Below, piece after piece: positions 1 through 64,000 of a stretch of DNA of 64,000 nt (position 1 is its first letter; each line of letters begins with the position of its first letter). The translations under genes and the position numbers were made by a program. This DNA comes from Cytophagaceae bacterium (GTDB lineage: Bacteria; Bacteroidota; Bacteroidia; Cytophagales; Spirosomataceae): assembly GCA_027486845.1 (NCBI GenBank), contig JAIXOL010000035.1, forward strand, positions 1 through 64,000, read 5' to 3'. The notes under the pieces were generated by a model that was not told the origin of the DNA, did no database searches, and saw nothing but the letters and a program-made list of their open reading frames with translations.

Positions 1-450
1 ACTCAGTGCTAAATATTCTCCTCGGACGAATATTTAGATTTGTACTTTTCTTAGATTTTAAATCATCTTTGCTCATGTGATTGTCCCGTTTTGAGGGCAA
101 CCTATTTTAGGCAATGACACTTTTACAACAATATCCTTTTCCTGCAACTCATACTGCAAGTTTAGCTCCTTGTAGGCTTTGGCGTATAATGCAACCGTCC
201 AAGGTAACTGCGGATAACGTTAGTCAAGATTTATTAGAAAGGGCTCGTTCTGAAGACACTTATGGAAAGTAGTAAATGCAATTGGCTTTGACCAAAGTAG
301 TCATTCTCGCATTGAAAGCGACCAAAGCTAGTACACTAATAAAGCTCGCAAAACTTCATCAAGTAGATGTTTATGTACATTACTTGCTCCCTCTTAATTT
401 AACTATAAAATCTTGATTATCAGTAAATTGCAATTGATTTTTGAAATCAA
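1..450. other. Left edge without a recognisable gene
   Basis: No convincing gene is visible. The longest readable pieces are about 50 codons: one on the plus strand from 114 to 272, and one on the minus strand from 219 down to 73 that ends in CPQNGTIT. Neither resembles a family I recognise. Several short pieces in different frames suggest a decayed coding region rather than a regulatory spacer, but this is inference. Confidence 0.4.
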
Positions 451-1140
451 TCAACTAAGCACTTCTCGCAAAACTTGTAAAGATTTTATTTCGCCAAATT
501 CTTCGACATGAATTCTGTAAAATACAATAATGACTTCGAGTAAATGGTTTCTCACGCCTCGGCTCATGAGTAGGGGAGTTTGATAATCGGCCAGAATAAG
601 CTGATTCATCAGTTTTTGATAGTCTGCATCAAACGGAATCATGGCATTAAATTCTTTGAATTGCGATACAATTTCGCTTGAATCTTGCGGTGAAAAACCT
701 AAGAAAAACGCATATTTTATCAGAAAAATCAAATGGAAATTCTCAAAATGCTCTTCGGTTTCGTCCAGAAAAATGAGTGAATGATAAAGGAAATCGAATA
801 ATACTTCATTTTCGGAATGTTCTTTCAGCGTTTTATTCAAGATTTCATCCAAAAACATGCCGATGCTTGATTTATGGATTTCATAGGGAAGCGTACGAAA
901 CGGAAAACTTGATTTTATCTCCGAAATTCGATGCAAATCTTTCTTTTCATCATGATAAACCACCAAATCGAGTAATGAAAGTGGCTGAAAAAGTGCGATT
1001 TTATTTTTGCCTTTGCTGCTTCTTACACCGTTTTCAATAAAAGATTGAATACCGAATTTTTCGGTATAAACTTTTACGATAATTGATGTTTCTCGATAAC
1101 GAATATAGCTAATAACTATTCCACGAGTTTTATGAAGCAT
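451..1140 (-). CDS. recO: DNA repair protein RecO
   Basis: RecO helps load RecA and anneals single-stranded DNA in the RecF recombination pathway in the cytoplasm. The 229 residues fit the family. The N-terminus (about residues 1-80) has the typical RecO OB-fold start, with TRGIVISYIRYRETSIIVK, followed by a mainly helical C-terminal half. No zinc-finger cysteines are evident, which is common among RecO proteins of this phylum. The start overlaps the end of the upstream oxidase-subunit gene by 11 bases, so the two are probably cotranscribed on the minus strand. Confidence 0.9.
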   Translation of the reverse strand: MLHKTRGIVISYIRYRETSIIVKVYTEKFGIQSFIENGVRSSKGKNKIALFQPLSLLDLVVYHDEKKDLHRISEIKSSFPFRTLPYEIHKSSIGMFLDEILNKTLKEHSENEVLFDFLYHSLIFLDETEEHFENFHLIFLIKYAFFLGFSPQDSSEIVSQFKEFNAMIPFDADYQKLMNQLILADYQTPLLMSRGVRNHLLEVIIVFYRIHVEEFGEIKSLQVLREVLS

Positions 1141-1714
1141 GGTAAATTAAAAAGAGAAAAAGGATAATCCAGAGAATATCTATAAAGTGCCAATAAATAC
1201 TTATTAGCTTGATTTTCAGTTGGTTAGGAGGATTTACACTATAAACAAACGAATCAACATATTCCATTCGTTGGAAAGCATCTTTATTGGCCGAAGCCAA
1301 CGCAATTAGTCCACCAAGTGTATGTAAAATATGTAAGCCCGAAAGTACATAAATAAACATTCCGCCTGTGTTATTGCTCATCGTAATTCCTGCCAAGAGC
1401 ATTTTTCTCCATCCAAAACCTTGTAAAATAATGAACAATACACCGGCCAAAAGCGTAATGCTGATATTGAGTCGATAACTACGAAAACGTTCTTCTTTAA
1501 ATGCTTTATTGGCTCCTTGGAGTGTCAAACTACTGGCAATAATCACAAACGTACTCACCCAAAACATTCCTGGTATTTTTAGCGGAATATCCTGATTTCG
1601 TGCTTCTTTGGTAATAAAAACCAAGAGCAAAAAGAAAAATAATAATCCACTACCAACAATGGCTAAATATAGCATGAAAGCAAATGGTTCACGGCGTTTT
1701 GTAAGTCGATTCAT
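1130..1714 (-). CDS. Cytochrome c oxidase subunit III-like protein
   Basis: A membrane protein of 194 residues with about five transmembrane helices (near 15-35, 50-68, 85-102, 115-140 and 170-192). The HILHTLGG stretch around residue 130 and the C-terminal YWHFIDILWIILF motif are hallmarks of heme-copper oxidase subunit III, which supports the catalytic subunit of the terminal oxidase. The main oxidase subunits are not adjacent; the gene sits between ispE and recO. Which oxidase it joins cannot be told from the window. Confidence 0.85.
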   Translation of the reverse strand: MNRLTKRREPFAFMLYLAIVGSGLLFFFLLLVFITKEARNQDIPLKIPGMFWVSTFVIIASSLTLQGANKAFKEERFRSYRLNISITLLAGVLFIILQGFGWRKMLLAGITMSNNTGGMFIYVLSGLHILHTLGGLIALASANKDAFQRMEYVDSFVYSVNPPNQLKIKLISIYWHFIDILWIILFLFLIYHAS

Positions 1715-1745
1715 GCTTTTTTCTCAAAAAAGAGAGCTGTTTTTT

Positions 1746-2570
1746 TTAAACTTTAAAGAATCCTTGCCACATTGCAAAGTTTGGAAAACTACTTTTCAAG
1801 TCCGATTCTTGTTCAAAAATACCATAGACTGTCGAACCCGAACCCGTCATGGAAGCATAAACTGCTCCTGCTTGATAAAGTGTTGCTTTTACTGCGGCAA
1901 TAGTCGGATACTTTAATAACAAGTTTTCTTCAAAATCGTTTTTAACTATTTTTTTCCATTCAGAAATTGGTTGGGAAAGTGCCGTTTTTAGAGCTATTTC
2001 TGGCTTTTTTGGCGATACGCCCGAATAGGCTTCAGCCGTAGAAATATGAATATCGGGGTTTACCAAAACCACAAATTTACCTTTTAAATCAAGTTTAAAA
2101 TCTTCAAATTCATCACCCTTATTGTAGCAAAAAACTGGTCGGTTTTCTATGAAAAATGCACAATCCGAACCGAGCTTTCGTGCGAAGTCTTTTAGTTCAT
2201 CGTTGCTGAGTTTTAGTTCATAGACTTCGTTGAGCATTTTTAGCATAAAAGCTCCATCAGCCGAACCACCACCTAAGCCAGCACCCATCGGTATAACTTT
2301 ATGCAGATGAATCATAGGCGGAACATTGATGCGGTCTTGCAATAAATTCCATGCTTTTAGGCATAGATTTGAACTTTCATTGCCAGGAATTGCCAAACCC
2401 GAACTCTGAAAGACAGCATTTGTAGCATCAGTATTTTGGTTGGGGATAATTTCGAGGGCATCACACCACTCGACAGGATAAAACACCGATTCGATGTTAT
2501 GAAAACCATCCGAACGTTTTTCGGTAATATTTAAGCCAATATTTATTTTGGCGTTTGGAAATGTAAGCAT
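1746..2570 (-). CDS. ispE: 4-diphosphocytidyl-2-C-methyl-D-erythritol kinase
   Basis: IspE phosphorylates CDP-methylerythritol in the MEP route to isoprenoids; dxr of the same pathway is at 5.9-7.0 kb. GHMP-kinase features are clear: the N-terminal FPNAKINIGLNI strand, the glycine-rich ATP loop PMGAGLGGGSADGAF, and a C-terminal GSGSTVYGIF motif. I start at 2570 because family members begin almost directly with FPNAKIN; an in-frame ATG five codons upstream (2585) is possible. About 32 bases separate it from the oxidase-subunit gene. Confidence 0.92.
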   Translation of the reverse strand: MLTFPNAKINIGLNITEKRSDGFHNIESVFYPVEWCDALEIIPNQNTDATNAVFQSSGLAIPGNESSNLCLKAWNLLQDRINVPPMIHLHKVIPMGAGLGGGSADGAFMLKMLNEVYELKLSNDELKDFARKLGSDCAFFIENRPVFCYNKGDEFEDFKLDLKGKFVVLVNPDIHISTAEAYSGVSPKKPEIALKTALSQPISEWKKIVKNDFEENLLLKYPTIAAVKATLYQAGAVYASMTGSGSTVYGIFEQESDLKSSFPNFAMWQGFFKV

Positions 2571-2840
2571 TGAGTCTGATTTCAAAATTCAAATTTAGTC
2601 AACCGCTTAGTAATTAAATAGTAAAACAATTTTAAGTTTTTCATAAAACCCAAATCTTATTTAAAAGACATAAGAAACTAGAAACGAGATTCGATATAAA
2701 AGATTGATTATCAATAAATTAATGAATATACTTTTGTCGCTTATTTGTTTCTTAGTGCTTTTTTAGGGTTAACATGATATCAGTCAAAAATAACTTAAGA
2801 AAATGAAAAGGGCGTTTTGATGACAAAGCCCCGCTCTCAT

Positions 2841-3908
2841 TTATTTATTGATTTTTTTCAGCCAATCGCCCATGATTTGTAAGGCTTCGGTAGCAAAATC
2901 TTCTTTTATTTTGGCATATTCTTGAGGTAAACCTGTTTCTGAATGTTGAAAAAGATGGTTCAAACCTTCTAATTTTATGATTTTGTAATGCTTGTTTTTA
3001 GCTATTTTTAAGCCTTCTTCTATTCCTGCCAAATTTTCTTCAGGAAAAACTTGGTGGTCTTTCGAGCCATTTAATACCAAAATTGGGCATTTTACTTTAG
3101 AAATAGCCATTTTAGGGTCGAATTTGATAAAAAAGCGTCCCCAATCAATAGCCATATTTTTTAATGTGTAATAGACGTTGGCTAGGTTGCCAGCATACTT
3201 TGCTTCTTCTGAGGAAAGACTATCTTTCCAATTCTTAGTGATTTTATCTAACGCAAAGACGGCATCGGACTGAGTTTCTGCTTTTTTGTAAGCACTCAAA
3301 ACATTGGCTATATAAAGAGCATATTTTTGTTTGAAAGTGGTAGAAAAATTTGGTATTGATTCAATAGGCATTGTAAGCTGTTTTTGTAAAATAACTTCGC
3401 CCGAAACTCCTGTGCCAGCCAATGATATAATAAAAGATACATCTTTGCTTTGGGCGGCCACCATTGGTGCTATCATTCCTCCCTCGCTATGACCAATCAA
3501 GCCTATTTTTTTGTGATTGATTTCGCTCCGAGTTTTCAAGTAATCAATGCCTGATTTTACATCTTCGGCAAAATTTTCACTTGTGATTGCTTTAGGGTTT
3601 CTGCCTTTGGTAGTTTTTCCTGCACCACGGTCATCAACTCTTAGTACGGCAATTCCATTATTAGACAAATACTCAGCAATTACTTTGAATGGCTTATGTC
3701 CTAAAATAGTTTCATCTCGGTCTTGTGTGCCTGAACCTGTGATTAGAATGACCGCAGGAAGTTTTGAGCCATTTTCAGGCATTGTTAGTGTGCCAAAAAT
3801 ATGAACAGAATCTGCCTGATTCCAGTAATTTACTTCTTCTGATCGAAAGGTATTTTGAGCAAAAGTAACTTGTATTGCCAAAATAGTGAGAATAAAAATC
3901 TTTTTCAT
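2841..3908 (-). CDS. Secreted alpha/beta hydrolase
   Basis: The 355 residues begin with a clear Sec signal peptide ending near residue 17 (VTFA-Q). The alpha/beta-hydrolase core carries the nucleophile elbow GHSEGG with Ser141. A likely acid is in GSKDHQVFP and the catalytic histidine in GLNHLFQ near the C-terminus. The subgroup is the S9/dienelactone-hydrolase-like family of periplasmic hydrolases found widely in Bacteroidota, whose substrates are mostly unknown. It has its own context: a terminator separates it from the upstream isomerase gene. Confidence 0.75.
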   Translation of the reverse strand: MKKIFILTILAIQVTFAQNTFRSEEVNYWNQADSVHIFGTLTMPENGSKLPAVILITGSGTQDRDETILGHKPFKVIAEYLSNNGIAVLRVDDRGAGKTTKGRNPKAITSENFAEDVKSGIDYLKTRSEINHKKIGLIGHSEGGMIAPMVAAQSKDVSFIISLAGTGVSGEVILQKQLTMPIESIPNFSTTFKQKYALYIANVLSAYKKAETQSDAVFALDKITKNWKDSLSSEEAKYAGNLANVYYTLKNMAIDWGRFFIKFDPKMAISKVKCPILVLNGSKDHQVFPEENLAGIEEGLKIAKNKHYKIIKLEGLNHLFQHSETGLPQEYAKIKEDFATEALQIMGDWLKKINK

Positions 3909-3953
3909 GTGTATTGCTTACTGTTGTGGCGTAAATGTCATTCAAAATTTTGA

Positions 3954-3983
3954 ATAAAAAAAGGGCTTTATAGAATAAAGCCC
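3954..3983 (-). terminator. Rho-independent terminator after the TIM-barrel isomerase
   Basis: GGGCTTTA (3963-3970) pairs with TAAAGCCC (3976-3983) around a 5-base loop. An A-run at 3954-3962 becomes a U-tract on the minus strand, so it would end transcripts of the gene that stops at 4015. Confidence 0.75.
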
Positions 3984-4014
3984 CAGTCATGACATACGGA
4001 AAATTGAGTTATTT

Positions 4015-4941
4015 CTAAAAATTATCACTCCATTGATAAGCCTCAATGAGTTTCATTTCGCCTTCTTTTCCTTTAGCAAAATTGCCGTGTTCCATACCCA
4101 TAATAAACTCTTGGTTTTTGGCTTTTGCTTTATCGAAAATGTGCTTGAAAAGGCTTTTGTAGTTAATTTCGCCAGTTGTTGGCTCTTTGCGGCCAGGTTC
4201 ATCGCCGATTTGGAAGTACGCAATTTCTTCCCAAGCCCAATCCATGTGATTTGTCATTCGGCCTTCGTTTCGCTGCATGTGCCACATATCAAACAAAATC
4301 TTACATGAAGGGCTGTTTACAGCCTTGCAAATCATGTAACTTTGGTCAGAATGACGTAAAAATAAGTCAGGGTTATCGCTCAATGGCTCAAGTACCATCG
4401 TAAGGTTGTGCGGCTCAAAAATATCGCAAGCACGACGCAAAGCATCAATTACATGACCTGTTTGAATACCCAAAGGCAAATTTCTCTCAAAATAACCTGG
4501 TACAACCGTCATGTATTTTGCATTGCAACGTTTGGCCGTTTCTACCGAATCTCGACAAGTTTTCAAGAAATTTTCGAGAAATTCTTTTTTGCCAGTTGCC
4601 AACGAAATTTTCCAGTTATCGCCGCCATCAACCACAAATACGCCCATTTTCATGCCGAGTTTGGCTAGGGTTTCACCAATTTTTGTTTGTGTCTCAACAG
4701 TGCGTTTCAGCATTCCATTGTCTTCGAGAGCCATAAAACCATTATCGGCCATAAATTTAAGTTGGTCGAATAGGTCTTTTCCTGCCGAATTTTCAAACAT
4801 CCCGAAATGCGGAGCATAGAGGAGTTTGTATTTATACGGAGCTACATTTGTCGGTGAAGAAGCCAAAGCAGTAGCAGTAGTTCCGAGGCTTGTTGCACCT
4901 GCGGCTAAGACACTTTTTGAAAGAAAGTTTCTACGATTCAT
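4015..4941 (-). CDS. Tat-exported hydroxypyruvate-isomerase-like TIM barrel
   Basis: The 308 residues start with a twin-arginine signal (NRRNFLSKS followed by an Ala-rich hydrophobic stretch to about residue 28), so export through Tat is likely. The rest is an AP-endonuclease/xylose-isomerase-like TIM barrel of the sugar phosphate isomerase/epimerase superfamily. Metal-ligand segments are seen at LEPLSD (about 190), DMWHMQ (about 225) and MEHGNF near the C-terminus. Closest in architecture to hydroxypyruvate isomerase; the real substrate is unknown. A monocistronic unit between two terminators. Confidence 0.75.
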   Translation of the reverse strand: MNRRNFLSKSVLAAGATSLGTTATALASSPTNVAPYKYKLLYAPHFGMFENSAGKDLFDQLKFMADNGFMALEDNGMLKRTVETQTKIGETLAKLGMKMGVFVVDGGDNWKISLATGKKEFLENFLKTCRDSVETAKRCNAKYMTVVPGYFERNLPLGIQTGHVIDALRRACDIFEPHNLTMVLEPLSDNPDLFLRHSDQSYMICKAVNSPSCKILFDMWHMQRNEGRMTNHMDWAWEEIAYFQIGDEPGRKEPTTGEINYKSLFKHIFDKAKAKNQEFIMGMEHGNFAKGKEGEMKLIEAYQWSDNF

Positions 4942-5003
4942 TAGTTTTTATAAATTGAAGGTTGATTTTTAAAAGAGCAAATAAATATTTTTCAAATATA
5001 TCA

Positions 5004-5034
5004 TAAAAAAAGCGTTTGGTCTAAACCAAACGCT
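5004..5034 (-). terminator. Terminator after the RluA-family gene
   Basis: Perfect 10-bp stem AGCGTTTGGT / ACCAAACGCT with a CTAA loop (5011-5034). The A-run at 5004-5010 gives a U-tract on the minus strand just after the stop codon at 5045. Confidence 0.85.
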
Positions 5035-5044
5035 AATAGTTTTC

Positions 5045-5776
5045 TCAATACAAAAAGTCTAAATTTTCTGTTTTTACATCTTCTGGTTCGAGTTCTAAGA
5101 ATTCCTCCCAAAATGGATTTTCAGGTAAAGCTGCTTTGCATATAATTGGTTCTTTTTTTACTGGATGCACAAAATAAAGGCGGCGAGCGTGTAAATTGAT
5201 GTTTCCCTCAAGATTTGGACGGGGAAAACCATATTTTACATCGCCTCGAATCGGACAACCCATTTTGGCCAACTGCACACGAATTTGGTGTGGCCGACCA
5301 GTAATTGGATTGATCTCAAGTAAATGAGAGTGATTTATTTCTCCCAAATAGCGGTAAGTTAATTCAGCTTTTAGTGAACCTTCAACTTCTTCATCAAATG
5401 CCTTTACTATATTTCTGGCTTCGTCTTTTATGAGCCAATTGGTGAGTTTTCCTGTTTTTTTCTCGGGTTTATTGCCCACAACTGCCCAATATGTTTTCTG
5501 AATTTCTCTTTTTCTGAAAAGTTCATTCATACGTTCGAGAGCTTTTGAGGTTCTTGCAAAAACTACCAAACCGCTAACAGGTCGGTCAAGGCGATGTACA
5601 GTTCCCAAGAAAACATCCCCAGGTTTGTTGTATTTGTCTTTAATATATTGTTTAACGTAGTCCGAAAGCGTTTTATCGCCCGTGCTATCACCTTGCACCA
5701 AAATACCCTGTGCTTTGTTAACGATAATGATGTGATTGTCTTCGTAAACTACTTGAAATGGTTGTTTCTTTGCCAT
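5045..5776 (-). CDS. RluA-family rRNA/tRNA pseudouridine synthase
   Basis: It isomerises specific uridines in structured RNA. The catalytic motif HRLDRPVSGLVVFA carries the nucleophilic aspartate (about residue 60 of this model). Downstream signatures are EINPITGRPHQIRVQLA and a C-terminal LHARRLYFVHP. There is no S4 domain. The open frame extends upstream to 5977, but those 67 codons run through an intergenic repeat and into the end of dxr; homologues start at MAKKQPFQVVYEDNH, hence 5776. The exact target uridine cannot be assigned. Confidence 0.88.
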   Translation of the reverse strand: MAKKQPFQVVYEDNHIIIVNKAQGILVQGDSTGDKTLSDYVKQYIKDKYNKPGDVFLGTVHRLDRPVSGLVVFARTSKALERMNELFRKREIQKTYWAVVGNKPEKKTGKLTNWLIKDEARNIVKAFDEEVEGSLKAELTYRYLGEINHSHLLEINPITGRPHQIRVQLAKMGCPIRGDVKYGFPRPNLEGNINLHARRLYFVHPVKKEPIICKAALPENPFWEEFLELEPEDVKTENLDFLY

Positions 5777-5797
5777 ATTACTATTAATACTTGTGTT

Positions 5798-5875
5798 GGC
5801 TGCCGGCAATCGGCTGTCAGCCATCGGCTTTAAAAAAAAAGCTTTGCTGACAGCCGATTGCTGACAGCCGAAAGC
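5798..5875. repeat. Palindromic intergenic repeat, GGCAATCGGCTGTCAGC family
   Basis: The spacer between dxr and the pseudouridine synthase contains CGGCAATCGGCTGTCAGCC and, after a run of A, the inverted form CAGCCGATTGCTGACAGCCG. Related phrases recur at 11449-11498 and 12530-12625. In this window they lie only at gene boundaries. Confidence 0.7.
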
Positions 5876-5880
5876 AAAAA

Positions 5881-7032
5881 CTAAACAAACTCCAAAGCCA
5901 AACGTCTGGTTTCTTTGTCGGTTTCTATATAATCTTCGAGCGTTGGTGTGTGCACAAAGTTCACTTTTTTCATGCAATTTTCAATCAAATCTGACATTTC
6001 TAAGAAACCGATTTCGTCACGCAAGAAAGCAGCAACTGCAATTTCGTTGGCCGCATTTATAATACAAGCCATATTTCCGCCAACTTCGAGGGCTTCAAAT
6101 GCAAAACCTAAATTTCGGAAAGTCTCATAATCAGGCTTTTCAAAAGTTAGGGATGGAAATTGAGCAAAGTCCATTCTTGGGAAATTAGATTTTAAGCGAT
6201 TCGGGTAGCCAATCGCAAACTGAATCGGTACACGCATATCTGGTAAACCCATTTGGGCTTTCATACTGCCATCTTCAAACTGCACCATTGAGTGAATAAT
6301 ACTTTGCGGATGTACGACTACTTCGATTTGGTCGGGCGTAAGTCCAAAAAGCCATTTTGCTTCTATCACTTCCAAGCCTTTATTCATCAAAGAAGCCGAA
6401 TCAATCGTTATTTTTGCACCCATGCTCCAATTTGGGTGTTTCAGAGCTTGTGCTTTTGTAACGGTTTTCAAAAAATCACGGTCTTTTCCTCTGAAAGGCC
6501 CACCCGAAGCAGTCAAAATTATCTTTTCGATTGGATTGTGGAATTCACCGACCAAACACTGAAATATCGCTGAATGCTCCGAATCAACGGGCAGAATATC
6601 AACTTTGTTTTTTTGTGCTAATTCTGTCACTAATTCGCCAGCTACAACTAAGGTTTCTTTATTCGCCAATGCAATGTGTTTGCCTGCCTTGATGGCCGAT
6701 ACAGTCGGAATTAAACCTGCGTAGCCAACTAAGGCCGTTAAAACCATATTGACCGACTCCATTTCTACGACCGAAACCAAAGATTTTTCGCCAGTATAAA
6801 CTTTTATATCGAGAGGGTCGAGAGCTGCAAAAACTTTATCATAAAGGTCTTCATTTGAAATCACAACTACATTCGGGCGAAATTTGGCTGCTTGTTCAAT
6901 CAACAAGTCGGCGTTATTTTGTGCGGTTAGTACTTCTACTTCAAAAATATCAGGATTGGCTTCTACTACCTCCAGAGTTTGTGTTCCTATCGAACCCGTT
7001 GAACCAAGAATGGCAAGATGACGTTTTTGCAT
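5881..7032 (-). CDS. dxr: 1-deoxy-D-xylulose 5-phosphate reductoisomerase
   Basis: First committed enzyme of the MEP isoprenoid pathway, converting DXP to MEP with NADPH. The Rossmann motif GSTGSIGTQTLEV is at residues 10-22. The family motifs ALANKETLVVAGE, LPVDSEHSAIFQ (metal-binding Asp/Glu) and TASGGPFR are all present, followed by NPNWSMGAKITIDSASLMNKGLE-type sequence in the catalytic domain. The length of 383 residues is normal. It is read on the minus strand upstream of the pseudouridine synthase. Confidence 0.95.
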   Translation of the reverse strand: MQKRHLAILGSTGSIGTQTLEVVEANPDIFEVEVLTAQNNADLLIEQAAKFRPNVVVISNEDLYDKVFAALDPLDIKVYTGEKSLVSVVEMESVNMVLTALVGYAGLIPTVSAIKAGKHIALANKETLVVAGELVTELAQKNKVDILPVDSEHSAIFQCLVGEFHNPIEKIILTASGGPFRGKDRDFLKTVTKAQALKHPNWSMGAKITIDSASLMNKGLEVIEAKWLFGLTPDQIEVVVHPQSIIHSMVQFEDGSMKAQMGLPDMRVPIQFAIGYPNRLKSNFPRMDFAQFPSLTFEKPDYETFRNLGFAFEALEVGGNMACIINAANEIAVAAFLRDEIGFLEMSDLIENCMKKVNFVHTPTLEDYIETDKETRRLALEFV

Positions 7033-7129
7033 GAAAAAGGATGAAATAAATAAATCTACTGAAATTTTTTACAAAGTTCGGAAAATTTAATGATAAAGTT
7101 TTTATTTTAACGTTTCTATTCAGATTGAA

Positions 7130-7157
7130 TTACGATTTACGATTTACGATTTACGAA
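7130..7157. repeat. Tandem 7-mer repeat TTACGAT
   Basis: Three exact copies of TTACGAT and a fourth with one change lie upstream of the kinase-like gene. Similar phrases (ATTCGTAAATCGTAA) recur at 43051-43080 and 57871-57900, always between genes. Confidence 0.7.
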
Positions 7158-7240
7158 TATTTATATATAACACTCTTATAATCAATGTTTTATAGAGGTA
7201 TTTAAATATGGATGTACAAATACTATTTTTAAATTTTACA

Positions 7241-7252
7241 CCCCTTTAGGGG
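7241..7252 (+). repeat. GC-rich start-codon hairpin, copy 1
   Basis: CCCCTTTAGGGG followed by ATGGGAGC lies 8 bases in front of the ATG at 7261. It is the first of seven CCCC...GGGG hairpins in the window (see the findings). Confidence 0.75.
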
Positions 7253-7260
7253 ATGGGAGC

Positions 7261-8142
7261 ATGCAAACGGCTGAAGACCAATTTCAATTTTTTGAGGGTG
7301 TTTTTTTTGAAACCCTCGGACGTGATGTACAAGTGACAGAATATCGCTTGCTACAAGGCGGAAGCATCAACGTGACCGTACAAGTAGTGACCAACGAAGG
7401 TAAGTACTTTGTGAAATATAATACTCGAAATCATGAAGGAATGTTTGAAACCGAAGCCCGTGGACTTGATTTATTGCGAGAAGCTAACGTAATTAGAGTG
7501 CCAGAAGTAATAAATTGGGGGCGACGTGATGGACAGGATTATTTGGTGCTAGAAAACATTGAATATACCAAACCCAACTTTGATTATTGGGAAATGTTGG
7601 GTGAAAAAATAGCTGCTCTTCACCGAAATACTGAAGAAAAATTTGGACTGAATTTCGATAACTATATCGGTTCGCTTCGCCAAAATAATGAGCAAAAAAG
7701 TGATTGGATGAGCTTTTTTATAGAAAAACGATTGAATCTTCAAGCTGGCTTGGCTTATTATAATGAATTAATTAGCAAAGAAGAGTACGATAAATTTCAA
7801 CAATTCTATAAAGTTTTACCAGATTTATTGCCCAACGAACCTGCTTCGTTATTACACGGAGATTTATGGACAGGAAATGTAATAACCAATAATGATGGCG
7901 AGCCAACACTCATTGACCCAGCTGTTTATTACGGTAACCGAGAAATGGAAATTGCTTTCACTACGCTTTTCGGTGGCTTTGATAAACGATTTTATGACAC
8001 TTATAATGAAGCCTTTCCATTACAACCTAGCTTCGATATGCGAGTGCCGATTTATAATATTTACCCGCTTTTGGTTCATGTGAATTTGTTTGGAACGAGC
8101 TATTTACCACCCGTGATTCGGACTTTGAATAAGTATTTATAG
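7261..8142 (+). CDS. Fructosamine kinase/ketosamine-3-kinase family protein
   Basis: Cytoplasmic kinase-like fold of the FN3K/aminoglycoside phosphotransferase superfamily, 293 residues. The catalytic segment LLHGDLWTGNV (around 195-205) and the metal-binding IDPAVYYGNREMEIAF are intact. An N-lobe GGSINVT loop (about 30) and VKYNTR lysine are visible. Family members phosphorylate sugar-derived lysine adducts for deglycation, and this is the likely role. It is monocistronic and convergent with the sulfatase. Confidence 0.85.
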   Translation: MQTAEDQFQFFEGVFFETLGRDVQVTEYRLLQGGSINVTVQVVTNEGKYFVKYNTRNHEGMFETEARGLDLLREANVIRVPEVINWGRRDGQDYLVLENIEYTKPNFDYWEMLGEKIAALHRNTEEKFGLNFDNYIGSLRQNNEQKSDWMSFFIEKRLNLQAGLAYYNELISKEEYDKFQQFYKVLPDLLPNEPASLLHGDLWTGNVITNNDGEPTLIDPAVYYGNREMEIAFTTLFGGFDKRFYDTYNEAFPLQPSFDMRVPIYNIYPLLVHVNLFGTSYLPPVIRTLNKYL

Positions 8143-8273
8143 GTTTCATACACTGTAAACTATCTTATTTTAGTTTTCGAAAAATTGCATATTATTGCAA
8201 GTGCTTAATTATTAGAAACTTACAAACAATTTGCAACAACTGTGAAACTAAATTAATTATGTAAACCCATATT

Positions 8274-9644
8274 TTATTTACTTTTCTTTTCGATATAATT
8301 GGGATTTGGGGTTGGAATTTGTGCATTGGTTGTTTTTCTCCATTTATCAAGTAGTTTTTTTAACTCCTTTACCTTTTCTGGATTGATTAATGCCAAATTA
8401 TTACTTTCAGAAATATCGTCTTTCAAATTATATAGCTCAATAGAATTAGTCTCAAAAAACTCAATTAATTTCCAATCTTCCAAGCGTACGGCACTATATG
8501 GAGCATCACCTTCGTGGTAATGAGGGTAATGCCAAAACAAAGGTCTTTTAATTTTTTTATTGGTTAAAATGACTGGTTTTAGTGATTTTCCATCAAGTTT
8601 TTCGCTTGGTTTGATTTTTGCTAAGTCTAAGATAGTTGCTGTTAAATCCATCGTAATTGTTGGTTCATCAATCACTTTTCCTCCCTCAATTTGATTTTTC
8701 CAATAAATCATTAAAGGTGTGCGTGTGCCACCTTCATAGCACCAACCCTTTCCTTTCCTGAATGGTAAACTACTGGCAGTTGGCATCAATGTACCATTGT
8801 CGGCTGCAAATATGATAACCGTACTTTCCAACAAGTTTTTCTGTTCTAAAACACTAATTATTCGCCCAATATTTTCATCTAAACTTTCAATCATGGCAGC
8901 ATAAGTGGGATTTTTTTGACTGTCAGGCGACAATAATAGTTTTTTGTATTTTTCTATCTTATCGGGTTTAGCTTGTACAGGAGTATGAACTGCATAGTGA
9001 GCAAAATTCAAATAAAATGGAGTCTTATTATCATGATTTTCAATAAGTTTGATGGCTTCATTTGTCAATCTGTCTGTCAGATATTCGCCTTTTTCTCCTT
9101 CGGCTAAATTAGGCATTTGATAAGGTGCAAAGAACCCTTTTTTCGGATGCCCCCAATTCGAACCGCCAATATTTACATCAAATCCTTGGTTTAAAGGGTA
9201 AAACTCCTCCCCCTCGCCTAGGTGCCATTTTCCTACATGCCAATTTTCATAACCGTTTTCTTTGAGGTACTCGGCAACTGTTTTTTCTGATTGTGGAAGA
9301 AATTTCTGCCAATCAGGAATCAAAAGTTTAGGATTCTTTTTTTCATGCCCCGCAATCCAATCGGTGATGTGAAGCTTCGCTGGATATTTTCCTGTCATCA
9401 GAGCCGCTCTTGTTGGCGAACAAACCGTACAAGCGGAATAAGCATTGGTAAATTTTACACCTTTTTGGGCTAAATTGTCAATATTTGGTGTTTGATTGAA
9501 TGTGTTTCCGTAGCATGCCAAGTCTACCGAACCCATATCATCAATAAAAAAAACAATAAAGTTAGGTTTATGAATTTCGTTTCTTTTGGTGAAAGATAAT
9601 AGAAGAATAAGTGCAGAAATGGCACAAATAAGACGGGTTTTCAT
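8274..9644 (-). CDS. Secreted sulfatase, family S1
   Basis: A type I sulfatase with an N-terminal signal sequence (hydrophobic to about residue 18). The formylglycine motif CSPTR (Cys about residue 75) follows the metal-binding FIDDMG, and further signatures are TGKYP, WHVGKWHLG and AADNG. It presumably removes sulfate from a polysaccharide or small ester in the periplasm. The modifying enzyme is not encoded nearby. There are no SusCD genes here, so the substrate is unclear. The start at 9644 gives a compact signal peptide; an ATG two codons upstream (9650) is also possible. Confidence 0.88.
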   Translation of the reverse strand: MKTRLICAISALILLLSFTKRNEIHKPNFIVFFIDDMGSVDLACYGNTFNQTPNIDNLAQKGVKFTNAYSACTVCSPTRAALMTGKYPAKLHITDWIAGHEKKNPKLLIPDWQKFLPQSEKTVAEYLKENGYENWHVGKWHLGEGEEFYPLNQGFDVNIGGSNWGHPKKGFFAPYQMPNLAEGEKGEYLTDRLTNEAIKLIENHDNKTPFYLNFAHYAVHTPVQAKPDKIEKYKKLLLSPDSQKNPTYAAMIESLDENIGRIISVLEQKNLLESTVIIFAADNGTLMPTASSLPFRKGKGWCYEGGTRTPLMIYWKNQIEGGKVIDEPTITMDLTATILDLAKIKPSEKLDGKSLKPVILTNKKIKRPLFWHYPHYHEGDAPYSAVRLEDWKLIEFFETNSIELYNLKDDISESNNLALINPEKVKELKKLLDKWRKTTNAQIPTPNPNYIEKKSK

Positions 9645-9746
9645 AATCAAGAATAAATTTAAGTGTTTTTTGCATCTAAATATACAAGCCTTTTTATGGA
9701 TACCAAGGAAGTAAAATGAGATTTTGATGATTAAATTATTTACACC

Positions 9747-10808
9747 CTAAACCACCATCAGATTACAGCCCCGAATATCCGAGTTATCAAAACGGCCAAT
9801 AATACTAAATAATTGATTTTCAGTATTATATGCTCCCAAATCTTGCGTTTCAATAAAACAGCAAGAATCAATATTTGCCAAATCGACCACATTAATTCCG
9901 CCACGAACAATACTTTTGCTACCTAAAGCAGGTAAATTGATGGTAGGAATAATCTTGAAAGGGTCATTTATCTCTCGTAGCAAAACTTTCATCGTTTGAG
10001 GTAATTCAAAAATACCATCACCTTTCGAGTAGCCTTGCGAAAGTAGCTCGGTCATGCCGTATTCCGAATGAATTTTTTCAATGCCAAAAGCTGAAGTCAA
10101 AATTTTGTGTACTTCTTCACGCAACAGTTCCTTTCTTCTCCCTTTCATACCGCCTGTTTCCATGACAATAAGTCTGTCTTTTAGGTTGTGCATAAACGAT
10201 AAATCTTCGCCCGATTCAGCCAAATCGAGCAAGGCAAAAGTTACACCAATCAATAAAACCTTTCGTCTAGAATTTTGGTTAGATAATTGCCGAAGTTGTT
10301 GAACTAATTCGGATGTATTTTTTAAATAGAATCCCGATTCTCTCGAATAAGTGCGATAAATAAAACTTTGCACCATATACACCAACGACGAGTTATTTCG
10401 TTCAAGATAAGATGGTAGTAATGCCAAAATATGAAACTCACTTAATGAACCATAGAATTGTTCAAAAATTCGCTGACTGATGTATTCATAAAAAGGCAAA
10501 TCGCTTACTAAATGTTTACTTGTAGTGTCGCCCGTTGTGCCGCTACTTTCAAAAACTATTTGGGTGGGAGCAGCATCCGAAACGATTTTATGGTGTTTGA
10601 AAAACTGAATCGGCAAAAACGGAATTTTTTCTAAACGATTAACTTTCGTAGTATTTATATTCAATAAACCCAAATATTCTTTATAAGTAAAATTAGTTGC
10701 AGCTTGAAAGCGAAAGATTTCTAAAGCTAATTCTTCAAAATCGTGTGGTCTTACTGAGGTATCCCCCAATTGTATAACTGCTGATTTTAGTTCGTCACGA
10801 ATACTCAT
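9747..10808 (-). CDS. LuxE/PaaK-like acyl-protein synthetase
   Basis: About 353 residues of the adenylate-forming LuxE family. The motif FESSGTTGDTTSKH (around residues 85-100) is the ATP-binding loop, and HSEYGMTELLSQ near residue 255 matches the motif that contacts the acyl-adenylate. LuxE proteins activate acyl groups on an enzyme thiol, but there is no luxCD or polyketide context here, so the role is open. The open frame reaches 10907, but the extra 33 codons run through a repeat; MSIRDELKSAV at 10808 is the better start. Confidence 0.75.
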   Translation of the reverse strand: MSIRDELKSAVIQLGDTSVRPHDFEELALEIFRFQAATNFTYKEYLGLLNINTTKVNRLEKIPFLPIQFFKHHKIVSDAAPTQIVFESSGTTGDTTSKHLVSDLPFYEYISQRIFEQFYGSLSEFHILALLPSYLERNNSSLVYMVQSFIYRTYSRESGFYLKNTSELVQQLRQLSNQNSRRKVLLIGVTFALLDLAESGEDLSFMHNLKDRLIVMETGGMKGRRKELLREEVHKILTSAFGIEKIHSEYGMTELLSQGYSKGDGIFELPQTMKVLLREINDPFKIIPTINLPALGSKSIVRGGINVVDLANIDSCCFIETQDLGAYNTENQLFSIIGRFDNSDIRGCNLMVV

Positions 10809-10846
10809 TGAAATTTTTATAATTTTTACTAAATTAGCCGAAAATA

Positions 10847-10912
10847 GTCGACGGACAGCAGTCGATAGTCCACAAATTTTAAGTGAAGACAGTCTTCTAT
10901 TGACCATAGACT
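10847..10912. repeat. Palindromic intergenic phrase repeat
   Basis: AGTCGACGGACAGCAGTC and the reversed phrase ACAGTCTTCTATTGACCATAGACT lie between the divergent LuxE-like and lipoprotein genes. It resembles the other phrase-type repeats of the window in position and style; it is imperfect. Confidence 0.5.
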
Positions 10913-10933
10913 AATCAAAATTACATATTTACG

Positions 10934-11443
10934 ATGAAAAAGGTTTCAGGATTTATCATATTAGCGGCAATAGGTTCATTAATAGGTTGTTATAAAGAAA
11001 CAACATTTGATGTAAAGCCAACCATCGAATTTAAAACTTTGAAAAAAGAAATCAGAATTGACCAATTTGCAGGCTCGAAAAAAGATTCTGTTATCTTGAC
11101 AGTTAAGTTTCAGGATGGCGATGGTGATTTGGGCTTGAATGAAAAAGAGAAAATCACCGCTGAATTGAAAAACGACTTTAATTACATTATACGTATTTTT
11201 CGTAAAAAGAAAGGCGTTTTCACTGAATTTAAACCTTCTGTTCCATATTCGGGCTATTTTCCTCGCCTAAAAGCCGATGGTAAGATTGGCCCAATCGAAG
11301 GTACTATTGATTATTCAATTGATTTTCCACAGCCTTTTACACCAGTAAAAGATTCATTGAAATTCCAAATAACTATCAAAGACCGAGCAGGCAATATTAG
11401 TAATACCACCGAGTCAAGCGTGATTGTCTTGAATGAGTTTTGA
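10934..11443 (+). CDS. Hypothetical lipoprotein
   Basis: 169 residues with a lipoprotein signal; the lipobox SLIGC puts the lipidated cysteine at residue 19. The mature part is beta-rich, with FQDGDGDLGLNEKEK, an acidic Gly-Asp segment like those of Bacteroidota surface lipoproteins, and ends with an Ig-like KDRAGNISN strand. I do not recognise a named family. It stands alone, divergent from the LuxE-like gene. Confidence 0.75.
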   Translation: MKKVSGFIILAAIGSLIGCYKETTFDVKPTIEFKTLKKEIRIDQFAGSKKDSVILTVKFQDGDGDLGLNEKEKITAELKNDFNYIIRIFRKKKGVFTEFKPSVPYSGYFPRLKADGKIGPIEGTIDYSIDFPQPFTPVKDSLKFQITIKDRAGNISNTTESSVIVLNEF

Positions 11444-11448
11444 TTTTG

Positions 11449-11498
11449 GCAATTGGCAGTCAGCCTTCGGCAATCGACTGTTTGATAGCTGATTGCCG
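11449..11498. repeat. Palindromic repeat between convergent genes
   Basis: Contains CGGCAATC ... GATTGCCG, a perfect 8-bp stem, inside GGCAGTCAGCCTTCGGCAATC. It belongs to the same family as 5798-5875. It sits between convergent genes, so it could act as a bidirectional terminator, although it lacks good T-tracts. Confidence 0.65.
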
Positions 11499-11509
11499 AA
11501 AAACAGATG

Positions 11510-12523
11510 TTATAATTTCAAAATTGCTCCTGTTCCATTTACTTTTGGGTAAATTGGTTTTCCTTTGTCTAGATAAACTCCCGTTGCGGGGTCGTTAGCA
11601 ATCAAAATCGAACCATCCATGTCAACATAATCAAGCAAAGGTGCAAGTTGCCCAATTGCCGAAATGCCAATACTTGTTTCGGTCATACAGCCGCACATTA
11701 CTTGCAATCCCAAACTTCGAGCTTCAGTAATCATGCGTAATGCAGGCGTAATTCCGCCACATTTTGCCAGTTTTATGTTTACACCATCAAATTTTCCAAC
11801 ACATTTTTTTACATCTTCTTCTACAATACAACTTTCATCGGCAATCAAAGGCAAAACTGATCCAACCATTATTTCGAGCATTGGTTCGTAATCATTTTTT
11901 TGCATAGGTTGTTCGATAAACTCAACACCCAATTCGGCAAAAGCTTTTGAGTTTTCAATCGTTTCTTCTACTCCCCACGCACAGTTGGCATCTACCCTAA
12001 AAAGTGCGTCGGTGTGCTTACGAAGTTCACGAACAATCTCTACATCATGGTCGGTGCCAAGTTTGATTTTATATATAGGAAAATCAAATTCTTGCATTTT
12101 TTCGACCATTTTTTCAATGGTATCAATACCAATCGTATAATTCGAATACGGAACTTTTGTAATATCTAATCCCCAAATTTCGTAGAGTGGTTTGCCTTGC
12201 TTTTTTCCCCATAAATCCCACGCAGCCATATCCAAGGCACAATGAGCAAATGGGTCATTTTTTAAGTACGGATACATAAACTCCCAAAAATCTTCGGGAC
12301 TATTCAGTTCATAATTTTCGATAAGTTCTTGGTATTCAGTGAGTTTATCTCTCATTCCTTCGGCAGTTACGCCATAATAAGGAATCGGTGTAGCTTCACC
12401 ATAGCCGCTGAGGTCACCGTCTTGAAGCTCTACGATAAATGCATCAATATCGTCACGAGAACCATGTGCAATCGTAAATGTATGCCGCATTTGCAGCGTA
12501 ATGATATGGAATTTTAGTTTCAT
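11510..12523 (-). CDS. Dipeptide epimerase (L-Ala-D/L-Glu epimerase type)
   Basis: Enolase-superfamily enzyme of the muconate-lactonizing subgroup, 337 residues. The KIKLG lysine pair near residue 158, the metal ligands in VDANCAW, EFIEQPM and ADESC, and the second base in NIKLAKCGG are all in place. Family members epimerise L-Ala-L-Glu/D-Glu during peptidoglycan peptide recycling. Specificity in this subgroup varies, so the exact dipeptide is inferred. Confidence 0.85.
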   Translation of the reverse strand: MKLKFHIITLQMRHTFTIAHGSRDDIDAFIVELQDGDLSGYGEATPIPYYGVTAEGMRDKLTEYQELIENYELNSPEDFWEFMYPYLKNDPFAHCALDMAAWDLWGKKQGKPLYEIWGLDITKVPYSNYTIGIDTIEKMVEKMQEFDFPIYKIKLGTDHDVEIVRELRKHTDALFRVDANCAWGVEETIENSKAFAELGVEFIEQPMQKNDYEPMLEIMVGSVLPLIADESCIVEEDVKKCVGKFDGVNIKLAKCGGITPALRMITEARSLGLQVMCGCMTETSIGISAIGQLAPLLDYVDMDGSILIANDPATGVYLDKGKPIYPKVNGTGAILKL

Positions 12524-12529
12524 TTTTGC

Positions 12530-12625
12530 AGTCGGCTATCAGCAATCGGCTGACAGCTTCGTTTATTTAAATAAAATGTAATTTTGATTTGAAGCTAAAA
12601 GCCGACTGCCGAAAGCTGACCGCCG
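12530..12625. repeat. Palindromic intergenic repeat
   Basis: CAGTCGGCTATCAGCAATCGG and, about 40 bases on, AAGCCGACTGCCGAAAGCTG form inverted arms between the epimerase and comB. Same family as 5798-5875 and 11449-11498. Confidence 0.6.
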
Positions 12626-12633
12626 ACTACTAT

Positions 12634-13341
12634 TTACATATTCACTAACTCATTCCCGCGTAGCACAGGCACAACGTCATATAAGTCACGTTGTAGGCAA
12701 TAGCCAATATCTTTATTAATGCCCAAACGCTGCAAACGACGAATGTGCGATGAATTGGCCAAATAACCTAGCATGTCATCTTTGGCTTGTTGATACATTC
12801 GCATGGCCAAAATGGCACTATCTTCTGCTACAAAAAATTCATTTTGCACGGCATCAACTACTGCACCCGCAAAAAGTGTATCTTCCAAATTTACACGACC
12901 TTTCCATCCAGCACAAAGTACCAAAACGTCGTAGGGTTGAGTTTTCAAATACTCGACAATCGCATTGAGATTTAAGAAAGCACCCACCAAAACTTTTACG
13001 GCCGAACTTTTAGCTTTTGTAATAGAATAAGTGCCGTTAGTAGTTGTCATGGCAATTTTTTCACCAATTAATTTTTCGTCCATGTAGCTGAAAGGCGAGT
13101 TATCAAGCTCGAAACCTTCTACTTTTTGGGCATCTCGCTCAGCTGCTGCAATAAATCCTTTGGCTTGTAAGGCTTGGCATTCTTCAACTGTTTCTACTGG
13201 GATAATCGCTTTTACACCATACGCAAAGCCCGTGACCATGCACGAGGTCGCTCTAAAAATATCAGTAACAATCACAATTGTATTGTCAATCTTGTGAAGG
13301 TGCAGCAAATCTGGAGTTAAACAAACGTCAATATTTTTCAT
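12634..13341 (-). CDS. comB: 2-phosphosulfolactate phosphatase
   Basis: ComB-family protein of 235 residues. FRATSCMVTGFAYG near residue 30 and AMTTTNGT around 110 are the conserved blocks, with CAGWKGR near 145. In methanogens the enzyme makes sulfolactate for coenzyme M; many Bacteroidota carry it, possibly for sulfonate or sulfonolipid metabolism, which is not demonstrated here. It is divergent from atpA. Confidence 0.88.
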   Translation of the reverse strand: MKNIDVCLTPDLLHLHKIDNTIVIVTDIFRATSCMVTGFAYGVKAIIPVETVEECQALQAKGFIAAAERDAQKVEGFELDNSPFSYMDEKLIGEKIAMTTTNGTYSITKAKSSAVKVLVGAFLNLNAIVEYLKTQPYDVLVLCAGWKGRVNLEDTLFAGAVVDAVQNEFFVAEDSAILAMRMYQQAKDDMLGYLANSSHIRRLQRLGINKDIGYCLQRDLYDVVPVLRGNELVNM

Positions 13342-13513
13342 TTTAAAAACAATGATTCTTTATAAAAAACTGTTGCAAAGATGCCAAAAAATATGTTCAA
13401 ATCTGACAACTTTCGCAAAGATGTCTGTTTTTAGTAGTAAACTTTTGAAATCGAAATCGATTTTCTAAAAATAATCCTACCTTTTGAATCTTTTTTTGCT
13501 AAAAATATGGGAA

Positions 13514-13538
13514 TTGTGAAAATACTATCGTAATTTTG
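13514..13538 (+). promoter_or_regulatory. Candidate atpA promoter
   Basis: TAATTTTG at 13531-13538 matches the Bacteroidota -7 consensus TAnnTTTG; the nearest TTG (13514-13516) is only 14 bases upstream, shorter than usual. The leader to the ATG would be about 140 bases. The rest of the 343-base comB-atpA spacer shows nothing else I can name. Confidence 0.45.
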
Positions 13539-13684
13539 CACCCGAAAAATCCAATGAATGAATGCTTGAATGATACGATGTTTGAATATTTTGGAGCACG
13601 TTCTTTCAAATATATTCTATTAATTATTCATTCTAACAATCAATCATTGTAAGGTTTTATATTCAAAACTCATCAAAAAATTAT

Positions 13685-15262
13685 ATGGCATCAGTTAGAC
13701 CAGATGAAGTTTCGGCAATCCTGCGTGAGCAATTGGCAGGTTCAAGAACCGAAGCTGAACTCGAAGAAGTTGGTACTGTGTTACAAGTCGGTGACGGTGT
13801 AGCACGTATATACGGTTTATCAAAAGTTCAAGCCGGTGAATTGCTGGCATTTGAAAACGGCTTAAAAGCCCTCGCACTTAACCTCGAAGAAGACAACGTA
13901 GGAGCGGTATTGTTGGGTGATTCGACTGGAATCAAAGAAGGAGCAACAGTAAAACGCACAGGTGAAATTGCCTCTGTAAAAGTAGGCGAAGGAATCATCG
14001 GTCGTGTTGTAAATACTTTGGCAGAACCAATCGATGGAAATGGCCCGATTCAAGGCGAAACTTTTGAGATGCCATTGGAGCGTAAAGCACCAGGTGTAAT
14101 CTATCGTCAGCCTGTAACTGAGCCTTTACAAACAGGTATCAAGTCAATTGATGCCATGATTCCAATCGGTCGTGGACAACGTGAGTTGGTTATCGGTGAC
14201 CGTCAGACAGGTAAAACTGCTGTTTGTATTGATGCAATCATCAATCAAAAAGAATTTTATGATAAAGGCGAACCAGTATTTTGTATTTATGTAGCTTGTG
14301 GTCAGAAAGCATCTACCGTGAAGGCTGTTGAACAAACCCTTCGTAAGTATGGTGCAATGGACTATACAGTTATCGTAAACGCAGGTGCTGCTGACCCATC
14401 TCCGATGCAATTCTTTGCTCCGTTTACAGGTGCAGCTATCGGTGAATATTTCCGTGATACTGGTCGTCCGGCATTGGTTGTTTATGATGATTTATCAAAG
14501 CAAGCAGTTGCTTACCGTGAGGTATCATTATTACTTCGTCGTCCGCCAGGTCGTGAGGCTTATCCGGGAGACGTTTTCTATCTACATAGCCGTTTGTTGG
14601 AGCGTGCCGCAAAAATCAGTTCTGATGATGCGATTGCAAGCAACATGAACGACCTACCTGCTTCATTGAAAGGTAAAGTAAAGGGTGGTGGCTCATTAAC
14701 AGCCCTTCCGATTATCGAAACTCAAGCGGGAGACGTTTCTGCCTACATCCCGACTAACGTAATTTCGATTACTGACGGTCAAATCTTCTTGGAGTCTAAC
14801 TTGTTCAACGCAGGTATTCGTCCAGCGATTAACGTAGGTATTTCGGTATCACGTGTGGGTGGTAATGCTCAAATCAAGTCGATGAAGAAAGTTGCAGGTA
14901 CATTGAAACTTGACCAAGCACAATTCCGTGAATTGGAAGCGTTTGCTAAGTTTGGTTCAGACCTTGATGCTTCTACAAAATTGACTATCGACCGTGGCCG
15001 TAAAAACCAAGAGATTTTGAAGCAAGCTCAATTCTCTCCAGCACCTGTTGGCGAGCAAGTAGCAATCATTTATGCTTCAATCAATGGTGTAATGGATAAA
15101 GTGGATGTAAGCAAAGTAAAAGCGTTTGAAAACGAGTTTATGTTATTGTTGAAAGCACAACATCCTGAAGTTTTACAAAAACTTGGAGCGGGCAAATTGG
15201 AAGATGACGTTATGGCCATCATCAAGAAAGTTGGTAAAGAATTAGCAGAGAAATACGCTTAA
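13685..15262 (+). CDS. atpA: F1F0 ATP synthase subunit alpha
   Basis: Nucleotide-binding, non-catalytic alpha subunit of the F1 head. The P-loop GDRQTGKT is at residues 171-178, and the family signature [14 protein letters not shown] is near residue 375. The length of 525 residues is normal. It is followed by atpG with a 116-base gap that holds a repeat. The other F1/F0 genes are not in this window, so the operon is split, as is common in this phylum. Confidence 0.97.
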
Positions 15263-15269
15263 AATAATT

Positions 15270-15345
15270 AAGAATTGAGAATTATGAATTAGGAATTAAG
15301 TTTGTTTTTTCAGCATCATTAATTCTTAATTCTACATTCTACATC
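15270..15345. repeat. Inverted AT-rich repeat in the atpA-atpG spacer
   Basis: AATTAAGAATTGAGAATTATG ... TTAATTCTTAATTCTACATTC forms an imperfect palindrome between the two ATP synthase genes. A related phrase, ATTCTACATTCTTTATTCTAC, precedes batA near 24470. A GC-rich stretch (GCACGGGCGACCCC) follows it. Confidence 0.55.
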
Positions 15346-15378
15346 GCACGGGCGACCCCGTCTTAATTTAATAAAAAG

Positions 15379-16263
15379 ATGGCTTCATTAAAAGAAGTAA
15401 GAAATAGAATTGTTTCGGTAAACTCTACAACACAGATTACCAAAGCAATGAAAATGGTATCGGCGGCGAAGCTTCGTCGTGCTCAAGATGCCATTATGCA
15501 GATGCGTCCGTATGCAAATAAGTTGAACGAATTGATTTCGACTGTTTCGGCCAACACGGAAGTAGGAGCAACGAGCCCTTATACAAAGATTCGCCCTGTT
15601 GAGAGCGTACTTATAATTGTTGTAACTTCTGATAGGGGTCTTTGTGGTGCTTTCAACTCAAATGTTGTGAAAGCAGCAATGGCACTCATTCAAGAAAAAT
15701 ATGCTCCGCAAGCTACCAAAGGAAAAGTAGAAATCATGCCTTTGGGTAAAAAAGGTGGTGAAACTTTACAAAAACGTGGCTTTAAGATAAATGCCGAATA
15801 CATGGATATTTTCCAACGCTTGAATTTTGCCACTGCCCGTCAAGCTGCAGAACAAGTGATGGACGCATTTACTGAAGGAAAATATGATGTAGTTGAGATT
15901 GTTTTCAACGAATTCAAAAATGCTGCTACACAGATTATCCGTGCAGAGCAAATGTTGCCTTTGGTTGAGAAAAAGGACGATGCTGCAAAAGCTGGCAAAA
16001 CAGATTATATCTTTGAGCCATCGGAAGAAGAAATAGTATTGGAATTGATGCCAAAAGCTATTAAAATGCAGGTATTTAAGGCAGTTCTTGACTCGAATGC
16101 ATCGGAACACGGAGCAAGAATGACTGCAATGGACAAAGCAACTGATAACGCTAACGAATTGCTACGTAACTTGAAAATCGAGTACAACCGTAGTCGTCAG
16201 GCGGCTATTACTAACGAAATATTGGAGATTGTTGGTGGTGCAGAAGCTTTGAAAGCACAGTAA
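15379..16263 (+). CDS. atpG: F1F0 ATP synthase subunit gamma
   Basis: Central rotor shaft of F1, 294 residues. The N-terminal coiled-coil RNRIVSVNSTTQITKAMKMV and the C-terminal helix ending in ITNEILEIVGGAEAL are diagnostic, and SDRGLCGAFNSN around residue 88 is the Rossmann-like core. It is transcribed with atpA and closed by a strong terminator at 16290. Confidence 0.96.
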   Translation: MASLKEVRNRIVSVNSTTQITKAMKMVSAAKLRRAQDAIMQMRPYANKLNELISTVSANTEVGATSPYTKIRPVESVLIIVVTSDRGLCGAFNSNVVKAAMALIQEKYAPQATKGKVEIMPLGKKGGETLQKRGFKINAEYMDIFQRLNFATARQAAEQVMDAFTEGKYDVVEIVFNEFKNAATQIIRAEQMLPLVEKKDDAAKAGKTDYIFEPSEEEIVLELMPKAIKMQVFKAVLDSNASEHGARMTAMDKATDNANELLRNLKIEYNRSRQAAITNEILEIVGGAEALKAQ

Positions 16264-16289
16264 AAGATTATAGTTCTTATATACGAAGG

Positions 16290-16323
16290 CGGCGATGTAT
16301 CGAAAGATATGTCGCCGTTTTTT
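16290..16323 (+). terminator. Terminator of atpA-atpG
   Basis: CGGCGATGTATC and GATATGTCGCCG pair around a GAAA tetraloop, with G-U and one weaker pair, followed by TTTTTT. Confidence 0.85.
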
Positions 16324-16378
16324 GTTAGACACTGCTGTAAATTATAATCATAACCTAAACACAATTTAGAAAATTTCG

Positions 16379-17161
16379 TTATAACTCCTGCACATTCATG
16401 ACACCTAAGTTTTCGAATAGTTTCGACCAATAAAATGTAATTGTTGGGTTGTTTTCCTTGATTGAACTCGTTGGTTCAAACGGTAAAATCATTGAAATAT
16501 CGGGGCTATTTAATACTAAATCTTTATATTTTTCGGCATCAGCTTTTGCCCAACTTTCTGCTTCCGAATCATCTTTTGGTGGTTTTTGTTGAAAATCTCT
16601 GCCACTTTTTACGCTTTCTACCATATCGCTGAGGTAATATACCTTCACGATTGCTCCTAATTCTGATGCTTTTGCAATTACTGGCAGGCTTGCTAGAATA
16701 TTAGTTTCACGATTCGAGGCATTATCATTTTGAGCGTTTAGGCGTGCAAATGCTTGCGTCGTTACGAAGTTGCGTTCTTTTCTAATTGATAAATCATACG
16801 AAGTTTGGAGTGCTTCTAAGTCAATTGCATTCATGCCCTCGGCGTTTTCCATAATGGTTCGGCAAGTGAGCGAAAGACAACGTCCTTTGGCAGTATTTTC
16901 GTGAATATAGTAAATCTCGAATTTATCCCCTGATTTCCTTATGTTTTCTTCAATAATGCTATTGAGTGCTTGCTGGTATTTTTGAGCCACAAAAGGCTTT
17001 GAAACATCAACGCTAGCGGTTTTATCAATAAAAATAAGCGTATGAATGGCTGGACTATCAGCTTTATTCTCAGTTTTTTGAGCTTTTTTTTCTCCGCAAG
17101 AAACTAGGATAGATACTAATGATAAAGAGATAAGAAAGTGAAAGAGATTGGGCTTTTTCAT
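16379..17161 (-). CDS. Lipoprotein with a VWA-like fold
   Basis: About 260 residues; the signal ends in the lipobox ILVSC (Cys near residue 22), so it is a lipoprotein. LIFIDKTASVDV near residue 45 resembles the first strand and metal site (DxTxS) of a von Willebrand A domain, and VYYLSDMVES near 175 looks like the second conserved Asp strand. The function is unknown. The start is the ATG at 17161; a TTG lies one codon upstream. Confidence 0.65.
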   Translation of the reverse strand: MKKPNLFHFLISLSLVSILVSCGEKKAQKTENKADSPAIHTLIFIDKTASVDVSKPFVAQKYQQALNSIIEENIRKSGDKFEIYYIHENTAKGRCLSLTCRTIMENAEGMNAIDLEALQTSYDLSIRKERNFVTTQAFARLNAQNDNASNRETNILASLPVIAKASELGAIVKVYYLSDMVESVKSGRDFQQKPPKDDSEAESWAKADAEKYKDLVLNSPDISMILPFEPTSSIKENNPTITFYWSKLFENLGVMNVQEL

Positions 17162-17248
17162 CAAATTATTGTTAAAGGGCTATTTGCCTAAATTATAAAT
17201 GATTTTGTCTACTTTTTTTTGATACAGACTTCATACAAAAATATACTT

Positions 17249-18169
17249 TCAATATTTCAACTTTAAAAGTTTTCTATAAGTGGTATCAGCAGGCGAGTTT
17301 TTCTGCCAATAAGCATTTTGAATGGTTGCTTTCAGTACTCCTCTTGACGTTAATTTCTTTTTCCTTACCTCATAAGTTTCTTCCCAGCCCACAATTTGGT
17401 GTGGAAATCCTTTTTCGAAAATGATTCTTAAATCTCGTTGAGTTTCAGGAAATTTGATTTGATAATCCATCAAATCTTTGCCTTTAAATGTTGAGTCGCC
17501 TTTGTAAGGTTCGAGTTTGATTTTGGTCATTTCGGCTTGCACTTTTTTATGACGGAGACGCAACGATGTCATGCTTGGAACCATCAAAATATTGCCTTGT
17601 GGTATCTGTTCGATGGGTAATAACCTGATTTTTGTCCAAAGTTCATCTTCGAGCATCGCATAATCAATATGGCATTCGTCTGAAACCTCCTCCTCAAAAT
17701 ATGATTTTCCCAATACTTGATAGCCATTTTGGTGATAATTGAGCTGCATAAAACTCTGTCCACACCACTCTTGGTTGGTATTTGTTGCCTTGAGTGTGGC
17801 AGAGAAAGTATTGGTTTGTACTGGCGTAAAAACTGATGTATACATCGAATAATCGTAAATACCTGTGATGAATTTTTTGATAAAATTAAGTTTCAATACT
17901 GTCGTCGCATTCTCTTTGGCATCTGACTCCAATTTTACTTGTTTGTCTAAACGAAATTCTTCACTAACAAATACCATAATGGCTTCACCTTTATTAAGTT
18001 TCCCATATTGGGCTTGTACTAAATCATAGCTACTAATTTCGGCTTTATTGGCAAACCAGTATTTTCTAAATTCTTGACTGTCAGATAGTTGTATTTGTTT
18101 TTTCTCGTTGTTGTTAGTACAGGCAGTAATTATAAATAATAGGCTAAAAACAGTAATATAATAGTTCAT
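17249..18169 (-). CDS. Hypothetical lipoprotein
   Basis: 306 residues with a lipoprotein signal (lipobox FIITAC, Cys17). The mature part has no catalytic motif I recognise. It is conserved-looking, with segments such as WCGQSFMQLNYHQNGYQV. It lies on the same strand just upstream of the VWA-like lipoprotein (about 90 bases apart) and could be cotranscribed with it. I do not recognise the family. Confidence 0.7.
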   Translation of the reverse strand: MNYYITVFSLLFIITACTNNNEKKQIQLSDSQEFRKYWFANKAEISSYDLVQAQYGKLNKGEAIMVFVSEEFRLDKQVKLESDAKENATTVLKLNFIKKFITGIYDYSMYTSVFTPVQTNTFSATLKATNTNQEWCGQSFMQLNYHQNGYQVLGKSYFEEEVSDECHIDYAMLEDELWTKIRLLPIEQIPQGNILMVPSMTSLRLRHKKVQAEMTKIKLEPYKGDSTFKGKDLMDYQIKFPETQRDLRIIFEKGFPHQIVGWEETYEVRKKKLTSRGVLKATIQNAYWQKNSPADTTYRKLLKLKY

Positions 18170-18282
18170 TCGTTAGGGTTTGTTGCAATTAATCATTCAA
18201 AATTAATCAAATTGTGTGGTAAAACGTAATTTTTGATTGTTAATGATAAGTTATTATAGTGTGATGCATAAATGTTCTAATT

Positions 18283-18315
18283 AGATTTGATAACTTTCAA
18301 AAAGTTGTCAAATCT
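18283..18315. repeat. Strong intergenic stem-loop
   Basis: AGATTTGATAACTTT pairs with AAAGTTGTCAAATCT over 15 bases with one G-U/mismatch position and a 3-base loop. There is no T-tract, so it is listed as a structure rather than a terminator. Confidence 0.6.
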
Positions 18316-18342
18316 GGATGCCTTTATAATATCCACTGGGAA

Positions 18343-19248
18343 CTACTTTTCGCCTTTCCAACTAATCAAAAACACGCCAATTAAGACGAAAATTGTTCCG
18401 ATGATTTGTTCGAGCCAGATATTTTCACCTAGAAATGCTGATGCAAAAAAAATCGTAAAAATCGGCCCAATGCTCGCTATTATCGAAGCATTTCCTGAGC
18501 CAACGTACTTGATACCCTCTGATAACATAAATGTTGGCAAAACTGTTGAGAAAAAGGCCATCGACAATGAAATAATATAGACAGGTATCGGAAAATTAAA
18601 AATATCAAGACCGTTTTCGATGTAGCAATGAATGAGCGTCGGGAAAAGTGCAGAGATAATTATCCAAGAAGTAAAGCGAGTTGTACCGAGTTTGGCGATT
18701 AGTTCATCACTACTAATGAGATAAAAAGCATAAGTAAATCCACTAAAAATTACCCAAAAAGCACCTAAACCAATATTTTTTTGCTGATGAGCATCAAAGT
18801 TTTTCAAGAAAGCCAGCAAGATTCCGAGGTAAGTGATGCCGAGAGCCAACCATTGTAGGCGAGTTATCTGTTTTTTTTGTAAAATCGCTCGAAATATAAG
18901 TACAAAAGTAGGGTACACAAAAAGTAAAATCCGCTCTAAACTGGCCGTAATATAGTTTAAGCCCAAAAGATTGAAATATGCTGAAACATAGTAACCCATA
19001 AACCCAACCGCAAAGAGTTTTAGCCAAATAATAATTGACACTTGTGGATGAGATTCTTCTTTGATTCTTTTCCGAGATAAAACAAAAATATAGAATGGCA
19101 CCGAAAACAAAAATCGCAGCGAAAGTAATGAAATAGTTTCAATGCCGTATTCGTAAGCTGATTTGATGAAGATGCCTTTTAAAGCAAAACCAAATGCTGC
19201 CCCAAAGACTAATCCTGCTCCTAACCAATAATTTGAGCGTTTGGGCAT
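18343..19248 (-). CDS. EamA/DMT-family transporter
   Basis: Drug/metabolite transporter of the inner membrane with about ten transmembrane helices in two EamA repeats. The first repeat includes GLVFGAAFGFALKGIFIK and LLSLRFLFSVPFY; the second ends with GENIWLEQIIGTIFVLIGVFL. The substrate is unknown. The frame is open to 19317, but MPKRSNYWLGA at 19248 gives the normal N-terminus before helix 1. Confidence 0.85.
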   Translation of the reverse strand: MPKRSNYWLGAGLVFGAAFGFALKGIFIKSAYEYGIETISLLSLRFLFSVPFYIFVLSRKRIKEESHPQVSIIIWLKLFAVGFMGYYVSAYFNLLGLNYITASLERILLFVYPTFVLIFRAILQKKQITRLQWLALGITYLGILLAFLKNFDAHQQKNIGLGAFWVIFSGFTYAFYLISSDELIAKLGTTRFTSWIIISALFPTLIHCYIENGLDIFNFPIPVYIISLSMAFFSTVLPTFMLSEGIKYVGSGNASIIASIGPIFTIFFASAFLGENIWLEQIIGTIFVLIGVFLISWKGEK

Positions 19249-19443
19249 AAAAAATAACCTAATATTAATAGAATGAACGAACGAATATGATAGATTTGCC
19301 AAAAGAAATTTAAGCAAAAAATGCTGTAAAGCCTAAAAATCAATTTTTTGAATCAGTATTATTTGAAAAGTTAAATATTTTATTGCTATTGTTAAATTTT
19401 TTAAGCTAATTCAACCCTATGTTTTACCATTTTTTTAAGCAAC

Positions 19444-21309
19444 ATGGCAACCAAAGCAAAGTTAAAGAAAGAATCAGAAGAAACCATTAGTATTAAGCCG
19501 CGTGAACAAAAGAAGCCAATGTTGATGGAAATAGCTTGGGAGGTATGCAACCAAGTAGGGGGAATTTACACCGTTATTCGCTCAAAAGTGCCTTCGATGG
19601 TAGAAGAGTGGGGTGAGAATTATTGTCTCGTCGGTCCATATTTCCCGAATACCGCAATGATTGAGTTTGAGCCAATTGCCGACCTCGAAGAATCACCGTT
19701 TGGCAAAACTGTTAAGAGAATGCAAGAAATGGGCTTTGAAGCTCATTATGGTCGGTGGCTCGTAACGGGTAAGCCAAAAATTGTATTATTTGACTTTAAA
19801 GCTCTTCTAAAAAACACCAACGATTATAAATTTAAACTTTGGGAAAGACACCAAATTTCTACAATTAATACCGAACCACTCGTTGACCAAGTAATTGCTC
19901 TCGGCGAAATGATTAGGGTATTCTTGACCGAAATTGGCGAATCTTTTGGCCATAAAAATGATATTGTAGCCCATTTTCACGAATGGATGGTTGCAACGGC
20001 ACTGATTGATATTCGTACCGATAATGTGCCAATTTCGACTGTTTTTACTACACACGCAACGATGTTGGGGCGTTATATTGCAGGAAATGAGGAAGGTTTT
20101 TATGACAAATTATCGACTTATAAATGGGATATTGAAGCTAAAAACTACGGTATCGAAGCTCAAGCGAAAATTGAGCGTTTGGCTGCCCAAAAAGCTCATG
20201 TGCTTACTACCGTGAGTGACGTAACTGCTAAAGAATGTGAGGTGTTTTTTGGAAGAACGTGCGATTTGATTTTGCCAAATGGCTTAAACGTAACTCGTTT
20301 TGCGGCTACGCACGAATTCCAGAATTTACACATGAAATATAAAGAAAAAATCCATCAATTTGTGATGGGGCATTTCTTTCAAAGTTACTCGTGGGATTTA
20401 GATAATACACTTTATTTTTTCACATCGGGGCGTTATGAATACCGCAATAAAGGTTACGATATTACACTCGAAGCCCTAAAACGTCTTAACTTCAAACTCG
20501 TACAGGAAGGCATCGATACAACAGTAGTAATGTTTATCATTACCAAAAATCCAGTTCACTCGATTGACCCTGAAGTACTGCAGTCAAGAGCCGTGATGGA
20601 GGAGATTCGTCAGACGTGTGAATCAATCGAAAAGCAAATTGGAGAGCATCTTTTTCACGCTTCAGCATCGAACGATGACCCAAATTTGCCTGATTTGAAT
20701 GAATTTGTGGATGAATATTGGAGACTTCGCCTGCGTCGCACGATTCAGACTTGGAAAACCAAGAAACTGCCGCATACAGTTACCCATTTGCTCAAGCAGA
20801 CTGATGATATTACTGGTTTTTTAAAAGAAACCAACCTACTTAACCATGAGCAAGACCGAGTAAAGTTTGTATATCACCCAGATTTTATTTCGCCAACCAA
20901 TCCACTTTTTGGTATGGAGTATAGCCAATTTGTGCGTGGTTGTCACTTGGGTGTATTTCCTAGCTACTATGAGCCTTGGGGCTACACACCTCTTGAGTGC
21001 GTAGTGCGGGGTATTCCTACGGTAACGAGTGATTTATCGGGTTTCGGAGATTTTATTATGCAATTGATGAAAGACTACGATAATGTGGGTGTTTATGTGG
21101 TAAATCGAAAGACTAAAAACTTCGATAAAGCCGCTGACCAACTGGCCGAGATTCTATATAAATTCGTAACCATGAATCGCCGTGACCGTATAATGCAACG
21201 AAACCGTGTCGAGAATATTTCTGAAATTTTTGACTGGACAAACCTTCGTTCGTATTACGATACTGCCCATGATTTGGCTCTCAAACGTAAGGGTATAACG
21301 CGTATGTAA
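19444..21309 (+). CDS. Glycogen synthase, GT3 family
   Basis: A glycosyltransferase of 621 residues resembling the eukaryotic UDP-glucose-dependent GT3 glycogen synthases, not the bacterial GT5 GlgA. Evidence: the N-terminal EIAWEVCNQVGGIYTVIRSK, VAHFHEWM near residue 180, LPNGLNV near 275, and PSYYEPWGYTPLECV near 505, the conserved GT-B donor-site segment. It would extend alpha-1,4-glucan. The gene is monocistronic and followed by a 17-bp perfect hairpin. Confidence 0.9.
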   Translation: MATKAKLKKESEETISIKPREQKKPMLMEIAWEVCNQVGGIYTVIRSKVPSMVEEWGENYCLVGPYFPNTAMIEFEPIADLEESPFGKTVKRMQEMGFEAHYGRWLVTGKPKIVLFDFKALLKNTNDYKFKLWERHQISTINTEPLVDQVIALGEMIRVFLTEIGESFGHKNDIVAHFHEWMVATALIDIRTDNVPISTVFTTHATMLGRYIAGNEEGFYDKLSTYKWDIEAKNYGIEAQAKIERLAAQKAHVLTTVSDVTAKECEVFFGRTCDLILPNGLNVTRFAATHEFQNLHMKYKEKIHQFVMGHFFQSYSWDLDNTLYFFTSGRYEYRNKGYDITLEALKRLNFKLVQEGIDTTVVMFIITKNPVHSIDPEVLQSRAVMEEIRQTCESIEKQIGEHLFHASASNDDPNLPDLNEFVDEYWRLRLRRTIQTWKTKKLPHTVTHLLKQTDDITGFLKETNLLNHEQDRVKFVYHPDFISPTNPLFGMEYSQFVRGCHLGVFPSYYEPWGYTPLECVVRGIPTVTSDLSGFGDFIMQLMKDYDNVGVYVVNRKTKNFDKAADQLAEILYKFVTMNRRDRIMQRNRVENISEIFDWTNLRSYYDTAHDLALKRKGITRM

Positions 21310-21382
21310 GGTCTGTAAAAATAGTAGGATTAAATTGTGAATTTGCTGCTATTTTGGTATAAAAATATACAATTATAAATAT

Positions 21383-21433
21383 AATGAAAAACACATAAGT
21401 TACTGTTTGTCAATATCTTATGTGTTTTTCATT
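21383..21433 (+). terminator. Long stem-loop after glycogen synthase
   Basis: AATGAAAAACACATAAG (21383-21399) and its exact reverse complement (21417-21433) form a perfect 17-bp stem with a 17-base loop. It lies between the stop of the synthase gene and plsY. Terminator function is inferred; the stem itself is AT-rich and includes T5. Confidence 0.6.
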
Positions 21434-21465
21434 GTTGGACTAACACGAAATATCACAATTTTGTG

Positions 21466-21473
21466 TAATTTTG
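21466..21473 (+). promoter_or_regulatory. Candidate -7 element for plsY
   Basis: TAATTTTG matches TAnnTTTG. It overlaps an upstream in-frame start (21471), which therefore cannot be used if this promoter is real; this supports the ATG at 21504 as the start of plsY. No well-spaced -33 TTG was found. Confidence 0.4.
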
Positions 21474-21503
21474 TTACTCTATCAGTATCAACAAATAACC
21501 TTA

Positions 21504-22106
21504 ATGATTTTCAACACTATTTTCGCCTATTTAGCAGGTTCAGTTCCCACAGCAGTTTGGTACGGTAAAATTTTTCATGGAATTGACGTTCGTCAGCACG
21601 GTAGCGGCAATGCTGGTGCAACTAATTCCCTTCGTACACTTGGCAAAAAAGCTGGTATCATTGTTTTAATCGTCGATTTTCTCAAAGGTTTTTTAGCTGT
21701 GAAAGCCGCAAGTCTCTTATCAACCGAAACACACAGTATTTTGCCTTTAATCATGGGTTTAGCCGTTATAATAGGGCATATCTTTCCGATTTTTGCTCAA
21801 TTTAGAGGCGGTAAAGGTGTAGCCACGGCAATGGGAGTTTTGGTGGCGACTTTTCCTTGGGCTGCATTGGGTTGTGTGTTAACTTTTATGATTGTTGTTT
21901 TTATAACAAAATATGTTTCGTTGGCTTCGCTTCTCGGAGCATTGGCTTTTCCGATTCAGTTGAATTTCAATATTTGGAATGATAATGCTGATAAATATTC
22001 GATTGGTTTTGCTTCGGTGATATTTGTCATTTTACTCATTATGCACCGTGAGAATATTCAACGACTAATCCAAGGAACTGAAAGTAAGTTTGGAGCGAAG
22101 AAATAA
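21504..22106 (+). CDS. plsY: Acyl-phosphate glycerol-3-phosphate acyltransferase
   Basis: Integral membrane enzyme that makes lysophosphatidic acid from acyl-phosphate. The motif GSVPTAVWYGK is at the N-terminus, HGSGNAGATNSLRTLGK near residue 35, and GHIFPIFAQFRGGKGVATAMG near 95, which are the three PlsY motifs, with about five membrane helices. The open frame begins at 21471, but homologues start at the MIFNTIFAYLAGS position. Confidence 0.93.
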   Translation: MIFNTIFAYLAGSVPTAVWYGKIFHGIDVRQHGSGNAGATNSLRTLGKKAGIIVLIVDFLKGFLAVKAASLLSTETHSILPLIMGLAVIIGHIFPIFAQFRGGKGVATAMGVLVATFPWAALGCVLTFMIVVFITKYVSLASLLGALAFPIQLNFNIWNDNADKYSIGFASVIFVILLIMHRENIQRLIQGTESKFGAKK

Positions 22107-22143
22107 ACGCATAACTTTGTATTAGATAGAAAACTAAAGATTA

Positions 22144-23529
22144 ATGAACACTTACATCGAACAAAATAAAGACCGTTTTTTAGACGAACTTTTTGATTTT
22201 CTTAGAATTCCGTCGGTTAGTGCCGACACCAAATTTCAGCCTGATATGATTCGTGCTGCTGAATTTGTAAAAGAAAGGTTATCACAAGCAGGTCTTGATA
22301 AAGCCGAGATTTGCCCAACTTCAGGCCACCCAATTGTATATGCTGAAAAAATTGTAGATGCTTCACTACCAACAATTTTGGTTTATGGTCACTACGATGT
22401 GCAGCCAGCTGACCCTTATGAATTGTGGGATTCGCCGCCTTTTGAGCCAACCATTAAAGTCACCAAAAATCACCCCGATGGAGCAATTTTTGCTCGTGGT
22501 TCATGCGATGATAAAGGCCAAATCTATATGCATATAAAAGCAATAGAAATGATGCTGGCACAAGATGGCTTGCCGTGTAATGTAAAAATAATGTTTGAAG
22601 GCGAAGAAGAAGTAGGCTCTGAAAACTTAGGCGTATTTGTAAAAGTAAACAAAGAAAAACTTGCTGCCGATTTGATTTTGATTTCAGACACTTCAATCAT
22701 TGCAAATGACATTCCTTCGGTAGAAACTGGCTTGCGTGGTCTTACATATATGGAGGTTGCCGTTACAGGTCCGAACCGAGATTTGCACTCAGGTGTTTAC
22801 GGTGGAGCAGTGGCAAATCCTGTAAATATACTTTGTCAAATGATTGCCTCAATGCACGATGAAGATGGAAAAGTAACAATCAAAGGCTTCTATGATAAAG
22901 TTAATGAATTATCGCAAACTGAGCGAGATGATTTAGAATCAGCACCATTCGATTTAGAAGAATATAAAAAAGACCTTGATATTGCCGAAGTTTCAGGCGA
23001 AAGCGGTTATACTACTCGTGAGCGTGCAAGTATACGCCCGACGCTTGATGTAAATGGGATTTGGGGAGGCTATACAGGCGAAGGCTCAAAAACCGTATTG
23101 CCATCAAAGGCATTCGCTAAAATTTCAATGCGACTTGTACCTGACCAAGATTGGGAAGAAATTGCTGATTTGTTTGAAGCACATTTCCAAAAAATCGCTC
23201 CGCCAACAGTGAAAATTTCGGTAAGCCGCCATCATGGTGGACAACCCTATGTAACGCCAACTGATTCTGCTGGTTATAAAGCCGCAGTTTTGGCTTTAGA
23301 AGAGGCATTTGGCAAAAAACCAGTACCAACAAGAGGTGGTGGAAGTATTCCAATTGTAGCTTTGTTTGAGCAAGAATTAGGCTTGAAGTCAATACTTTTG
23401 GGATTTGGCTTGGATTCTGATGCTTTACATTCGCCAAATGAGCATTATGGTTTGTTTAATTTCTTCAAAGGAATTGAAACTATCCCTTTGTTCTTTAAGC
23501 ATTATGCGGAGTTGATGAAAAGCAATTAA
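22144..23529 (+). CDS. M20-family dipeptidase
   Basis: Zinc metallopeptidase of 461 residues, of the CNDP/dipeptidase type. The metal-binding blocks are VYGHYDVQPADP (about 80), RGSCDDKGQ (about 120), EGEEEVGS (about 155) and SDTS (about 180), with the last histidine in LHSPNEHYG near the C-terminus. The long lid domain between is normal for this subgroup. There is no signal peptide, so it is probably cytoplasmic. It sits 37 bases after plsY. Confidence 0.88.
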   Translation: MNTYIEQNKDRFLDELFDFLRIPSVSADTKFQPDMIRAAEFVKERLSQAGLDKAEICPTSGHPIVYAEKIVDASLPTILVYGHYDVQPADPYELWDSPPFEPTIKVTKNHPDGAIFARGSCDDKGQIYMHIKAIEMMLAQDGLPCNVKIMFEGEEEVGSENLGVFVKVNKEKLAADLILISDTSIIANDIPSVETGLRGLTYMEVAVTGPNRDLHSGVYGGAVANPVNILCQMIASMHDEDGKVTIKGFYDKVNELSQTERDDLESAPFDLEEYKKDLDIAEVSGESGYTTRERASIRPTLDVNGIWGGYTGEGSKTVLPSKAFAKISMRLVPDQDWEEIADLFEAHFQKIAPPTVKISVSRHHGGQPYVTPTDSAGYKAAVLALEEAFGKKPVPTRGGGSIPIVALFEQELGLKSILLGFGLDSDALHSPNEHYGLFNFFKGIETIPLFFKHYAELMKSN

Positions 23530-23606
23530 TTTTCAGATAGTAAATTAATTGCTTTATTATCAGTAGTTTATCTTTTGTTTAAAATCTTTTGTATTATAAT
23601 TCTGAT

Positions 23607-24428
23607 ATGTCACTTGGCTTAGAAAAATTAGCAACCGAATCTTCTTCACATTACGATAATCTCGAAAAAATGTCAGTTCGGGAATTGCTCGAAGGCATCA
23701 ATAACGAAGATAAAACGGTGCCTTATGCCGTAGAAATATGTATTCCACAGATTGAAGCATTGGTTAGTCAGATTGTGCCACGCATGAAAGCGGGCGGACG
23801 CTTATTTTATATTGGTGCAGGTACAAGCGGGCGTTTGGGTGTGGTTGATGCCTCTGAGTGCCCGCCAACGTTTGGTGTGCCTTTTGGAATGGTTGTGGGA
23901 ATCATGGCTGGTGGAGATAGAGCCATCAGAAAAGCCGTTGAAAATGCCGAAGATGATATTGAGCAAGCTTGGAAAGATTTAGAGGAATATGAAATTAATG
24001 CAAATGACTCTTTGATAGGAATAGCTGCTTCGGGTCGCACACCTTATGTGGTTGGTGGCTTGCGTACGGCACGACAAAATGGTATCTTAACTGGTTGTGT
24101 GGTTTGTAATGCAGGAGGTGCCGTAGCGGCCGAAGCTGAATTTCCAGTGGAAGCCGTGGTAGGGCCAGAATTCGTAACGGGTAGCACACGCATGAAGTCA
24201 GGAACTGCCCAAAAATTGGTGCTAAATATGATTTCAACTTCGGTTATGATTCAACTCGGTAGAGTAAAAGGCAATAAAATGGTTGATATGCAGCTTACAA
24301 ACCTCAAATTGGTAGAAAGAGGCGTAAGAATGGTAATGAACGAATTGAATATTTCGCACGAAGAAGCAAGTGAACTTTTACATGCATTCGGCAGCGTAAG
24401 AAATGCTGTGGATAATTATAAAAAATAG
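23607..24428 (+). CDS. murQ: N-acetylmuramic acid 6-phosphate etherase
   Basis: MurQ cleaves the lactyl ether of MurNAc-6-P in cell-wall recycling. SIS-domain motifs are clear: RLFYIGAGTSGRLGVVDASECPP-type sequence near residue 60, GIAASGRTPYV near 135, and VGPEFVTGSTRMKSGTAQK near 190, which is the family signature. It begins at the ATG at 23607 (MSLGLEKLATES); an alternative start 6 codons upstream is less likely. It is 78 bases downstream of the dipeptidase, so both might serve wall-peptide recycling. Confidence 0.93.
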   Translation: MSLGLEKLATESSSHYDNLEKMSVRELLEGINNEDKTVPYAVEICIPQIEALVSQIVPRMKAGGRLFYIGAGTSGRLGVVDASECPPTFGVPFGMVVGIMAGGDRAIRKAVENAEDDIEQAWKDLEEYEINANDSLIGIAASGRTPYVVGGLRTARQNGILTGCVVCNAGGAVAAEAEFPVEAVVGPEFVTGSTRMKSGTAQKLVLNMISTSVMIQLGRVKGNKMVDMQLTNLKLVERGVRMVMNELNISHEEASELLHAFGSVRNAVDNYKK

Positions 24429-24508
24429 TTTTATAACGATATTTGTAAAAAAAAGATGAGTAGAAATACAAAATTCTACATTCTTTATTCTACATTCTTC
24501 ATTTTTTT

Positions 24509-25498
24509 ATGTGGGACTGGTTTTCAATAGATTGGCTTAGTTGGGAAACCTTGCGTTCGTTCGTTTGGGCTGAAAATCTTTACCTATATGCCATCATTGG
24601 AATCCCTTTTTTATTTCTTTTTCGATGGCTTTTTTATACTCGTGGCCAACAAAAATTGGGGCTTTCACTTACGACCTATCAGCTTCGCACCAATTGGATT
24701 AGTTACTTGCGTTTTATTCCTCCGATATTATTCATTCTAGGCCTTATCTGTGTTTTGTTGTCGTTGGCACGGCCACAGCGAGTGCGAGAAAGCAAAGAAC
24801 AGTTTTCGGAAGGTATTGATATTGTGCTCGCCATAGATATTTCGGAGTCGATGATGGCAACTGACCTAAGTCCAAATCGTTTGGAAGCGGCCAAGAATGT
24901 TGGGCATGAGTTCATCAAAGGCCGTTTTCAAGACCGAATCGGTTTAGTTGTTTTTGCTGGTGAAGCGTTTTCGATGTGTCCACTCACGACCGATTACGAA
25001 GTGTTGAACGAATATCTCAACGAAATTAATAGTAATCTTATAAAAACTACAGGAACGGCCATTGGCAGTGCTTTGGCTACTTGCATCAACCGTTTGCGTG
25101 AGATTCCGAGTAAAAGTAAAGTAGCCATTATTTTGAGCGATGGAGATAATACCGCAGGTTCACTCGATCCACTCACGGCCACCGATTTGGCAAAATCTTT
25201 TGGTATAAAAGTTTATACAATTGCTGTCGGTGGTAATGATAGCGAAGTAAAAGTTGATGAAAACACTCTCCGAGAAATTGCCCGTGAAGGAAATGGACAG
25301 TTTTTTAGAGCAACCGATAACAAAACACTCCGAAATATCTTCGAGCAAATCAATCGTTTGGAAAAAGCAAAAGTCAAAGATAATGTATATCGTGAAGTAG
25401 AGGATTTTTACTATATTTACCTAAACTGGGCGGTTGTTTTCCTACTCTCGGCTTTTTTCTTTAAAAATACTTTCGTTGGAAATATTTTGGAAGATTAG
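24509..25498 (+). CDS. batA: VWA-domain membrane protein, BatA type
   Basis: 329 residues. Two transmembrane helices near the N-terminus (about 24-42 and 68-87), a von Willebrand A domain with the MIDAS motif DISES (residues 110-114) and the second metal segment LSDGDN near residue 210, and a last helix near the C-terminus. This is the Bacteroidota BatA layout (aerotolerance/stress operon). Usually batB and further bat genes follow; here the gene is followed at once by a decayed regulator, so it is separated from its usual partners. Confidence 0.85.
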   Translation: MWDWFSIDWLSWETLRSFVWAENLYLYAIIGIPFLFLFRWLFYTRGQQKLGLSLTTYQLRTNWISYLRFIPPILFILGLICVLLSLARPQRVRESKEQFSEGIDIVLAIDISESMMATDLSPNRLEAAKNVGHEFIKGRFQDRIGLVVFAGEAFSMCPLTTDYEVLNEYLNEINSNLIKTTGTAIGSALATCINRLREIPSKSKVAIILSDGDNTAGSLDPLTATDLAKSFGIKVYTIAVGGNDSEVKVDENTLREIAREGNGQFFRATDNKTLRNIFEQINRLEKAKVKDNVYREVEDFYYIYLNWAVVFLLSAFFFKNTFVGNILED

Positions 25499-25769
25499 CC
25501 TTTTCTCAATCTATCAACCTCCGCTTTTAGCGAGCCAATGGCTATTCTTTGTGAAATGAAAGTTTCGTCTTTGACTCGTTCAATTACACCCTATTTTAAT
25601 TCTTCGGGCGTAATACCCAAAAACTTTGCTATCTTTTCTATACCTTCATCAGAGGATTTTACTTTTTCGATATGTGAAATATTAGCTTATGTTATGTTAA
25701 ATTCGAGTGTTAAGACTTCGTGTTTACAACCTCGTTCCGTATATTATTAGCAACTTGGTTGTTAGGCAT
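25499..25769 (-). pseudogene. Decayed XRE-family regulator
   Basis: Read on the minus strand, this stretch is a mutated copy of the intact XRE regulator at 26710-27024. Recognisable pieces include ISHIEK, EKIAKFLGITPEELK and LKAEVDRLRKG, but several in-frame stops and frame changes break it, including a stop after about 19 codons and one in place of a residue just after EELK. The nucleotide match with 26829-27024 is high over about 190 bases. The two copies lie in the same orientation on either side of the Rpn gene. Confidence 0.75.
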
Positions 25770-25849
25770 AATGTCACGAAATACTGCAAAAACGTGCATT
25801 TAAACGATAACTCGAAAAATATTTATAAATTTGCTGCATTGAAAATTAT

Positions 25850-26701
25850 ATGGCAGACGACAAGATGAAAGCAAAATATTTAAACCCATTTACGGACTTC
25901 GGATTTAAAAAAATCTTTGGCGAAGAAGCAAGCAAACCACTTTTACTTGACTTTTTAAATGCTTTATTGCCTATTTCTGATAAAATTGTTGATTTGACTT
26001 TCAAGAACAATGAACAACTTGGACAAACTGATCTTGATAGAAAAGCGATTTATGACATATACTGTGAAAATGAAAAGGGTGAAAAATTTATTGTAGAACT
26101 TCAAAAAGCAAAACAAAATTATTTCAAAGAAAGAACGATTTTCTATTCCACTTTTCCAATTAGAGAGCAAGCTGAAAAAGGAGAATGGAATTACAATTTG
26201 AAAGCTGTTTATTGCATTGGAATTTTAGACTTCACATTTGACGACTACGAAACTGAACCTGAAAAAGGTGAAGTTGTTCATACAATAAAACTAAAAAATC
26301 AAAATGGGAAAATATTTTATGATAAATTGACTTTCATTTATCTTGAAATGCCAAATTTCAAACGAAAAGAAACTGAACTTGAAACGCGATTAGACAAATG
26401 GCTTTATTTTATTAAAAATTTAGAAGACTTTCAAACTATTCCAACAATAATTGCGGACGAAGTTTTTAATCAAGCGTTTGAGAAGGCTGAACTTGCAAAA
26501 TTTGGACAAAAAGATTTGTATGACTATGAAATGAATCTGAAAATTTATAGAGATTATAAAAACACCGTAAATACAGCTTTTGACGAGGGAAAACTTGAAG
26601 GAAAACTTGAAACTGCTAAATCATTAAAAATATTAGGAGTTCCAATTGTGACAATTATTGAAGCAACTAGACTAACAAAAGAAGAAATAGAACGCTTATA
26701 A
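25850..26701 (+). CDS. Rpn-family PD-(D/E)XK nuclease/putative transposase
   Basis: 283 residues of the recombination-promoting nuclease family (PDDEXK_2). The N-terminal NPFTDFGFKKIFGEEASK is typical, IYDIYCENEKGEKFIVELQ (about residues 64-82) contains the catalytic Asp and ExQ of the PD-(D/E)XK core, and the C-terminal tail has the usual KLEGKLETAKSLK repeat-like helix. E. coli Rpn proteins are endonucleases that stimulate RecA-independent recombination; family members multiply within genomes. It sits between two XRE copies. Confidence 0.85.
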   Translation: MADDKMKAKYLNPFTDFGFKKIFGEEASKPLLLDFLNALLPISDKIVDLTFKNNEQLGQTDLDRKAIYDIYCENEKGEKFIVELQKAKQNYFKERTIFYSTFPIREQAEKGEWNYNLKAVYCIGILDFTFDDYETEPEKGEVVHTIKLKNQNGKIFYDKLTFIYLEMPNFKRKETELETRLDKWLYFIKNLEDFQTIPTIIADEVFNQAFEKAELAKFGQKDLYDYEMNLKIYRDYKNTVNTAFDEGKLEGKLETAKSLKILGVPIVTIIEATRLTKEEIERL

Positions 26702-26709
26702 ACAAGCAA

Positions 26710-27024
26710 CTAATTTACAGGATGAGGCTGCCTTTTCTCAATCTCTTCATAGAATCGTTGTGACGATTCGATATTATTTTTTGATTGATAATTAGGATTT
26801 ATTTCGTTTTTATGCTCAATTTTTACACCATATTTCAGTTCTTCGGGCGTAATACCAAAAACCTTAGCTATCTTTTTTATACCTTTAACTGATGGCTTTA
26901 CTTTTCCTTTTTCGATATGTGAAATATTAGGTTGTGTCATGTTACATTCGAGTGCTAAGACTTCTTGTTTGTAGCCTCGTTCGAGACGTTTGGTTTTTAT
27001 ATTGGATGCAAGAAGGTTGTTCAT
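26710..27024 (-). CDS. XRE-family transcriptional regulator
   Basis: 104 residues with an N-terminal HTH_3 domain (about 5-60): LERGYKQEVLALECNMTQPNI is helix-turn-helix and ISHIEKGKVKPSVKGIKKIAK the rest of the fold. The C-terminal 40 residues are polar and probably disordered. It converges with the Rpn gene (8 bases between stops). A decayed paralogue lies at 25499-25769. Whether it controls the nuclease is inference from location only. Confidence 0.8.
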   Translation of the reverse strand: MNNLLASNIKTKRLERGYKQEVLALECNMTQPNISHIEKGKVKPSVKGIKKIAKVFGITPEELKYGVKIEHKNEINPNYQSKNNIESSQRFYEEIEKRQPHPVN

Positions 27025-27025
27025 A

Positions 27026-27708
27026 ACAAGTTATAGGGAAAATGATGAGCGAAATAAAATAACCATTGACCACCTACTTCGTATGAGTAGCGGACTTGGT
27101 TTTGAAGAAAATTATGCCGCACCAAGCGATGCTACTCAAATGCTCTTCCGTAAAAAAGGTGCAGGGGCTTATGCTTTGCTGAGTAAAGCAGCAAACGAAC
27201 CTGATAAAGTTTGGTCGTATTCGAGTGGAACGAGTAATATTTTGCAGGAAATTATTCGCCGACAATTCGCTACTCAAAAAGATTACTTTGCTTTTCCACA
27301 TCAGCGATTATTTCATAAAATAGGAATGAAAAGTGCAGTTCTTGAACCAGATGCGGAACTTTCGTTGGTTCTTCGTTTATGTACGCAACGGCTCGAGACT
27401 GGGCAAAGTTTGGCCAATTATATCTGCAAGATGGTGTTTGGAATGGCGAACGCTTGCTTCCAGAAGGCTGGGTAAAATATTCTGCAACCGAAACGTCTTA
27501 TTCTGATGGAAAATATGCAGCTCATTTTTGGCTCGACCATCAAGATAAAACTTTTCCGCAAGATGCTTTTATGGACGTTGGTTTTGAAGGACAATATGTA
27601 ACTGTTGTGCCGTCGAAGAATTTAGTGATTGTTCGTTTGGGTTGCACGCCAAAAGATAATTTCAATCATTCGGCATTGGTAAGGGGAGTTGTGGCGGCAG
27701 TGAAATGA
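27026..27708 (+). pseudogene. Truncated and frameshifted serine hydrolase (beta-lactamase family)
   Basis: C-terminal two thirds of a class C beta-lactamase-like hydrolase. The first frame reads NKITIDHLLRMSSGLGFEE and VWSYSSGTSNILQ (the YSSG is the Tyr-x-Ser/Asn motif). Around 27356 the frame shifts and continues as FMYATARDWAKFGQLYL ... VTVVPSKNLVIVRLG to 27708. The N-terminal part with the SxxK nucleophile is absent: homology begins right beside the start codon of the XRE gene. Both truncation and frameshift indicate a dead gene, apparently cut by arrival of the Rpn/XRE segment. Confidence 0.85.
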
Positions 27709-27730
27709 TGTTTTTAATTCGTATAAATTG

Positions 27731-27760
27731 TAGAGACAAGGAAAACATGCCTTGTCTCTA
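27731..27760. repeat. Hairpin between convergent genes
   Basis: TAGAGACAAGG and CCTTGTCTCTA form a perfect 11-bp stem with an 8-base loop. It lies between the serine hydrolase remnant and rimO, and may double as a terminator. Confidence 0.7.
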
Positions 27761-27771
27761 TCGTATATTAA

Positions 27772-29079
27772 TCAAACCAAATCGCCATACAAATCAAATT
27801 CTTCGGCATTATTGATTTTTACATTGGCAAAATCTCCCATTCTAACGTACTGAGAAGCTGGTACAAGTACTTCATTATCAACTTCTGGTGAGTCGAATTC
27901 TGTTCTTCCGATAAAATAACCGCCTTCTTTTCTATCGAATAAAACTTTGTAAGTATTACCAATTTTAGCTTGATTTAATTCGGCCGAAATACCTTGTTGA
28001 AGTTCCATGATAATATCAGTTCGTTCTTGTTTTACTTCGGTAGGAATATCGTCAGGCATTGTAAACGAATGCGTATCGTCTTCGTGCGAGTATTGGAAAA
28101 CACCCAATCTATCGAAACGCATTTTTTCTACGAAGTGATACATTTCTTCAAAATGTTCTTCGGTTTCGCCTGGGTGACCTGCAATTAAAGTCGTGCGAAT
28201 AGCAATTTCTGGAATTTTCTCACGAATTGTGTTTATCAAAGCTTCAGTTTTTGGGCGGTCGATGCCACGACGCATAATCTTCAATATCTCTGACGAACCA
28301 TGTTGGAGCGGCATATCCAAATATTTACAAACGTTCGAGCGATTCTTAATTACATCTAAAATATCCATCGGAAAACCTGACGGATAAGCATATTGCAAGC
28401 GAATCCAGTCGATGCCTTCAACGTCTGATAATTTATCAAGAAGTTCGGCCAAATTTCTTTTCTTATAAATATCAAGACCGTAATAAGTCAGGTCTTGTGC
28501 AATCAGAATCAGTTCTTTTGTGCCTTTTTTTGCTAAATTTTGAGCCTGCAAAACCATTTCGTCCATTGGGCGACTTACGTGTCCGCCACGCATGAGCGGA
28601 ATAGCACAGAAGCTACATGGGCGGTCGCAACCTTCAGCAATTTTTAGGTAAGCGTAGTGGGCGGGAGTAGTCAATAGGCGTTCGCCAACTAACTCGTGTT
28701 TATAGTCAGCTTTTAGTGTTTTGAGCATTCTTGGTAGCTCATTGGTGCCAAACCAAGCATCGACCGTCGGTATTTCGACCGAAAGTTCGTCTTTATAACG
28801 GTGTGATAAACAGCCAGTTACATAAACTTTATCAACAATACCTGCATCTTTTGCATCGACATAACGCAAAATCGTGTCGATAGATTCTTGCTTAGCATTA
28901 TCAATAAAACCACAAGTATTAATGATAACAATATTGGCATCGTCTTTTTTCGACTCGTGTTCAACCTTCATGCCATTGCCTTTGAGCTGTGTATAAAGCA
29001 CCTCCGAATCGACAATGTTTTTCGAGCAACCGAGCGTAACGATATTGATTTTATTTTTTACTATTCCTTTTGTTTTCAT
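27772..29079 (-). CDS. rimO: Ribosomal protein uS12 methylthiotransferase
   Basis: Radical-SAM enzyme that adds a methylthio group to an aspartate of ribosomal protein S12. The N-terminal UPF0004 domain has its three cluster cysteines (about 18, 56, 90; TLGCSKN, NTCGF, TGCL). The radical-SAM CxxxCxxC is in GCDRPCSFCAIP (about 151, 155, 158), and a TRAM domain occupies the last 65 residues. I start at 29079 (MKTKGIVKNKINIV); an alternative ATG lies five codons upstream. Confidence 0.94.
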   Translation of the reverse strand: MKTKGIVKNKINIVTLGCSKNIVDSEVLYTQLKGNGMKVEHESKKDDANIVIINTCGFIDNAKQESIDTILRYVDAKDAGIVDKVYVTGCLSHRYKDELSVEIPTVDAWFGTNELPRMLKTLKADYKHELVGERLLTTPAHYAYLKIAEGCDRPCSFCAIPLMRGGHVSRPMDEMVLQAQNLAKKGTKELILIAQDLTYYGLDIYKKRNLAELLDKLSDVEGIDWIRLQYAYPSGFPMDILDVIKNRSNVCKYLDMPLQHGSSEILKIMRRGIDRPKTEALINTIREKIPEIAIRTTLIAGHPGETEEHFEEMYHFVEKMRFDRLGVFQYSHEDDTHSFTMPDDIPTEVKQERTDIIMELQQGISAELNQAKIGNTYKVLFDRKEGGYFIGRTEFDSPEVDNEVLVPASQYVRMGDFANVKINNAEEFDLYGDLV

Positions 29080-29297
29080 TTTTCTTCTAAACAATTTGGG
29101 AGAGCTTGGTGCGACTCAGCGGGGTGCCTCTCAACGGAACGTCGCTCGATTGGTTTATATATTTTTTGCAAAGTTCGGCAAAAATACCCTGTTTTCCTAT
29201 TCAAGAAGCTGGGTATGAGTAGTTTTACTGCAATTCCGCCGAATCGTTTCACAAGGTTTTATATATTGCATCAAAAAATGAATCCATAGTTAAAAAA

Positions 29298-30197
29298 ATG
29301 AATCGTTCAAAAGAAATACCAAAACTCAACCCTTCGCAGTTTGATGACTATCTTTTTGGAAATTGGAAACCCAAAGTTTCGAGTTTATATGAAAATTTTC
29401 ATATCGAACGCATCGAAAACTATAAATCTTTCCTGAAATTACCCATTTTACCGCATCGACGTTCGGTTTATTTTTTTCTGTATGTAAGTAAAGGATTTGC
29501 CATTAGAAGCAAAGGCTTGAATAGTTATGAAGTAAAAGCAAATACGTTTTTTTGTCTTTCTACTGACCAAATCACTTCGCTTGAAGCTATTTCTGAGGAT
29601 TTGGAAGGTTTTTATTGTCATTTTCAGCCTGAAATTTTCAATCAGCCGATGCTCAATGTTGATGTAGAAAAAGATTTTCCGTTTTTTCAAATTACAGCCG
29701 AATCATTGATTGAGGTACCAGAAACAGGCCGAGTTACGAATCTTTTAGAAATCCTACTTTCGGAGCGAACCCGAAACGAATCACATCGTGCCGAAATCAT
29801 TGCTTTGTACTTGACTACACTTTTTAATGAAATCAAGTTTTTGGATAGTCAATCGAAAAAAATGACTAATAATGCGGCCTCAAATCTTACGCAACGCTAT
29901 AAAATTTTATTATCAGAACAGATTTACAATAAAAAGACCGTCATCGAATTTGCCGAAATTTTGGCGGTATCACCTAATCATTTACATAAATGCGTAAAAA
30001 CGACAACTGGCAAAACTGCCCACGAACTTTTAGAAGAAATGCGGGTTTTGGAAGCAAAAGTTTTGCTCAAACAGACGTCCATGCGTATTGCCGAGGTTGC
30101 GTTTAAGATTGGTGGCTTTGAGCCAAGCGATTTTTCTAGATTCTTTAAATCTAAGACAGGAATTTCGCCAAAAGAATATAGGAACTTGCAAAATTGA
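29298..30197 (+). CDS. AraC-family regulator at the head of the hydroxycinnamate genes
   Basis: 299 residues. The first 190 form a cupin-like sensing domain without a named match, and the last 95 a double helix-turn-helix AraC domain, with IAEVAFKIGGFEPSDFSRFFKSKTGISPKEYR as the second HTH and signature. The gene is collinear with and 99 bases upstream of the enoyl-CoA hydratase, so it is the likely local activator of the catabolic genes. Effector unknown; a CoA thioester or the free cinnamate is a guess. Confidence 0.85.
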   Translation: MNRSKEIPKLNPSQFDDYLFGNWKPKVSSLYENFHIERIENYKSFLKLPILPHRRSVYFFLYVSKGFAIRSKGLNSYEVKANTFFCLSTDQITSLEAISEDLEGFYCHFQPEIFNQPMLNVDVEKDFPFFQITAESLIEVPETGRVTNLLEILLSERTRNESHRAEIIALYLTTLFNEIKFLDSQSKKMTNNAASNLTQRYKILLSEQIYNKKTVIEFAEILAVSPNHLHKCVKTTTGKTAHELLEEMRVLEAKVLLKQTSMRIAEVAFKIGGFEPSDFSRFFKSKTGISPKEYRNLQN

Positions 30198-30296
30198 TTG
30201 TTATTGCCTATTTTATTCATTATTTTACCTATTTAAAAAATCTTTTTATTGTTCAATTTTGTATTGAAATAAGTCAATCAAGTTTTGGATTATAAA

Positions 30297-31082
30297 ATGC
30301 AAGAAATAAAATCTCCCACCACGTCAATTCAATTAGAAATAAGAGACGAAATCCTGCTGGTGGCCATCAATCGCCCTGAAAAACGAAATGCCTTCAATGA
30401 CGATTTGATTCTGGGTATAGAAAGGGTCTTTGAGAATATTCCTTCACAGGTCCGTTGTGCAATCATTTATGGTTTAGGAAAACACTTTTCGGCAGGACTT
30501 GACCTTTCGGAGCTGAAAGAACAAGATGCCATTCAAGGGCTTCATCATTCTCGAATGTGGCATCGTGTACTAGAAAAAGTGCAATTTGGAACTGTGCCAG
30601 TTGTGGCAGTTTTGCACGGTGCAGTTGTAGGAGGCGGTCTCGAATTGGCTTCAGCTTGCCATATTAGAGTAGCCGAAACAAGTACTTTTTATGCACTTCC
30701 CGAAGGTCAAAGAGGAATTTTTGTAGGTGGCGGAGCATCGGTGCGAGTTCCAAAATTGATTGGTATAGCTCGCATGACCGATATGATGCTCACAGGGAGG
30801 GTTTATAAAGCTGAAGAAGGCGAGCGAATAGGAATGGCTCAGTATCTCGTTGAAGAGGGACAAGGACTCGAAAAGGGTATCGAATTAGCGAAAAAGATAG
30901 CCTCAAATGCTGGTATGACCAATTATGCACTCATGCACGTATTACCAAAAATTATTGATTCTTGTCAAAACGAAGGCTTATTGATTGAAAGCTTAACCGC
31001 AGCAATCGCTCAAAGTGCTCCCGAAGCCAAAGAAAGATTAAAAGATTTTATAGAAGGAAGGGCCAAAAAAGTAGGAGAATGA
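30297..31082 (+). CDS. Enoyl-CoA hydratase (crotonase family), hydroxycinnamoyl-CoA type
   Basis: Crotonase of 261 residues. The oxyanion-hole segments HFSAGLDL (63-70) and GAVVGGGLEL (108-117) are intact, with catalytic glutamates likely at Glu116 and Glu136 (LPEGQRG). From its neighbours I infer hydration of hydroxycinnamoyl-CoA to the 3-hydroxy thioester, as CouM does in Rhodococcus. A retro-aldol hydratase-lyase of the Fcs/Ech kind is the alternative, but no benzaldehyde dehydrogenase gene is near. Start at ATG 30297; a TTG four codons upstream is less likely. Confidence 0.83.
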   Translation: MQEIKSPTTSIQLEIRDEILLVAINRPEKRNAFNDDLILGIERVFENIPSQVRCAIIYGLGKHFSAGLDLSELKEQDAIQGLHHSRMWHRVLEKVQFGTVPVVAVLHGAVVGGGLELASACHIRVAETSTFYALPEGQRGIFVGGGASVRVPKLIGIARMTDMMLTGRVYKAEEGERIGMAQYLVEEGQGLEKGIELAKKIASNAGMTNYALMHVLPKIIDSCQNEGLLIESLTAAIAQSAPEAKERLKDFIEGRAKKVGE

Positions 31083-31142
31083 ACAGTTTTTTAGCAATAA
31101 AATAGCAAACATAAAGTATCCAACATTCATTATCTTAAAGGA

Positions 31143-32963
31143 ATGTATAAAAACACCCAATTCGGCCCTACCAAAACGAGTAAAAAACAACTCGAAAATG
31201 CCATTGTTCATTTCAAAAATGAGCAATTATTGGCCGATTTTCCAACTAAAATCACCGATAAATTAGTGCATTGGGCAAAAACAAAACCAGATCATACTTT
31301 TATTGGTAGAAGAAATCCAACTACGAGAGATTGGCATAAATTATCTTATGCAGAAACACTCGAAAAAGTGAAAAGTATCGCTCAGTATTTATTAAATCTC
31401 GAATTTACACCTGATGAAACCGTCGTGATTTTATCAGAAAATAGCCTCGAACATGCACTTTTGGCCTTAGCTTCGGTGCATATTGGGATTGCTTATACCC
31501 CGATTTCACCTCCGTATTCATTAGTTTCTAATGATTTTGGTAAACTCAAACATTGTCTGGAATTAATGACTCCGAAAGTCATTTTTGCTCAAAGTGGAAA
31601 AGTTTATCAGAAAGCCATCGAGTTTACCAAGACACTTTTTCCTGAAACCATTGTCGTTACTGCCGATGGTGAAGATGGTGTGTATTTTCAAGAAATACTC
31701 TATACGAAAGCTTCAGCCGATGTAAATATTGCCGCTGCAAAAGTAAATGCCGATACGATTGCCAAAGTTTTATTTACATCGGGCTCTACTGGCTTACCTA
31801 AAGGTGTAATGAATCATCACGAAATGTGGTGTGCCAATTTACAGCAGATTACGCAGGTGCTTCCGTTTATGCAGCTCCAACCGCCCGTTTTTATTGACTG
31901 GCTTCCGTGGAATCATACTTTTGGTAGTAATCATAATTTTGGACTCGCTCTTTTCAACGGTGGAACAATTTTGATTGATGATGGTAAACCAACACCCAAC
32001 GGCATCGAAGAAACCGTTCAGAATCTCCGCGAGATTTCTCCGACGGCCTATTTCAATGTGCCAAAAGGCTTTGAAATGTTGATTCCTTATTTAGAAAAAG
32101 AGCCAGCTTTACGAGAAAATTTCTTCAAAAATCTCAATATTTTGTTTTATGCAGGAGCAAGTTTGGCTCAGCCAGTTTGGAATCGCTTGGAAGATTTAGC
32201 AGTAGAAACGATTGGTGTAAAAATTCCGATTATCACGGGTTTGGGCTGCACTGAATCGGGGCCATCTGCGATGTTTGCCAACTGGGGCGGTGCATTTTCT
32301 GGACTTTTGGGGGTGCCTGTGGCTGGAATGGATGTAAAACTCGTACCCGATGGCGATAAAATTGAGGCTCGCTATAAAGCTCCCAATGTAACCAAAGGAT
32401 ACTGGCGAAACGATGAAGCAACCAAAAATGCTTTCGATGAAGATGGTTATTATAAAACAGGGGATGCCGTAAAATTTTTAGATGAAAACAACCCCGACAA
32501 AGGTTTGGTTTTTGATGGAAGAATTGCTGAAGATTTCAAACTCTCGACAGGAACCTGGGTGAATGTGGGAGTTTTGAAGGCAAAAGTTATTTCAACGGGC
32601 TCGCCAATTATTCAGGATGTTGTGTTTGCTGGCTTGGATAAAGAATATATTGGTGCAATTTTATTTTTAAATGCTGATGCTTGTAGAAAATTAGCTAATT
32701 TAAGTGTAGAAATTTCTAATAAAGAAGCATTTTTACATAAAAAAGTAGGAAATTTTATCAATAATTGGTTGACAGAATTTAACAAAACCTCAACGGGTAG
32801 TTCGACGGTCATTAAAAAATATGTTATTGCTCTCGAACCACCATCAATTGATTTAGGTGAAATAACCGATAAAGGTTCATTAAACCAAAGAGCAGTGTTG
32901 AAACATAGAGTTAATTTGGTAAATGAAATATACAGCCCCCTAACTCCCTATGGGGGAACATAA
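31143..32963 (+). CDS. Feruloyl-CoA synthetase-type acid-CoA ligase
   Basis: ANL-superfamily ligase of 606 residues. The ATP loop LFTSGSTGLPKGVMN is at 210-224, the acyl-binding motif GLGCTESGPSAMF near 365, and YKTGDAVKF near 437. The sequence around WHKLSYAETLEKVKSIAQYL and YTPISPPYSL is characteristic of feruloyl/hydroxycinnamoyl-CoA synthetases. It activates the acid for side-chain breakdown in the cytoplasm. The last ten residues (after NEI) are encoded by a GC-rich repeat that also gives the stop codon, so the native end may have been replaced. Confidence 0.85.
   Translation: MYKNTQFGPTKTSKKQLENAIVHFKNEQLLADFPTKITDKLVHWAKTKPDHTFIGRRNPTTRDWHKLSYAETLEKVKSIAQYLLNLEFTPDETVVILSENSLEHALLALASVHIGIAYTPISPPYSLVSNDFGKLKHCLELMTPKVIFAQSGKVYQKAIEFTKTLFPETIVVTADGEDGVYFQEILYTKASADVNIAAAKVNADTIAKVLFTSGSTGLPKGVMNHHEMWCANLQQITQVLPFMQLQPPVFIDWLPWNHTFGSNHNFGLALFNGGTILIDDGKPTPNGIEETVQNLREISPTAYFNVPKGFEMLIPYLEKEPALRENFFKNLNILFYAGASLAQPVWNRLEDLAVETIGVKIPIITGLGCTESGPSAMFANWGGAFSGLLGVPVAGMDVKLVPDGDKIEARYKAPNVTKGYWRNDEATKNAFDEDGYYKTGDAVKFLDENNPDKGLVFDGRIAEDFKLSTGTWVNVGVLKAKVISTGSPIIQDVVFAGLDKEYIGAILFLNADACRKLANLSVEISNKEAFLHKKVGNFINNWLTEFNKTSTGSSTVIKKYVIALEPPSIDLGEITDKGSLNQRAVLKHRVNLVNEIYSPLTPYGGT
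32935..32959 (+). repeat. GC-rich hairpin, copy 2, reading into the CoA ligase stop
   Basis: CCCCCTAACTCCCTATGGGGG overlaps the final codons of the ligase gene. It is the one copy inside a reading frame. Confidence 0.8.
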
Positions 32964-33026
32964 AACTCAATTGTTCTATTGGCTGGTAGATGAAAACAAA
33001 CTTTATATTTTTACAATTTATTAATT

Positions 33027-33039
33027 CCCCCATCGGGGG
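33027..33039 (+). repeat. GC-rich start-codon hairpin, copy 3
   Basis: CCCCCATCGGGGG followed by TAAGCGGGCTTT, ending 12 bases before the ATG at 33052. Confidence 0.8.
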
Positions 33040-33051
33040 TAAGCGGGCTTT

Positions 33052-33819
33052 ATGAAAATAGAAAACAACACATTCTTAATCACAGGCGGAGCTTCGGGCT
33101 TAGGTTTCGCAACCGCCAGAATGATTATTGAAAATGGCGGCAATGCCGTTTTACTCGATGTAAACGAAGAATTAGGAATAACCGCAAATACCAATTTAGG
33201 GATAAAATCAAAGTTTATAAAAACTGATGTAACCAATGAAGAACAAGTACAAAGTGCTGTTAATCAAGCTATCGAAACATTCAAGAGTATCGAAGGAATC
33301 ATTAATTGTGCCGGAGTTGGCTCTGCCAAAAGAGTAGTTGGTAAAGACGGCCCGCATTCGCTTGATTTCTTTCAAAAAGTAATCAACATAAATCTAATCG
33401 GCACTTTTAATACTCTCCGATTGGTAGCTGATAGAATGCAAAACAATGAGCCGAATGCTAAAGGAGAGAGGGGAATTGTAATTAATACTGCCTCGGTTGC
33501 AGCCTTTGATGGACAAATCGGACAGGCGGCTTATTCGGCATCTAAAGGCGGAATTGTGGCTATGACGTTACCAATTGCACGTGAATTTGCTCGAATGGGT
33601 ATCAGAGTAATGGCTATTGCACCCGGTATTTTTGAAACACCATTGTTGGCATCCCTATCGCAAGAAGCCCAAGATTCTTTAGGAAAACAGGTGCCATTTC
33701 CACCGCGACTGGGTAGTCCGTCTGAGTTTGCCGACTTAGTAAAACAAATCATCGAAAATACCATGCTCAATGGTGAAGTCATTCGCCTTGATGGAGCAAT
33801 TAGAATGGGAGCGAAATAG
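33052..33819 (+). CDS. SDR-family 3-hydroxyacyl-CoA dehydrogenase
   Basis: Short-chain dehydrogenase of 255 residues. The cofactor loop [10 protein letters not shown] is at 11-20, with NCAGVG near 86; catalytic Ser148, Tyr161 and Lys165 are visible. Asp36 at the end of beta-2 points to NAD. The sequence resembles the HSD10-type 3-hydroxyacyl-CoA dehydrogenases. In context it would oxidise the 3-hydroxy-3-aryl-propionyl-CoA made by the hydratase, the step CouN/PhdC performs in actinobacteria. It is preceded by a GC-rich hairpin and follows the ligase by 88 bases. Confidence 0.85.
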
Positions 33820-33825
33820 TTTCCA

Positions 33826-34339
33826 ATGACGAATTATTCGAATAGTGAATGACAAATAGTCTTTCGACAAAATAAACAATTTTTGATTTAAAAATACTTT
33901 TATTGATATCGAAAGCCTAAAAAATAGATACAAAAATTGGGCGATTTCGGTAGTTTTACTTACAAGAAAGCTACCAAATGAGCATGAATTTAAGGCCGTA
34001 AGAAATCAAATTGTTCGTTCTGCTCCATCTACTGCTGCAAATTATCGGGCAGCTTGCAGAGGAAAGTCAAGTCCAGATTTTATCAATAAATTAAAAATTA
34101 TTGAAGAAGAATTAGACGAAACTATGTTTTGGTTAGAATTCATAATTGCTTTATTACCAAAAATTAGACAAGAAATTGTGCCAATTTATAAAGAGGCTGA
34201 TGAACTTTTAGCAATAACAGTTTCATCAATCAAAACAGCAAGAAAAAAATAAAACAAGTGACGAATTTTTCAAACCACTAAATACAAATAAATTTTAATT
34301 TTAAAAAATTCGTAACTCGTCATTCGAATATTTCGTAAT
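33826..34339 (+). mobile_element. Inverted-repeat cassette carrying a four-helix-bundle gene
   Basis: 28-base imperfect inverted repeats (33826-33853 and 34312-34339; 21 of 28 match, shared core TATTCGAAT) bracket one small gene between the SDR and amidohydrolase genes. The right end also holds an inner palindrome built from GACGAATTTTT and AAAAATTCGTAAC. No transposase is present. That this is a mobile or once-mobile unit is inference from its structure and the parallel with the GxxExxY cassette at 45942. Confidence 0.55.
33902..34252 (+). CDS. Four-helix-bundle protein (S23/Avd-like), start codon lost or non-ATG
   Basis: Reading the frame that ends at 34252 gives a helical protein of about 116 residues of the 23S-rRNA-intervening-sequence/four-helix-bundle family: RYKNWAISVVLLTRKLP, SAPSTAANYRAACRGKS and IIEEELDETMFWLEFII are the classic segments. 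There is no ATG in the right place: the frame opens after a stop near 33884 and the first plausible initiator is ATT at 33902 (then DIESLKNRYKN). Either a rare start is used or the gene is silent. Related proteins bind nucleic acid, for instance as Avd in diversity-generating retroelements; no reverse transcriptase is nearby. Confidence 0.7.
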   Translation: MDIESLKNRYKNWAISVVLLTRKLPNEHEFKAVRNQIVRSAPSTAANYRAACRGKSSPDFINKLKIIEEELDETMFWLEFIIALLPKIRQEIVPIYKEADELLAITVSSIKTARKK

Positions 34340-34348
34340 TAAAAAAAT

Positions 34349-35215
34349 ATGATAGATATAAATAAAATTACCGCCATAGACGTACACACGCATGCAGAGG
34401 TGTCGTGTTGCCAGCCACATGATGATTATCGTCCAGAATTGGATGAAGCATTTGCCAAATATTTCAAGTCGGATAAACGCCCAACGATTCAAGAAACGGC
34501 CGATTTTTATCGAGATAATAATTTGGCTTTTGTCATGTTTAGCGTTGATTCAGAGCATAATGTTGGCAAACGTCGAATTCCGAATATAGAAGTTGCCGAA
34601 GCAGCTCTCAAAAACGATGATGTGATGATTGCCTTTGCGAGCATCGACCCGCACAAAGGCCGAATGGGAGCAAGAGAAGCCCGTGATTTGATAGAAAATT
34701 ATGGCGTAAAAGGTTTCAAATTTCATCCAACGGTACAAGGTTTTTATCCTTATGATAAAATGGCGTATCATCTTTACGAAGTAATTGCCGAATACAAATT
34801 ACCAATGCTTTTTCATTCAGGGCATTCGGGTTTTGGCTCTGGTGTGCGTGGTGGAGGTGGTTTGCGTTTAGAATATTCAAATCCAATGCACCTCGATGAC
34901 GTAGCAATTGATTTTCCTGACTGTCCAATTATTATTGCTCATCCTTCTTGGCCGTGGCAAGATGAAGCCCTTTCGGTAGCGATGCATAAGCCTAACGTTT
35001 ATATTGATTTGAGTGGCTGGTCACCAAAATATTTCCCGAAACAACTCATTCAATATGCCAATACAATGCTCAAAAACAGGGTTCTTTTTGGTACTGATTT
35101 TCCATTAATTACTCCCGAAAGATGGATGAAAGATTTTGAAGAAGCTGGTTTCAAGGAAGAAGTAAAGCCCTTAATTCTGAAAGAAAATGCTATCAGAATG
35201 CTGGGATTGAAGTAA
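34349..35215 (+). CDS. Amidohydrolase-superfamily enzyme, likely aryl-beta-ketoacyl-CoA hydrolase
   Basis: Metal-dependent TIM-barrel hydrolase of 288 residues. The metal ligands are DVHTH (Asp11, His13, His15), FHSGHSG (about 155), IIAHPSWPW (about 197) and GTDFP (Asp about 250). Members of this subgroup act on aromatic-derived acids. Its place after the ligase, hydratase and dehydrogenase matches CouO of Rhodococcus jostii and PhdB of Corynebacterium, which cleave 4-hydroxyphenyl-beta-ketoacyl-CoA to the hydroxybenzoate and acetyl-CoA. That assignment is inferred from context; other options are ACMSD- or LigW-like decarboxylases. Confidence 0.75.
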   Translation: MIDINKITAIDVHTHAEVSCCQPHDDYRPELDEAFAKYFKSDKRPTIQETADFYRDNNLAFVMFSVDSEHNVGKRRIPNIEVAEAALKNDDVMIAFASIDPHKGRMGAREARDLIENYGVKGFKFHPTVQGFYPYDKMAYHLYEVIAEYKLPMLFHSGHSGFGSGVRGGGGLRLEYSNPMHLDDVAIDFPDCPIIIAHPSWPWQDEALSVAMHKPNVYIDLSGWSPKYFPKQLIQYANTMLKNRVLFGTDFPLITPERWMKDFEEAGFKEEVKPLILKENAIRMLGLK

Positions 35216-35356
35216 AAGTGTAGAATACACAATTAAACTGTTACTTTCTGATTGTTTTTGCATATTTATTCTCTTATTTTGCATAGTATTATCATGGTAT
35301 AATGCAGAATTTTGTTGGAAAGTTATAATTTTAATTTGAGAGAAATTTCTTAAAAT

Positions 35357-35369
35357 CCCCCATCGGGGG
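35357..35369 (+). repeat. GC-rich start-codon hairpin, copy 4
   Basis: CCCCCATCGGGGG then CAGGGGGGCT, ending 18 bases before the ATG at 35388. The 13-base core is identical to copy 3. Confidence 0.8.
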
Positions 35370-35387
35370 CAGGGGGGCTATTTATTA

Positions 35388-36620
35388 ATGAAGATTATTA
35401 TTATCGGTGGTGGAATAGGTGGATTGACTACCGCATTGAGCCTTCATAAAGCTGGATTCGAGGTTAAGGTATTTGAATCGGTCAAAGAAATTAAACCTTT
35501 GGGCGTGGGTATCAACACACTTCCGCATAGTGTTCGAGTATTAACACATTTAGGTTTACAAGAAAAAATCGCTCAAAATGCTATCGAAACGAGCGATTTA
35601 GTTTATTTTAATAAATATGGTCAACAATTTTGGACAGAGCCACGTGGACGATTTGCTGGTTATAAATGGCCACAATTTTCGGTACATCGTGGAGTTTTGC
35701 AGATGTTGCTTTTTGATGAGGTTGTAGAAACATTGGGCAAAGATGCAATTCTGAAAAACCACCATTTAAGTCATTTTGAACAAACTAACAACCAAGTAAT
35801 TGCTCAATTTATAGATAAAGATACCAATGAAAAAATATTAGAAGAACGTGCCGATATTCTGATAGGTGCCGATGGTATCAATTCGGTCGTGCGTCAGCAA
35901 CTTTATCCAAACGAAGGATCCCCAGTTTATTCAGAAAATATTCTTTATCGTGGAACAACCACTATGAAACCGTTCTTAGACGGTACATCCATGGCAATGA
36001 TTGGCAGTTTACGTCAAAAGATGGTAGTTTATCCAATCGGCCAACCTGATGCTAATGGCAATTCATTAATAAATTGGGTAGGGAATATCAAAGAAGGGAA
36101 ATCGAGACTTACAGCTCGTGATTGGAATCGAGAAGCCGATAAAGCAAGATTAGTAGAATTGTATAAAGATTGGAAATTCGATTGGCTTGATGTGCCTACG
36201 ATGATTGACGGAGCAAAAGTTGTTTACGAATTTCCGATGTCGGACCGAAATCCTTTGGATAAATGGACTTTCGGGCGAGTAACACTACTCGGTGATGCCG
36301 CTCACCCGATGTATCCGATTGGCTCAAATGGTGCTTCACAAGCCATACTCGATGCCGATTGCTTGACAGAATGTTTGAAAAATACAAGTAATCCTTTGGA
36401 GGCACTTATCAAATACGATAAAGAAAGAGTACCAGCAACTGCAAAAGTGGTCTTACAAAACCGAGCCAAAGGGCCCGACGAGATAATGGATATGATGGAA
36501 GATTGGTTTCCGAAAGGCTTTACGAAAGATGAAATTCCGCATGAAGAACTGGCAAAAGTAATGGATAATTACAAAAAAGTAGCTGGCTTTGATATGCACA
36601 CCCTTAACCAAAAAAACTAA
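35388..36620 (+). CDS. FAD-dependent aromatic monooxygenase
   Basis: Class A flavoprotein monooxygenase of 410 residues. The N-terminal GGGIGGLTTALSLHKAGF binds ADP of FAD, RADILIGADGINS near residue 160 is the DG motif, and TLLGDAAHPMYPIGSNGASQ near 300 is the GD motif. It resembles salicylate-hydroxylase/UbiH-like enzymes that hydroxylate a phenolic ring with NAD(P)H. Substrate unknown; hydroxylation of a hydroxycinnamate or hydroxybenzoate is likely given the island. It is distinct from pobA, which is present separately. Confidence 0.82.
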   Translation: MKIIIIGGGIGGLTTALSLHKAGFEVKVFESVKEIKPLGVGINTLPHSVRVLTHLGLQEKIAQNAIETSDLVYFNKYGQQFWTEPRGRFAGYKWPQFSVHRGVLQMLLFDEVVETLGKDAILKNHHLSHFEQTNNQVIAQFIDKDTNEKILEERADILIGADGINSVVRQQLYPNEGSPVYSENILYRGTTTMKPFLDGTSMAMIGSLRQKMVVYPIGQPDANGNSLINWVGNIKEGKSRLTARDWNREADKARLVELYKDWKFDWLDVPTMIDGAKVVYEFPMSDRNPLDKWTFGRVTLLGDAAHPMYPIGSNGASQAILDADCLTECLKNTSNPLEALIKYDKERVPATAKVVLQNRAKGPDEIMDMMEDWFPKGFTKDEIPHEELAKVMDNYKKVAGFDMHTLNQKN

Positions 36621-36623
36621 GAA

Positions 36624-37229
36624 ATGAAACACTCATTAAATCACAGAAATGTGATGTGGATTTTCGCTGAAGAAAAAATATGTTCTAATCGGCATTTTCA
36701 AAGAAATCTGGGTTCTATTATTTGCATTGCTTTTTGCCTACTAAATATGAATTTATTTGCTCAAAGTTCACCCGAAGCACCAAGTTTAGAGTTTGTTTGT
36801 GAATTAAAAGTTAGGCTAAAAGCACCATACATTGTCGGAGAAACGCCTCACGGTATGCGTAGAATCATTCCAATTATAGGCGGAAGTTTTGAAGGACCAA
36901 AAATGAAAGGTGAGATTTTGGATGGCGGAGGTGATTGGCAAATTGTGAGAAAAGATGGCGTGGCCGAACTGGAAGCTCATTATCAAATCATAACCGACGA
37001 TGGTGTAACGATTTATATCAAAAATACTGGTTTGCGTGTAGCTACTCCTGAAGTTGCAGCTCGAATCGGAAGAGGAGAAGTTGTTTCGCCATCGGATTAT
37101 TATTTTCGTGCGATACCAAAATTTGAAGCACCACAAGGCAAATACGATTGGATGAATAATGCCATTTTTATTTGTAAAGGAATTAGAAATCCAGACAATG
37201 TCACAATTCAAGTTTGGAAAGTTTTATAA
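36624..37229 (+). CDS. DUF3237 protein with a signal peptide
   Basis: Residues about 52-200 form a DUF3237 beta-barrel domain, with IPIIGGSFEGPKMKGEILDG as the family signature. The N-terminal 47 residues carry a hydrophobic stretch (GSIICIAFCLLNMNLFAQ) that looks like a Sec signal, preceded by an unusually long polar n-region. DUF3237 proteins often accompany aromatic-degradation genes, with unproven function. It starts three bases after the monooxygenase stop, so the pair is cotranscribed. Confidence 0.75.
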   Translation: MKHSLNHRNVMWIFAEEKICSNRHFQRNLGSIICIAFCLLNMNLFAQSSPEAPSLEFVCELKVRLKAPYIVGETPHGMRRIIPIIGGSFEGPKMKGEILDGGGDWQIVRKDGVAELEAHYQIITDDGVTIYIKNTGLRVATPEVAARIGRGEVVSPSDYYFRAIPKFEAPQGKYDWMNNAIFICKGIRNPDNVTIQVWKVL

Positions 37230-37279
37230 ATGATTATTTGCTAAGCCTCTTTTATTCAACCTTATACACCTAATAAACA

Positions 37280-38578
37280 ATGACTTTCAACCCCAAAACC
37301 CTCATCGATAAAAATCCGATGACAGGTCTGCAGTATTCTACCATTCTTATTTGTTTTTTAATGAATATGCTTGATGGTATGGACGTACTCGTGATTTCTT
37401 ACACCGCTCCCGCCATTACTAAAGCGTGGGATATTTCTCCACAGGCTTTGGGTACAGTTTTTAGTGCTGGGCTATTCGGAATGACTATCGGAACGCTTTT
37501 TTTAGCTCCTTTTGCCGATAAAATCGGTCGGAAATCCATCATTCTCATTAGTGGCATCATTATGGGTGTTTGTATTTATCTTACTTCTTATGCCGCCTCA
37601 ATTACTGAGTTGTTGATTTATCGTTTTGTAAGTGGGCTTGGCATTGGCAGTATGTTGGCAAGTACGGCTTCACTTGCTTCTGAGTACACTCCCAACAAAA
37701 CCCGTGATTTTTGGGTGAGTTTTGTGATTTCGGGTTATCCAATTGGAGCAGTAGTAGCGGGTTTAGTGGCTGCTAAAGTAATTCCGACTGAAGGTTGGCA
37801 ACAAATGTTTCGCATTGCGGGTATTGCTTCTATGTTTTCTGTGCCATTGATTCTGTTTTTTCTTTCAGAATCCATCGATTTTTATTTACGAACTCAACCC
37901 CAAAATGCCCTCGAAAAACTGAATAAGATTCTAGCAAAAATGAATATTCAGCCTTTAGAATCTTTGCCAATAATTGATAAAATCAAGTCAAAATTGCCGG
38001 TTGACCAATTGCTCAAAACCGACTTTAAAAAACCAACGCTTCAGCTTTGGGCTGCCTTATTCATGGCATTTGCCGCTTTGTATTTTTTGACAAGTTGGAT
38101 TCCAAAATTGGCAAAAGATGCAGGACTTTCGATGGAATTGGCGATTTATGCAGGAACAGTCTTTAATATTGGGGCATTTTTTGGAATTATTACACAAGGA
38201 TATTTTTCGAGCAAATATGGCTTAAAGAAAACTTTAGGCGTAATCTTGGTGCTAACTGGCGTTTTAATGGCATCGTTTGGTCTTTTTGTTGGCTCAGATG
38301 TAATCTTGCTTATTTTGGCACTATTAGGCTTTGGTATTCAAGGCGGTTTCGTTGGGCTTTATGCACTTTCAGCTAGATTATACCCAACCGAATTTCGCAC
38401 AACTGGCGTGGGCTGGGCAATGGGAGCGGGGCGATTGGGCGGTATCGTAGGCCCAATGATTGGCGGATTATTGATTGGAGCAGGTTTAGGAATCGCCACC
38501 AACTTCCTCATTTTTGCAGTTCCAGCACTTTTATCGGGTTTAATTACTGCAAAAATAGATTCAAAAGAAATAAGTTAA
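37280..38578 (+). CDS. MFS transporter, aromatic acid:H+ symporter (AAHS) family
   Basis: Inner-membrane permease of 432 residues with 12 predicted helices. The DGMDV motif in helix 1 (MLDGMDVLVISY) and the loop 2-3 signature FADKIGRKSII are typical of AAHS importers such as PcaK. The second half has YPTEFRTTGVGWAMGAGRLGGIVGP. It probably imports a hydroxycinnamate, 4-hydroxybenzoate or protocatechuate. It follows DUF3237 by 50 bases on the same strand. Confidence 0.88.
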   Translation: MTFNPKTLIDKNPMTGLQYSTILICFLMNMLDGMDVLVISYTAPAITKAWDISPQALGTVFSAGLFGMTIGTLFLAPFADKIGRKSIILISGIIMGVCIYLTSYAASITELLIYRFVSGLGIGSMLASTASLASEYTPNKTRDFWVSFVISGYPIGAVVAGLVAAKVIPTEGWQQMFRIAGIASMFSVPLILFFLSESIDFYLRTQPQNALEKLNKILAKMNIQPLESLPIIDKIKSKLPVDQLLKTDFKKPTLQLWAALFMAFAALYFLTSWIPKLAKDAGLSMELAIYAGTVFNIGAFFGIITQGYFSSKYGLKKTLGVILVLTGVLMASFGLFVGSDVILLILALLGFGIQGGFVGLYALSARLYPTEFRTTGVGWAMGAGRLGGIVGPMIGGLLIGAGLGIATNFLIFAVPALLSGLITAKIDSKEIS

Positions 38579-38616
38579 AGAATTGCCAAATTATTTTTTA
38601 CAACCAGTTTAAAGCC

Positions 38617-39360
38617 ATGAAAAAAAGAGAAAAATTAGCAATCATTCATCAGCATTATCCGAATGCTACTACAACAATTGATAATGTAAATACGTTGATT
38701 GATTTTGTTGAAAACGAACTCGATTTGGAAACTAGCCAAATTATGCTTGCTGATAGTATTTGTAGTGATGATGTTAATAGTATTCAGTATCCCTCAAGAG
38801 CTCATGAGTTTTTGGGGCCTTTCAAAATGGGAGGATTAAATGGGTTTCCGTTTACGGGTTTGACCGGAATGGGAGCTTTTGCAAGTCATGTGCCTGATGA
38901 AGGGGCTGTTTTTGTTTATTATGGCCCGCATATTGGTGTTTCTAAAAATGGAGCAATAGGAGAAATTCATCGCGTTGGACAAACCAAAAATACAGGCTGT
39001 TGCGGAGCTGCCAAAGGAGCATTGGGTAAGTTGGTTGATAATCTTATCGAAGAAGGAAAGGTAAGCGAAATGGACTATCAGATGAATACTATCGAGCAGA
39101 TTTTACTTAAAGAAAAAGAACGAGTTTTATCGGCAGATCTTCCTATCAAAGAAGCCACAGAAGTAATTTATGAAGCTATTGACCGACGAATTTTAGAACT
39201 TGTGGCGGCTACAAAATATAATTGTAAATATATTATTTTGGTAGGTGTTATTTTGATTAATAGCGATAGTGATATGGGCTCATTTACCGAAATAAGACGT
39301 TTTGAGTACATTAATCTTGCCACTCAAGAGCGAACAGTTTTACATAATAGTTTTACTTAA
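38617..39360 (+). CDS. LCIB/C-like (theta-class) putative carbonic anhydrase
   Basis: 247 residues. The pattern SICSDDVN (Cys49), GFPFTGLTGMGAFASHVPD (His91), YGPHIGV and GQTKNTGCCGAAKGA (Cys128/129) is that of the limiting-CO2-inducible B/C family, beta-carbonic-anhydrase-like zinc enzymes first known from algae, in which Cys-His-Cys bind zinc. No transmembrane segment or signal is seen. It lies directly after the aromatic acid transporter (38 bases), so a link with CO2/bicarbonate handling during decarboxylating catabolism is tempting but unproven. Confidence 0.75.
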   Translation: MKKREKLAIIHQHYPNATTTIDNVNTLIDFVENELDLETSQIMLADSICSDDVNSIQYPSRAHEFLGPFKMGGLNGFPFTGLTGMGAFASHVPDEGAVFVYYGPHIGVSKNGAIGEIHRVGQTKNTGCCGAAKGALGKLVDNLIEEGKVSEMDYQMNTIEQILLKEKERVLSADLPIKEATEVIYEAIDRRILELVAATKYNCKYIILVGVILINSDSDMGSFTEIRRFEYINLATQERTVLHNSFT

Positions 39361-39572
39361 AACAATGATTTTAATTTAAAATGAGTAGTGTTTTTTACTC
39401 AAGAAGTTTCAAATGAAATCATCAATTGAATCAATAGCTTAAGTCCCCTTATGGATTTAAACTATTGTAATAATTCTATTAAAGATGCTATCAAACTAAA
39501 ACCAAAAGAGATGAAATAATGGTTTTTTTTGCCAATTTTTTTTGTATTTAATTCATAAAATAGTCACATAAA

Positions 39573-40676
39573 ATGTCAAATTTTAGAGCCGACCACGTGG
39601 GTAGTTTATTACGCACACCAGCAGTAAAAGAAAATCGTTTCAAGTGGAAAAAAGGAGAGATTTCTGCCGAAGAATTAAGAGCAATCGAAGATGAAGGAAT
39701 TGCCGAAACTGTAAAGCATTTAGAAGCAACAGGAATGAAAGCCATCACCGACGGAGAGTTTCGTCGTGACTATTTTCACCTCGATTTCTTGAAAGAATTG
39801 GCCGGTGTCAGTGTAACTGGCGGTATAGATGCTAATCCCAATGCCAAATCCGCCGAAGATGGTTTTACACCGCCGATTTTGAGTGTTACAGGTAAACTCA
39901 AGCACGTAAAAGACATTCAAGTAGCTGATTTCAATTATCTAAAAACGGTTGTTTCGCAAACGCCAAAAGTTTCGATTCCGTCACCAACGATGATTCACTT
40001 TCGTGGTGGCCGTAAATCAATTGATATTAATTCGTATCCCGATATGGACGAATTCTTTTCCGATTTAGCTGCCGCTTATCGTGAAGAAATTGCTCATTTA
40101 TATGATGCAGGTTTGCGTTATTTGCAACTTGATGATACAAACTTGGCATATCTCTGCGACCCTAAAATGCGTGCTGCTGCCCAAGAAAGAGGCGAAGACC
40201 CGAACGAATTGCCACGCACGTATGCTGCTCTTATCAATTCGGTAATTGACAATCGCCCTGCTGATTTGATGGTAGGTATTCACCTTTGCCGTGGAAATTA
40301 TCGCAGCACATGGTTTGCCGAAGGTGGCTATGAGCCAGTTGCTGAAATTCTTTTTAACGAAATTAATGTTGACCGCTATTTACTCGAATACGACGATGAG
40401 CGTTCGGGCGATTTTGCTCCACTTCGCTTCATGCCGAATAACAAAAAAGTAGTTTTGGGCATTATTTCATCAAAAAAACGTGAACTCGAAAACATTGATG
40501 AGCTCTGCAAACGCATCGACGAAGCAGCTCAATATACGCCAATCGAAAACCTTTGTGTGAGTCCGCAATGTGGGTTTTCATCAACGCACCATGGTAATGA
40601 TATGAGCCACGACGACCAATGGCGTAAACTTGATTTAACCGTAAACACTGCCCTAAAAGTTTGGGGAGAAGCATAA
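39573..40676 (+). CDS. MetE-like cobalamin-independent methyltransferase
   Basis: 367 residues corresponding to the catalytic C-terminal half of cobalamin-independent methionine synthase (COG0620, YxjG-like). The zinc ligands are conserved: His237-x-Cys239 (GIHLC), Glu272 (LLEYDD) and Cys333 (SPQCGF). Asp188 in LQLDDT matches the amine-binding residue. It has no N-terminal half, so it is not a classic MetE. The methyl donor and acceptor are unknown. In a ferulate island a role in disposing of methyl groups is possible, but only inferred. Confidence 0.8.
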   Translation: MSNFRADHVGSLLRTPAVKENRFKWKKGEISAEELRAIEDEGIAETVKHLEATGMKAITDGEFRRDYFHLDFLKELAGVSVTGGIDANPNAKSAEDGFTPPILSVTGKLKHVKDIQVADFNYLKTVVSQTPKVSIPSPTMIHFRGGRKSIDINSYPDMDEFFSDLAAAYREEIAHLYDAGLRYLQLDDTNLAYLCDPKMRAAAQERGEDPNELPRTYAALINSVIDNRPADLMVGIHLCRGNYRSTWFAEGGYEPVAEILFNEINVDRYLLEYDDERSGDFAPLRFMPNNKKVVLGIISSKKRELENIDELCKRIDEAAQYTPIENLCVSPQCGFSSTHHGNDMSHDDQWRKLDLTVNTALKVWGEA

Positions 40677-40685
40677 ATCGTGGGT

Positions 40686-40743
40686 CGAACTTGGAAGTTC
40701 GGCCAAAATAAAACAGGAGTGGGTTCAGAAAATCTACTCCTGT
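40686..40743 (+). repeat. Two adjacent hairpins after the MetE-like gene
   Basis: CGAACTTGGAAGTTCG (40686-40701) and ACAGGAGT ... ACTCCTGT (40713-40743, 8-bp stem). The first resembles GCGAACTTCTAGTTCGC at 48761. They may end the upstream transcript, although T-tracts are weak. Confidence 0.55.
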
Positions 40744-40802
40744 AAGCAAAGCCCAAGTACTAACCTATTATTAAAAAAAACTTACTTGTATAGCGATTCA
40801 CC

Positions 40803-41918
40803 ATGAAAAAAGTCTTAATTTTATTATTTTTCACTCATATAGTTTTCGCTCAAAGCATTGCTAAAACCGATACTGGAAGCATCAATGGAGCAAAATATAA
40901 AATCCTTTTTCCTGAAAACTGGAAAGGGAAATTGGTGATGTATGCACATGGTTATGAATTTATGGGGTCGAAGCCCACACAAAGCCAAAATCCAGAGTTT
41001 CCGAAGCGAATGATCCCGTTTTTGGAAAGAGGTTTTGCCGTAGCAGCCTCTGATTATGCTTTTCAAGGCTTGGCTTTAGTTCAAGGAGTGGATGATACTG
41101 AGTCGTTAAGACAATATTTTGTAAAAAAATATGGTCAACCAGATTCAACTTTTATGGTTGGGCATTCGATGGGTGGTGGAATTACACTGGCTACCCTCGA
41201 AAACTATGGAAAGAATTATAATGGAGGTTTACCAATGTGTCCGTTGGCTGGACGAATTTATCTTCAAACTCGCAAAGAATTTGATATGTTTGCTACTTTC
41301 AATGGCCTTTTTCCAAATATTGCTACTTCTCTGCATGATATTTTTGATATGTCAAAGCCCAAAGAAGTAGCCTCAATGCAGGTGGCTTTTGGTAAAGCAA
41401 TGTTGATGAAAAAGGCAATTTATGCAAGAGATTCGCTACTTGCCGTAGAATTTGCCCAGCATTTTGATATAAAAACCGATGATTTGGCTTTTGCATTGGC
41501 ATTTGGCGAGGGAGTTTTGCGTGATATTGCAAAAAAAGCTGGTGGAAACCCCTATGATAATACCAATACGATTTATGGAAGATTTCCAAATAATCTTTTG
41601 GTAAATCAGAAAGCTGAACGCTTGGTCGCAACTGTAAATATAAATATGCTTTTCGATAAATACGATAGAACTGGCATAATTGACAAACCAACTTTGGCTT
41701 TACATACGATTTATGACCAACTGATTCCTGCCGATTTAGCGATTGTAAGTTATGAAAATTTAATTCAAAAGCAGGGGAAACAACAGTATTTTAGCGTAAA
41801 ATATACAAACGGTCAAGGTCATTGTAATTTTACTAATCAACAAACTGGAAAAACTTTCGATGAATTGAGAAATTGGGTAAAAACTGGTCAAAAAGCAAAA
41901 GCAGGTTTTATGGAGTGA
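40803..41918 (+). CDS. Secreted alpha/beta hydrolase, candidate esterase
   Basis: 371 residues with a Sec signal (cleavage after residue 16, VFA-Q). The triad is visible: Ser122 in VGHSMGG, Asp305 in IYDQLIP, His340 in NGQGHCNF. No lipid-binding or SusD-like part. Given its place in the aromatic island, a periplasmic esterase that releases hydroxycinnamates from plant esters is plausible; lipase/peptidase-type hydrolases cannot be excluded. Confidence 0.7.
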   Translation: MKKVLILLFFTHIVFAQSIAKTDTGSINGAKYKILFPENWKGKLVMYAHGYEFMGSKPTQSQNPEFPKRMIPFLERGFAVAASDYAFQGLALVQGVDDTESLRQYFVKKYGQPDSTFMVGHSMGGGITLATLENYGKNYNGGLPMCPLAGRIYLQTRKEFDMFATFNGLFPNIATSLHDIFDMSKPKEVASMQVAFGKAMLMKKAIYARDSLLAVEFAQHFDIKTDDLAFALAFGEGVLRDIAKKAGGNPYDNTNTIYGRFPNNLLVNQKAERLVATVNINMLFDKYDRTGIIDKPTLALHTIYDQLIPADLAIVSYENLIQKQGKQQYFSVKYTNGQGHCNFTNQQTGKTFDELRNWVKTGQKAKAGFME

Positions 41919-42071
41919 TTGTGATGTGAACCGAGTTTCGGACTTATTTTGTCTGCTCAAAAAGTAGATAAAAACGAACAAAATTATCAATTAAATAACT
42001 TTTCAATCGTATTTTAACTACACTTATATAAATTTCTACTTAGTAAATGGCGGCTTCGGTCGCCTTTTCTA

Positions 42072-42944
42072 TTATATTTTTTTGAATTCACTCGGTGAAA
42101 CACCCGTTTGTTTCTTGAAAAGTCGAGTAAAATAGGCAGGGTCTTTGAAATTGAGTAAGTACGAAACCTCAGAAATCGAATAATTTGTATTAAGCAAATA
42201 TTTTTTGGCTTCAGTAATCAGATATTCATGGATTATCTGTAAAGCCGATTTTTTTACGATAGCATGACAAACTCGATTGAGATGTACAGGTGTGATAGTC
42301 AGTTCTTTAGCATAAGTTTCAACCGATTTTGTTTCTGTAATTGTCTGCTTGATGCTCTTCTGAAATGCCTTGAAATAATTAAGCATTTTATTGTCAGAAA
42401 TCGAAATTTCTTGTTTTTCTAAAATACTAAATCGGTAAATCTGAATAAACAATAACTGAAATAAAAGCTGAATCACATTTCTTTTTTCGGGATTTTCATC
42501 AATTAATTCATTCAAAATTTGTATTTTATATTGAATTACCTGCTCAAAAATAGCATTTTCTTTGCCAAAATTCAGTATTTTCAATTGGGTAGTTTCTATT
42601 AAAATTTTAGGCGAATTCCTAAAAATATTTTCAAGAAACGACTCCGAAAACGTAATAACCTCGCCCACTACATCGGGCTGAAAAATAAAGCCATGCACAG
42701 TGTTGGCAGGAATCAAAATGATACTTGGGCCTTCTGTTTTCAATTCATTTTCTCCCGAAATTAATAGCCCACTTCCATCATGAATAATAAAAATTTGATA
42801 CAGCTCTGCGTGCAAATGCTCTTTTATTTCCCAATCATAAATTTTACTTCGAGTTTCGAGCGATTCATGATGCAGGAAATTCGGAAAAACCACCGATTGG
42901 GTATCGCCATAAAGTCCACCAAATTGTATTAAACCTTTTTTCAT
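42072..42944 (-). CDS. AraC-family regulator, PobR-like
   Basis: 290 residues. The N-terminal cupin has EHLHAELYQIFIIHDGSG and IPANTVHGFIFQPDVVGEV, the pattern of AraC-type activators of pobA; the C-terminal 95 residues carry the double HTH, ending in DPAYFTRLFKKQTGVSPSEFKK. It is divergent from pcaH with a 232-base spacer, the classic arrangement for a local activator. The likely effector is 4-hydroxybenzoate. Confidence 0.85.
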   Translation of the reverse strand: MKKGLIQFGGLYGDTQSVVFPNFLHHESLETRSKIYDWEIKEHLHAELYQIFIIHDGSGLLISGENELKTEGPSIILIPANTVHGFIFQPDVVGEVITFSESFLENIFRNSPKILIETTQLKILNFGKENAIFEQVIQYKIQILNELIDENPEKRNVIQLLFQLLFIQIYRFSILEKQEISISDNKMLNYFKAFQKSIKQTITETKSVETYAKELTITPVHLNRVCHAIVKKSALQIIHEYLITEAKKYLLNTNYSISEVSYLLNFKDPAYFTRLFKKQTGVSPSEFKKI

Positions 42945-43050
42945 TTGATGTTTGAAAATAGTAATATAAAATTTTCGTAAATGTACTGATTTTATCCATT
43001 TATAGTATTTTTTTTAACCTAAAGTCTTTATTTACATATAGAAAGCTATA

Positions 43051-43080
43051 ATTCGTAAATCGTAAATCTTAATTCGTAAT
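43051..43080. repeat. ATTCGTAAATCGTAA phrase repeat
   Basis: ATTCGTAAATCGTAAATC then TTAATTCGTAAT in the regulator-pcaH spacer; same family as 7130-7157 and 57871-57900. Confidence 0.6.
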
Positions 43081-43146
43081 TTAAAAAATGTTTGTTTTGT
43101 ACAAGTAATATTTTAATTTATCCAAGAATATTTTTAACGTTTATGA

Positions 43147-43154
43147 TACTTTTG
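43147..43154 (+). promoter_or_regulatory. Candidate -7 element for the pca operon
   Basis: TACTTTTG matches TAnnTTTG and lies 23 bases before the pcaH start. No good -33 TTG at normal distance, as expected for an activator-dependent promoter next to the divergent AraC gene. Confidence 0.5.
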
Positions 43155-43176
43155 TTGAAATTAAATATTCAACCAA

Positions 43177-43884
43177 ATGAGTAATATCACATATAACCAA
43201 TTCGACCGTGAGGTACATCCACCGTACTTAGCTCCGGAATACAAATCAACGATTCTAAGAGCTCCAACCAAACCTTTGATTTTTCTAAAACAATCGCTTT
43301 CTGAACTAACAGGGCCAGTTTTTGGTGATTTCAACTTAGGGGAATTTGATAATGACCTAACCAAAAATTCAATAAAAAATGGTGAACCACTGGGCGAAAG
43401 AATCGTAGTTCACGGCAAGGTGATGAATGAAAACGGACAGCCAATACCGAATACTTTAATAGAAATTTGGCAAGCCAATTCATGTGGCCGCTATGTACAT
43501 AAAGTTGACCAACATGATGCACCTCTCGACCCGAATTTCTTGGGTGCTGGGCGTTGTATGACTGATAAAGACGGGAATTATAAGTTTTATACCATCAAAC
43601 CGGGGGCTTATCCTTGGGGAAATCACTACAACGCTTGGCGTCCAAACCACATACATTTTTCGTTGTTTGGGGCAAATATTACCAATCGTTTGGTTACTCA
43701 AATGTATTTTCCAGGTGACCCGCTCTTGCAGCATGACCCTATTTTCTTATGCATTCCACCAAAAGGTCGTGAACTGTTAATCTCAAAATTCGATTTAGAT
43801 GCTACCGAGCCAAATTTTGCTCTTGGCTATCGCTTCGATTTTGTATTACGAGGCTACAACGCAACTCCTTTTGAAAAGATTTAA
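43177..43884 (+). CDS. pcaH: Protocatechuate 3,4-dioxygenase beta subunit
   Basis: Iron(III) intradiol dioxygenase subunit that cleaves protocatechuate to 3-carboxy-cis,cis-muconate. All four iron ligands are present: Tyr106 (GRYVHK), Tyr145 (GAYPWG), His158 and His160 (PNHIHF). Further signatures are DPNFLGAGRCMTD and TQMYFPGDPLLQHDP. Length 235 is normal. It is the first gene of the pca operon, followed by pcaG. Confidence 0.96.
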   Translation: MSNITYNQFDREVHPPYLAPEYKSTILRAPTKPLIFLKQSLSELTGPVFGDFNLGEFDNDLTKNSIKNGEPLGERIVVHGKVMNENGQPIPNTLIEIWQANSCGRYVHKVDQHDAPLDPNFLGAGRCMTDKDGNYKFYTIKPGAYPWGNHYNAWRPNHIHFSLFGANITNRLVTQMYFPGDPLLQHDPIFLCIPPKGRELLISKFDLDATEPNFALGYRFDFVLRGYNATPFEKI

Positions 43885-43898
43885 AAAAACACCCCTAT

Positions 43899-43910
43899 CC
43901 CCTAAAGGGG
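43899..43910 (+). repeat. GC-rich start-codon hairpin, copy 5
   Basis: CCCCTAAAGGGG in the pcaH-pcaG gap, ending 16 bases before the pcaG ATG. Confidence 0.75.
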
Positions 43911-43926
43911 AACAAAAATAAGATTT

Positions 43927-44502
43927 ATGGAAAATATTTTGAATAAAGATACTTCAAGCTTGTCTTTAGGGGCGGCACTTCAAACTCCCTCACAAACAGT
44001 AGGGCCATATTTTGCTTATGGTCTTACGTCTGAGCAATATTTATATGATTTTAAGCAATTGGTTGGTAATCAGATGGTTAGCTCAATTGAGAATGAAGAA
44101 GCAATCACAATCATGGGGAAAGTTTTCGATGGTAATGGTGATGTGATTCCCGATGCTATGATAGAAATTTGGCAAAATGATGGTAAAAATCAACTTTTTG
44201 GGCGTTTCGGTACGGGAACTGATGCTAAGAATCGCTTTGTTTTTACTACAATCAAGCCAAAATCCATTGATGGACAAGCTCCGTATCTTTCAGTTATTGT
44301 CTTTATGCGTGGGCAAATGATTCATTCTTATACCCGCATTTATTTTTCTGATGAACACCAACTAAATGCTACTGACGAAGTGCTAAATGCCGTTCCTGAC
44401 GAACGAAAAAATACGCTCATTGCCGAGAAAAAAGGTATTAATAAATATGAATTCAATATCAATATGCAAGGCGAAAACGAAACTGTATTTTTTGAGATTT
44501 AG
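43927..44502 (+). CDS. pcaG: Protocatechuate 3,4-dioxygenase alpha subunit
   Basis: 191 residues; TPSQTVGPYFAYGLT at 20-34 and the intradiol core (GKVFDGNGDVIPDAMIEIWQ, then FGRFGTGTD) match PcaG. It lacks the full set of iron ligands, as the alpha subunit normally does, and completes the active site of PcaH. It is 42 bases after pcaH. Confidence 0.94.
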   Translation: MENILNKDTSSLSLGAALQTPSQTVGPYFAYGLTSEQYLYDFKQLVGNQMVSSIENEEAITIMGKVFDGNGDVIPDAMIEIWQNDGKNQLFGRFGTGTDAKNRFVFTTIKPKSIDGQAPYLSVIVFMRGQMIHSYTRIYFSDEHQLNATDEVLNAVPDERKNTLIAEKKGINKYEFNINMQGENETVFFEI

Positions 44503-44640
44503 TGATTGGTTACTGGAAAATTTGTTACTGGCTATTGGGAAATTGCGGAGCCTCCCGTACGGTTACAATTAATTTCCTAATAGATAGTTTTCTAAAAACA
44601 AATTCTCCAAGAACAAATACACTAGTTCACCAATAACCAA
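44503..44640. repeat. Imperfect palindromic spacer, GGTTACTGG family
   Basis: GTGATTGGTTACTGG at the left and CACCAATAACCAACT at the right end form inverted arms across the 141-base pcaG-pcaB gap; a GGAGCCTCCCGTACGG core is unusually GC-rich. Inserted repeat rather than a gene. Confidence 0.55.
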
Positions 44641-44643
44641 CTT

Positions 44644-45972
44644 ATGTCTTTATACTCCGAATATTTTTATTCCAAAACCATCAATGAACTTTTTTCTGAC
44701 AAACAGACAATCGCTCAAATGTTGCGTTTTGAAGGAGCCTTGGCACTTGCTCAAGCAGAAAATGGTATTGTTTCTCTTGAAGCTGCTCAAGTCATTGAGA
44801 GTTGCTCTCAAGTCGATTTTATTGATATTGATAAACTCAAAGTAGAAATAAAGTTGGGTGGAAATGCTGCTATTCCTTTAGTCAAGCAGCTTACTAGAAT
44901 TGTTAAGAATAATGATGTAGAGGCATCAAAATACGTGCATTTTGGAGCAACCAGCCAAGATGTGGTAGATACAGCAACGGTTTTGCAGATGCAGCAATAT
45001 TGGTATTGGTTAAACGACAAATTAGCCGAATTATCAAACTTATTGGTAGAAATAACAAAAAAACACCGAAATACTTTAATGATTGGCCGGACGCTGCTTC
45101 AACAAGCCCGACCAATTACGTTTGGGCTTAAAACTTCGGGTTGGCTTCAAAGTATCGAGCGAAGTAAAGAACGATTGAAAAGCACACAAAAACGTGTTTT
45201 AGTCATTCAATTAGGCGGTGCAGTAGGTAGTGGAAATGCCAATTTATCGAAATCAGTTCAACAAAGTTTTGCGGATTTTTTAGACTTAAAGCCTTCTTTT
45301 TCGTGGCAATCGAACCGAGATAACTTAGTTGAAGCTGCATCGGTTTTTGGAATATTAAATCAATCTCTCGGAAAAATTGCCAAAGATGTATCTCTCATGA
45401 TGCAAACCGAAGTTGCTGAAGTATTTGAAGGGGCGGTAGAAGGTAAAGGAGGTTCAAGTACGATGCCTCACAAGCGAAACCCAGTTACTTGTGCTGCTAT
45501 TTTGGCCAATGCAAACCGAATCCCGAATTTAGTCGCTACATTATTAGTGTCTATGCCTCAAGAACACGAGCGTTCAGCAGGTTTGTGGCACTCAGAATGG
45601 GAAGTTTTGACTGAAATAATGTTGCTCACCGCAGGTAGTATTGAAAAAAGCATCGAATTAGTAGCAAGCTTAGAAGTAGATGAAAAACGAATGCTTCAAA
45701 ACCTTGAATTGACCAAAGGCTTAATTTATGCTGAAAATTTTTCGTTGGCTTTAGCCACAAAAATAGGCAAAATCAATGCCCATGAATTGGTCGAAAAAGC
45801 TTGTAAATTAGCTATTTTTCAGCAAAAACACTTAAAAGAAGTACTCGAACAAATGAATGTTGATTTGCCAAATTTAGAAGAACTATTCAAAGCCGAAAAC
45901 TCAATTGGGAATAGTTTGGATATAATAGATGAGATTTTACTCTCGCAAAGCCGCAGAGACGCAAAGAATTAA
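44644..45972 (+). CDS. pcaB: 3-carboxy-cis,cis-muconate cycloisomerase
   Basis: Fumarase/aspartase-superfamily enzyme that lactonises 3-carboxymuconate to 4-carboxymuconolactone. The signature GGSSTMPHKRNPV is near residue 275; the N-terminal YSEYFYSKTINELFSD matches PcaB. The 442 residues end in LLSQSRRDAKN: the last nine or so codons and the stop lie inside the left inverted repeat of the GxxExxY cassette, so the native C-terminus has been replaced. The fold should tolerate a changed tail. Confidence 0.93.
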   Translation: MSLYSEYFYSKTINELFSDKQTIAQMLRFEGALALAQAENGIVSLEAAQVIESCSQVDFIDIDKLKVEIKLGGNAAIPLVKQLTRIVKNNDVEASKYVHFGATSQDVVDTATVLQMQQYWYWLNDKLAELSNLLVEITKKHRNTLMIGRTLLQQARPITFGLKTSGWLQSIERSKERLKSTQKRVLVIQLGGAVGSGNANLSKSVQQSFADFLDLKPSFSWQSNRDNLVEAASVFGILNQSLGKIAKDVSLMMQTEVAEVFEGAVEGKGGSSTMPHKRNPVTCAAILANANRIPNLVATLLVSMPQEHERSAGLWHSEWEVLTEIMLLTAGSIEKSIELVASLEVDEKRMLQNLELTKGLIYAENFSLALATKIGKINAHELVEKACKLAIFQQKHLKEVLEQMNVDLPNLEELFKAENSIGNSLDIIDEILLSQSRRDAKN

Positions 45973-46402
45973 AGAAAATAAAATGAATGAAAACGAGCTG
46001 TCAAAAATCATAGTAGATGTAGCTTTCAAGATACATACACAACTTGGACCGGGACTTTTAGAATCGGTCTATGAAGAAATTATGTTTTTTGAACTAACCA
46101 AGTGAGGATTTCTGGTAGAAAGACGAAAGGGCATTCCAGTTATATGGGAAAATCTAAAAATAGATTTGGGTTTTCGGGCAGATTTGATTGTTGAGAAAAA
46201 AGTAATTATTGAGTTAAAACCTGTTGAGACAATTGCTCTCGTGCACCCAAAACAATTACTGACTTATTTACGAATTACGAATGTAAAGTTAGGTCTTTTG
46301 ATAAATTTCAACGAAACACTTATCAAAAACGGAATCACTCGAATAGTAAATAACTTATAATTCTCATTAAGAAAAAACTTGGCGTCTCTGCGACTTTGCG
46401 AG
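45942..46402 (+). mobile_element. GxxExxY cassette with terminal inverted repeats
   Basis: 25-base inverted repeats, 45942-45966 and 46378-46402, match at 23 of 25 positions; each carries CTCGCAAAG and GCAGAGACGC. They enclose a single GxxExxY gene, now broken. There is no transposase and I see no clear target duplication. The left repeat overlaps the end of pcaB and the right one stops 18 bases before pcaL, so the cassette sits inside the pca operon. Confidence 0.8.
45983..46360 (+). pseudogene. GxxExxY protein with an internal stop
   Basis: The frame reads MNENELSKIIVDVAF then LGPGLLESVYEE, the defining GxxExxY motif, and after codon 40 hits TGA (46103-46105). It continues in the same frame with GFLVERRKGIPVIW and FRADLIVEKKVIIELKPVE to a normal stop at 46360 (125 codons). 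A single change from CGA or AGA would explain the stop. The function of the family is unknown; the fold suggests a PD-(D/E)XK-like nuclease. Recoding is unlikely. Confidence 0.85.
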
Positions 46403-46420
46403 AAAAACCTTAAAAAAACT

Positions 46421-47554
46421 ATGAATTATAAACTAACAGGTACACCAAACAGTCCAGTTTTGATTTTCTCCAACTCATTGGGTTCAGAAATGTTGATGTG
46501 GGACGAGCTGATTCCATATTTATTACCCTATTTCAGAGTTCTGCAATATGATACTCGTGGACATGGTGATTCAAAAAAAAACATTAATACCGAAGGCTAT
46601 ACCATTGAACTTTTGGGTAAAGATATAATCAATCTAATGGACGAACTTAATATCGAAACTGCTTATTATTGCGGACTTTCAATGGGCGGTTTGATAGGCC
46701 AATATCTTGGAATAAATCACTCAAATCGCTTCAAAAAGATAGTTTTGAGTAATACTGGTGCAAAAATCGGAAATGACGAACGATGGAATAGTCGTATCGA
46801 AATTATTGCAAAAAATGGAATGCAGGCAATCGTTGAAGACACGATGGAGCGTTGGTTTACCGAAGATTTTAGAAAACAAAATCCTCAAAAAGTAGCTGAA
46901 ACACACGCCATGTTTTTGCGAAGCAATGTACAGGGTTATTCAAATTGTTGCTGTGCCATTCGTGATACTGATTTCAGAAATCAGCTTCAAAACCTGAGCG
47001 TCGAAACTCTGGTCATCACAGGCGATGAAGACCCCGTTACGAATGTCGAGCAAGCAGAATTTTTAATTGCCAATATTCCAAATGCTACCCTAAAAGTACT
47101 TCATGCAAGACATTTAGCCGCGACCGAATTGCCGAAAGAATATGCCGAAACTTTAATAGAGTTTTTTACTGGAAAATCTACTTTTGAGAAAGGAATGCAC
47201 GTTCGCCGAACGGTTTTGGGAAATACCCATGTTGACCGTGCGAATAGCAAAATAAATGACTTTAATGCTGATTTTCAGTCGTTTATAACAAATTATGCAT
47301 GGGGAGAAATTTGGACAAGACCCAATCTTTCAAAACACAATCGTAGTCTAATCACGATGGCGATGTTGATTGCTCTCAACCGTCAGGCCGAGTTTAAAAT
47401 GCACGTAAGAGCTGCTTTTAATAATGGCGTTACGGTTGCCGAAATCAAAGAGGTAATCATGCAATCGGCTTTATATTGTGGTCTTCCTGCTGCCAACGAA
47501 GCTATTCATGCGGCTGAAGAAGTATTCAAAGAATTAGGAGTCAACATTTCATAA
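46421..47554 (+). CDS. pcaL: Fused 3-oxoadipate enol-lactonase/4-carboxymuconolactone decarboxylase
   Basis: 377 residues joining two pathway steps. Residues 1-255 are PcaD, an alpha/beta hydrolase with Ser87 (GLSMGG), Asp204 (GDEDPVT) and His231. Residues about 258-377 are PcaC, with RRTVLGNTHVDRA, AWGEIWTRPNLSK and LYCGLPAANEAIHAA. The order D-C is that of actinobacterial PcaL. The frame is open to 46379, but those codons are in the cassette repeat; MNYKLTGTPNSPV is the real start. Confidence 0.93.
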   Translation: MNYKLTGTPNSPVLIFSNSLGSEMLMWDELIPYLLPYFRVLQYDTRGHGDSKKNINTEGYTIELLGKDIINLMDELNIETAYYCGLSMGGLIGQYLGINHSNRFKKIVLSNTGAKIGNDERWNSRIEIIAKNGMQAIVEDTMERWFTEDFRKQNPQKVAETHAMFLRSNVQGYSNCCCAIRDTDFRNQLQNLSVETLVITGDEDPVTNVEQAEFLIANIPNATLKVLHARHLAATELPKEYAETLIEFFTGKSTFEKGMHVRRTVLGNTHVDRANSKINDFNADFQSFITNYAWGEIWTRPNLSKHNRSLITMAMLIALNRQAEFKMHVRAAFNNGVTVAEIKEVIMQSALYCGLPAANEAIHAAEEVFKELGVNIS

Positions 47555-47573
47555 ACAGCAGTTCATATTTTTA

Positions 47574-48752
47574 ATGAAAACAATAAAAACACAGGTTGGA
47601 ATTATCGGTGCTGGGCCTGCTGGACTTGCTTTGGCCTTAATGCTACAAAAGCAAGGGATAGAAAGCGTAATTTTAGAAAATCGCAGTCGTGAGTACGTAG
47701 AGAACAGAGTTCGTGCGGGGCTTTTAGAACATAATACTGTAGAAGTTTTTGAAGAATTGGGCGTTGCCGACCGACTTCATCAAGAAGGTTTGGTTCATCA
47801 TGGTTGTTATATTACCTACAATGGCGTTACGCAACGCATTGATTTTAAGAAACATACGCAGCGAGAAGTAACCATTTATGGCCAGCAAGAAGTTGTGAAA
47901 GACCTAATAAGTGCCTGTTTGGATAGGAAGATTGAAATCATTTTTGAAGCAGATGCTACGCAAATCAATGATTTTATGACCGAAAAGCCAAGTATTTCGT
48001 TTATGCATGGCGGAGAAAATGCTATTTTAAACTGTGATTTTGTCGCAGGAACAGACGGTTTTCATGGTTTAGCTCGTAAAACATTGCCAAAAGAAACTTA
48101 CAAGGAATTCAAGATTGAATACCCGTTTAGTTGGCTGGGAATTTTGGCTTATTCAAAACCTAGTTATGATGAATTGATATACGCTTTTCACAACGAAGGT
48201 TTTGCATTGGCAAGCATGCGTTCCGAAAAAATATGTCGTTTATATTTGCAAGTTCCCAACGATGAAAAAATAGAAAAATGGTCGGACAAACAAATCTGGG
48301 CTGAACTCGAAAAACGTTTGGGTATTGAACTTGATAAAGGAGAAATTTTTGAAAAAGGAATTACGCCAATGCGTAGTTTTATGATTGATAATTTGCAAGC
48401 AGGTCGATTGTTTTTGGCAGGCGATGCCGCTCATATTGTGCCTCCAACTGGTGCAAAAGGTTTAAACCTGGCAGTAGCCGATGTACGAAATTTAGCAAAA
48501 GGTATTACGGATTTCTACAAAAATGGCAGCGAAGAAGCCCTAAATAATTACACAAAAAAATGTGTGGCAAGGGTGTGGCGAGTACAAGATTTTTCAAATT
48601 TTATGACTTATTTATGCCACAAACAAGCAGAAAATGGCAGTTTTGAGCAATTATTGCAAAAGTCAAAATTTGATTATTTAAGAATGTCAGAAGCTTATCA
48701 AAAAACCATTGCCGAAAATTATGTTGGTTTGTCCTTTGAGACTTTTGAATAA
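47574..48752 (+). CDS. pobA: 4-hydroxybenzoate 3-monooxygenase
   Basis: FAD enzyme that makes protocatechuate from 4-hydroxybenzoate with NADPH. GIIGAGPAGLALALML is at residues 9-24, the NRVRAGLLEH segment (44-53) is the PobA hallmark, and LAGDAAHIVPPTGAKGLNLA near 280 is the GD motif. Length 392 matches. It lies inside the pca operon, 19 bases after pcaL, so 4-hydroxybenzoate is the expected entry substrate. Confidence 0.95.
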   Translation: MKTIKTQVGIIGAGPAGLALALMLQKQGIESVILENRSREYVENRVRAGLLEHNTVEVFEELGVADRLHQEGLVHHGCYITYNGVTQRIDFKKHTQREVTIYGQQEVVKDLISACLDRKIEIIFEADATQINDFMTEKPSISFMHGGENAILNCDFVAGTDGFHGLARKTLPKETYKEFKIEYPFSWLGILAYSKPSYDELIYAFHNEGFALASMRSEKICRLYLQVPNDEKIEKWSDKQIWAELEKRLGIELDKGEIFEKGITPMRSFMIDNLQAGRLFLAGDAAHIVPPTGAKGLNLAVADVRNLAKGITDFYKNGSEEALNNYTKKCVARVWRVQDFSNFMTYLCHKQAENGSFEQLLQKSKFDYLRMSEAYQKTIAENYVGLSFETFE

Positions 48753-48760
48753 ACTGTGGA

Positions 48761-48777
48761 GCGAACTTCTAGTTCGC
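48761..48777 (+). repeat. GCGAACT hairpin between pobA and pcaIJ
   Basis: GCGAACT-TCT-AGTTCGC, a perfect 7-bp stem with a 3-base loop. Related to 40686-40701. Confidence 0.6.
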
Positions 48778-48806
48778 AGATTACATTAATATATAAAAAA
48801 GACTAT

Positions 48807-50150
48807 ATGAAACAAGTTCCGATAATTGATTTACACACAGCCGCTTCGATGGTCAAAGATGGTGATGTTTTGCTACAAGGAGGCTTCGGGATGACAGGAA
48901 ATCCTGTTCATTTGATGCACGCTTTGGCAGAAACTAGCACTAAAAACCTAACTTTCATTGGCAATAATACTGGAGAACCAGGTTTGGGTGGCGATAGACT
49001 TTTAGCAAACGGTCAACTTAAAAAGGTAATTGGTTCATTTTTTACCTCAAATCCGAATGCTGTAAAAGCCGTACAAGCAGGTATAATTGAAGCTGAACTT
49101 TTACCACAAGGAACGCTGGCCGAAGCAATTCGTGCAGGTGGTGCAGGAATTGGTGGATTTTATACACCAACTTCAGCAGGTACAAAAATTGCCGAAGGCC
49201 GTGAAACAAAAATTATTGATGGCAAAGAGCAGGTTTTTATCAAAGGTATCAGAGGGAATATAGCATTTATTCGAGCGTGGCGAGCAGATACCGCAGGAAA
49301 TTTGCAGTACCGAATGACCGAAAATAATTTCAATAAAGCAATGGCAACGGCTGCCGATTTGGTCATTGCCGAAGTTGAAGAAATTGTGCCAGTTGGCGAA
49401 ATCGCTCCTGAAAATATACATACACAAAGCTGTTTTATAGATTATTTGGTACAAGCCACGCTCACACTTGAAGATTTAGGGATATCGGCATCTGTTTCGT
49501 CCTCTAAAAAAGTGGATGAAGTCAGAATGAATATGGCGAAACGTGCATTACAAGAATTGAAGCAAGGTGATGTTGTAAATCTCGGTATTGGAATTCCGAC
49601 TTTAGTAGCCGATTTAATCACCGAAGAACATGGAATTATTCTCCACACCGAAAATGGAATGCTTGGTGTAGGTCCAGTTCCAACCGATGGCGGTGGAGCA
49701 ATGAATTATCCTGTAAATGCAGGAAAAATTCCCGTAACACCACTCCAAGGTAGTAGCTATTTCGATAGTGCAGAATCGTTTGCTATGATTCGTGGCGGAC
49801 ATATCGACGTAGCTATCATGGGAGGTTTAGAATGTGACGAAGCTGCAAATCTCGCCAATTGGGCAGTACCAGGAAAACCGCTTTTGGGCGTAGGTGGAGC
49901 AATGGATTTAGCTAAAGGAGCAAAAAGGCTAATTATTACCATGACGCATACAAATTCTGACGGTTCCCCTAAAATTGTACCATCGTGTGTCCTTCCATTA
50001 ACAGCTTCGGGCGTAGTAAGTATGATTATTACTGACTTAGCGGTTTTTGCCTATCCAGAAGGTAAATTGACTCTTATTGGTCTAATGCCAAATGTAACTT
50101 TAGAAGAGGTAAAAGCCAAAACAAGTGCTGGTTTTGATATGAAAATATAA
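48807..50150 (+). CDS. pcaIJ: 3-oxoadipate CoA-transferase, fused alpha and beta subunits
   Basis: 447 residues containing both halves of a class I CoA-transferase. Residues 1-220 are the alpha part ([28 protein letters not shown]); about 235-447 the beta part, with GIGIPTL (260-266) and the catalytic Glu282 in [11 protein letters not shown]. In most bacteria these are separate PcaI and PcaJ. It moves CoA from succinyl-CoA to beta-ketoadipate. Start at 48807 (MKQVPIID); the longer frame runs through a hairpin repeat. Confidence 0.92.
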
Positions 50151-50164
50151 TTATTAGTTAAATT

Positions 50165-50227
50165 AGTCATTGTATTGACTAAATTTATATAAAATTCGTC
50201 ATTGTATTGACAGTTTTTTTATTTTTG
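50165..50227 (+). promoter_or_regulatory. Operator-like repeat and -7 element of the AAA/DUF4143 gene
   Basis: The 14-mer GTCATTGTATTGAC occurs twice (50166-50179 and 50198-50211), 32 bases apart; each copy is GTCA-N6-TGAC. TATTTTTG at 50220-50227 fits TAnnTTTG. The layout suggests a protein-bound control site for the following gene. Confidence 0.5.
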
Positions 50228-50244
50228 TGAAAAAAAATTAAAAA

Positions 50245-51375
50245 ATGTTTATACAAAGGGCAGTTGAAGCAACAATCAAAAATAGATTAGTTGCTGGAAA
50301 AGTAAATTTATTAGTAGGAGCGAGAAGGGTAGGGAAAACATTTTTGCTTAAAAAAATAGTACAAGACATTAACGAGCCATACTTATGGCTTAATGGAGAT
50401 GATGAATCAACCCATGATTTATTGGCAGAACGAACCATTGCTAATTATAAAAGAATAACTTCTGGAATTTCGCTATTAATAATTGATGAAGCTCAAATGA
50501 TTAAAGACATTGGGCTAAAAATGAAGTTAATGATAGACGAAATTCCAAATCTTAAAATAATAGCATCTGGCTCGTCTGCGTATGCACTAAGTTATAAAGT
50601 TGGTGAGCCTCTTGTAGGGCGTGCTTTTTGGCATAAAATATTTCCAATTGCCCAAAATGAGTTAAAACATCACGAAAATTATGTGGATACAGTTCGAAAT
50701 TTGGAAGAACGCTTAATATACGGTAGTTATCCCGAAATCTTTCAGTGGAAAACGCTTCAAGAAAAAGAAGCTTACATAAAAGAAATTCTGAATAGTTATT
50801 TGTTTAAAGACTTATTAGTTTTTGATGAAATCAGGAATTCAGATAAAATCAGAACACTATTAAAGTTAGTGGCTTTTCAGTTAGGAAAAGAGGTGTCTTA
50901 TGATGAATTGGGAAAACAATTAGGGATGAGTAAAAATACGGTTGAAAAATACTTGGATTTACTTAGTAAGGTTTTTGTGGTCTATAAAGTTGGAGCCTAT
51001 AGCAAAAATCTAAGAAAAGAACTATCAAAATCATCAAGGTGGTATTTTTATGATAATGGCATTAGGAATGCTCTGATTGATAATTTTAAACCATTAAGCC
51101 TTAGATATGATGTTGGAGAGTTATGGGAAAATTATTTGATGGTAGAACGATTGAAGAAAAATAATTACGAACAAAATTTCAAGGAAATCTACTTCTGGCG
51201 TACTTACGACCAGCAAGAAATAGACTATATTGAAGAAAAAAGTCAAGAAATTGAGGCGTTTGAATTTAAGTGGGGAAACACAAAAGCAAAAATTCCTGTC
51301 GCATTTGCAAATGCGTACCCCGAATCAAAGTTTAGTGTGATAACAAAAGAAAACTATTTAGATTTTATAGAATGA
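50245..51375 (+). CDS. AAA ATPase with DUF4143 domain
   Basis: 376 residues: an AAA_14 ATPase domain with Walker A GARRVGKT (25-32) and Walker B SLLIIDEAQM (about 76-85), a GSSAYAL sensor segment, and a C-terminal DUF4143 domain with YDELGKQLGMSKNTVEKYLDLL (winged-helix-like) and a nuclease-like end (FWRTYDQQEIDYIEE). The role of the family is unknown. It sits between pcaIJ and pcaF, with its stop overlapping the pcaF start by 4 bases, and has its own promoter-like region, so it looks like a late insertion. Confidence 0.85.
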   Translation: MFIQRAVEATIKNRLVAGKVNLLVGARRVGKTFLLKKIVQDINEPYLWLNGDDESTHDLLAERTIANYKRITSGISLLIIDEAQMIKDIGLKMKLMIDEIPNLKIIASGSSAYALSYKVGEPLVGRAFWHKIFPIAQNELKHHENYVDTVRNLEERLIYGSYPEIFQWKTLQEKEAYIKEILNSYLFKDLLVFDEIRNSDKIRTLLKLVAFQLGKEVSYDELGKQLGMSKNTVEKYLDLLSKVFVVYKVGAYSKNLRKELSKSSRWYFYDNGIRNALIDNFKPLSLRYDVGELWENYLMVERLKKNNYEQNFKEIYFWRTYDQQEIDYIEEKSQEIEAFEFKWGNTKAKIPVAFANAYPESKFSVITKENYLDFIE

Positions 51376-52580
51376 AAGAATCATACATAATAGATGCCAT
51401 TCGCACACCAATTGGCAGTTTTGGTGGCAGTTTATCGCCAGTTCGTGCTGATGATTTGGCGGCATTGCCTATTAAAGAATTAATCAAACGAAACCCTAAT
51501 ATTCCACTTGAAGCCATCGAAGATGTGATTTTGGGTTGCCATAACCAAGCAGGAGAAGACAACCGAAATGTGGCTCGAATGGCCTTACTTTTGGCCGGTT
51601 TACCTTATACAGTTCCGGGAGAAACCGTCAATCGTTTATGTTCTTCGGGAATGTCGGCCGTTATTCACGCCAATCGTGCTATTAAAGCAGGTGATGGGGA
51701 AGTTTTTATTGCAGGAGGAATGGAACACATGACTCGTGGACCAATGGTGATGAGTAAATCATCTAAACCTTTTGGTGGCGATATGCAAATGTTCGATTCG
51801 AGTTTCGGCTGGCGTTTTGTCAATCCTTTGATGAACAAAATGTACGGCACAGATGCAATGGGCATAACGGCCGAAAATTTAGCTGAAATGTACAATGTCA
51901 GTCGTGAAGACCAGGATATATTTGCCATTCGTTCGCAACAAAAAGCTTTTGCTGCTCAACAAAATGGTATTTTAGCCGAAGAAATTGTAGGTGTTGAATT
52001 GATTGATAGAAAAGGAAACGTAACGCTTTTCGATAAAGACGAATTTATTAAAGGAAGTTCAACGCTTGAAACTTTGGCAAAACTTCGTCCTGCTTTTAAG
52101 AAAGAAGGTGGAACTGTCACCGCAGGAAATGCTTCGGGCTTGAATGATGGTGCAGCTGCCATGTATATTGCTTCTGAAAATGCTGTAAAAAGCTATAGTC
52201 TTACACCAAAAGCAAGAATTGTATCGTCGGCAGTAGTAGGAGTAGAGCCACGCATCATGGGAATCGGTCCCGTTGGAGCAACTCAAAAAGCCCTCCAAAA
52301 AGCAGGTTTGACTTTAAACGATATGGATTTAATAGAGTTCAATGAAGCTTTCTCTGCTCAATGTTTAGCAGTTTCAAGAAACTTAGGTTTGACCGATGAT
52401 GATGTCCGAATCAATCCAAATGGTGGAGCAATTGCTCTCGGACATCCACTCGGAATGTCGGGGACTCGTATTATTCAAGCGGCTGTAAATCAACTTGTTA
52501 GGACTAACAAACGTTATGCTCTTGCCACTATGTGCGTAGGTGTGGGCATGGGCTATGCCGTGATTATCGAGCGAGTGTAG
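51372..52580 (+). CDS. pcaF: 3-oxoadipyl-CoA thiolase
   Basis: Thiolase of 402 residues ending the beta-ketoadipate pathway with acetyl-CoA and succinyl-CoA. Catalytic Cys90 (NRLCSSGM), His358 (GHPLGMSG) and Cys388 (MCVGVGMG) are all in place. Position in the pca cluster makes the oxoadipyl-CoA specificity likely; a general acetyl-CoA acetyltransferase activity is possible. It starts within the end of the AAA gene, so translation may be coupled. Confidence 0.92.
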   Translation: MKESYIIDAIRTPIGSFGGSLSPVRADDLAALPIKELIKRNPNIPLEAIEDVILGCHNQAGEDNRNVARMALLLAGLPYTVPGETVNRLCSSGMSAVIHANRAIKAGDGEVFIAGGMEHMTRGPMVMSKSSKPFGGDMQMFDSSFGWRFVNPLMNKMYGTDAMGITAENLAEMYNVSREDQDIFAIRSQQKAFAAQQNGILAEEIVGVELIDRKGNVTLFDKDEFIKGSSTLETLAKLRPAFKKEGGTVTAGNASGLNDGAAAMYIASENAVKSYSLTPKARIVSSAVVGVEPRIMGIGPVGATQKALQKAGLTLNDMDLIEFNEAFSAQCLAVSRNLGLTDDDVRINPNGGAIALGHPLGMSGTRIIQAAVNQLVRTNKRYALATMCVGVGMGYAVIIERV

Positions 52581-52610
52581 GGGCGTATTGCATACGACCA
52601 GCTATCCAAC

Positions 52611-52647
52611 AAAAAATCCCCTGTTATCGCTAACAGAGGATTTTTTT
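52611..52647. terminator. Bidirectional terminator between pcaF and fusA
   Basis: AATCCCCTGTTA-TCGC-TAACAGAGGATT with one mismatch in the stem; T7 follows on the plus strand and an A-run precedes it, so it serves both convergent genes. Confidence 0.85.
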
Positions 52648-52670
52648 ATAATTAAACATTAACCGATTAA

Positions 52671-54758
52671 TTAAGCATTTTTCTTAGCAATTCCATCAGC
52701 AATGTTTTGAGGTACGATTTCGTAGTGGTCAAATGTCAAGTTAGCCGTTGCACGACCAGATGACATTGTACGAAGGTCAGTTACATAACCGAACAATTCT
52801 GATAAAGGCACATCCGCTTTGATTACTTGTGAACCAGCTTTTGTATCCATACCTTTCATCATACCACGACGACGGTTTAAGTCACCAGTGATAGGGCCAG
52901 TATATTCGTCTGGAGTGATTACCTCAACTGCCATGATTGGTTCAAGGATTTTCGGCCCAGCCTGACGAGCAGCTTCTTTAAAGCCCATACGTCCAGCAAG
53001 TTCGAAAGATAATGAATCTGAATCGACATCGTGGTAAGAACCGTGGAACAAACGAACTTTCATTGAGTCAACTGGGAAACCAGCCAATGGACCATTTACC
53101 ATTGCTTGCTCAAATCCTTTCTGAACCGCAGGTATAAATTCTTTTGGAATAATACCACCCACAATATTGTTTACAAATTCCAAACCTTGTTTGCCATCTT
53201 CTCTTGGTCCGATTTCAAATACGATATCGGCAAATTTACCACGACCACCCGATTGTTTCTTGTAAACTTCACGGTGTTCGACAGTTTTTGTAATCGTTTC
53301 TTTGTAAGCAACCTGTGGAGCACCTTGGTTTACTTCTACTTTAAACTCACGACGCATACGGTCGATGATAATTTCAAGGTGAAGCTCACCCATACCACGG
53401 ATGATAGTCTGACCTGTTTCTTCGTTCGACTCAACTGTAAGTGTTGGATCTTCTTCAATAAGTTTAGTGATTGCTTTCGAGAAATTATCTTGGTCAGCAG
53501 TTTTCTTAGGCTCAATTGCATACCCGATTACTGGTTCAGGGAATACCATTGATTCAAGAACGATTGGGTTTTTCTCATCTGATAAAGTATCACCAGTTTT
53601 GATATCTTTAAAACCTACAACCGCACCAATATCACCAGCACCCAATCTTGGGATTGAGTTTTGCTTGTTAGCGTGCATTTGGAAGATACGAGAGATACGC
53701 TCTTTGTTTCCCGAACGATTGTTTAGGATATAAGAACCAGCATCTAAACCACCAGAATAGGCACGAATAAAGCACAAACGACCAACATAAGGGTCAGTTG
53801 CGATTTTAAATGCCAAAGCTGAGAATGGACCATCTTCCGTTGGGCGACGAATTACTTCTTCACCAGTATCTGGGTTTGTACCAACAATTGCAGGTTTATC
53901 CATTGGTGAAGGCAATAGAGCCATCACGTAGTCAAGCATTGTTTGAACACCTTTGTTTTTGAATGAAGAACCACAAAGCATCGGCACAACTTTCATCGCA
54001 ACAACCGCTGCACGAAGAGCTGCTAAAATTTCAGCCTCAGTAATTGAAGTTGGGTCTTCAAAATATTTTTCCATCAAAGTGTCGTCAAATTCGGCAACAG
54101 CTTCGAGTAATTTCTCACGATATTCAGTTGCTTCTTCCAACATATCATCAGGAATTGGCACTTCAGTAAACGTCATACCTTTATCGTCTTCGTTCCAAAC
54201 GATACCACGGAAGTTTACTAAATCAACAACACCTTTAAATTGGTCTTCAGCACCGATTGGCAATTGTAATGCAACAGCATGACTACCCAACATTTCTTTT
54301 ACTTGCTTACACACGTTCAAGAAGTCAGCACCAGAGCGGTCCATTTTATTTACGAAGCCCAAACGAGCAACGTTATAGTTGTTAGCTAAACGCCAGTTGG
54401 TTTCAGATTGAGGCTCAACACCATCAACCGCACTAAATAAAAATACAAGTCCATCTAATACACGCAACGAACGGTTTACCTCAACAGTAAAGTCAACGTG
54501 ACCAGGTGTATCAATGATGTTAATATGGTATTTGTCACCACGGTAGTCCCAATCAACTGTTGTTGCTGCCGAAGTAATCGTGATACCTCTTTCTTGCTCT
54601 TGCTCCATCCAGTCCATCGTTGCTGCACCATCGTGTACCTCACCAATTTTGTGGCTTACACCAGCATAGTAAAGGATACGCTCAGTAGTGGTAGTCTTTC
54701 CCGCATCGATGTGGGCAGCAATACCAATATTTCTTGTGTACTTTAAATCACGTGCCAT
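52671..54758 (-). CDS. fusA: Elongation factor G
   Basis: Translocation GTPase, 695 residues. G1 [15 protein letters not shown], the G2/G3 segments ([20 protein letters not shown]) and NKMD (G4) are clear; domains II-V follow, with [10 protein letters not shown] and the C-terminal domain ending near ANLTFDHYE. It is monocistronic; rpsL, rpsG and tuf are not adjacent, so it may be one of two EF-G copies, but no truncation or divergence is evident. Confidence 0.96.
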
Positions 54759-54851
54759 TTTTTTGTTTTAAATTATTTTTTGATTTTGTAAGTCTCTTGT
54801 AATGAAGTGCTTATATGAGATATAGGAAACACTCCTTTTCAAATTAGGGTG

Positions 54852-54859
54852 CAAAGGTA
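54852..54859 (-). promoter_or_regulatory. Candidate -7 element for fusA
   Basis: On the minus strand TACCTTTG (then CACCC) matches TAnnTTTG and would give a leader of about 90 bases. The 345-base stretch between fusA and the tRNA genes (54759-55103) holds otherwise only a degenerate CTTTGCGGCTTTGTG phrase and the tRNA terminator. Confidence 0.5.
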
Positions 54860-55072
54860 GGAGTTTTTTTCGGTTAAATCATTAGTTTTCTATAAAAATA
54901 TTCGTAAAGAGGGGAGTTTTGTGGCTAAAATGTGTAGACTCACTAAAAAGATGATAGTTGACTCCAAAAACAGCAGCCCAAAACGTATATTTCTTTGCGG
55001 CTTTGTGTAAAATACTGATGGCTCAACATTTCAATTGTTTGATGTTTCGCTTCGAGTTTGTGATTTTTCAAC

Positions 55073-55100
55073 AAAAAAAGCCTCAGATTTCTCTGAGGCT
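55073..55100 (-). terminator. Terminator of the tRNA-Val pair
   Basis: GCCTCAGA-TTTC-TCTGAGGC stem (55080-55099) with an A-run at 55073-55079, giving a U-tract on the minus strand directly after the tRNA 3' end. Confidence 0.85.
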
Positions 55101-55103
55101 TTG

Positions 55104-55178
55104 TGGGAATTACTGGGTTCGAACCAGTGACCCCCTGCTTGTAAGGCAGGTGCTCTGAACCAGCTGAGCTAAACTCCC
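55104..55178 (-). tRNA. tRNA-Val (anticodon TAC)
   Basis: 75 bases; acceptor GGGAGTT/AATTCCC with discriminator A, D-arm GCTC/GAGC, anticodon stem CCTGC/GCAGG with loop CTTACAA (anticodon TAC), T-arm ACTGG-TTCGAAC-CCAGT. CCA is not encoded. Second of two identical genes. Confidence 0.95.
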
Positions 55179-55207
55179 ATAACACATTATAATTTTCTTA
55201 AAAAGAG

Positions 55208-55282
55208 TGGGAATTACTGGGTTCGAACCAGTGACCCCCTGCTTGTAAGGCAGGTGCTCTGAACCAGCTGAGCTAAACTCCC
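55208..55282 (-). tRNA. tRNA-Val (anticodon TAC)
   Basis: Sequence identical to the copy at 55104-55178, 104 bases away in the same orientation. This is the promoter-proximal copy. Confidence 0.95.
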
Positions 55283-55317
55283 TTTTCGTAAACAAACTAC
55301 TTTTCTGTTTGGGACTG

Positions 55318-55349
55318 CAAAGATGCACGTCTGTTTTTTTATTTCCAAA
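55318..55349 (-). promoter_or_regulatory. Candidate promoter of the tRNA-Val genes
   Basis: On the minus strand TTTG (55349-55346), a 20-base spacer, and CATCTTTG (55325-55318), one base off TAnnTTTG. Transcription would start about 35 bases before the first tRNA. Confidence 0.5.
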
Positions 55350-55425
55350 TATTCAACCAAAAAAAACTATTACTTTTTTAATTTCCTGCAAAAATTATAT
55401 TTAAAATTTGTTTTGTATAAACTTC

Positions 55426-55523
55426 TGTCAAGTTTTTGACATATTACTGGGCGATACTGTCAAAAAAGTATTTGTTCCTGACAAAATATTAGTTGGAGAC
55501 TTCTCGCCTTAGTTATATTTTTG
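55426..55523 (+). promoter_or_regulatory. Operator-like palindrome and promoter of the uxuA operon
   Basis: TGTCAAGTTTTTGACA (55426-55441) is a perfect 6-bp inverted repeat; a second, wider pair TGTCA (55458) / TGACA (55479) follows. Then TTG (55493-55495), 20 bases, and TATTTTTG (55516-55523) make a good Bacteroidota promoter 27 bases before uxuA. Confidence 0.6.
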
Positions 55524-55550
55524 TAAATCATTTATTTCAATTTTAAAAAT

Positions 55551-56738
55551 ATGGCTCTTGAGCAAACATGGCGTTGGTTTGGCCCTAATGACCCCGTAAG
55601 TTTATCCGATGTTCGACAAGCTGGGGCAACTGGCGTTGTTTCGGCACTTCATCATATTCCAAACGGTCAGGTTTGGACAAAAGCAGAAATTCAAGCCCGT
55701 AAATCTCTCATCGAAAGTAATGGTTTGGTTTGGTCGGTCGTGGAAAGTGTGCCTGTACATGAAGATATCAAAAAGGCTTCGGGAAATTATAAGCAGTATA
55801 TCGAAAATTACAAAGAAAGCCTCGTGAATTTGGCCGAATGTGGTATTGATACGGTTTGCTATAATTTCATGCCGATTTTGGATTGGACTCGCACCGACTT
55901 AGATTTTGAATTGTCTGATGGTTCGAAAGCCTTGCGTTTCGATATGACAGAGTTTTGTGCTTTTGAAATGTATGTTTTGAAGAGAACAAATGCCGAAAAA
56001 TCATACTCAGAAGCTCAAGTGGCTAAAGCAAAAGCATGGTTTGAAAGTGCAAGCGAAGCTGATGTAAACCGTCTGACCAGAAATATCATTGCGGGCTTAC
56101 CAGGAAGCGAAGAAAGTTTTACGATTGAGGCCTTTAGAGATACGCTTGATACTTATAAATATATTGGAGACAAAGAATTACGCCAAAATCTTTATTCTTT
56201 CTTGCAAGAAGTTACACCAGTAGCTGAACAATCAGGCGTATTATTGGCGATTCACCCCGACGACCCGCCTTATCCGATTTTGGGATTGCCACGAGTAGTT
56301 AGTACCGAAACGGATGCAAAATTATTGCTCGAAGCGGCCGAAAGTAAATTTAATGGACTTTGTTTCTGCACAGGAAGCTATGGCGTGCGTGCCGATAACG
56401 ATTTGACAGGAATGGTCGAAAGACTGGGAAATCGAATAAACTTTATACATTTACGAGCAACTAAACGTGATGCTGAAGGAAATTTCCATGAAGCGGACCA
56501 CTTAGATGGCGATGTTGATATGTATAGCGTTATGAAAGCATTGGTTTTAGAACAGAATCGAAGAATAATCGAAGGCCGTGAAGATTACAGATTACCGTTC
56601 CGTCCCGACCATGGCCACAAAATGCTTGATGATTTGAATGCGAACAAACGTACAAACCCTGGTTATACTGCTATCGGTCGTTTGCGTGGTTTGGCCGAGC
56701 TAAGAGGTTTAGAATTAGGTATAATAAGAGGTTTATAG
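55551..56738 (+). CDS. uxuA: D-mannonate dehydratase
   Basis: TIM-barrel enzyme that dehydrates D-mannonate to 2-keto-3-deoxygluconate in glucuronate breakdown. [12 protein letters not shown] at the N-terminus, [31 protein letters not shown] near 110, and RPDHGHKM near residue 350 are UxuA signatures. 395 residues, normal. It is followed by kdgK and eda in the logical pathway order. Confidence 0.95.
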
Positions 56739-56802
56739 GAAATTGTTTGAGTTTAATATACATTCACTCATTCAATAAATTATTCATTCAATCATTGATT
56801 TC

Positions 56803-57810
56803 ATGCCAAAAATAGTAACTTTCGGTGAAGTACTTCTTCGCCTCTCGACACCCAATTTTCAGAAACTCGAACAAGCAACATCGTTTAATGCTACTTTTGG
56901 TGGCACAGAAATGAACGTTGGTGCATCGCTCGTGAAATTTGGGTTTGAAGCTGCTCACGTAACAACATTTCCGAACAACTTGATGGGGCAAAAAGCGAAA
57001 GCTTTTTTGCGACAATTAGATATTGATACTTCTCATGTTGTGCTGGAAGGCGATAGAGTAGGAGTATTTTTCTTAGAAACAGGGGCAGTAATGCGTGCCA
57101 GTCAGATTGTGTATGATCGTGCCGATTCGTCATTTGCGAACATCAATCCCGACCATTTCGACTGGGAGAAAATCTTGGCAGGTGCTGATTGGTTTCACTG
57201 GTGTGGAATTACGCCGGCTATTTCGGAAGGTGCTGCAAAGGCATGTTTAGATGCCGTAAAAGCTGCTAAAAAATTAGGACTTACGGTATCGTCAGATATT
57301 TATTATCGCAGCAATTTGTGGAAATACGGTAAAACTCCACAAGAAATTCTGCCCGAATTGGCATCTTATTCAGATATTATTTTGGCAAGTCGCAAAAATA
57401 TCGAAGAGATTTTTGGTCTGCAAGTAACAGCTGAAAAAGGAAAATTTGTAGAGGCTTGTAAAATGTTGATTGAGGCTTACCCGACCATTAAGAAAGTAAT
57501 TGATACCGACCGCATTCAAGTAAGTGCTTCGCACAACCAATATTCTGCTAAAATGTGGAATGGTGAAGAATTAGTAGAGACTGGTTATCAAGATATTACC
57601 CATATAGTGGATAGAATTGGTACAGGAGATGCGTTTTTGGGTGGTTTTATTTACGGACAAATTGTATTGAAAGATGATTTGAAATCCTTGCAATTTGGAA
57701 CGGCTGCGGCAGCATTGAAACACACTATCGAAGGCGACCAAAATCTAGTAACTGTGCCAGAAGTAGAAGCTGTAATGAGCGGAGATAAATCTGGTAGATT
57801 GAGAAGATGA
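56803..57810 (+). CDS. kdgK: 2-keto-3-deoxygluconate kinase (PfkB family)
   Basis: Ribokinase-family sugar kinase of 335 residues. N-terminal FGEVLLRLSTP and GGTEMNVGASLVKFG, and the C-terminal anion-hole/base motif RIGTGDAFLGGF (Asp catalytic, about 272). Position between uxuA and eda makes KDG the substrate: it forms KDPG for the aldolase. Confidence 0.92.
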   Translation: MPKIVTFGEVLLRLSTPNFQKLEQATSFNATFGGTEMNVGASLVKFGFEAAHVTTFPNNLMGQKAKAFLRQLDIDTSHVVLEGDRVGVFFLETGAVMRASQIVYDRADSSFANINPDHFDWEKILAGADWFHWCGITPAISEGAAKACLDAVKAAKKLGLTVSSDIYYRSNLWKYGKTPQEILPELASYSDIILASRKNIEEIFGLQVTAEKGKFVEACKMLIEAYPTIKKVIDTDRIQVSASHNQYSAKMWNGEELVETGYQDITHIVDRIGTGDAFLGGFIYGQIVLKDDLKSLQFGTAAAALKHTIEGDQNLVTVPEVEAVMSGDKSGRLRR

Positions 57811-57870
57811 TAAAAAATCACGAATGATGATTTATTAATCACGAATTTTGGGTTAAAATCTTATGATTTT

Positions 57871-57900
57871 TATTCGTAATTTGTAATTTGTAATTCGTAA
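57871..57900. repeat. TTTGTAA phrase repeat before eda
   Basis: TATTCGTAATTTGTAATTTG then TAATTCGTAA, 12 bases before the eda start; same style as 7130 and 43051. Confidence 0.55.
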
Positions 57901-57911
57901 ATTATAAAAAA

Positions 57912-58580
57912 ATGGCAAAATTTGATAAAAATACAACCTTGGCACAGGTTTCGGCAACGGGTTTAGTGCCACTTTTTACGCACAATGAATTAGAATTGTG
58001 TTTGGGTGTATTGCGTGCGTGTTATGCCGCAGGTGTGAAAGTTTTTGAGTTTACAAACCGTACCGAAAACTCATACAATAATTTTGTAGAACTCGTGAAA
58101 ATTGCTGAAACGGAAATGCCCGAAATGATTTTGGGAATTGGTACGATTTATGATGCGGCTACAGCTCAAAAATTTATTGATGTAGGAACAAATTTTATCG
58201 TTGCTCCAGTGATGAACCCCGAAGTTGGCAAAGTTTGTCAAGCAGCGGGTATTCCGTGGATGCCAGGTGTAATGACTGTTACTGAGATTTATAATGCTCG
58301 TGTGGCTGGTGCCGAATTTATCAAAATCTTCCCAGGCGATGTATTGGGAGCAGGTTTTGTAAAAGCCCTCAAAGGTGGCCCAATGCCCGATGTTCAGATT
58401 ATGGTTACTGGTGGAGTTTCGCCAACCGAAGAAAGTCTAAAATTATGGTTTGGTGCTGGCACTACCGCCGTTGGTATTGGCTCACAATTGGTGCCGAAAG
58501 ATGTTTTGGCAGCAAAAGATTGGGCAAAAGTTACTGAAATTGTAGGTAATGCTTTACGCATTATTCAAGAGGTAAAGTAA
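57912..58580 (+). CDS. eda: KDPG aldolase
   Basis: Class I aldolase of 222 residues that splits 2-keto-3-deoxy-6-phosphogluconate to pyruvate and glyceraldehyde 3-phosphate. The Schiff-base lysine is in EFIKIFPGD (about residue 138), the proton-transfer segment in GIGTIYDA, and the phosphate site in MVTGGVSP. It closes the uxuA-kdgK-eda operon. Confidence 0.94.
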   Translation: MAKFDKNTTLAQVSATGLVPLFTHNELELCLGVLRACYAAGVKVFEFTNRTENSYNNFVELVKIAETEMPEMILGIGTIYDAATAQKFIDVGTNFIVAPVMNPEVGKVCQAAGIPWMPGVMTVTEIYNARVAGAEFIKIFPGDVLGAGFVKALKGGPMPDVQIMVTGGVSPTEESLKLWFGAGTTAVGIGSQLVPKDVLAAKDWAKVTEIVGNALRIIQEVK

Positions 58581-58624
58581 TATTTTCTTTTAATCCTCTA
58601 ACTAAAGCAGGAGGTAATTAACAT

Positions 58625-58659
58625 AAAACGCTCCGAGTGAATATCTCTCGGAGCGTTTT
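58625..58659. terminator. Bidirectional terminator between eda and the reductase
   Basis: AAAACGCTCCGAG (58625-58637) and CTCGGAGCGTTTT (58647-58659): a perfect 13-bp stem with A- and T-rich ends, serving both convergent genes. Confidence 0.9.
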
Positions 58660-58693
58660 GTTTTACCATTAACTATGGTCAGTGGAAAGTTGA

Positions 58694-60160
58694 CTAAGCA
58701 TAGACGTTCAATGCTGCTACGACTTCACGCACACCAATTGCCATCATATTTGATAAATGAGTAGTGACGTTTTCTTCAAAACCTTTTAGGTTGCGAAGGT
58801 CAGTTCCCCAAAGTTGTTCGTTGCCCAAAACGGCATTGACTACTTCATTCGCCTTATGGTTTTGCCATACTTCATAAAAATACTTTGCTGAGTCGCATTG
58901 GATTGGATAAAGTTCGCCTTCTTTTTCTCCAAAATACTTGCCGTTTTCTTCTTTTACTGCTTTCATAAATAAAAGATAAGCAGCAAAACCACGAGTAAAA
59001 TATTGCGGAACAGTATTGAATTCTTTGTAATAATTGAGCAACAATGGAATATTACGCATCTGCATTTTCATGGTATATTGGAGCGTGATACTAATCCATT
59101 GGTGGTCGAGGTATGGGTTACGGAATCTATCCAAAACATCGCGACCGTAGCGTTGAGCTACTTTTGCGTCAATTTTATAAGGAATTGCTGGAGCAATTTC
59201 CGACATCATTAGGTTTGTGATAAATTTCTCTGTTACGTCATCTGCCAATGCTTCTTTTACAGTCTGAAAACCAGAAAGGAATTCCATACCACACATAAGT
59301 GAGTGTGTACCATTAAGCATACGAAGTTTAAGTTCACGGAATTGCTCAATATTATTGGCAATTTTTACACCTTCATCGGCTTGGGCAAATGTTAAAACCT
59401 CTTTTACTTTTTCGCCGCCCTGGATTGCCCAAAGTCTGTATGTTTCGGCTACTGCCAAAAGTTCATCTTCATAACCTAATTTTTGTTGAAGCTCAACCAA
59501 GGCCTCACCTTTTGGTTTGCCGGGTACGATTCTATCAACTAACGAATTGCAGAATGTATTTTCGGTTTTTAGCCACTCAATAAAATTAGCTGGTAAATTA
59601 TTGAAAGAGGCAACTTTCAAAATAATATCTTTTAGAATATCGCCATTACCTACGATAAGTTCAGTCGGGATAACCACAACACCAGCCTGTTTGTTCTGGA
59701 AACGCTCATATAGCCAGGCCGTAAGTTTTGCAGGAAACGAAGCGGGCGGAGATTGACGAATACTCTCCTCTACATATTGCAAGCCAACTTCAGTAGTATT
59801 TGAAATAACTACCGAAATATTAGAATCTTGGGCAGTTTCGAGGATTTCGTTCCATTGAGACTGAGCTGAAAGCACTCTACTAATGGCCGAACTGATAATG
59901 TTTTCTTCAGTTGGCACACCTTTGTCGATACCTCTTACACAAATTGTATAAAGGTTATCTTGTTCGGCAAAAGCATCAGCACCACTCGAATCGGTTGATT
60001 TTACAACCACGATTCGTCCATTAAAAACCCCTTGTTTATTGGCTTTATCGATAAAATAGTCACATAATCCACGAAGCAAAACCCCAGTGCCAAATTGGAG
60101 AACCCTTTCAGGCAATTGGAGTGTAGAACGGTCGGTCAGTAATTCTTTAGAGAGTTTCAT
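58694..60160 (-). CDS. uxaB: Tagaturonate reductase (mannitol dehydrogenase family)
   Basis: 488-residue long-chain polyol dehydrogenase. RVLQFGTGVLLRGLCDYFID at the N-terminus is the NAD-binding start of UxaB-type altronate oxidoreductases; NTTEVGL near 120 and LRMLNGTHSLMCGMEFL near 280 carry the active-site Lys/Asn/His region (in KLRMLNGTH). It interconverts tagaturonate and altronate, the galacturonate branch. It faces the eda operon; uxaA and uxaC are not in view. Confidence 0.88.
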   Translation of the reverse strand: MKLSKELLTDRSTLQLPERVLQFGTGVLLRGLCDYFIDKANKQGVFNGRIVVVKSTDSSGADAFAEQDNLYTICVRGIDKGVPTEENIISSAISRVLSAQSQWNEILETAQDSNISVVISNTTEVGLQYVEESIRQSPPASFPAKLTAWLYERFQNKQAGVVVIPTELIVGNGDILKDIILKVASFNNLPANFIEWLKTENTFCNSLVDRIVPGKPKGEALVELQQKLGYEDELLAVAETYRLWAIQGGEKVKEVLTFAQADEGVKIANNIEQFRELKLRMLNGTHSLMCGMEFLSGFQTVKEALADDVTEKFITNLMMSEIAPAIPYKIDAKVAQRYGRDVLDRFRNPYLDHQWISITLQYTMKMQMRNIPLLLNYYKEFNTVPQYFTRGFAAYLLFMKAVKEENGKYFGEKEGELYPIQCDSAKYFYEVWQNHKANEVVNAVLGNEQLWGTDLRNLKGFEENVTTHLSNMMAIGVREVVAALNVYA

Positions 60161-60494
60161 TAAAAGTCATAAATATGATAGATTGAATCTAACAAAAGTA
60201 GGTACTTTATTAAGTTTCATCAACTAAAATTCAATTAAATTATAATACTATTTTGTGATTTTAGTTATACTTTAAGAATAATTCTACAAGAATGTAATTG
60301 GTGAGTAGCTTATAGTGTAAAGTCAAACATATTTTAATGTAGAATTTTTGGCAATAAAAGCAGAGCTTATTTGATATTCATCAAGAGATCGGACTTGTAT
60401 GCTGCTTGAAATTTTCCGTTTATCATCTTTGAATTTGGCAGAAACATCGAAAAAGCCTAATTTCGCCATACAAACAAATAAAACTATACCTGAA
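60161..60494. other. Gene-free spacer upstream of terC
   Basis: 334 AT-rich bases between the divergent uxaB and TerC genes. No repeat, hairpin or gene that I can support; promoters for both directions must lie here. An open frame that enters from 60399 is just an upstream extension of the TerC gene. Confidence 0.5.
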
Positions 60495-61250
60495 ATGGAA
60501 CAAATTTTTACAACAGCAGCTTTAACAAGTATTTTTACATTAACACTTCTGGAGATTGTACTCGGAGTTGATAATATCATTTTCGTTTCGATTATTTCGT
60601 CGAAACTACCACACGCCGAACAGAAAAAAGCCCGTACTATTGGTTTAGCCATGGCAATGACTATTCGTATTGCTTTGTTATTCGTGTTAGGGTGGATTTT
60701 GGGGCTACAAACTGACTTATTTAATCTAAAAGATTTAGGCTTACCTGTTGATTTAGGCTTTAGCGGTAAAGATATTATTTTATTGATTGGTGGACTTTTC
60801 TTGTTATATAAGGCAACGTCAGAAATTCACCATAAGCTTGAAGGACACGAAGAAAATATTAGTGCCAAAAAGACTTCTTCAAAATTATCAAAAGCCATTT
60901 TTGATATTGCGATTATTAACATCGTTTTCTCAATTGACTCAATAATTACTGCTATTGGTATGACCAATGATATTATCGTGATGGCCGTTTCCGTAGTTCT
61001 TTCAACCTTTGCGATGTTGGCTTTTGCGAAAAGCGTGGGCGACTTTGTGGAGCGTCACCCAACTGTTAAGATGTTGGCCTTATCGTTCTTGGTAATGATT
61101 GGTACATTGCTTGTTGCTGAGGCATTTAAAGTTCACGTACCGAAAGGCTATGTTTACTTTTCGATGGCATTCTCGTTTTTGGTTGAAACCCTTAACATCA
61201 AAATGCGTAAAAATGCAAAACCAGTTGATTTACGAAGTGATATTAAATAA
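60495..61250 (+). CDS. TerC-family membrane protein
   Basis: About 251 residues with seven predicted membrane helices. LTLLEIVLGVDNIIFVSII with the in-membrane Asp, and IVFSIDSIITAIGM as the second Asp motif, are the TerC signatures. Members export metal ions (manganese) or help membrane protein metallation. The open frame starts at 60399 but homologues begin at MEQIFTTAAL (60495). Confidence 0.9.
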   Translation: MEQIFTTAALTSIFTLTLLEIVLGVDNIIFVSIISSKLPHAEQKKARTIGLAMAMTIRIALLFVLGWILGLQTDLFNLKDLGLPVDLGFSGKDIILLIGGLFLLYKATSEIHHKLEGHEENISAKKTSSKLSKAIFDIAIINIVFSIDSIITAIGMTNDIIVMAVSVVLSTFAMLAFAKSVGDFVERHPTVKMLALSFLVMIGTLLVAEAFKVHVPKGYVYFSMAFSFLVETLNIKMRKNAKPVDLRSDIK

Positions 61251-61269
61251 ATAGATGAAGTCCTGCTAT

Positions 61270-61360
61270 CCCCAAAGGGGGAATGAGCGAATAGGAAATT
61301 GATTTAATAGCTTTTGGGGTAAAAATTCTATGTTTTTTAGTTAAAAACCCCCTCTGGGGG
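61270..61360 (+). repeat. GC-rich hairpins, copies 6 and 7
   Basis: CCCCAAAGGGGG at 61270-61281, 20 bases after the terC stop, and CCCCCTCTGGGGG at 61348-61360 with TAAGGAGCA before the plsC ATG at 61370 (9 bases after the hairpin). The two copies bracket the terC-plsC gap. Confidence 0.8.
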
Positions 61361-61369
61361 TAAGGAGCA

Positions 61370-62095
61370 ATGAAGATATTTTCTTGGATATACACAGTTT
61401 GGTGTGCGTTTTGGTTTATAATAGTGTTTTTATTGCTTTTTCCTGTTGTTTTTGTTTGCTTGCAAAAGGAACAATGGAAGCCAATTGCCCATTATTGTAA
61501 CCGTATTTGGGGGAAAATTTTCTTTTTCGGGATTGGTCAGCCTGTACACGTTACTTACGAAACAGAACTTGACCCAAAACGTGCGTATGTTTTTTGTGCC
61601 AATCATTTTAGTTATCTTGATATTGCGATAATGGGCGTAGTAATCAAAAACTTTTTTGCTTTTATGGGCAAAAGTTCGGTCAAGAAAGTGCCGCTATTTG
61701 GATATATGTTTACAAAACTTCATATTGAAGTAGACAGAACAGAAAAAAATAGCCGAATAAAGGCATTAACTCGCTCAATAAAAGCTCTGAAATCGGGTCG
61801 AAGTATTATGATTTTTCCTGAAGGAGGTATTTTTTCAACTAATTTTCCCGAAATGATTCAGCCTTTAAAAGATGGAGCTTTTTCTATGGCTATCGAAAAT
61901 CAAGTGCCGATTGTGCCAATTTCGCTACTGGATAATTATAAAGTAATGCCCGAAGTACTATTCAGATGGCACAAAATTAGGGTAATCGTGCATAAACCTA
62001 TTGAGACAATAGGCAAAACAAAAGCTGAAATAGACGACTTGAAAAAGCAAGTTTATGATGTGATTCAGCCAACACTAAATAAGTTTAGAAATTAA
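61370..62095 (+). CDS. plsC: 1-acyl-sn-glycerol-3-phosphate acyltransferase
   Basis: Membrane-anchored acyltransferase of 241 residues making phosphatidic acid. One N-terminal helix (about 8-30), the HX4D motif in NHFSYLDIA, and FPEGGIFS are present, with the late VPIVPISL strand. PlsY, the preceding step, is encoded at 21.5 kb. Confidence 0.92.
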   Translation: MKIFSWIYTVWCAFWFIIVFLLLFPVVFVCLQKEQWKPIAHYCNRIWGKIFFFGIGQPVHVTYETELDPKRAYVFCANHFSYLDIAIMGVVIKNFFAFMGKSSVKKVPLFGYMFTKLHIEVDRTEKNSRIKALTRSIKALKSGRSIMIFPEGGIFSTNFPEMIQPLKDGAFSMAIENQVPIVPISLLDNYKVMPEVLFRWHKIRVIVHKPIETIGKTKAEIDDLKKQVYDVIQPTLNKFRN

Positions 62096-62105
62096 AAAAG
62101 AATTT

Positions 62106-62171
62106 AGGTGCTTAGGCACAAAGCGACAAAGTTAAATTTACTATGTGCCTATGTGCCTTTGCTACTTTGAA
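62106..62171. repeat. Imperfect palindrome upstream of gatC
   Basis: TTAGGCACAAAGCGACAAAG ... CTATGTGCCTATGTGCCTTTG form rough inverted arms. The GCACAAAG phrase resembles the ends of the GxxExxY cassette in style but not in exact sequence. Confidence 0.5.
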
Positions 62172-62184
62172 CCTTAATAAAAGT

Positions 62185-62472
62185 ATGATAATAGACCAAA
62201 AAACAGTTGAAAAAATGGCACATCTTTCTCGTTTAGAATTAAGCGAGCAGGAAAGTCAAAAAATGGTGGGTGATTTATCGAAAATCTTGAATTGGATGGA
62301 TCAACTCAAAGAACTCGACACTACCAATGTAGAGCCACTTACGCACATGAGCGAAGAAGTGAATGTTTTCAGAGAAGATATTGCTAAAAACGCTTTGTTA
62401 AGAGAGAAAGGCTTGAAAAATGCTCCAAGTCAAAATGGCGAGTATTTTCAAGTTCCGAAAGTGATAGAATAA
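62185..62472 (+). CDS. gatC: Asp-tRNA(Asn)/Glu-tRNA(Gln) amidotransferase subunit C
   Basis: 95 residues: KMAHLSRLELSEQESQKMVGDLSKIL is the GatC start and DTTNVEPLTHM the conserved loop wrapping GatA; the C-terminal NAPSQNGEYFQVPKVIE is diagnostic. The frame extends to 62143 through a repeat; MIIDQKTVEKMA is the start. gatA and gatB are elsewhere. Confidence 0.94.
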   Translation: MIIDQKTVEKMAHLSRLELSEQESQKMVGDLSKILNWMDQLKELDTTNVEPLTHMSEEVNVFREDIAKNALLREKGLKNAPSQNGEYFQVPKVIE

Positions 62473-62510
62473 AAATTCACAGACAATAGTTGGCAGTCAA
62501 TAGAAATAAG

Positions 62511-62556
62511 CCTGTAAAGAATGATGTCGAATCGTCAAACTTTACAGGTTTTTTTT
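62511..62556 (+). terminator. Terminator of gatC
   Basis: CCTGTAAAG (62511-62519) pairs with CTTTACAGG (62540-62548), followed by T8. Confidence 0.85.
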
Positions 62557-62561
62557 GAGAA

Positions 62562-63155
62562 TTAAGCCATTTGATGGCGAGCGGCTCTTCCGAAACAAAA
62601 CAAACTAATAGCAACCAAATAATGATAAATATCGGTTGAGTCGAGGATGCTATTGGGTATAAAACTCTTGTTATAAGTAGCCAAAATCAATGCTAAAACT
62701 CCCAAAATAAGCCAAGAACCAATGGCCGAACGACCTTTGATAAGTCCAAAAATACCAATAACTAAAACTAAAGGAATCGCCACCATTGATACTATCTGTA
62801 GGACTTTTAAGTTATCGGTCAGTTGAACGATTCCAAAAGTAATAAAACCTAAAATCAGTAGGATATAGGTGGTATTTCGAGAAGTCATTTTTCGTTGAAC
62901 TGATAAAAATGAAGCATAAACCAAGCAAAAAGCTCCTGCTGTTCCTGCTAAATGTTGAAAAAACTCTGAAACAGTTTTTGCAGGAGCATAACCCAAAAAT
63001 CGGATAACTCCGAAAAAAGCCGCTGCTGTAATCGAAACTACGAAGGTTTGCCAAAGTAAGCAGGTATTAAATTCGAGTTTTCGGAGATATTGGTAAAATA
63101 CATAAATGCCTGTGAGCGTAAGAACAGAATCAGAAATAGCATGAGTGATTTCCAT
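62562..63155 (-). CDS. Hypothetical membrane protein
   Basis: 197 residues with about seven hydrophobic helices, a His in the first helix region (EITHAISDS) and DIYHYLVAISLFCFG at the end. These histidines near the membrane ends, and the pattern H..DS...DIYH, remind me of a Bacteroidota DUF family (possibly DUF6962) of unknown role. It converges with gatC; its upstream neighbour on the strand is the ROK kinase. Confidence 0.65.
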   Translation of the reverse strand: MEITHAISDSVLTLTGIYVFYQYLRKLEFNTCLLWQTFVVSITAAAFFGVIRFLGYAPAKTVSEFFQHLAGTAGAFCLVYASFLSVQRKMTSRNTTYILLILGFITFGIVQLTDNLKVLQIVSMVAIPLVLVIGIFGLIKGRSAIGSWLILGVLALILATYNKSFIPNSILDSTDIYHYLVAISLFCFGRAARHQMA

Positions 63156-63278
63156 AGTTTAGTTTATAGAGTTTTGGGTTGAATTTAAAGATAAAAACAC
63201 TTTTAATCGCTGAACAAAAAAAGGTTAACTATCAATCTGATAATCAACCCTTTTTTGCAGAAATATTTGTACTTTATA

Positions 63279-64000
63279 TTAGAAACACAAACTTGCCGCT
63301 CCAAGTAGTCCAGCATCGTTTCCAAGTGTAGCTTTTTTGATAACAAGTGTTTTGAGGTAATAAGGTGTAAGCCAATATTCCAATTGCTTACTGATAGCTG
63401 GCATGATATAATCAAACGATGCCGAAAGGCCACCACCTACTAAGATTGTAGTAATATCAAGGATACGAATCATCGAAACCAAGGCATTACCGAGCATTTC
63501 GCCAACTTCGCTGAAAACTTGAAGAGCGAGTTCGTCACCTTCGGCAGCTGCAGCTACCAAACCCGTAGTCGAGATAGTGCCATCATCAGGCAATTGCGAT
63601 TTGCCAGTATAAGCTTTTCTCATTTTATTAGCTAATGCTAACAATTCATTTTTACCGATATTTCTTTCTAGAACTTTGCCATTTTTTGATGGCACGTGAC
63701 CAGGTTCCATCGCATTTCCGCCACCTCCTTTGAAAACTTGTTTGTCGATAATTGCCGCCCCACCAACACCAGTTCCGAGTGTAACCATGATATAATCTTC
63801 TGGAATTTCTTCATCTTCTCCAAAATAATACTCACCCAAAGCAGCGGCATTTGCATCGTTTTCGAGGAAAAAGTCGCATTTTGGGAAACGTTCTTTCAAG
63901 TATGGTATGATTGGAGTGCCATCGATTTCGGGAATTGCCGTAATTTCTACCAAAGTCGTACGACTACGGTTGATAAGCCCTGGCACGCCGATTCCGCATT
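63279..64000 (-). CDS. ROK-family sugar kinase, 5' end beyond the window
   Basis: About 240 C-terminal residues; the frame runs off the right edge in the sequence GIGVPGLIN. The ENDANAAALGE motif carries the catalytic Asp, and GTGVGGAAI and LVGGGLSASFDY the phosphate loops of the ROK (glucokinase/N-acetylhexosamine kinase) fold. The zinc motif normally seen after EPGH (CxCGxxGCxE) is missing; the segment reads VPSKNGKVLERNIGKNEL instead. Likely a glucokinase; substrate uncertain. Confidence 0.88.
   Translation of the reverse strand, partial: CGIGVPGLINRSRTTLVEITAIPEIDGTPIIPYLKERFPKCDFFLENDANAAALGEYYFGEDEEIPEDYIMVTLGTGVGGAAIIDKQVFKGGGGNAMEPGHVPSKNGKVLERNIGKNELLALANKMRKAYTGKSQLPDDGTISTTGLVAAAAEGDELALQVFSEVGEMLGNALVSMIRILDITTILVGGGLSASFDYIMPAISKQLEYWLTPYYLKTLVIKKATLGNDAGLLGAASLCF

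Follow-up and report, generated by a model that had tools for sequence, protein, structure and literature searches.

Predicted CoA-dependent shortening of hydroxycinnamate side chains by a gene cluster of a Spirosomataceae bacterium

Introduction

Whether a gene cluster from the phylum Bacteroidota encodes the conversion of p-hydroxycinnamates to free aromatic acids, and by which of several related routes, was asked for a stretch of 64,000 nucleotides from a Cytophagaceae bacterium (contig JAIXOL010000035.1; hereafter the window). An initial annotation had proposed side-chain shortening by a ligase, a hydratase, a dehydrogenase and an amidohydrolase, ending in the free acid, and this stands as the best reading of the sequence: with a probability of roughly 0.86, the cluster serves the import and CoA-dependent β-oxidative deacetylation of p-hydroxycinnamates. 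Pathways of this kind have been described in Proteobacteria and Actinobacteria and are rare in Bacteroidota; a literature search, at the level of search results, returned no published description from the latter phylum.

Results and discussion

Gene order and proposed route

The eight genes named in the initial annotation were all found on the plus strand between 29298 and 38578, and the family identities given there were borne out. The run opens with an AraC-family regulator (299 aa, 29298..30197; Pfam HTH_18, 71 bits), which probably controls the operon; at the thresholds used, a counterpart was detected in 13 of the 26 Bacteroidota clusters compared. It closes with an AAHS-type MFS aromatic-acid importer (37280..38578; TIGR00895, 372 bits, cut-off 418), present in 19 of the 26. 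In the proposed scheme, this transporter would take up a hydroxycinnamic acid, which would be converted to its CoA thioester by the Fcs-type ligase, hydrated by the crotonase and oxidized at the β-hydroxyl by the SDR dehydrogenase. The resulting aroylacetyl-CoA would then be cleaved by the metal-dependent amidohydrolase to free aromatic acid and acetyl-CoA and, with this cleavage giving the free acid, neither a benzaldehyde nor a thiolysis would occur in the route. The reported lack of benzaldehyde dehydrogenase and side-chain thiolase genes holds throughout the 64-kb window: in BLASTP searches against window ORFs of at least 90 aa (E 1e-3), vanillin-type aldehyde dehydrogenase gave no match and a pcaF query retrieved pcaF alone.

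By this scheme p-coumarate would yield 4-hydroxybenzoate, and hydroxylation by PobA would then supply protocatechuate to the pca genes next to it, while caffeate would give protocatechuate directly and ferulate would give vanillate. The pobA and pca genes had been placed 10 kb downstream; they do lie downstream, but the first pca gene is found at 43177, which is 4.6 kb past the interval, and pobA at 47574. Protocatechuate 3,4-dioxygenase is encoded by pcaHG (43177..44502, plus strand; TIGR02422, 351 bits; TIGR02423, 183 bits), with a divergent AraC regulator on the minus strand (42072..42944; TIGR02297, 150 bits, cut-off 275). On the plus strand follow pcaB, pcaDC, pobA (47574–48752), fused pcaIJ, an ORF and pcaF (together 44644..52580), assigned by NCBIfam matches except for the ORF, which had none and which we take to be of the AAA/DUF4143 type.

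Ligase and crotonase

The 606-aa ligase (31143..32963, plus strand) matched the feruloyl/p-coumaroyl-CoA synthetase family PRK12582 far ahead of other families, yet its score of 731 bits lies below the curated cut-off of 777; it shares 41% identity with a Rhizobium sp. Q54 protein annotated as feruloyl-CoA synthase. The crotonase (30285..31082 with the listed TTG start, ATG at 30297; plus strand) was assigned to PRK08150 (395 bits, cut-off 232), with 3hin and 4izb/4izc as its closest solved relatives.

A crotonase can also be a hydratase-lyase (HCHL), in which case the route would pass through a hydroxybenzaldehyde and an unlinked aldehyde dehydrogenase. The two enzymes share the crotonase fold, and the window protein is 23–25% identical to HCHL. 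Moreover, the amidohydrolase lies near an HCHL, and without this crotonase, in 6 of 67 proteobacterial loci, so that the amidohydrolase alone is no proof of the route; none of these six loci carries the ligase together with this crotonase. The active-site residues point the other way. Both glutamates of the hydratase dyad are present in the window protein (E116/E136, numbered from 30297), as in all 76 crotonases of this type (window counted; a few genomes represented twice), whereas the first Glu was absent from each of nine HCHLs (named HCHLs or sequences at least 54% identical to one), none of which had the EE dyad. Three further HCHL-labelled sequences (31–32%) were kept apart and carry EE, SF and GE. 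The HCHL pattern, with S, T or G replacing the first Glu, is not seen in the window crotonase, and the HCHL assignment was rejected on the complete dyad, although two glutamates do not exclude lyase activity. PRK08150 as the best family also argues against HCHL, as does the idle SDR that such a route would leave behind; at the thresholds used, neither HCHL nor a vanillin-type aldehyde dehydrogenase was detected in any of the 26 Bacteroidota clusters. The benzaldehyde route is accordingly rated very improbable. Direct release of 4-hydroxybenzaldehyde, which the initial annotation had named as one outcome that would speak against its proposal, finds no backing at the sequence level, and the crotonase is predicted to be a hydroxycinnamoyl-CoA hydratase.

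SDR dehydrogenase and amidohydrolase

The SDR (33052..33819, plus strand; adh_short, 155 bits) is probably the 3-hydroxy-3-arylpropionyl-CoA dehydrogenase and shares 52% identity with its counterpart in the Rhizobium Q54 locus. Its linkage is patchy, which counts against the pathway reading: an SDR was found in 14 of the 26 Bacteroidota clusters and was absent from 12 as fetched. Three of these 12 (L032, L039, L052) hold a zinc-type alcohol dehydrogenase look-alike (by eye), six showed no dehydrogenase candidate in the stretch, and the remaining three were short or outside the inspection.

The amidohydrolase (34349..35215, plus strand; Amidohydro_2, 166 bits) is predicted to be a β-ketoacyl-CoA hydrolase like CouO, HpeF and Atu1421. 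It is 57% identical to a protein annotated as 4-hydroxyphenyl-β-ketoacyl-CoA hydrolase and 53–58% identical to Rhodococcus proteins from hpe- and cou-like loci; relatives in hpe-like loci range from 53 to 71%. Across 58 sequences, H13, H15 and D250 were invariant and H156 and H198 were present in at least 90%, residues which we take from family knowledge to be metal ligands. The AlphaFold model had a pLDDT of 87.7. In a tree built without decarboxylases, the Rhodococcus hpe- and cou-locus proteins were united with the Bacteroidota ones in one group of 30 rows (support 98/96).

A decarboxylase was considered as the other possible identity and set aside, as profile and fold searches gave a distant likeness only: named decarboxylases scored at most 35 bits, against 105 for 3irs, and appeared among the top 50 fold matches at TM 0.56–0.70, a similarity expected within Amidohydro_2. 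The relatives with which the protein groups come from loci resembling cou, hpe and SpG8-1b, as the initial annotation had anticipated for a CouO-type enzyme, the comparison with CouO, PhdB and Atu1421 having been made through homologues in like gene contexts.

Conservation of the cluster

Ligase and crotonase genes lie near the amidohydrolase gene in 23 of 26 Bacteroidota genomes (own genome counted), so the grouping is not due to chance. The cluster itself is rare in the phylum (3 of 395 sampled genomes). The same four enzyme types (ligase, crotonase, SDR, amidohydrolase) were also found clustered in records from Rhizobium Q54, Paracoccus and Phaeobacter.

Two genes have no part in the proposed scheme, which counts against it: an FAD monooxygenase (35388..36620, plus strand; PRK07538, 568 bits, cut-off 400), with 2rgj/3c96 as nearest solved structures, and a DUF3237 protein (36624..37229, plus strand; PF11578, 172 bits) with a signal-like N-terminal segment by eye. 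Both sit between the amidohydrolase and the importer, in the window as well as in the loci most closely related to it. They could belong with the amidohydrolase to a separate route for another aromatic acid, the ligase, hydratase and SDR then acting on a different substrate. Set against the company that ligase and crotonase keep with the amidohydrolase in 23 of 26 clusters, the FAD monooxygenase occurs in only 7 of 26 clusters (DUF3237 in 16), and such a division of the locus appears highly unlikely. The FAD monooxygenase as a core step was likewise unsupported.

Comparison with known systems

The initial annotation had inferred the chemistry of Rhodococcus CouL/M/N/O and of Corynebacterium Phd. 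That chemistry remains the best reading, whereas gene for gene the window comes closest to the Agrobacterium/Rhizobium type, with its 600-aa Fcs, crotonase, SDR and amidohydrolase. The Corynebacterium Phd enzymes (PhdA/E/C/B) reportedly shorten the side chain by ligase, hydratase, dehydrogenase and an amidohydrolase-type hydrolase, and the three actinobacterial cou-like loci examined differ from the window in that their hydratase is of the MaoC type and their ligase is shorter. In Rhodococcus, the available text of the source gives CouO as an amidohydrolase whose step, the final one, yields the aromatic acid (PMC4737184), as predicted for the window. For A. fabrum SpG8-1b, the same four steps are described in the text available (PMC7797058), with feruloyl-CoA synthase, enoyl-CoA hydratase, β-hydroxyacyl-CoA dehydrogenase and a β-keto cleavage enzyme releasing the free acid (Atu1415, 1416, 1417, 1421). 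The likeness of the window to this system was drawn via the Rhizobium Q54 locus, where the same four-gene set was recognized by homology (41–57%), rather than from the Atu sequences. In place of the MarR/GntR repressors and tetrahydrofolate-dependent vanillate demethylase (Atu1420) which that text names for A. fabrum, the window has AraC and a MetE-like gene, and no LigM candidate was found in its genome.

In the Hpe pathway of Rhodococcus rhodochrous GD02, a hydroxyphenyl-β-ketopropionyl-CoA hydrolase, HpeF, 95% identical to CouO, is given as the predicted last enzyme of acetovanillone catabolism in the part of the source available (PMC9618137). Entry there is from hydroxyphenylethanones via kinase, carboxylase and phosphatase, whereas biotin carboxylase and HAD phosphatase queries found no match in the window. 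The hydroxycinnamate, cou and hpe contexts converge on a single aroylacetyl-CoA hydrolase; the pathways from hydroxycinnamates and from hydroxyphenylethanones both draw on the same amidohydrolase family. With the HCHL/vanillin-dehydrogenase route, the window shares the CoA ligase and the crotonase fold, and differs in lacking the HCHL active-site pattern and a vanillin-type aldehyde dehydrogenase.

The MetE-like gene and methoxy groups

The same-strand run extends beyond 38578. Just past the interval, and missed by the initial annotation, lies a gene for a MetE-like zinc methyltransferase (39573..40676, plus strand; PRK06520, 453 bits, cut-off 313). The 367-aa protein comprises the catalytic domain only, the N-terminal half of MetE being absent. 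Listeria 1ypx was its top match by sequence and by fold, and H237, C239, E272 and C333, which align with the MetE zinc ligands, were invariant in 13 of 13 sequences. Fold and, by alignment, zinc-ligand residues are shared with MetE, with the core methionine synthases (MesA-D) and with 1ypx, from which it differs in its reduced architecture and its tie to an aromatic-catabolism cluster.

Together with the annotation of PRK06520 as methionine synthase, this fold is in keeping with a mere methionine-supply gene travelling with the cluster, as are the three plasmid-borne relatives examined (from Klebsiella, Rhodovulum and Selenomonas, one plasmid each), whose surroundings have no link to aromatics; such a role is a serious candidate, if held at less than even odds. 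It accounts less readily for the distribution of the gene, which follows the hydroxycinnamate cluster: both were present in 15 genomes, one alone in 1 + 1 and neither in 41, and a second sample gave 3, 0, 0 and 392. Fisher values overstate this co-occurrence because same-family genomes are not independent, and one of the 15 genomes scored as having both (G006) has partial matches with an internal stop for both genes. In G012 the MetE-like gene lies beside an importer, and the hydroxycinnamate genes are absent from the stretch read; four cluster loci (L052, L054, L055, L056) showed no MetE-like gene within the fetched stretch.

Its neighbourhoods also speak against methionine supply. In three genomes (G024, G032, G565) the gene adjoins an IclR regulator whose orthologue in G029 adjoins vanAB, and G029 lacks the MetE-like gene; this exchange is based on four genomes, one with vanAB. 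In L084 the gene stands head to head with vanA, so both systems coexist there, an arrangement equally compatible with the disposal of C1 units and with demethylation. Cluster-bearing Bacteroidota seem to use the MetE-like protein where a relative has vanAB. No LigM candidate was found among 16 carriers tested; Rieske matches were weak at best, five carriers showing a VanA_C match above the Pfam cut-off (24–61 bits). The own genome has one such match (60 bits, cut-off 23.5), which was not counted as VanA, with no NCBIfam match at 1e-30 and no VanB in the surrounding stretch; the protein is 31% identical to G029 VanA over half the length of the latter and has a KAS-III-like neighbour (by eye). 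PF01571 is expected to detect LigM, and LigM was not found in this genome, whose single GCV_T protein is GcvT-sized.

From these patterns we propose that the methoxy groups of aromatic acids are the business of the MetE-like protein, which may be a new vanillate O-demethylase. In its specific form, which is tentative and rather unlikely, a zinc O-demethylase would take the methyl group from vanillate (or from ferulate or feruloyl-CoA) and pass it to a thiol, homocysteine for example. Neither an oxygenase nor tetrahydrofolate or cobalamin would take part, and the breakdown of lignin monomers would thereby feed methionine supply in Bacteroidota and some Comamonadaceae. The literature search returned nothing direct on O-demethylation by MetE-like proteins, at the level of search results and of the part of PMC7857596 available. 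In lignin conversion, formaldehyde release by VanAB and the folate demand of LigM matter; if the MetE-like protein is indeed a demethylase, it would bring to that field a new chemistry for the O-demethylation of aromatics.

Further genes of the locus

Downstream of the importer, an LCIB-type β carbonic anhydrase (38617..39360, plus strand; PF18599, 253 bits) was dropped as a pathway member, being found in the own genome's cluster alone among the 26. An α/β hydrolase (40803..41918, plus strand) with a signal-like N-terminus by eye occurs in 22 of 26 clusters and is a possible hydroxycinnamate esterase, its Tannase/feruloyl esterase match being weak (25.9 bits, below the cut-off of 29.8). Between the SDR and the amidohydrolase, a 121-codon open stretch (33887..34252, plus strand) has no visible ATG, GTG or TTG start and, from its sequence and translation, is probably a gene remnant; its translation may resemble 23S-rRNA intervening-sequence proteins.

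Gene block and pathway assignment

The eight plus-strand ORFs that the initial annotation had placed at 29298–38578 were all recovered by ORF calling and profile searches, with the families named there, in a genome of 5.36 Mb on 82 contigs. The same-strand block was found to extend past 38578, with an LCIB-type beta carbonic anhydrase (38617–39360, +) between the importer and a MetE-like gene of the PRK06520 family (39573–40676, +), followed by an alpha/beta hydrolase (40803–41918, +). A divergent AraC gene comes next, then pcaHG, pcaB, pcaDC, pobA, fused pcaIJ and pcaF; pcaH starts 4.6 kb beyond the end of the annotated interval. Between the SDR (33052–33819) and the amidohydrolase (34349–35215), an open stretch of 121 codons without a usual start codon (33887–34252, +) is probably the remnant of a gene for a small helical protein.

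The four-enzyme pathway of ligase, hydratase, dehydrogenase and beta-ketoacyl-CoA hydrolase is of an already known kind; the variant lies in the Bacteroidota host with its AraC regulator and MetE-like gene. The primary papers on the pathway are reportedly Campillo 2014 and Otani 2014. No description of the pathway in Bacteroidota, nor of such a MetE-like gene, turned up in the literature listings searched. A. fabrum breaks down ferulate via feruloyl-CoA synthase, enoyl-CoA hydratase, a dehydrogenase and then Atu1421 to vanillate (PMC7797058). In Rhodococcus ruber, PipU, V, W and X are described as resembling the p-hydroxycinnamate enzymes, and the purified proteins jointly act on ferulate with release of acetyl-CoA (PMC12753220). 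The amidohydrolase of the window shares 57% identity with a Rhizobium protein that carries the annotation 4-hydroxyphenyl-beta-ketoacyl-CoA hydrolase and whose gene neighbours a feruloyl-CoA synthase, a crotonase and an SDR, along with a MarR regulator. Homologues occurred in three kinds of loci: Agrobacterium-like (L003, L007, L027), actinobacterial with a MaoC hydratase (L002, L009, L026) and hpe-like, i.e. of the hydroxyphenylethanone type (L004, L025, L131). The hpe-like context is informative because HpeF of GD02, which shares 95% identity with CouO, is predicted to be a hydroxyphenyl-beta-ketopropionyl-CoA hydrolase (PMC9618137). In two Pseudomonas loci (L004, L102), the last member of an hpe-like gene set is this amidohydrolase (71% identity); one of the two lies on a P. 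putida plasmid assigned to the conjugative type. A weak point of the pathway reading is the ligase (31143–32963), which scores below the NCBIfam cut-off of its family.

Amidohydrolase and crotonase

The initial annotation had set a decarboxylase against the hydrolase assignment, and had likewise considered a crotonase that releases 4-hydroxybenzaldehyde directly; neither alternative gained ground. A profile of nine amidohydrolase homologues gave 105 bits with the uncharacterised structure 3irs, and none of the named decarboxylases exceeded 35 bits. Foldseek with the predicted model (pLDDT 87.7) gave 3irs at TM 0.78 and decarboxylases at 0.56–0.70 within the top 50; this distant likeness is that of a shared superfamily fold. 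In a tree of 58 sequences, built without any decarboxylase, the 13 Bacteroidota proteins, window included, formed a single clade (100/98). Its sister group holds alphaproteobacterial and actinobacterial proteins among others, and contexts labelled HYD, COU, HPE and HCHL were interleaved across the tree.

The crotonase (30285–31082; numbered from the ATG at 30297) carries Glu116 and Glu136 where enoyl-CoA hydratases have their two catalytic residues. Both were present in 76/76 sequences of this crotonase type (window included, a few genomes counted twice), whereas Ser, Thr or Gly stands at the first position in nine hydroxycinnamoyl-CoA hydratase-lyases (HCHLs), namely two named references and seven sequences at 54–83% identity to either one. 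Three sequences labelled HCHL at just 31–32% identity were set apart (EE, SF and GE). The closest solved relatives were 3hin (308 bits) and 4izb/4izc (215 and 212 bits).

Distribution of the cluster

At E ≤ 1e-30, the amidohydrolase was found in 3/395 genomes sampled from the phylum and in 16 of 58 relatives, each count including the genome of the window; a raw tally of 23 among the relatives includes weak matches to other amidohydrolases. A scan of genome contigs contributed the best 80 loci of a longer list (13 Bacteroidota, 67 others). Altogether 26 Bacteroidota genomes, own included, were treated as distinct and scored within fetched stretches. Linked to the amidohydrolase were ligase (23), crotonase (23), alpha/beta hydrolase (22), the MetE-like gene (20), importer (19), DUF3237 (16), SDR (14), FAD monooxygenase (7) and, solely in the cluster of the window, the LCIB-type carbonic anhydrase (1); these are lower bounds, as stretch lengths vary and some contigs end early (in G008, the MetE-like gene lies ~11 kb off, beyond its stretch). 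Neither an HCHL nor a vanillin-type ALDH was seen in these stretches (each 0/26).

The SDR was not linked in 12/26 clusters, another weak point of the pathway reading. In three of these (L032, L039, L052), an apparent zinc-type alcohol dehydrogenase, judged by eye and of ~331 aa in L032, lies near the amidohydrolase and is a possible replacement; no candidate dehydrogenase was seen within the stretches of L036–L038, L040, L047 and L053, and the others (G005, G008, L049) were short or outside this inspection.

Among the 67 non-Bacteroidota loci from the best 80, ligase and crotonase were present in 42, with the SDR too in 36 of these, and the MetE-like gene in four. Six, all proteobacterial, pair the amidohydrolase with an HCHL, a further weak point; none of the six has the ligase with this crotonase. 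Amidohydrolase, HCHL and aldehyde dehydrogenase stand together in Pandoraea and Paraburkholderia loci L099, L105, L110, L118 and L128.

The MetE-like gene and the vanAB slot

In the 395-genome sample, the MetE-like gene and the amidohydrolase occurred in the same three genomes and neither in any other (E ≤ 1e-30). Among the 58 relatives, 15 had both (G006 entered on partial matches), G029 the amidohydrolase alone, G012 the MetE-like gene alone, with one P450 near it, and 41 neither. Known vanillate demethylases were sought in the 16 amidohydrolase carriers and G012. The sole strong VanA_C match (163 bits) was in G029, the carrier without the MetE-like gene; G000, G004, G005, G008 and G245 gave 24–61 bits, above the Pfam cut-off, and 11/17 genomes gave no match. 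Beside the matches in G000, G004 and G008 lies a KAS III-like neighbour (by eye), and VanB had no match there. GCV_T matched one protein of GcvT size per genome in 17/17.

In G029, vanA and vanB are divergent from an IclR regulator and adjoin the pca/pob cluster. This regulator, a PcaR/PcaU/PobR-family protein in G032, was found in 4/222 genomes of the family (E ≤ 1e-60) and is 69–85% identical between genomes. In G024, G032 and G565, its divergent neighbour is the MetE-like gene, which takes the vanAB slot in these three relatives. This exchange favours the MetE-like enzyme itself stripping the methyl group, as a tentative candidate demethylase (probability roughly 0.3), over its being the acceptor step for methyl groups released by another enzyme not recognised here. 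The acceptor version retains some plausibility from Hydrogenophaga locus L084, where the MetE-like gene coexists with vanAB, being divergent from vanA (product 66% identical to VanA of G029), with vanB further on. In Hydrogenophaga locus L091, the MetE-like gene adjoins a second ligase-crotonase pair.

Regarding the candidate demethylase, H237, C239, E272 and C333 are invariant in 13/13 MetE-like proteins and align with the MetE zinc ligands, whose positions by role they presumably hold. The AlphaFold model (pLDDT 78) best matched 1ypx, a Listeria MetE-fold structure. A tree of these proteins joins the Comamonadaceae and Bacteroidota forms in one group (96/96); three plasmid relatives fall outside it, two with very long branches.

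Malonate transporter-like and malonyl-CoA-synthase-like ORFs lie in or beside the clusters or the MetE-like gene in L136, L039, L040 and L053, judged by eye in the latter three; in L136, MadM scored above its family cut-off and the synthase had its best family below cut-off. These genes are perhaps linked to malonylated plant phenolics.
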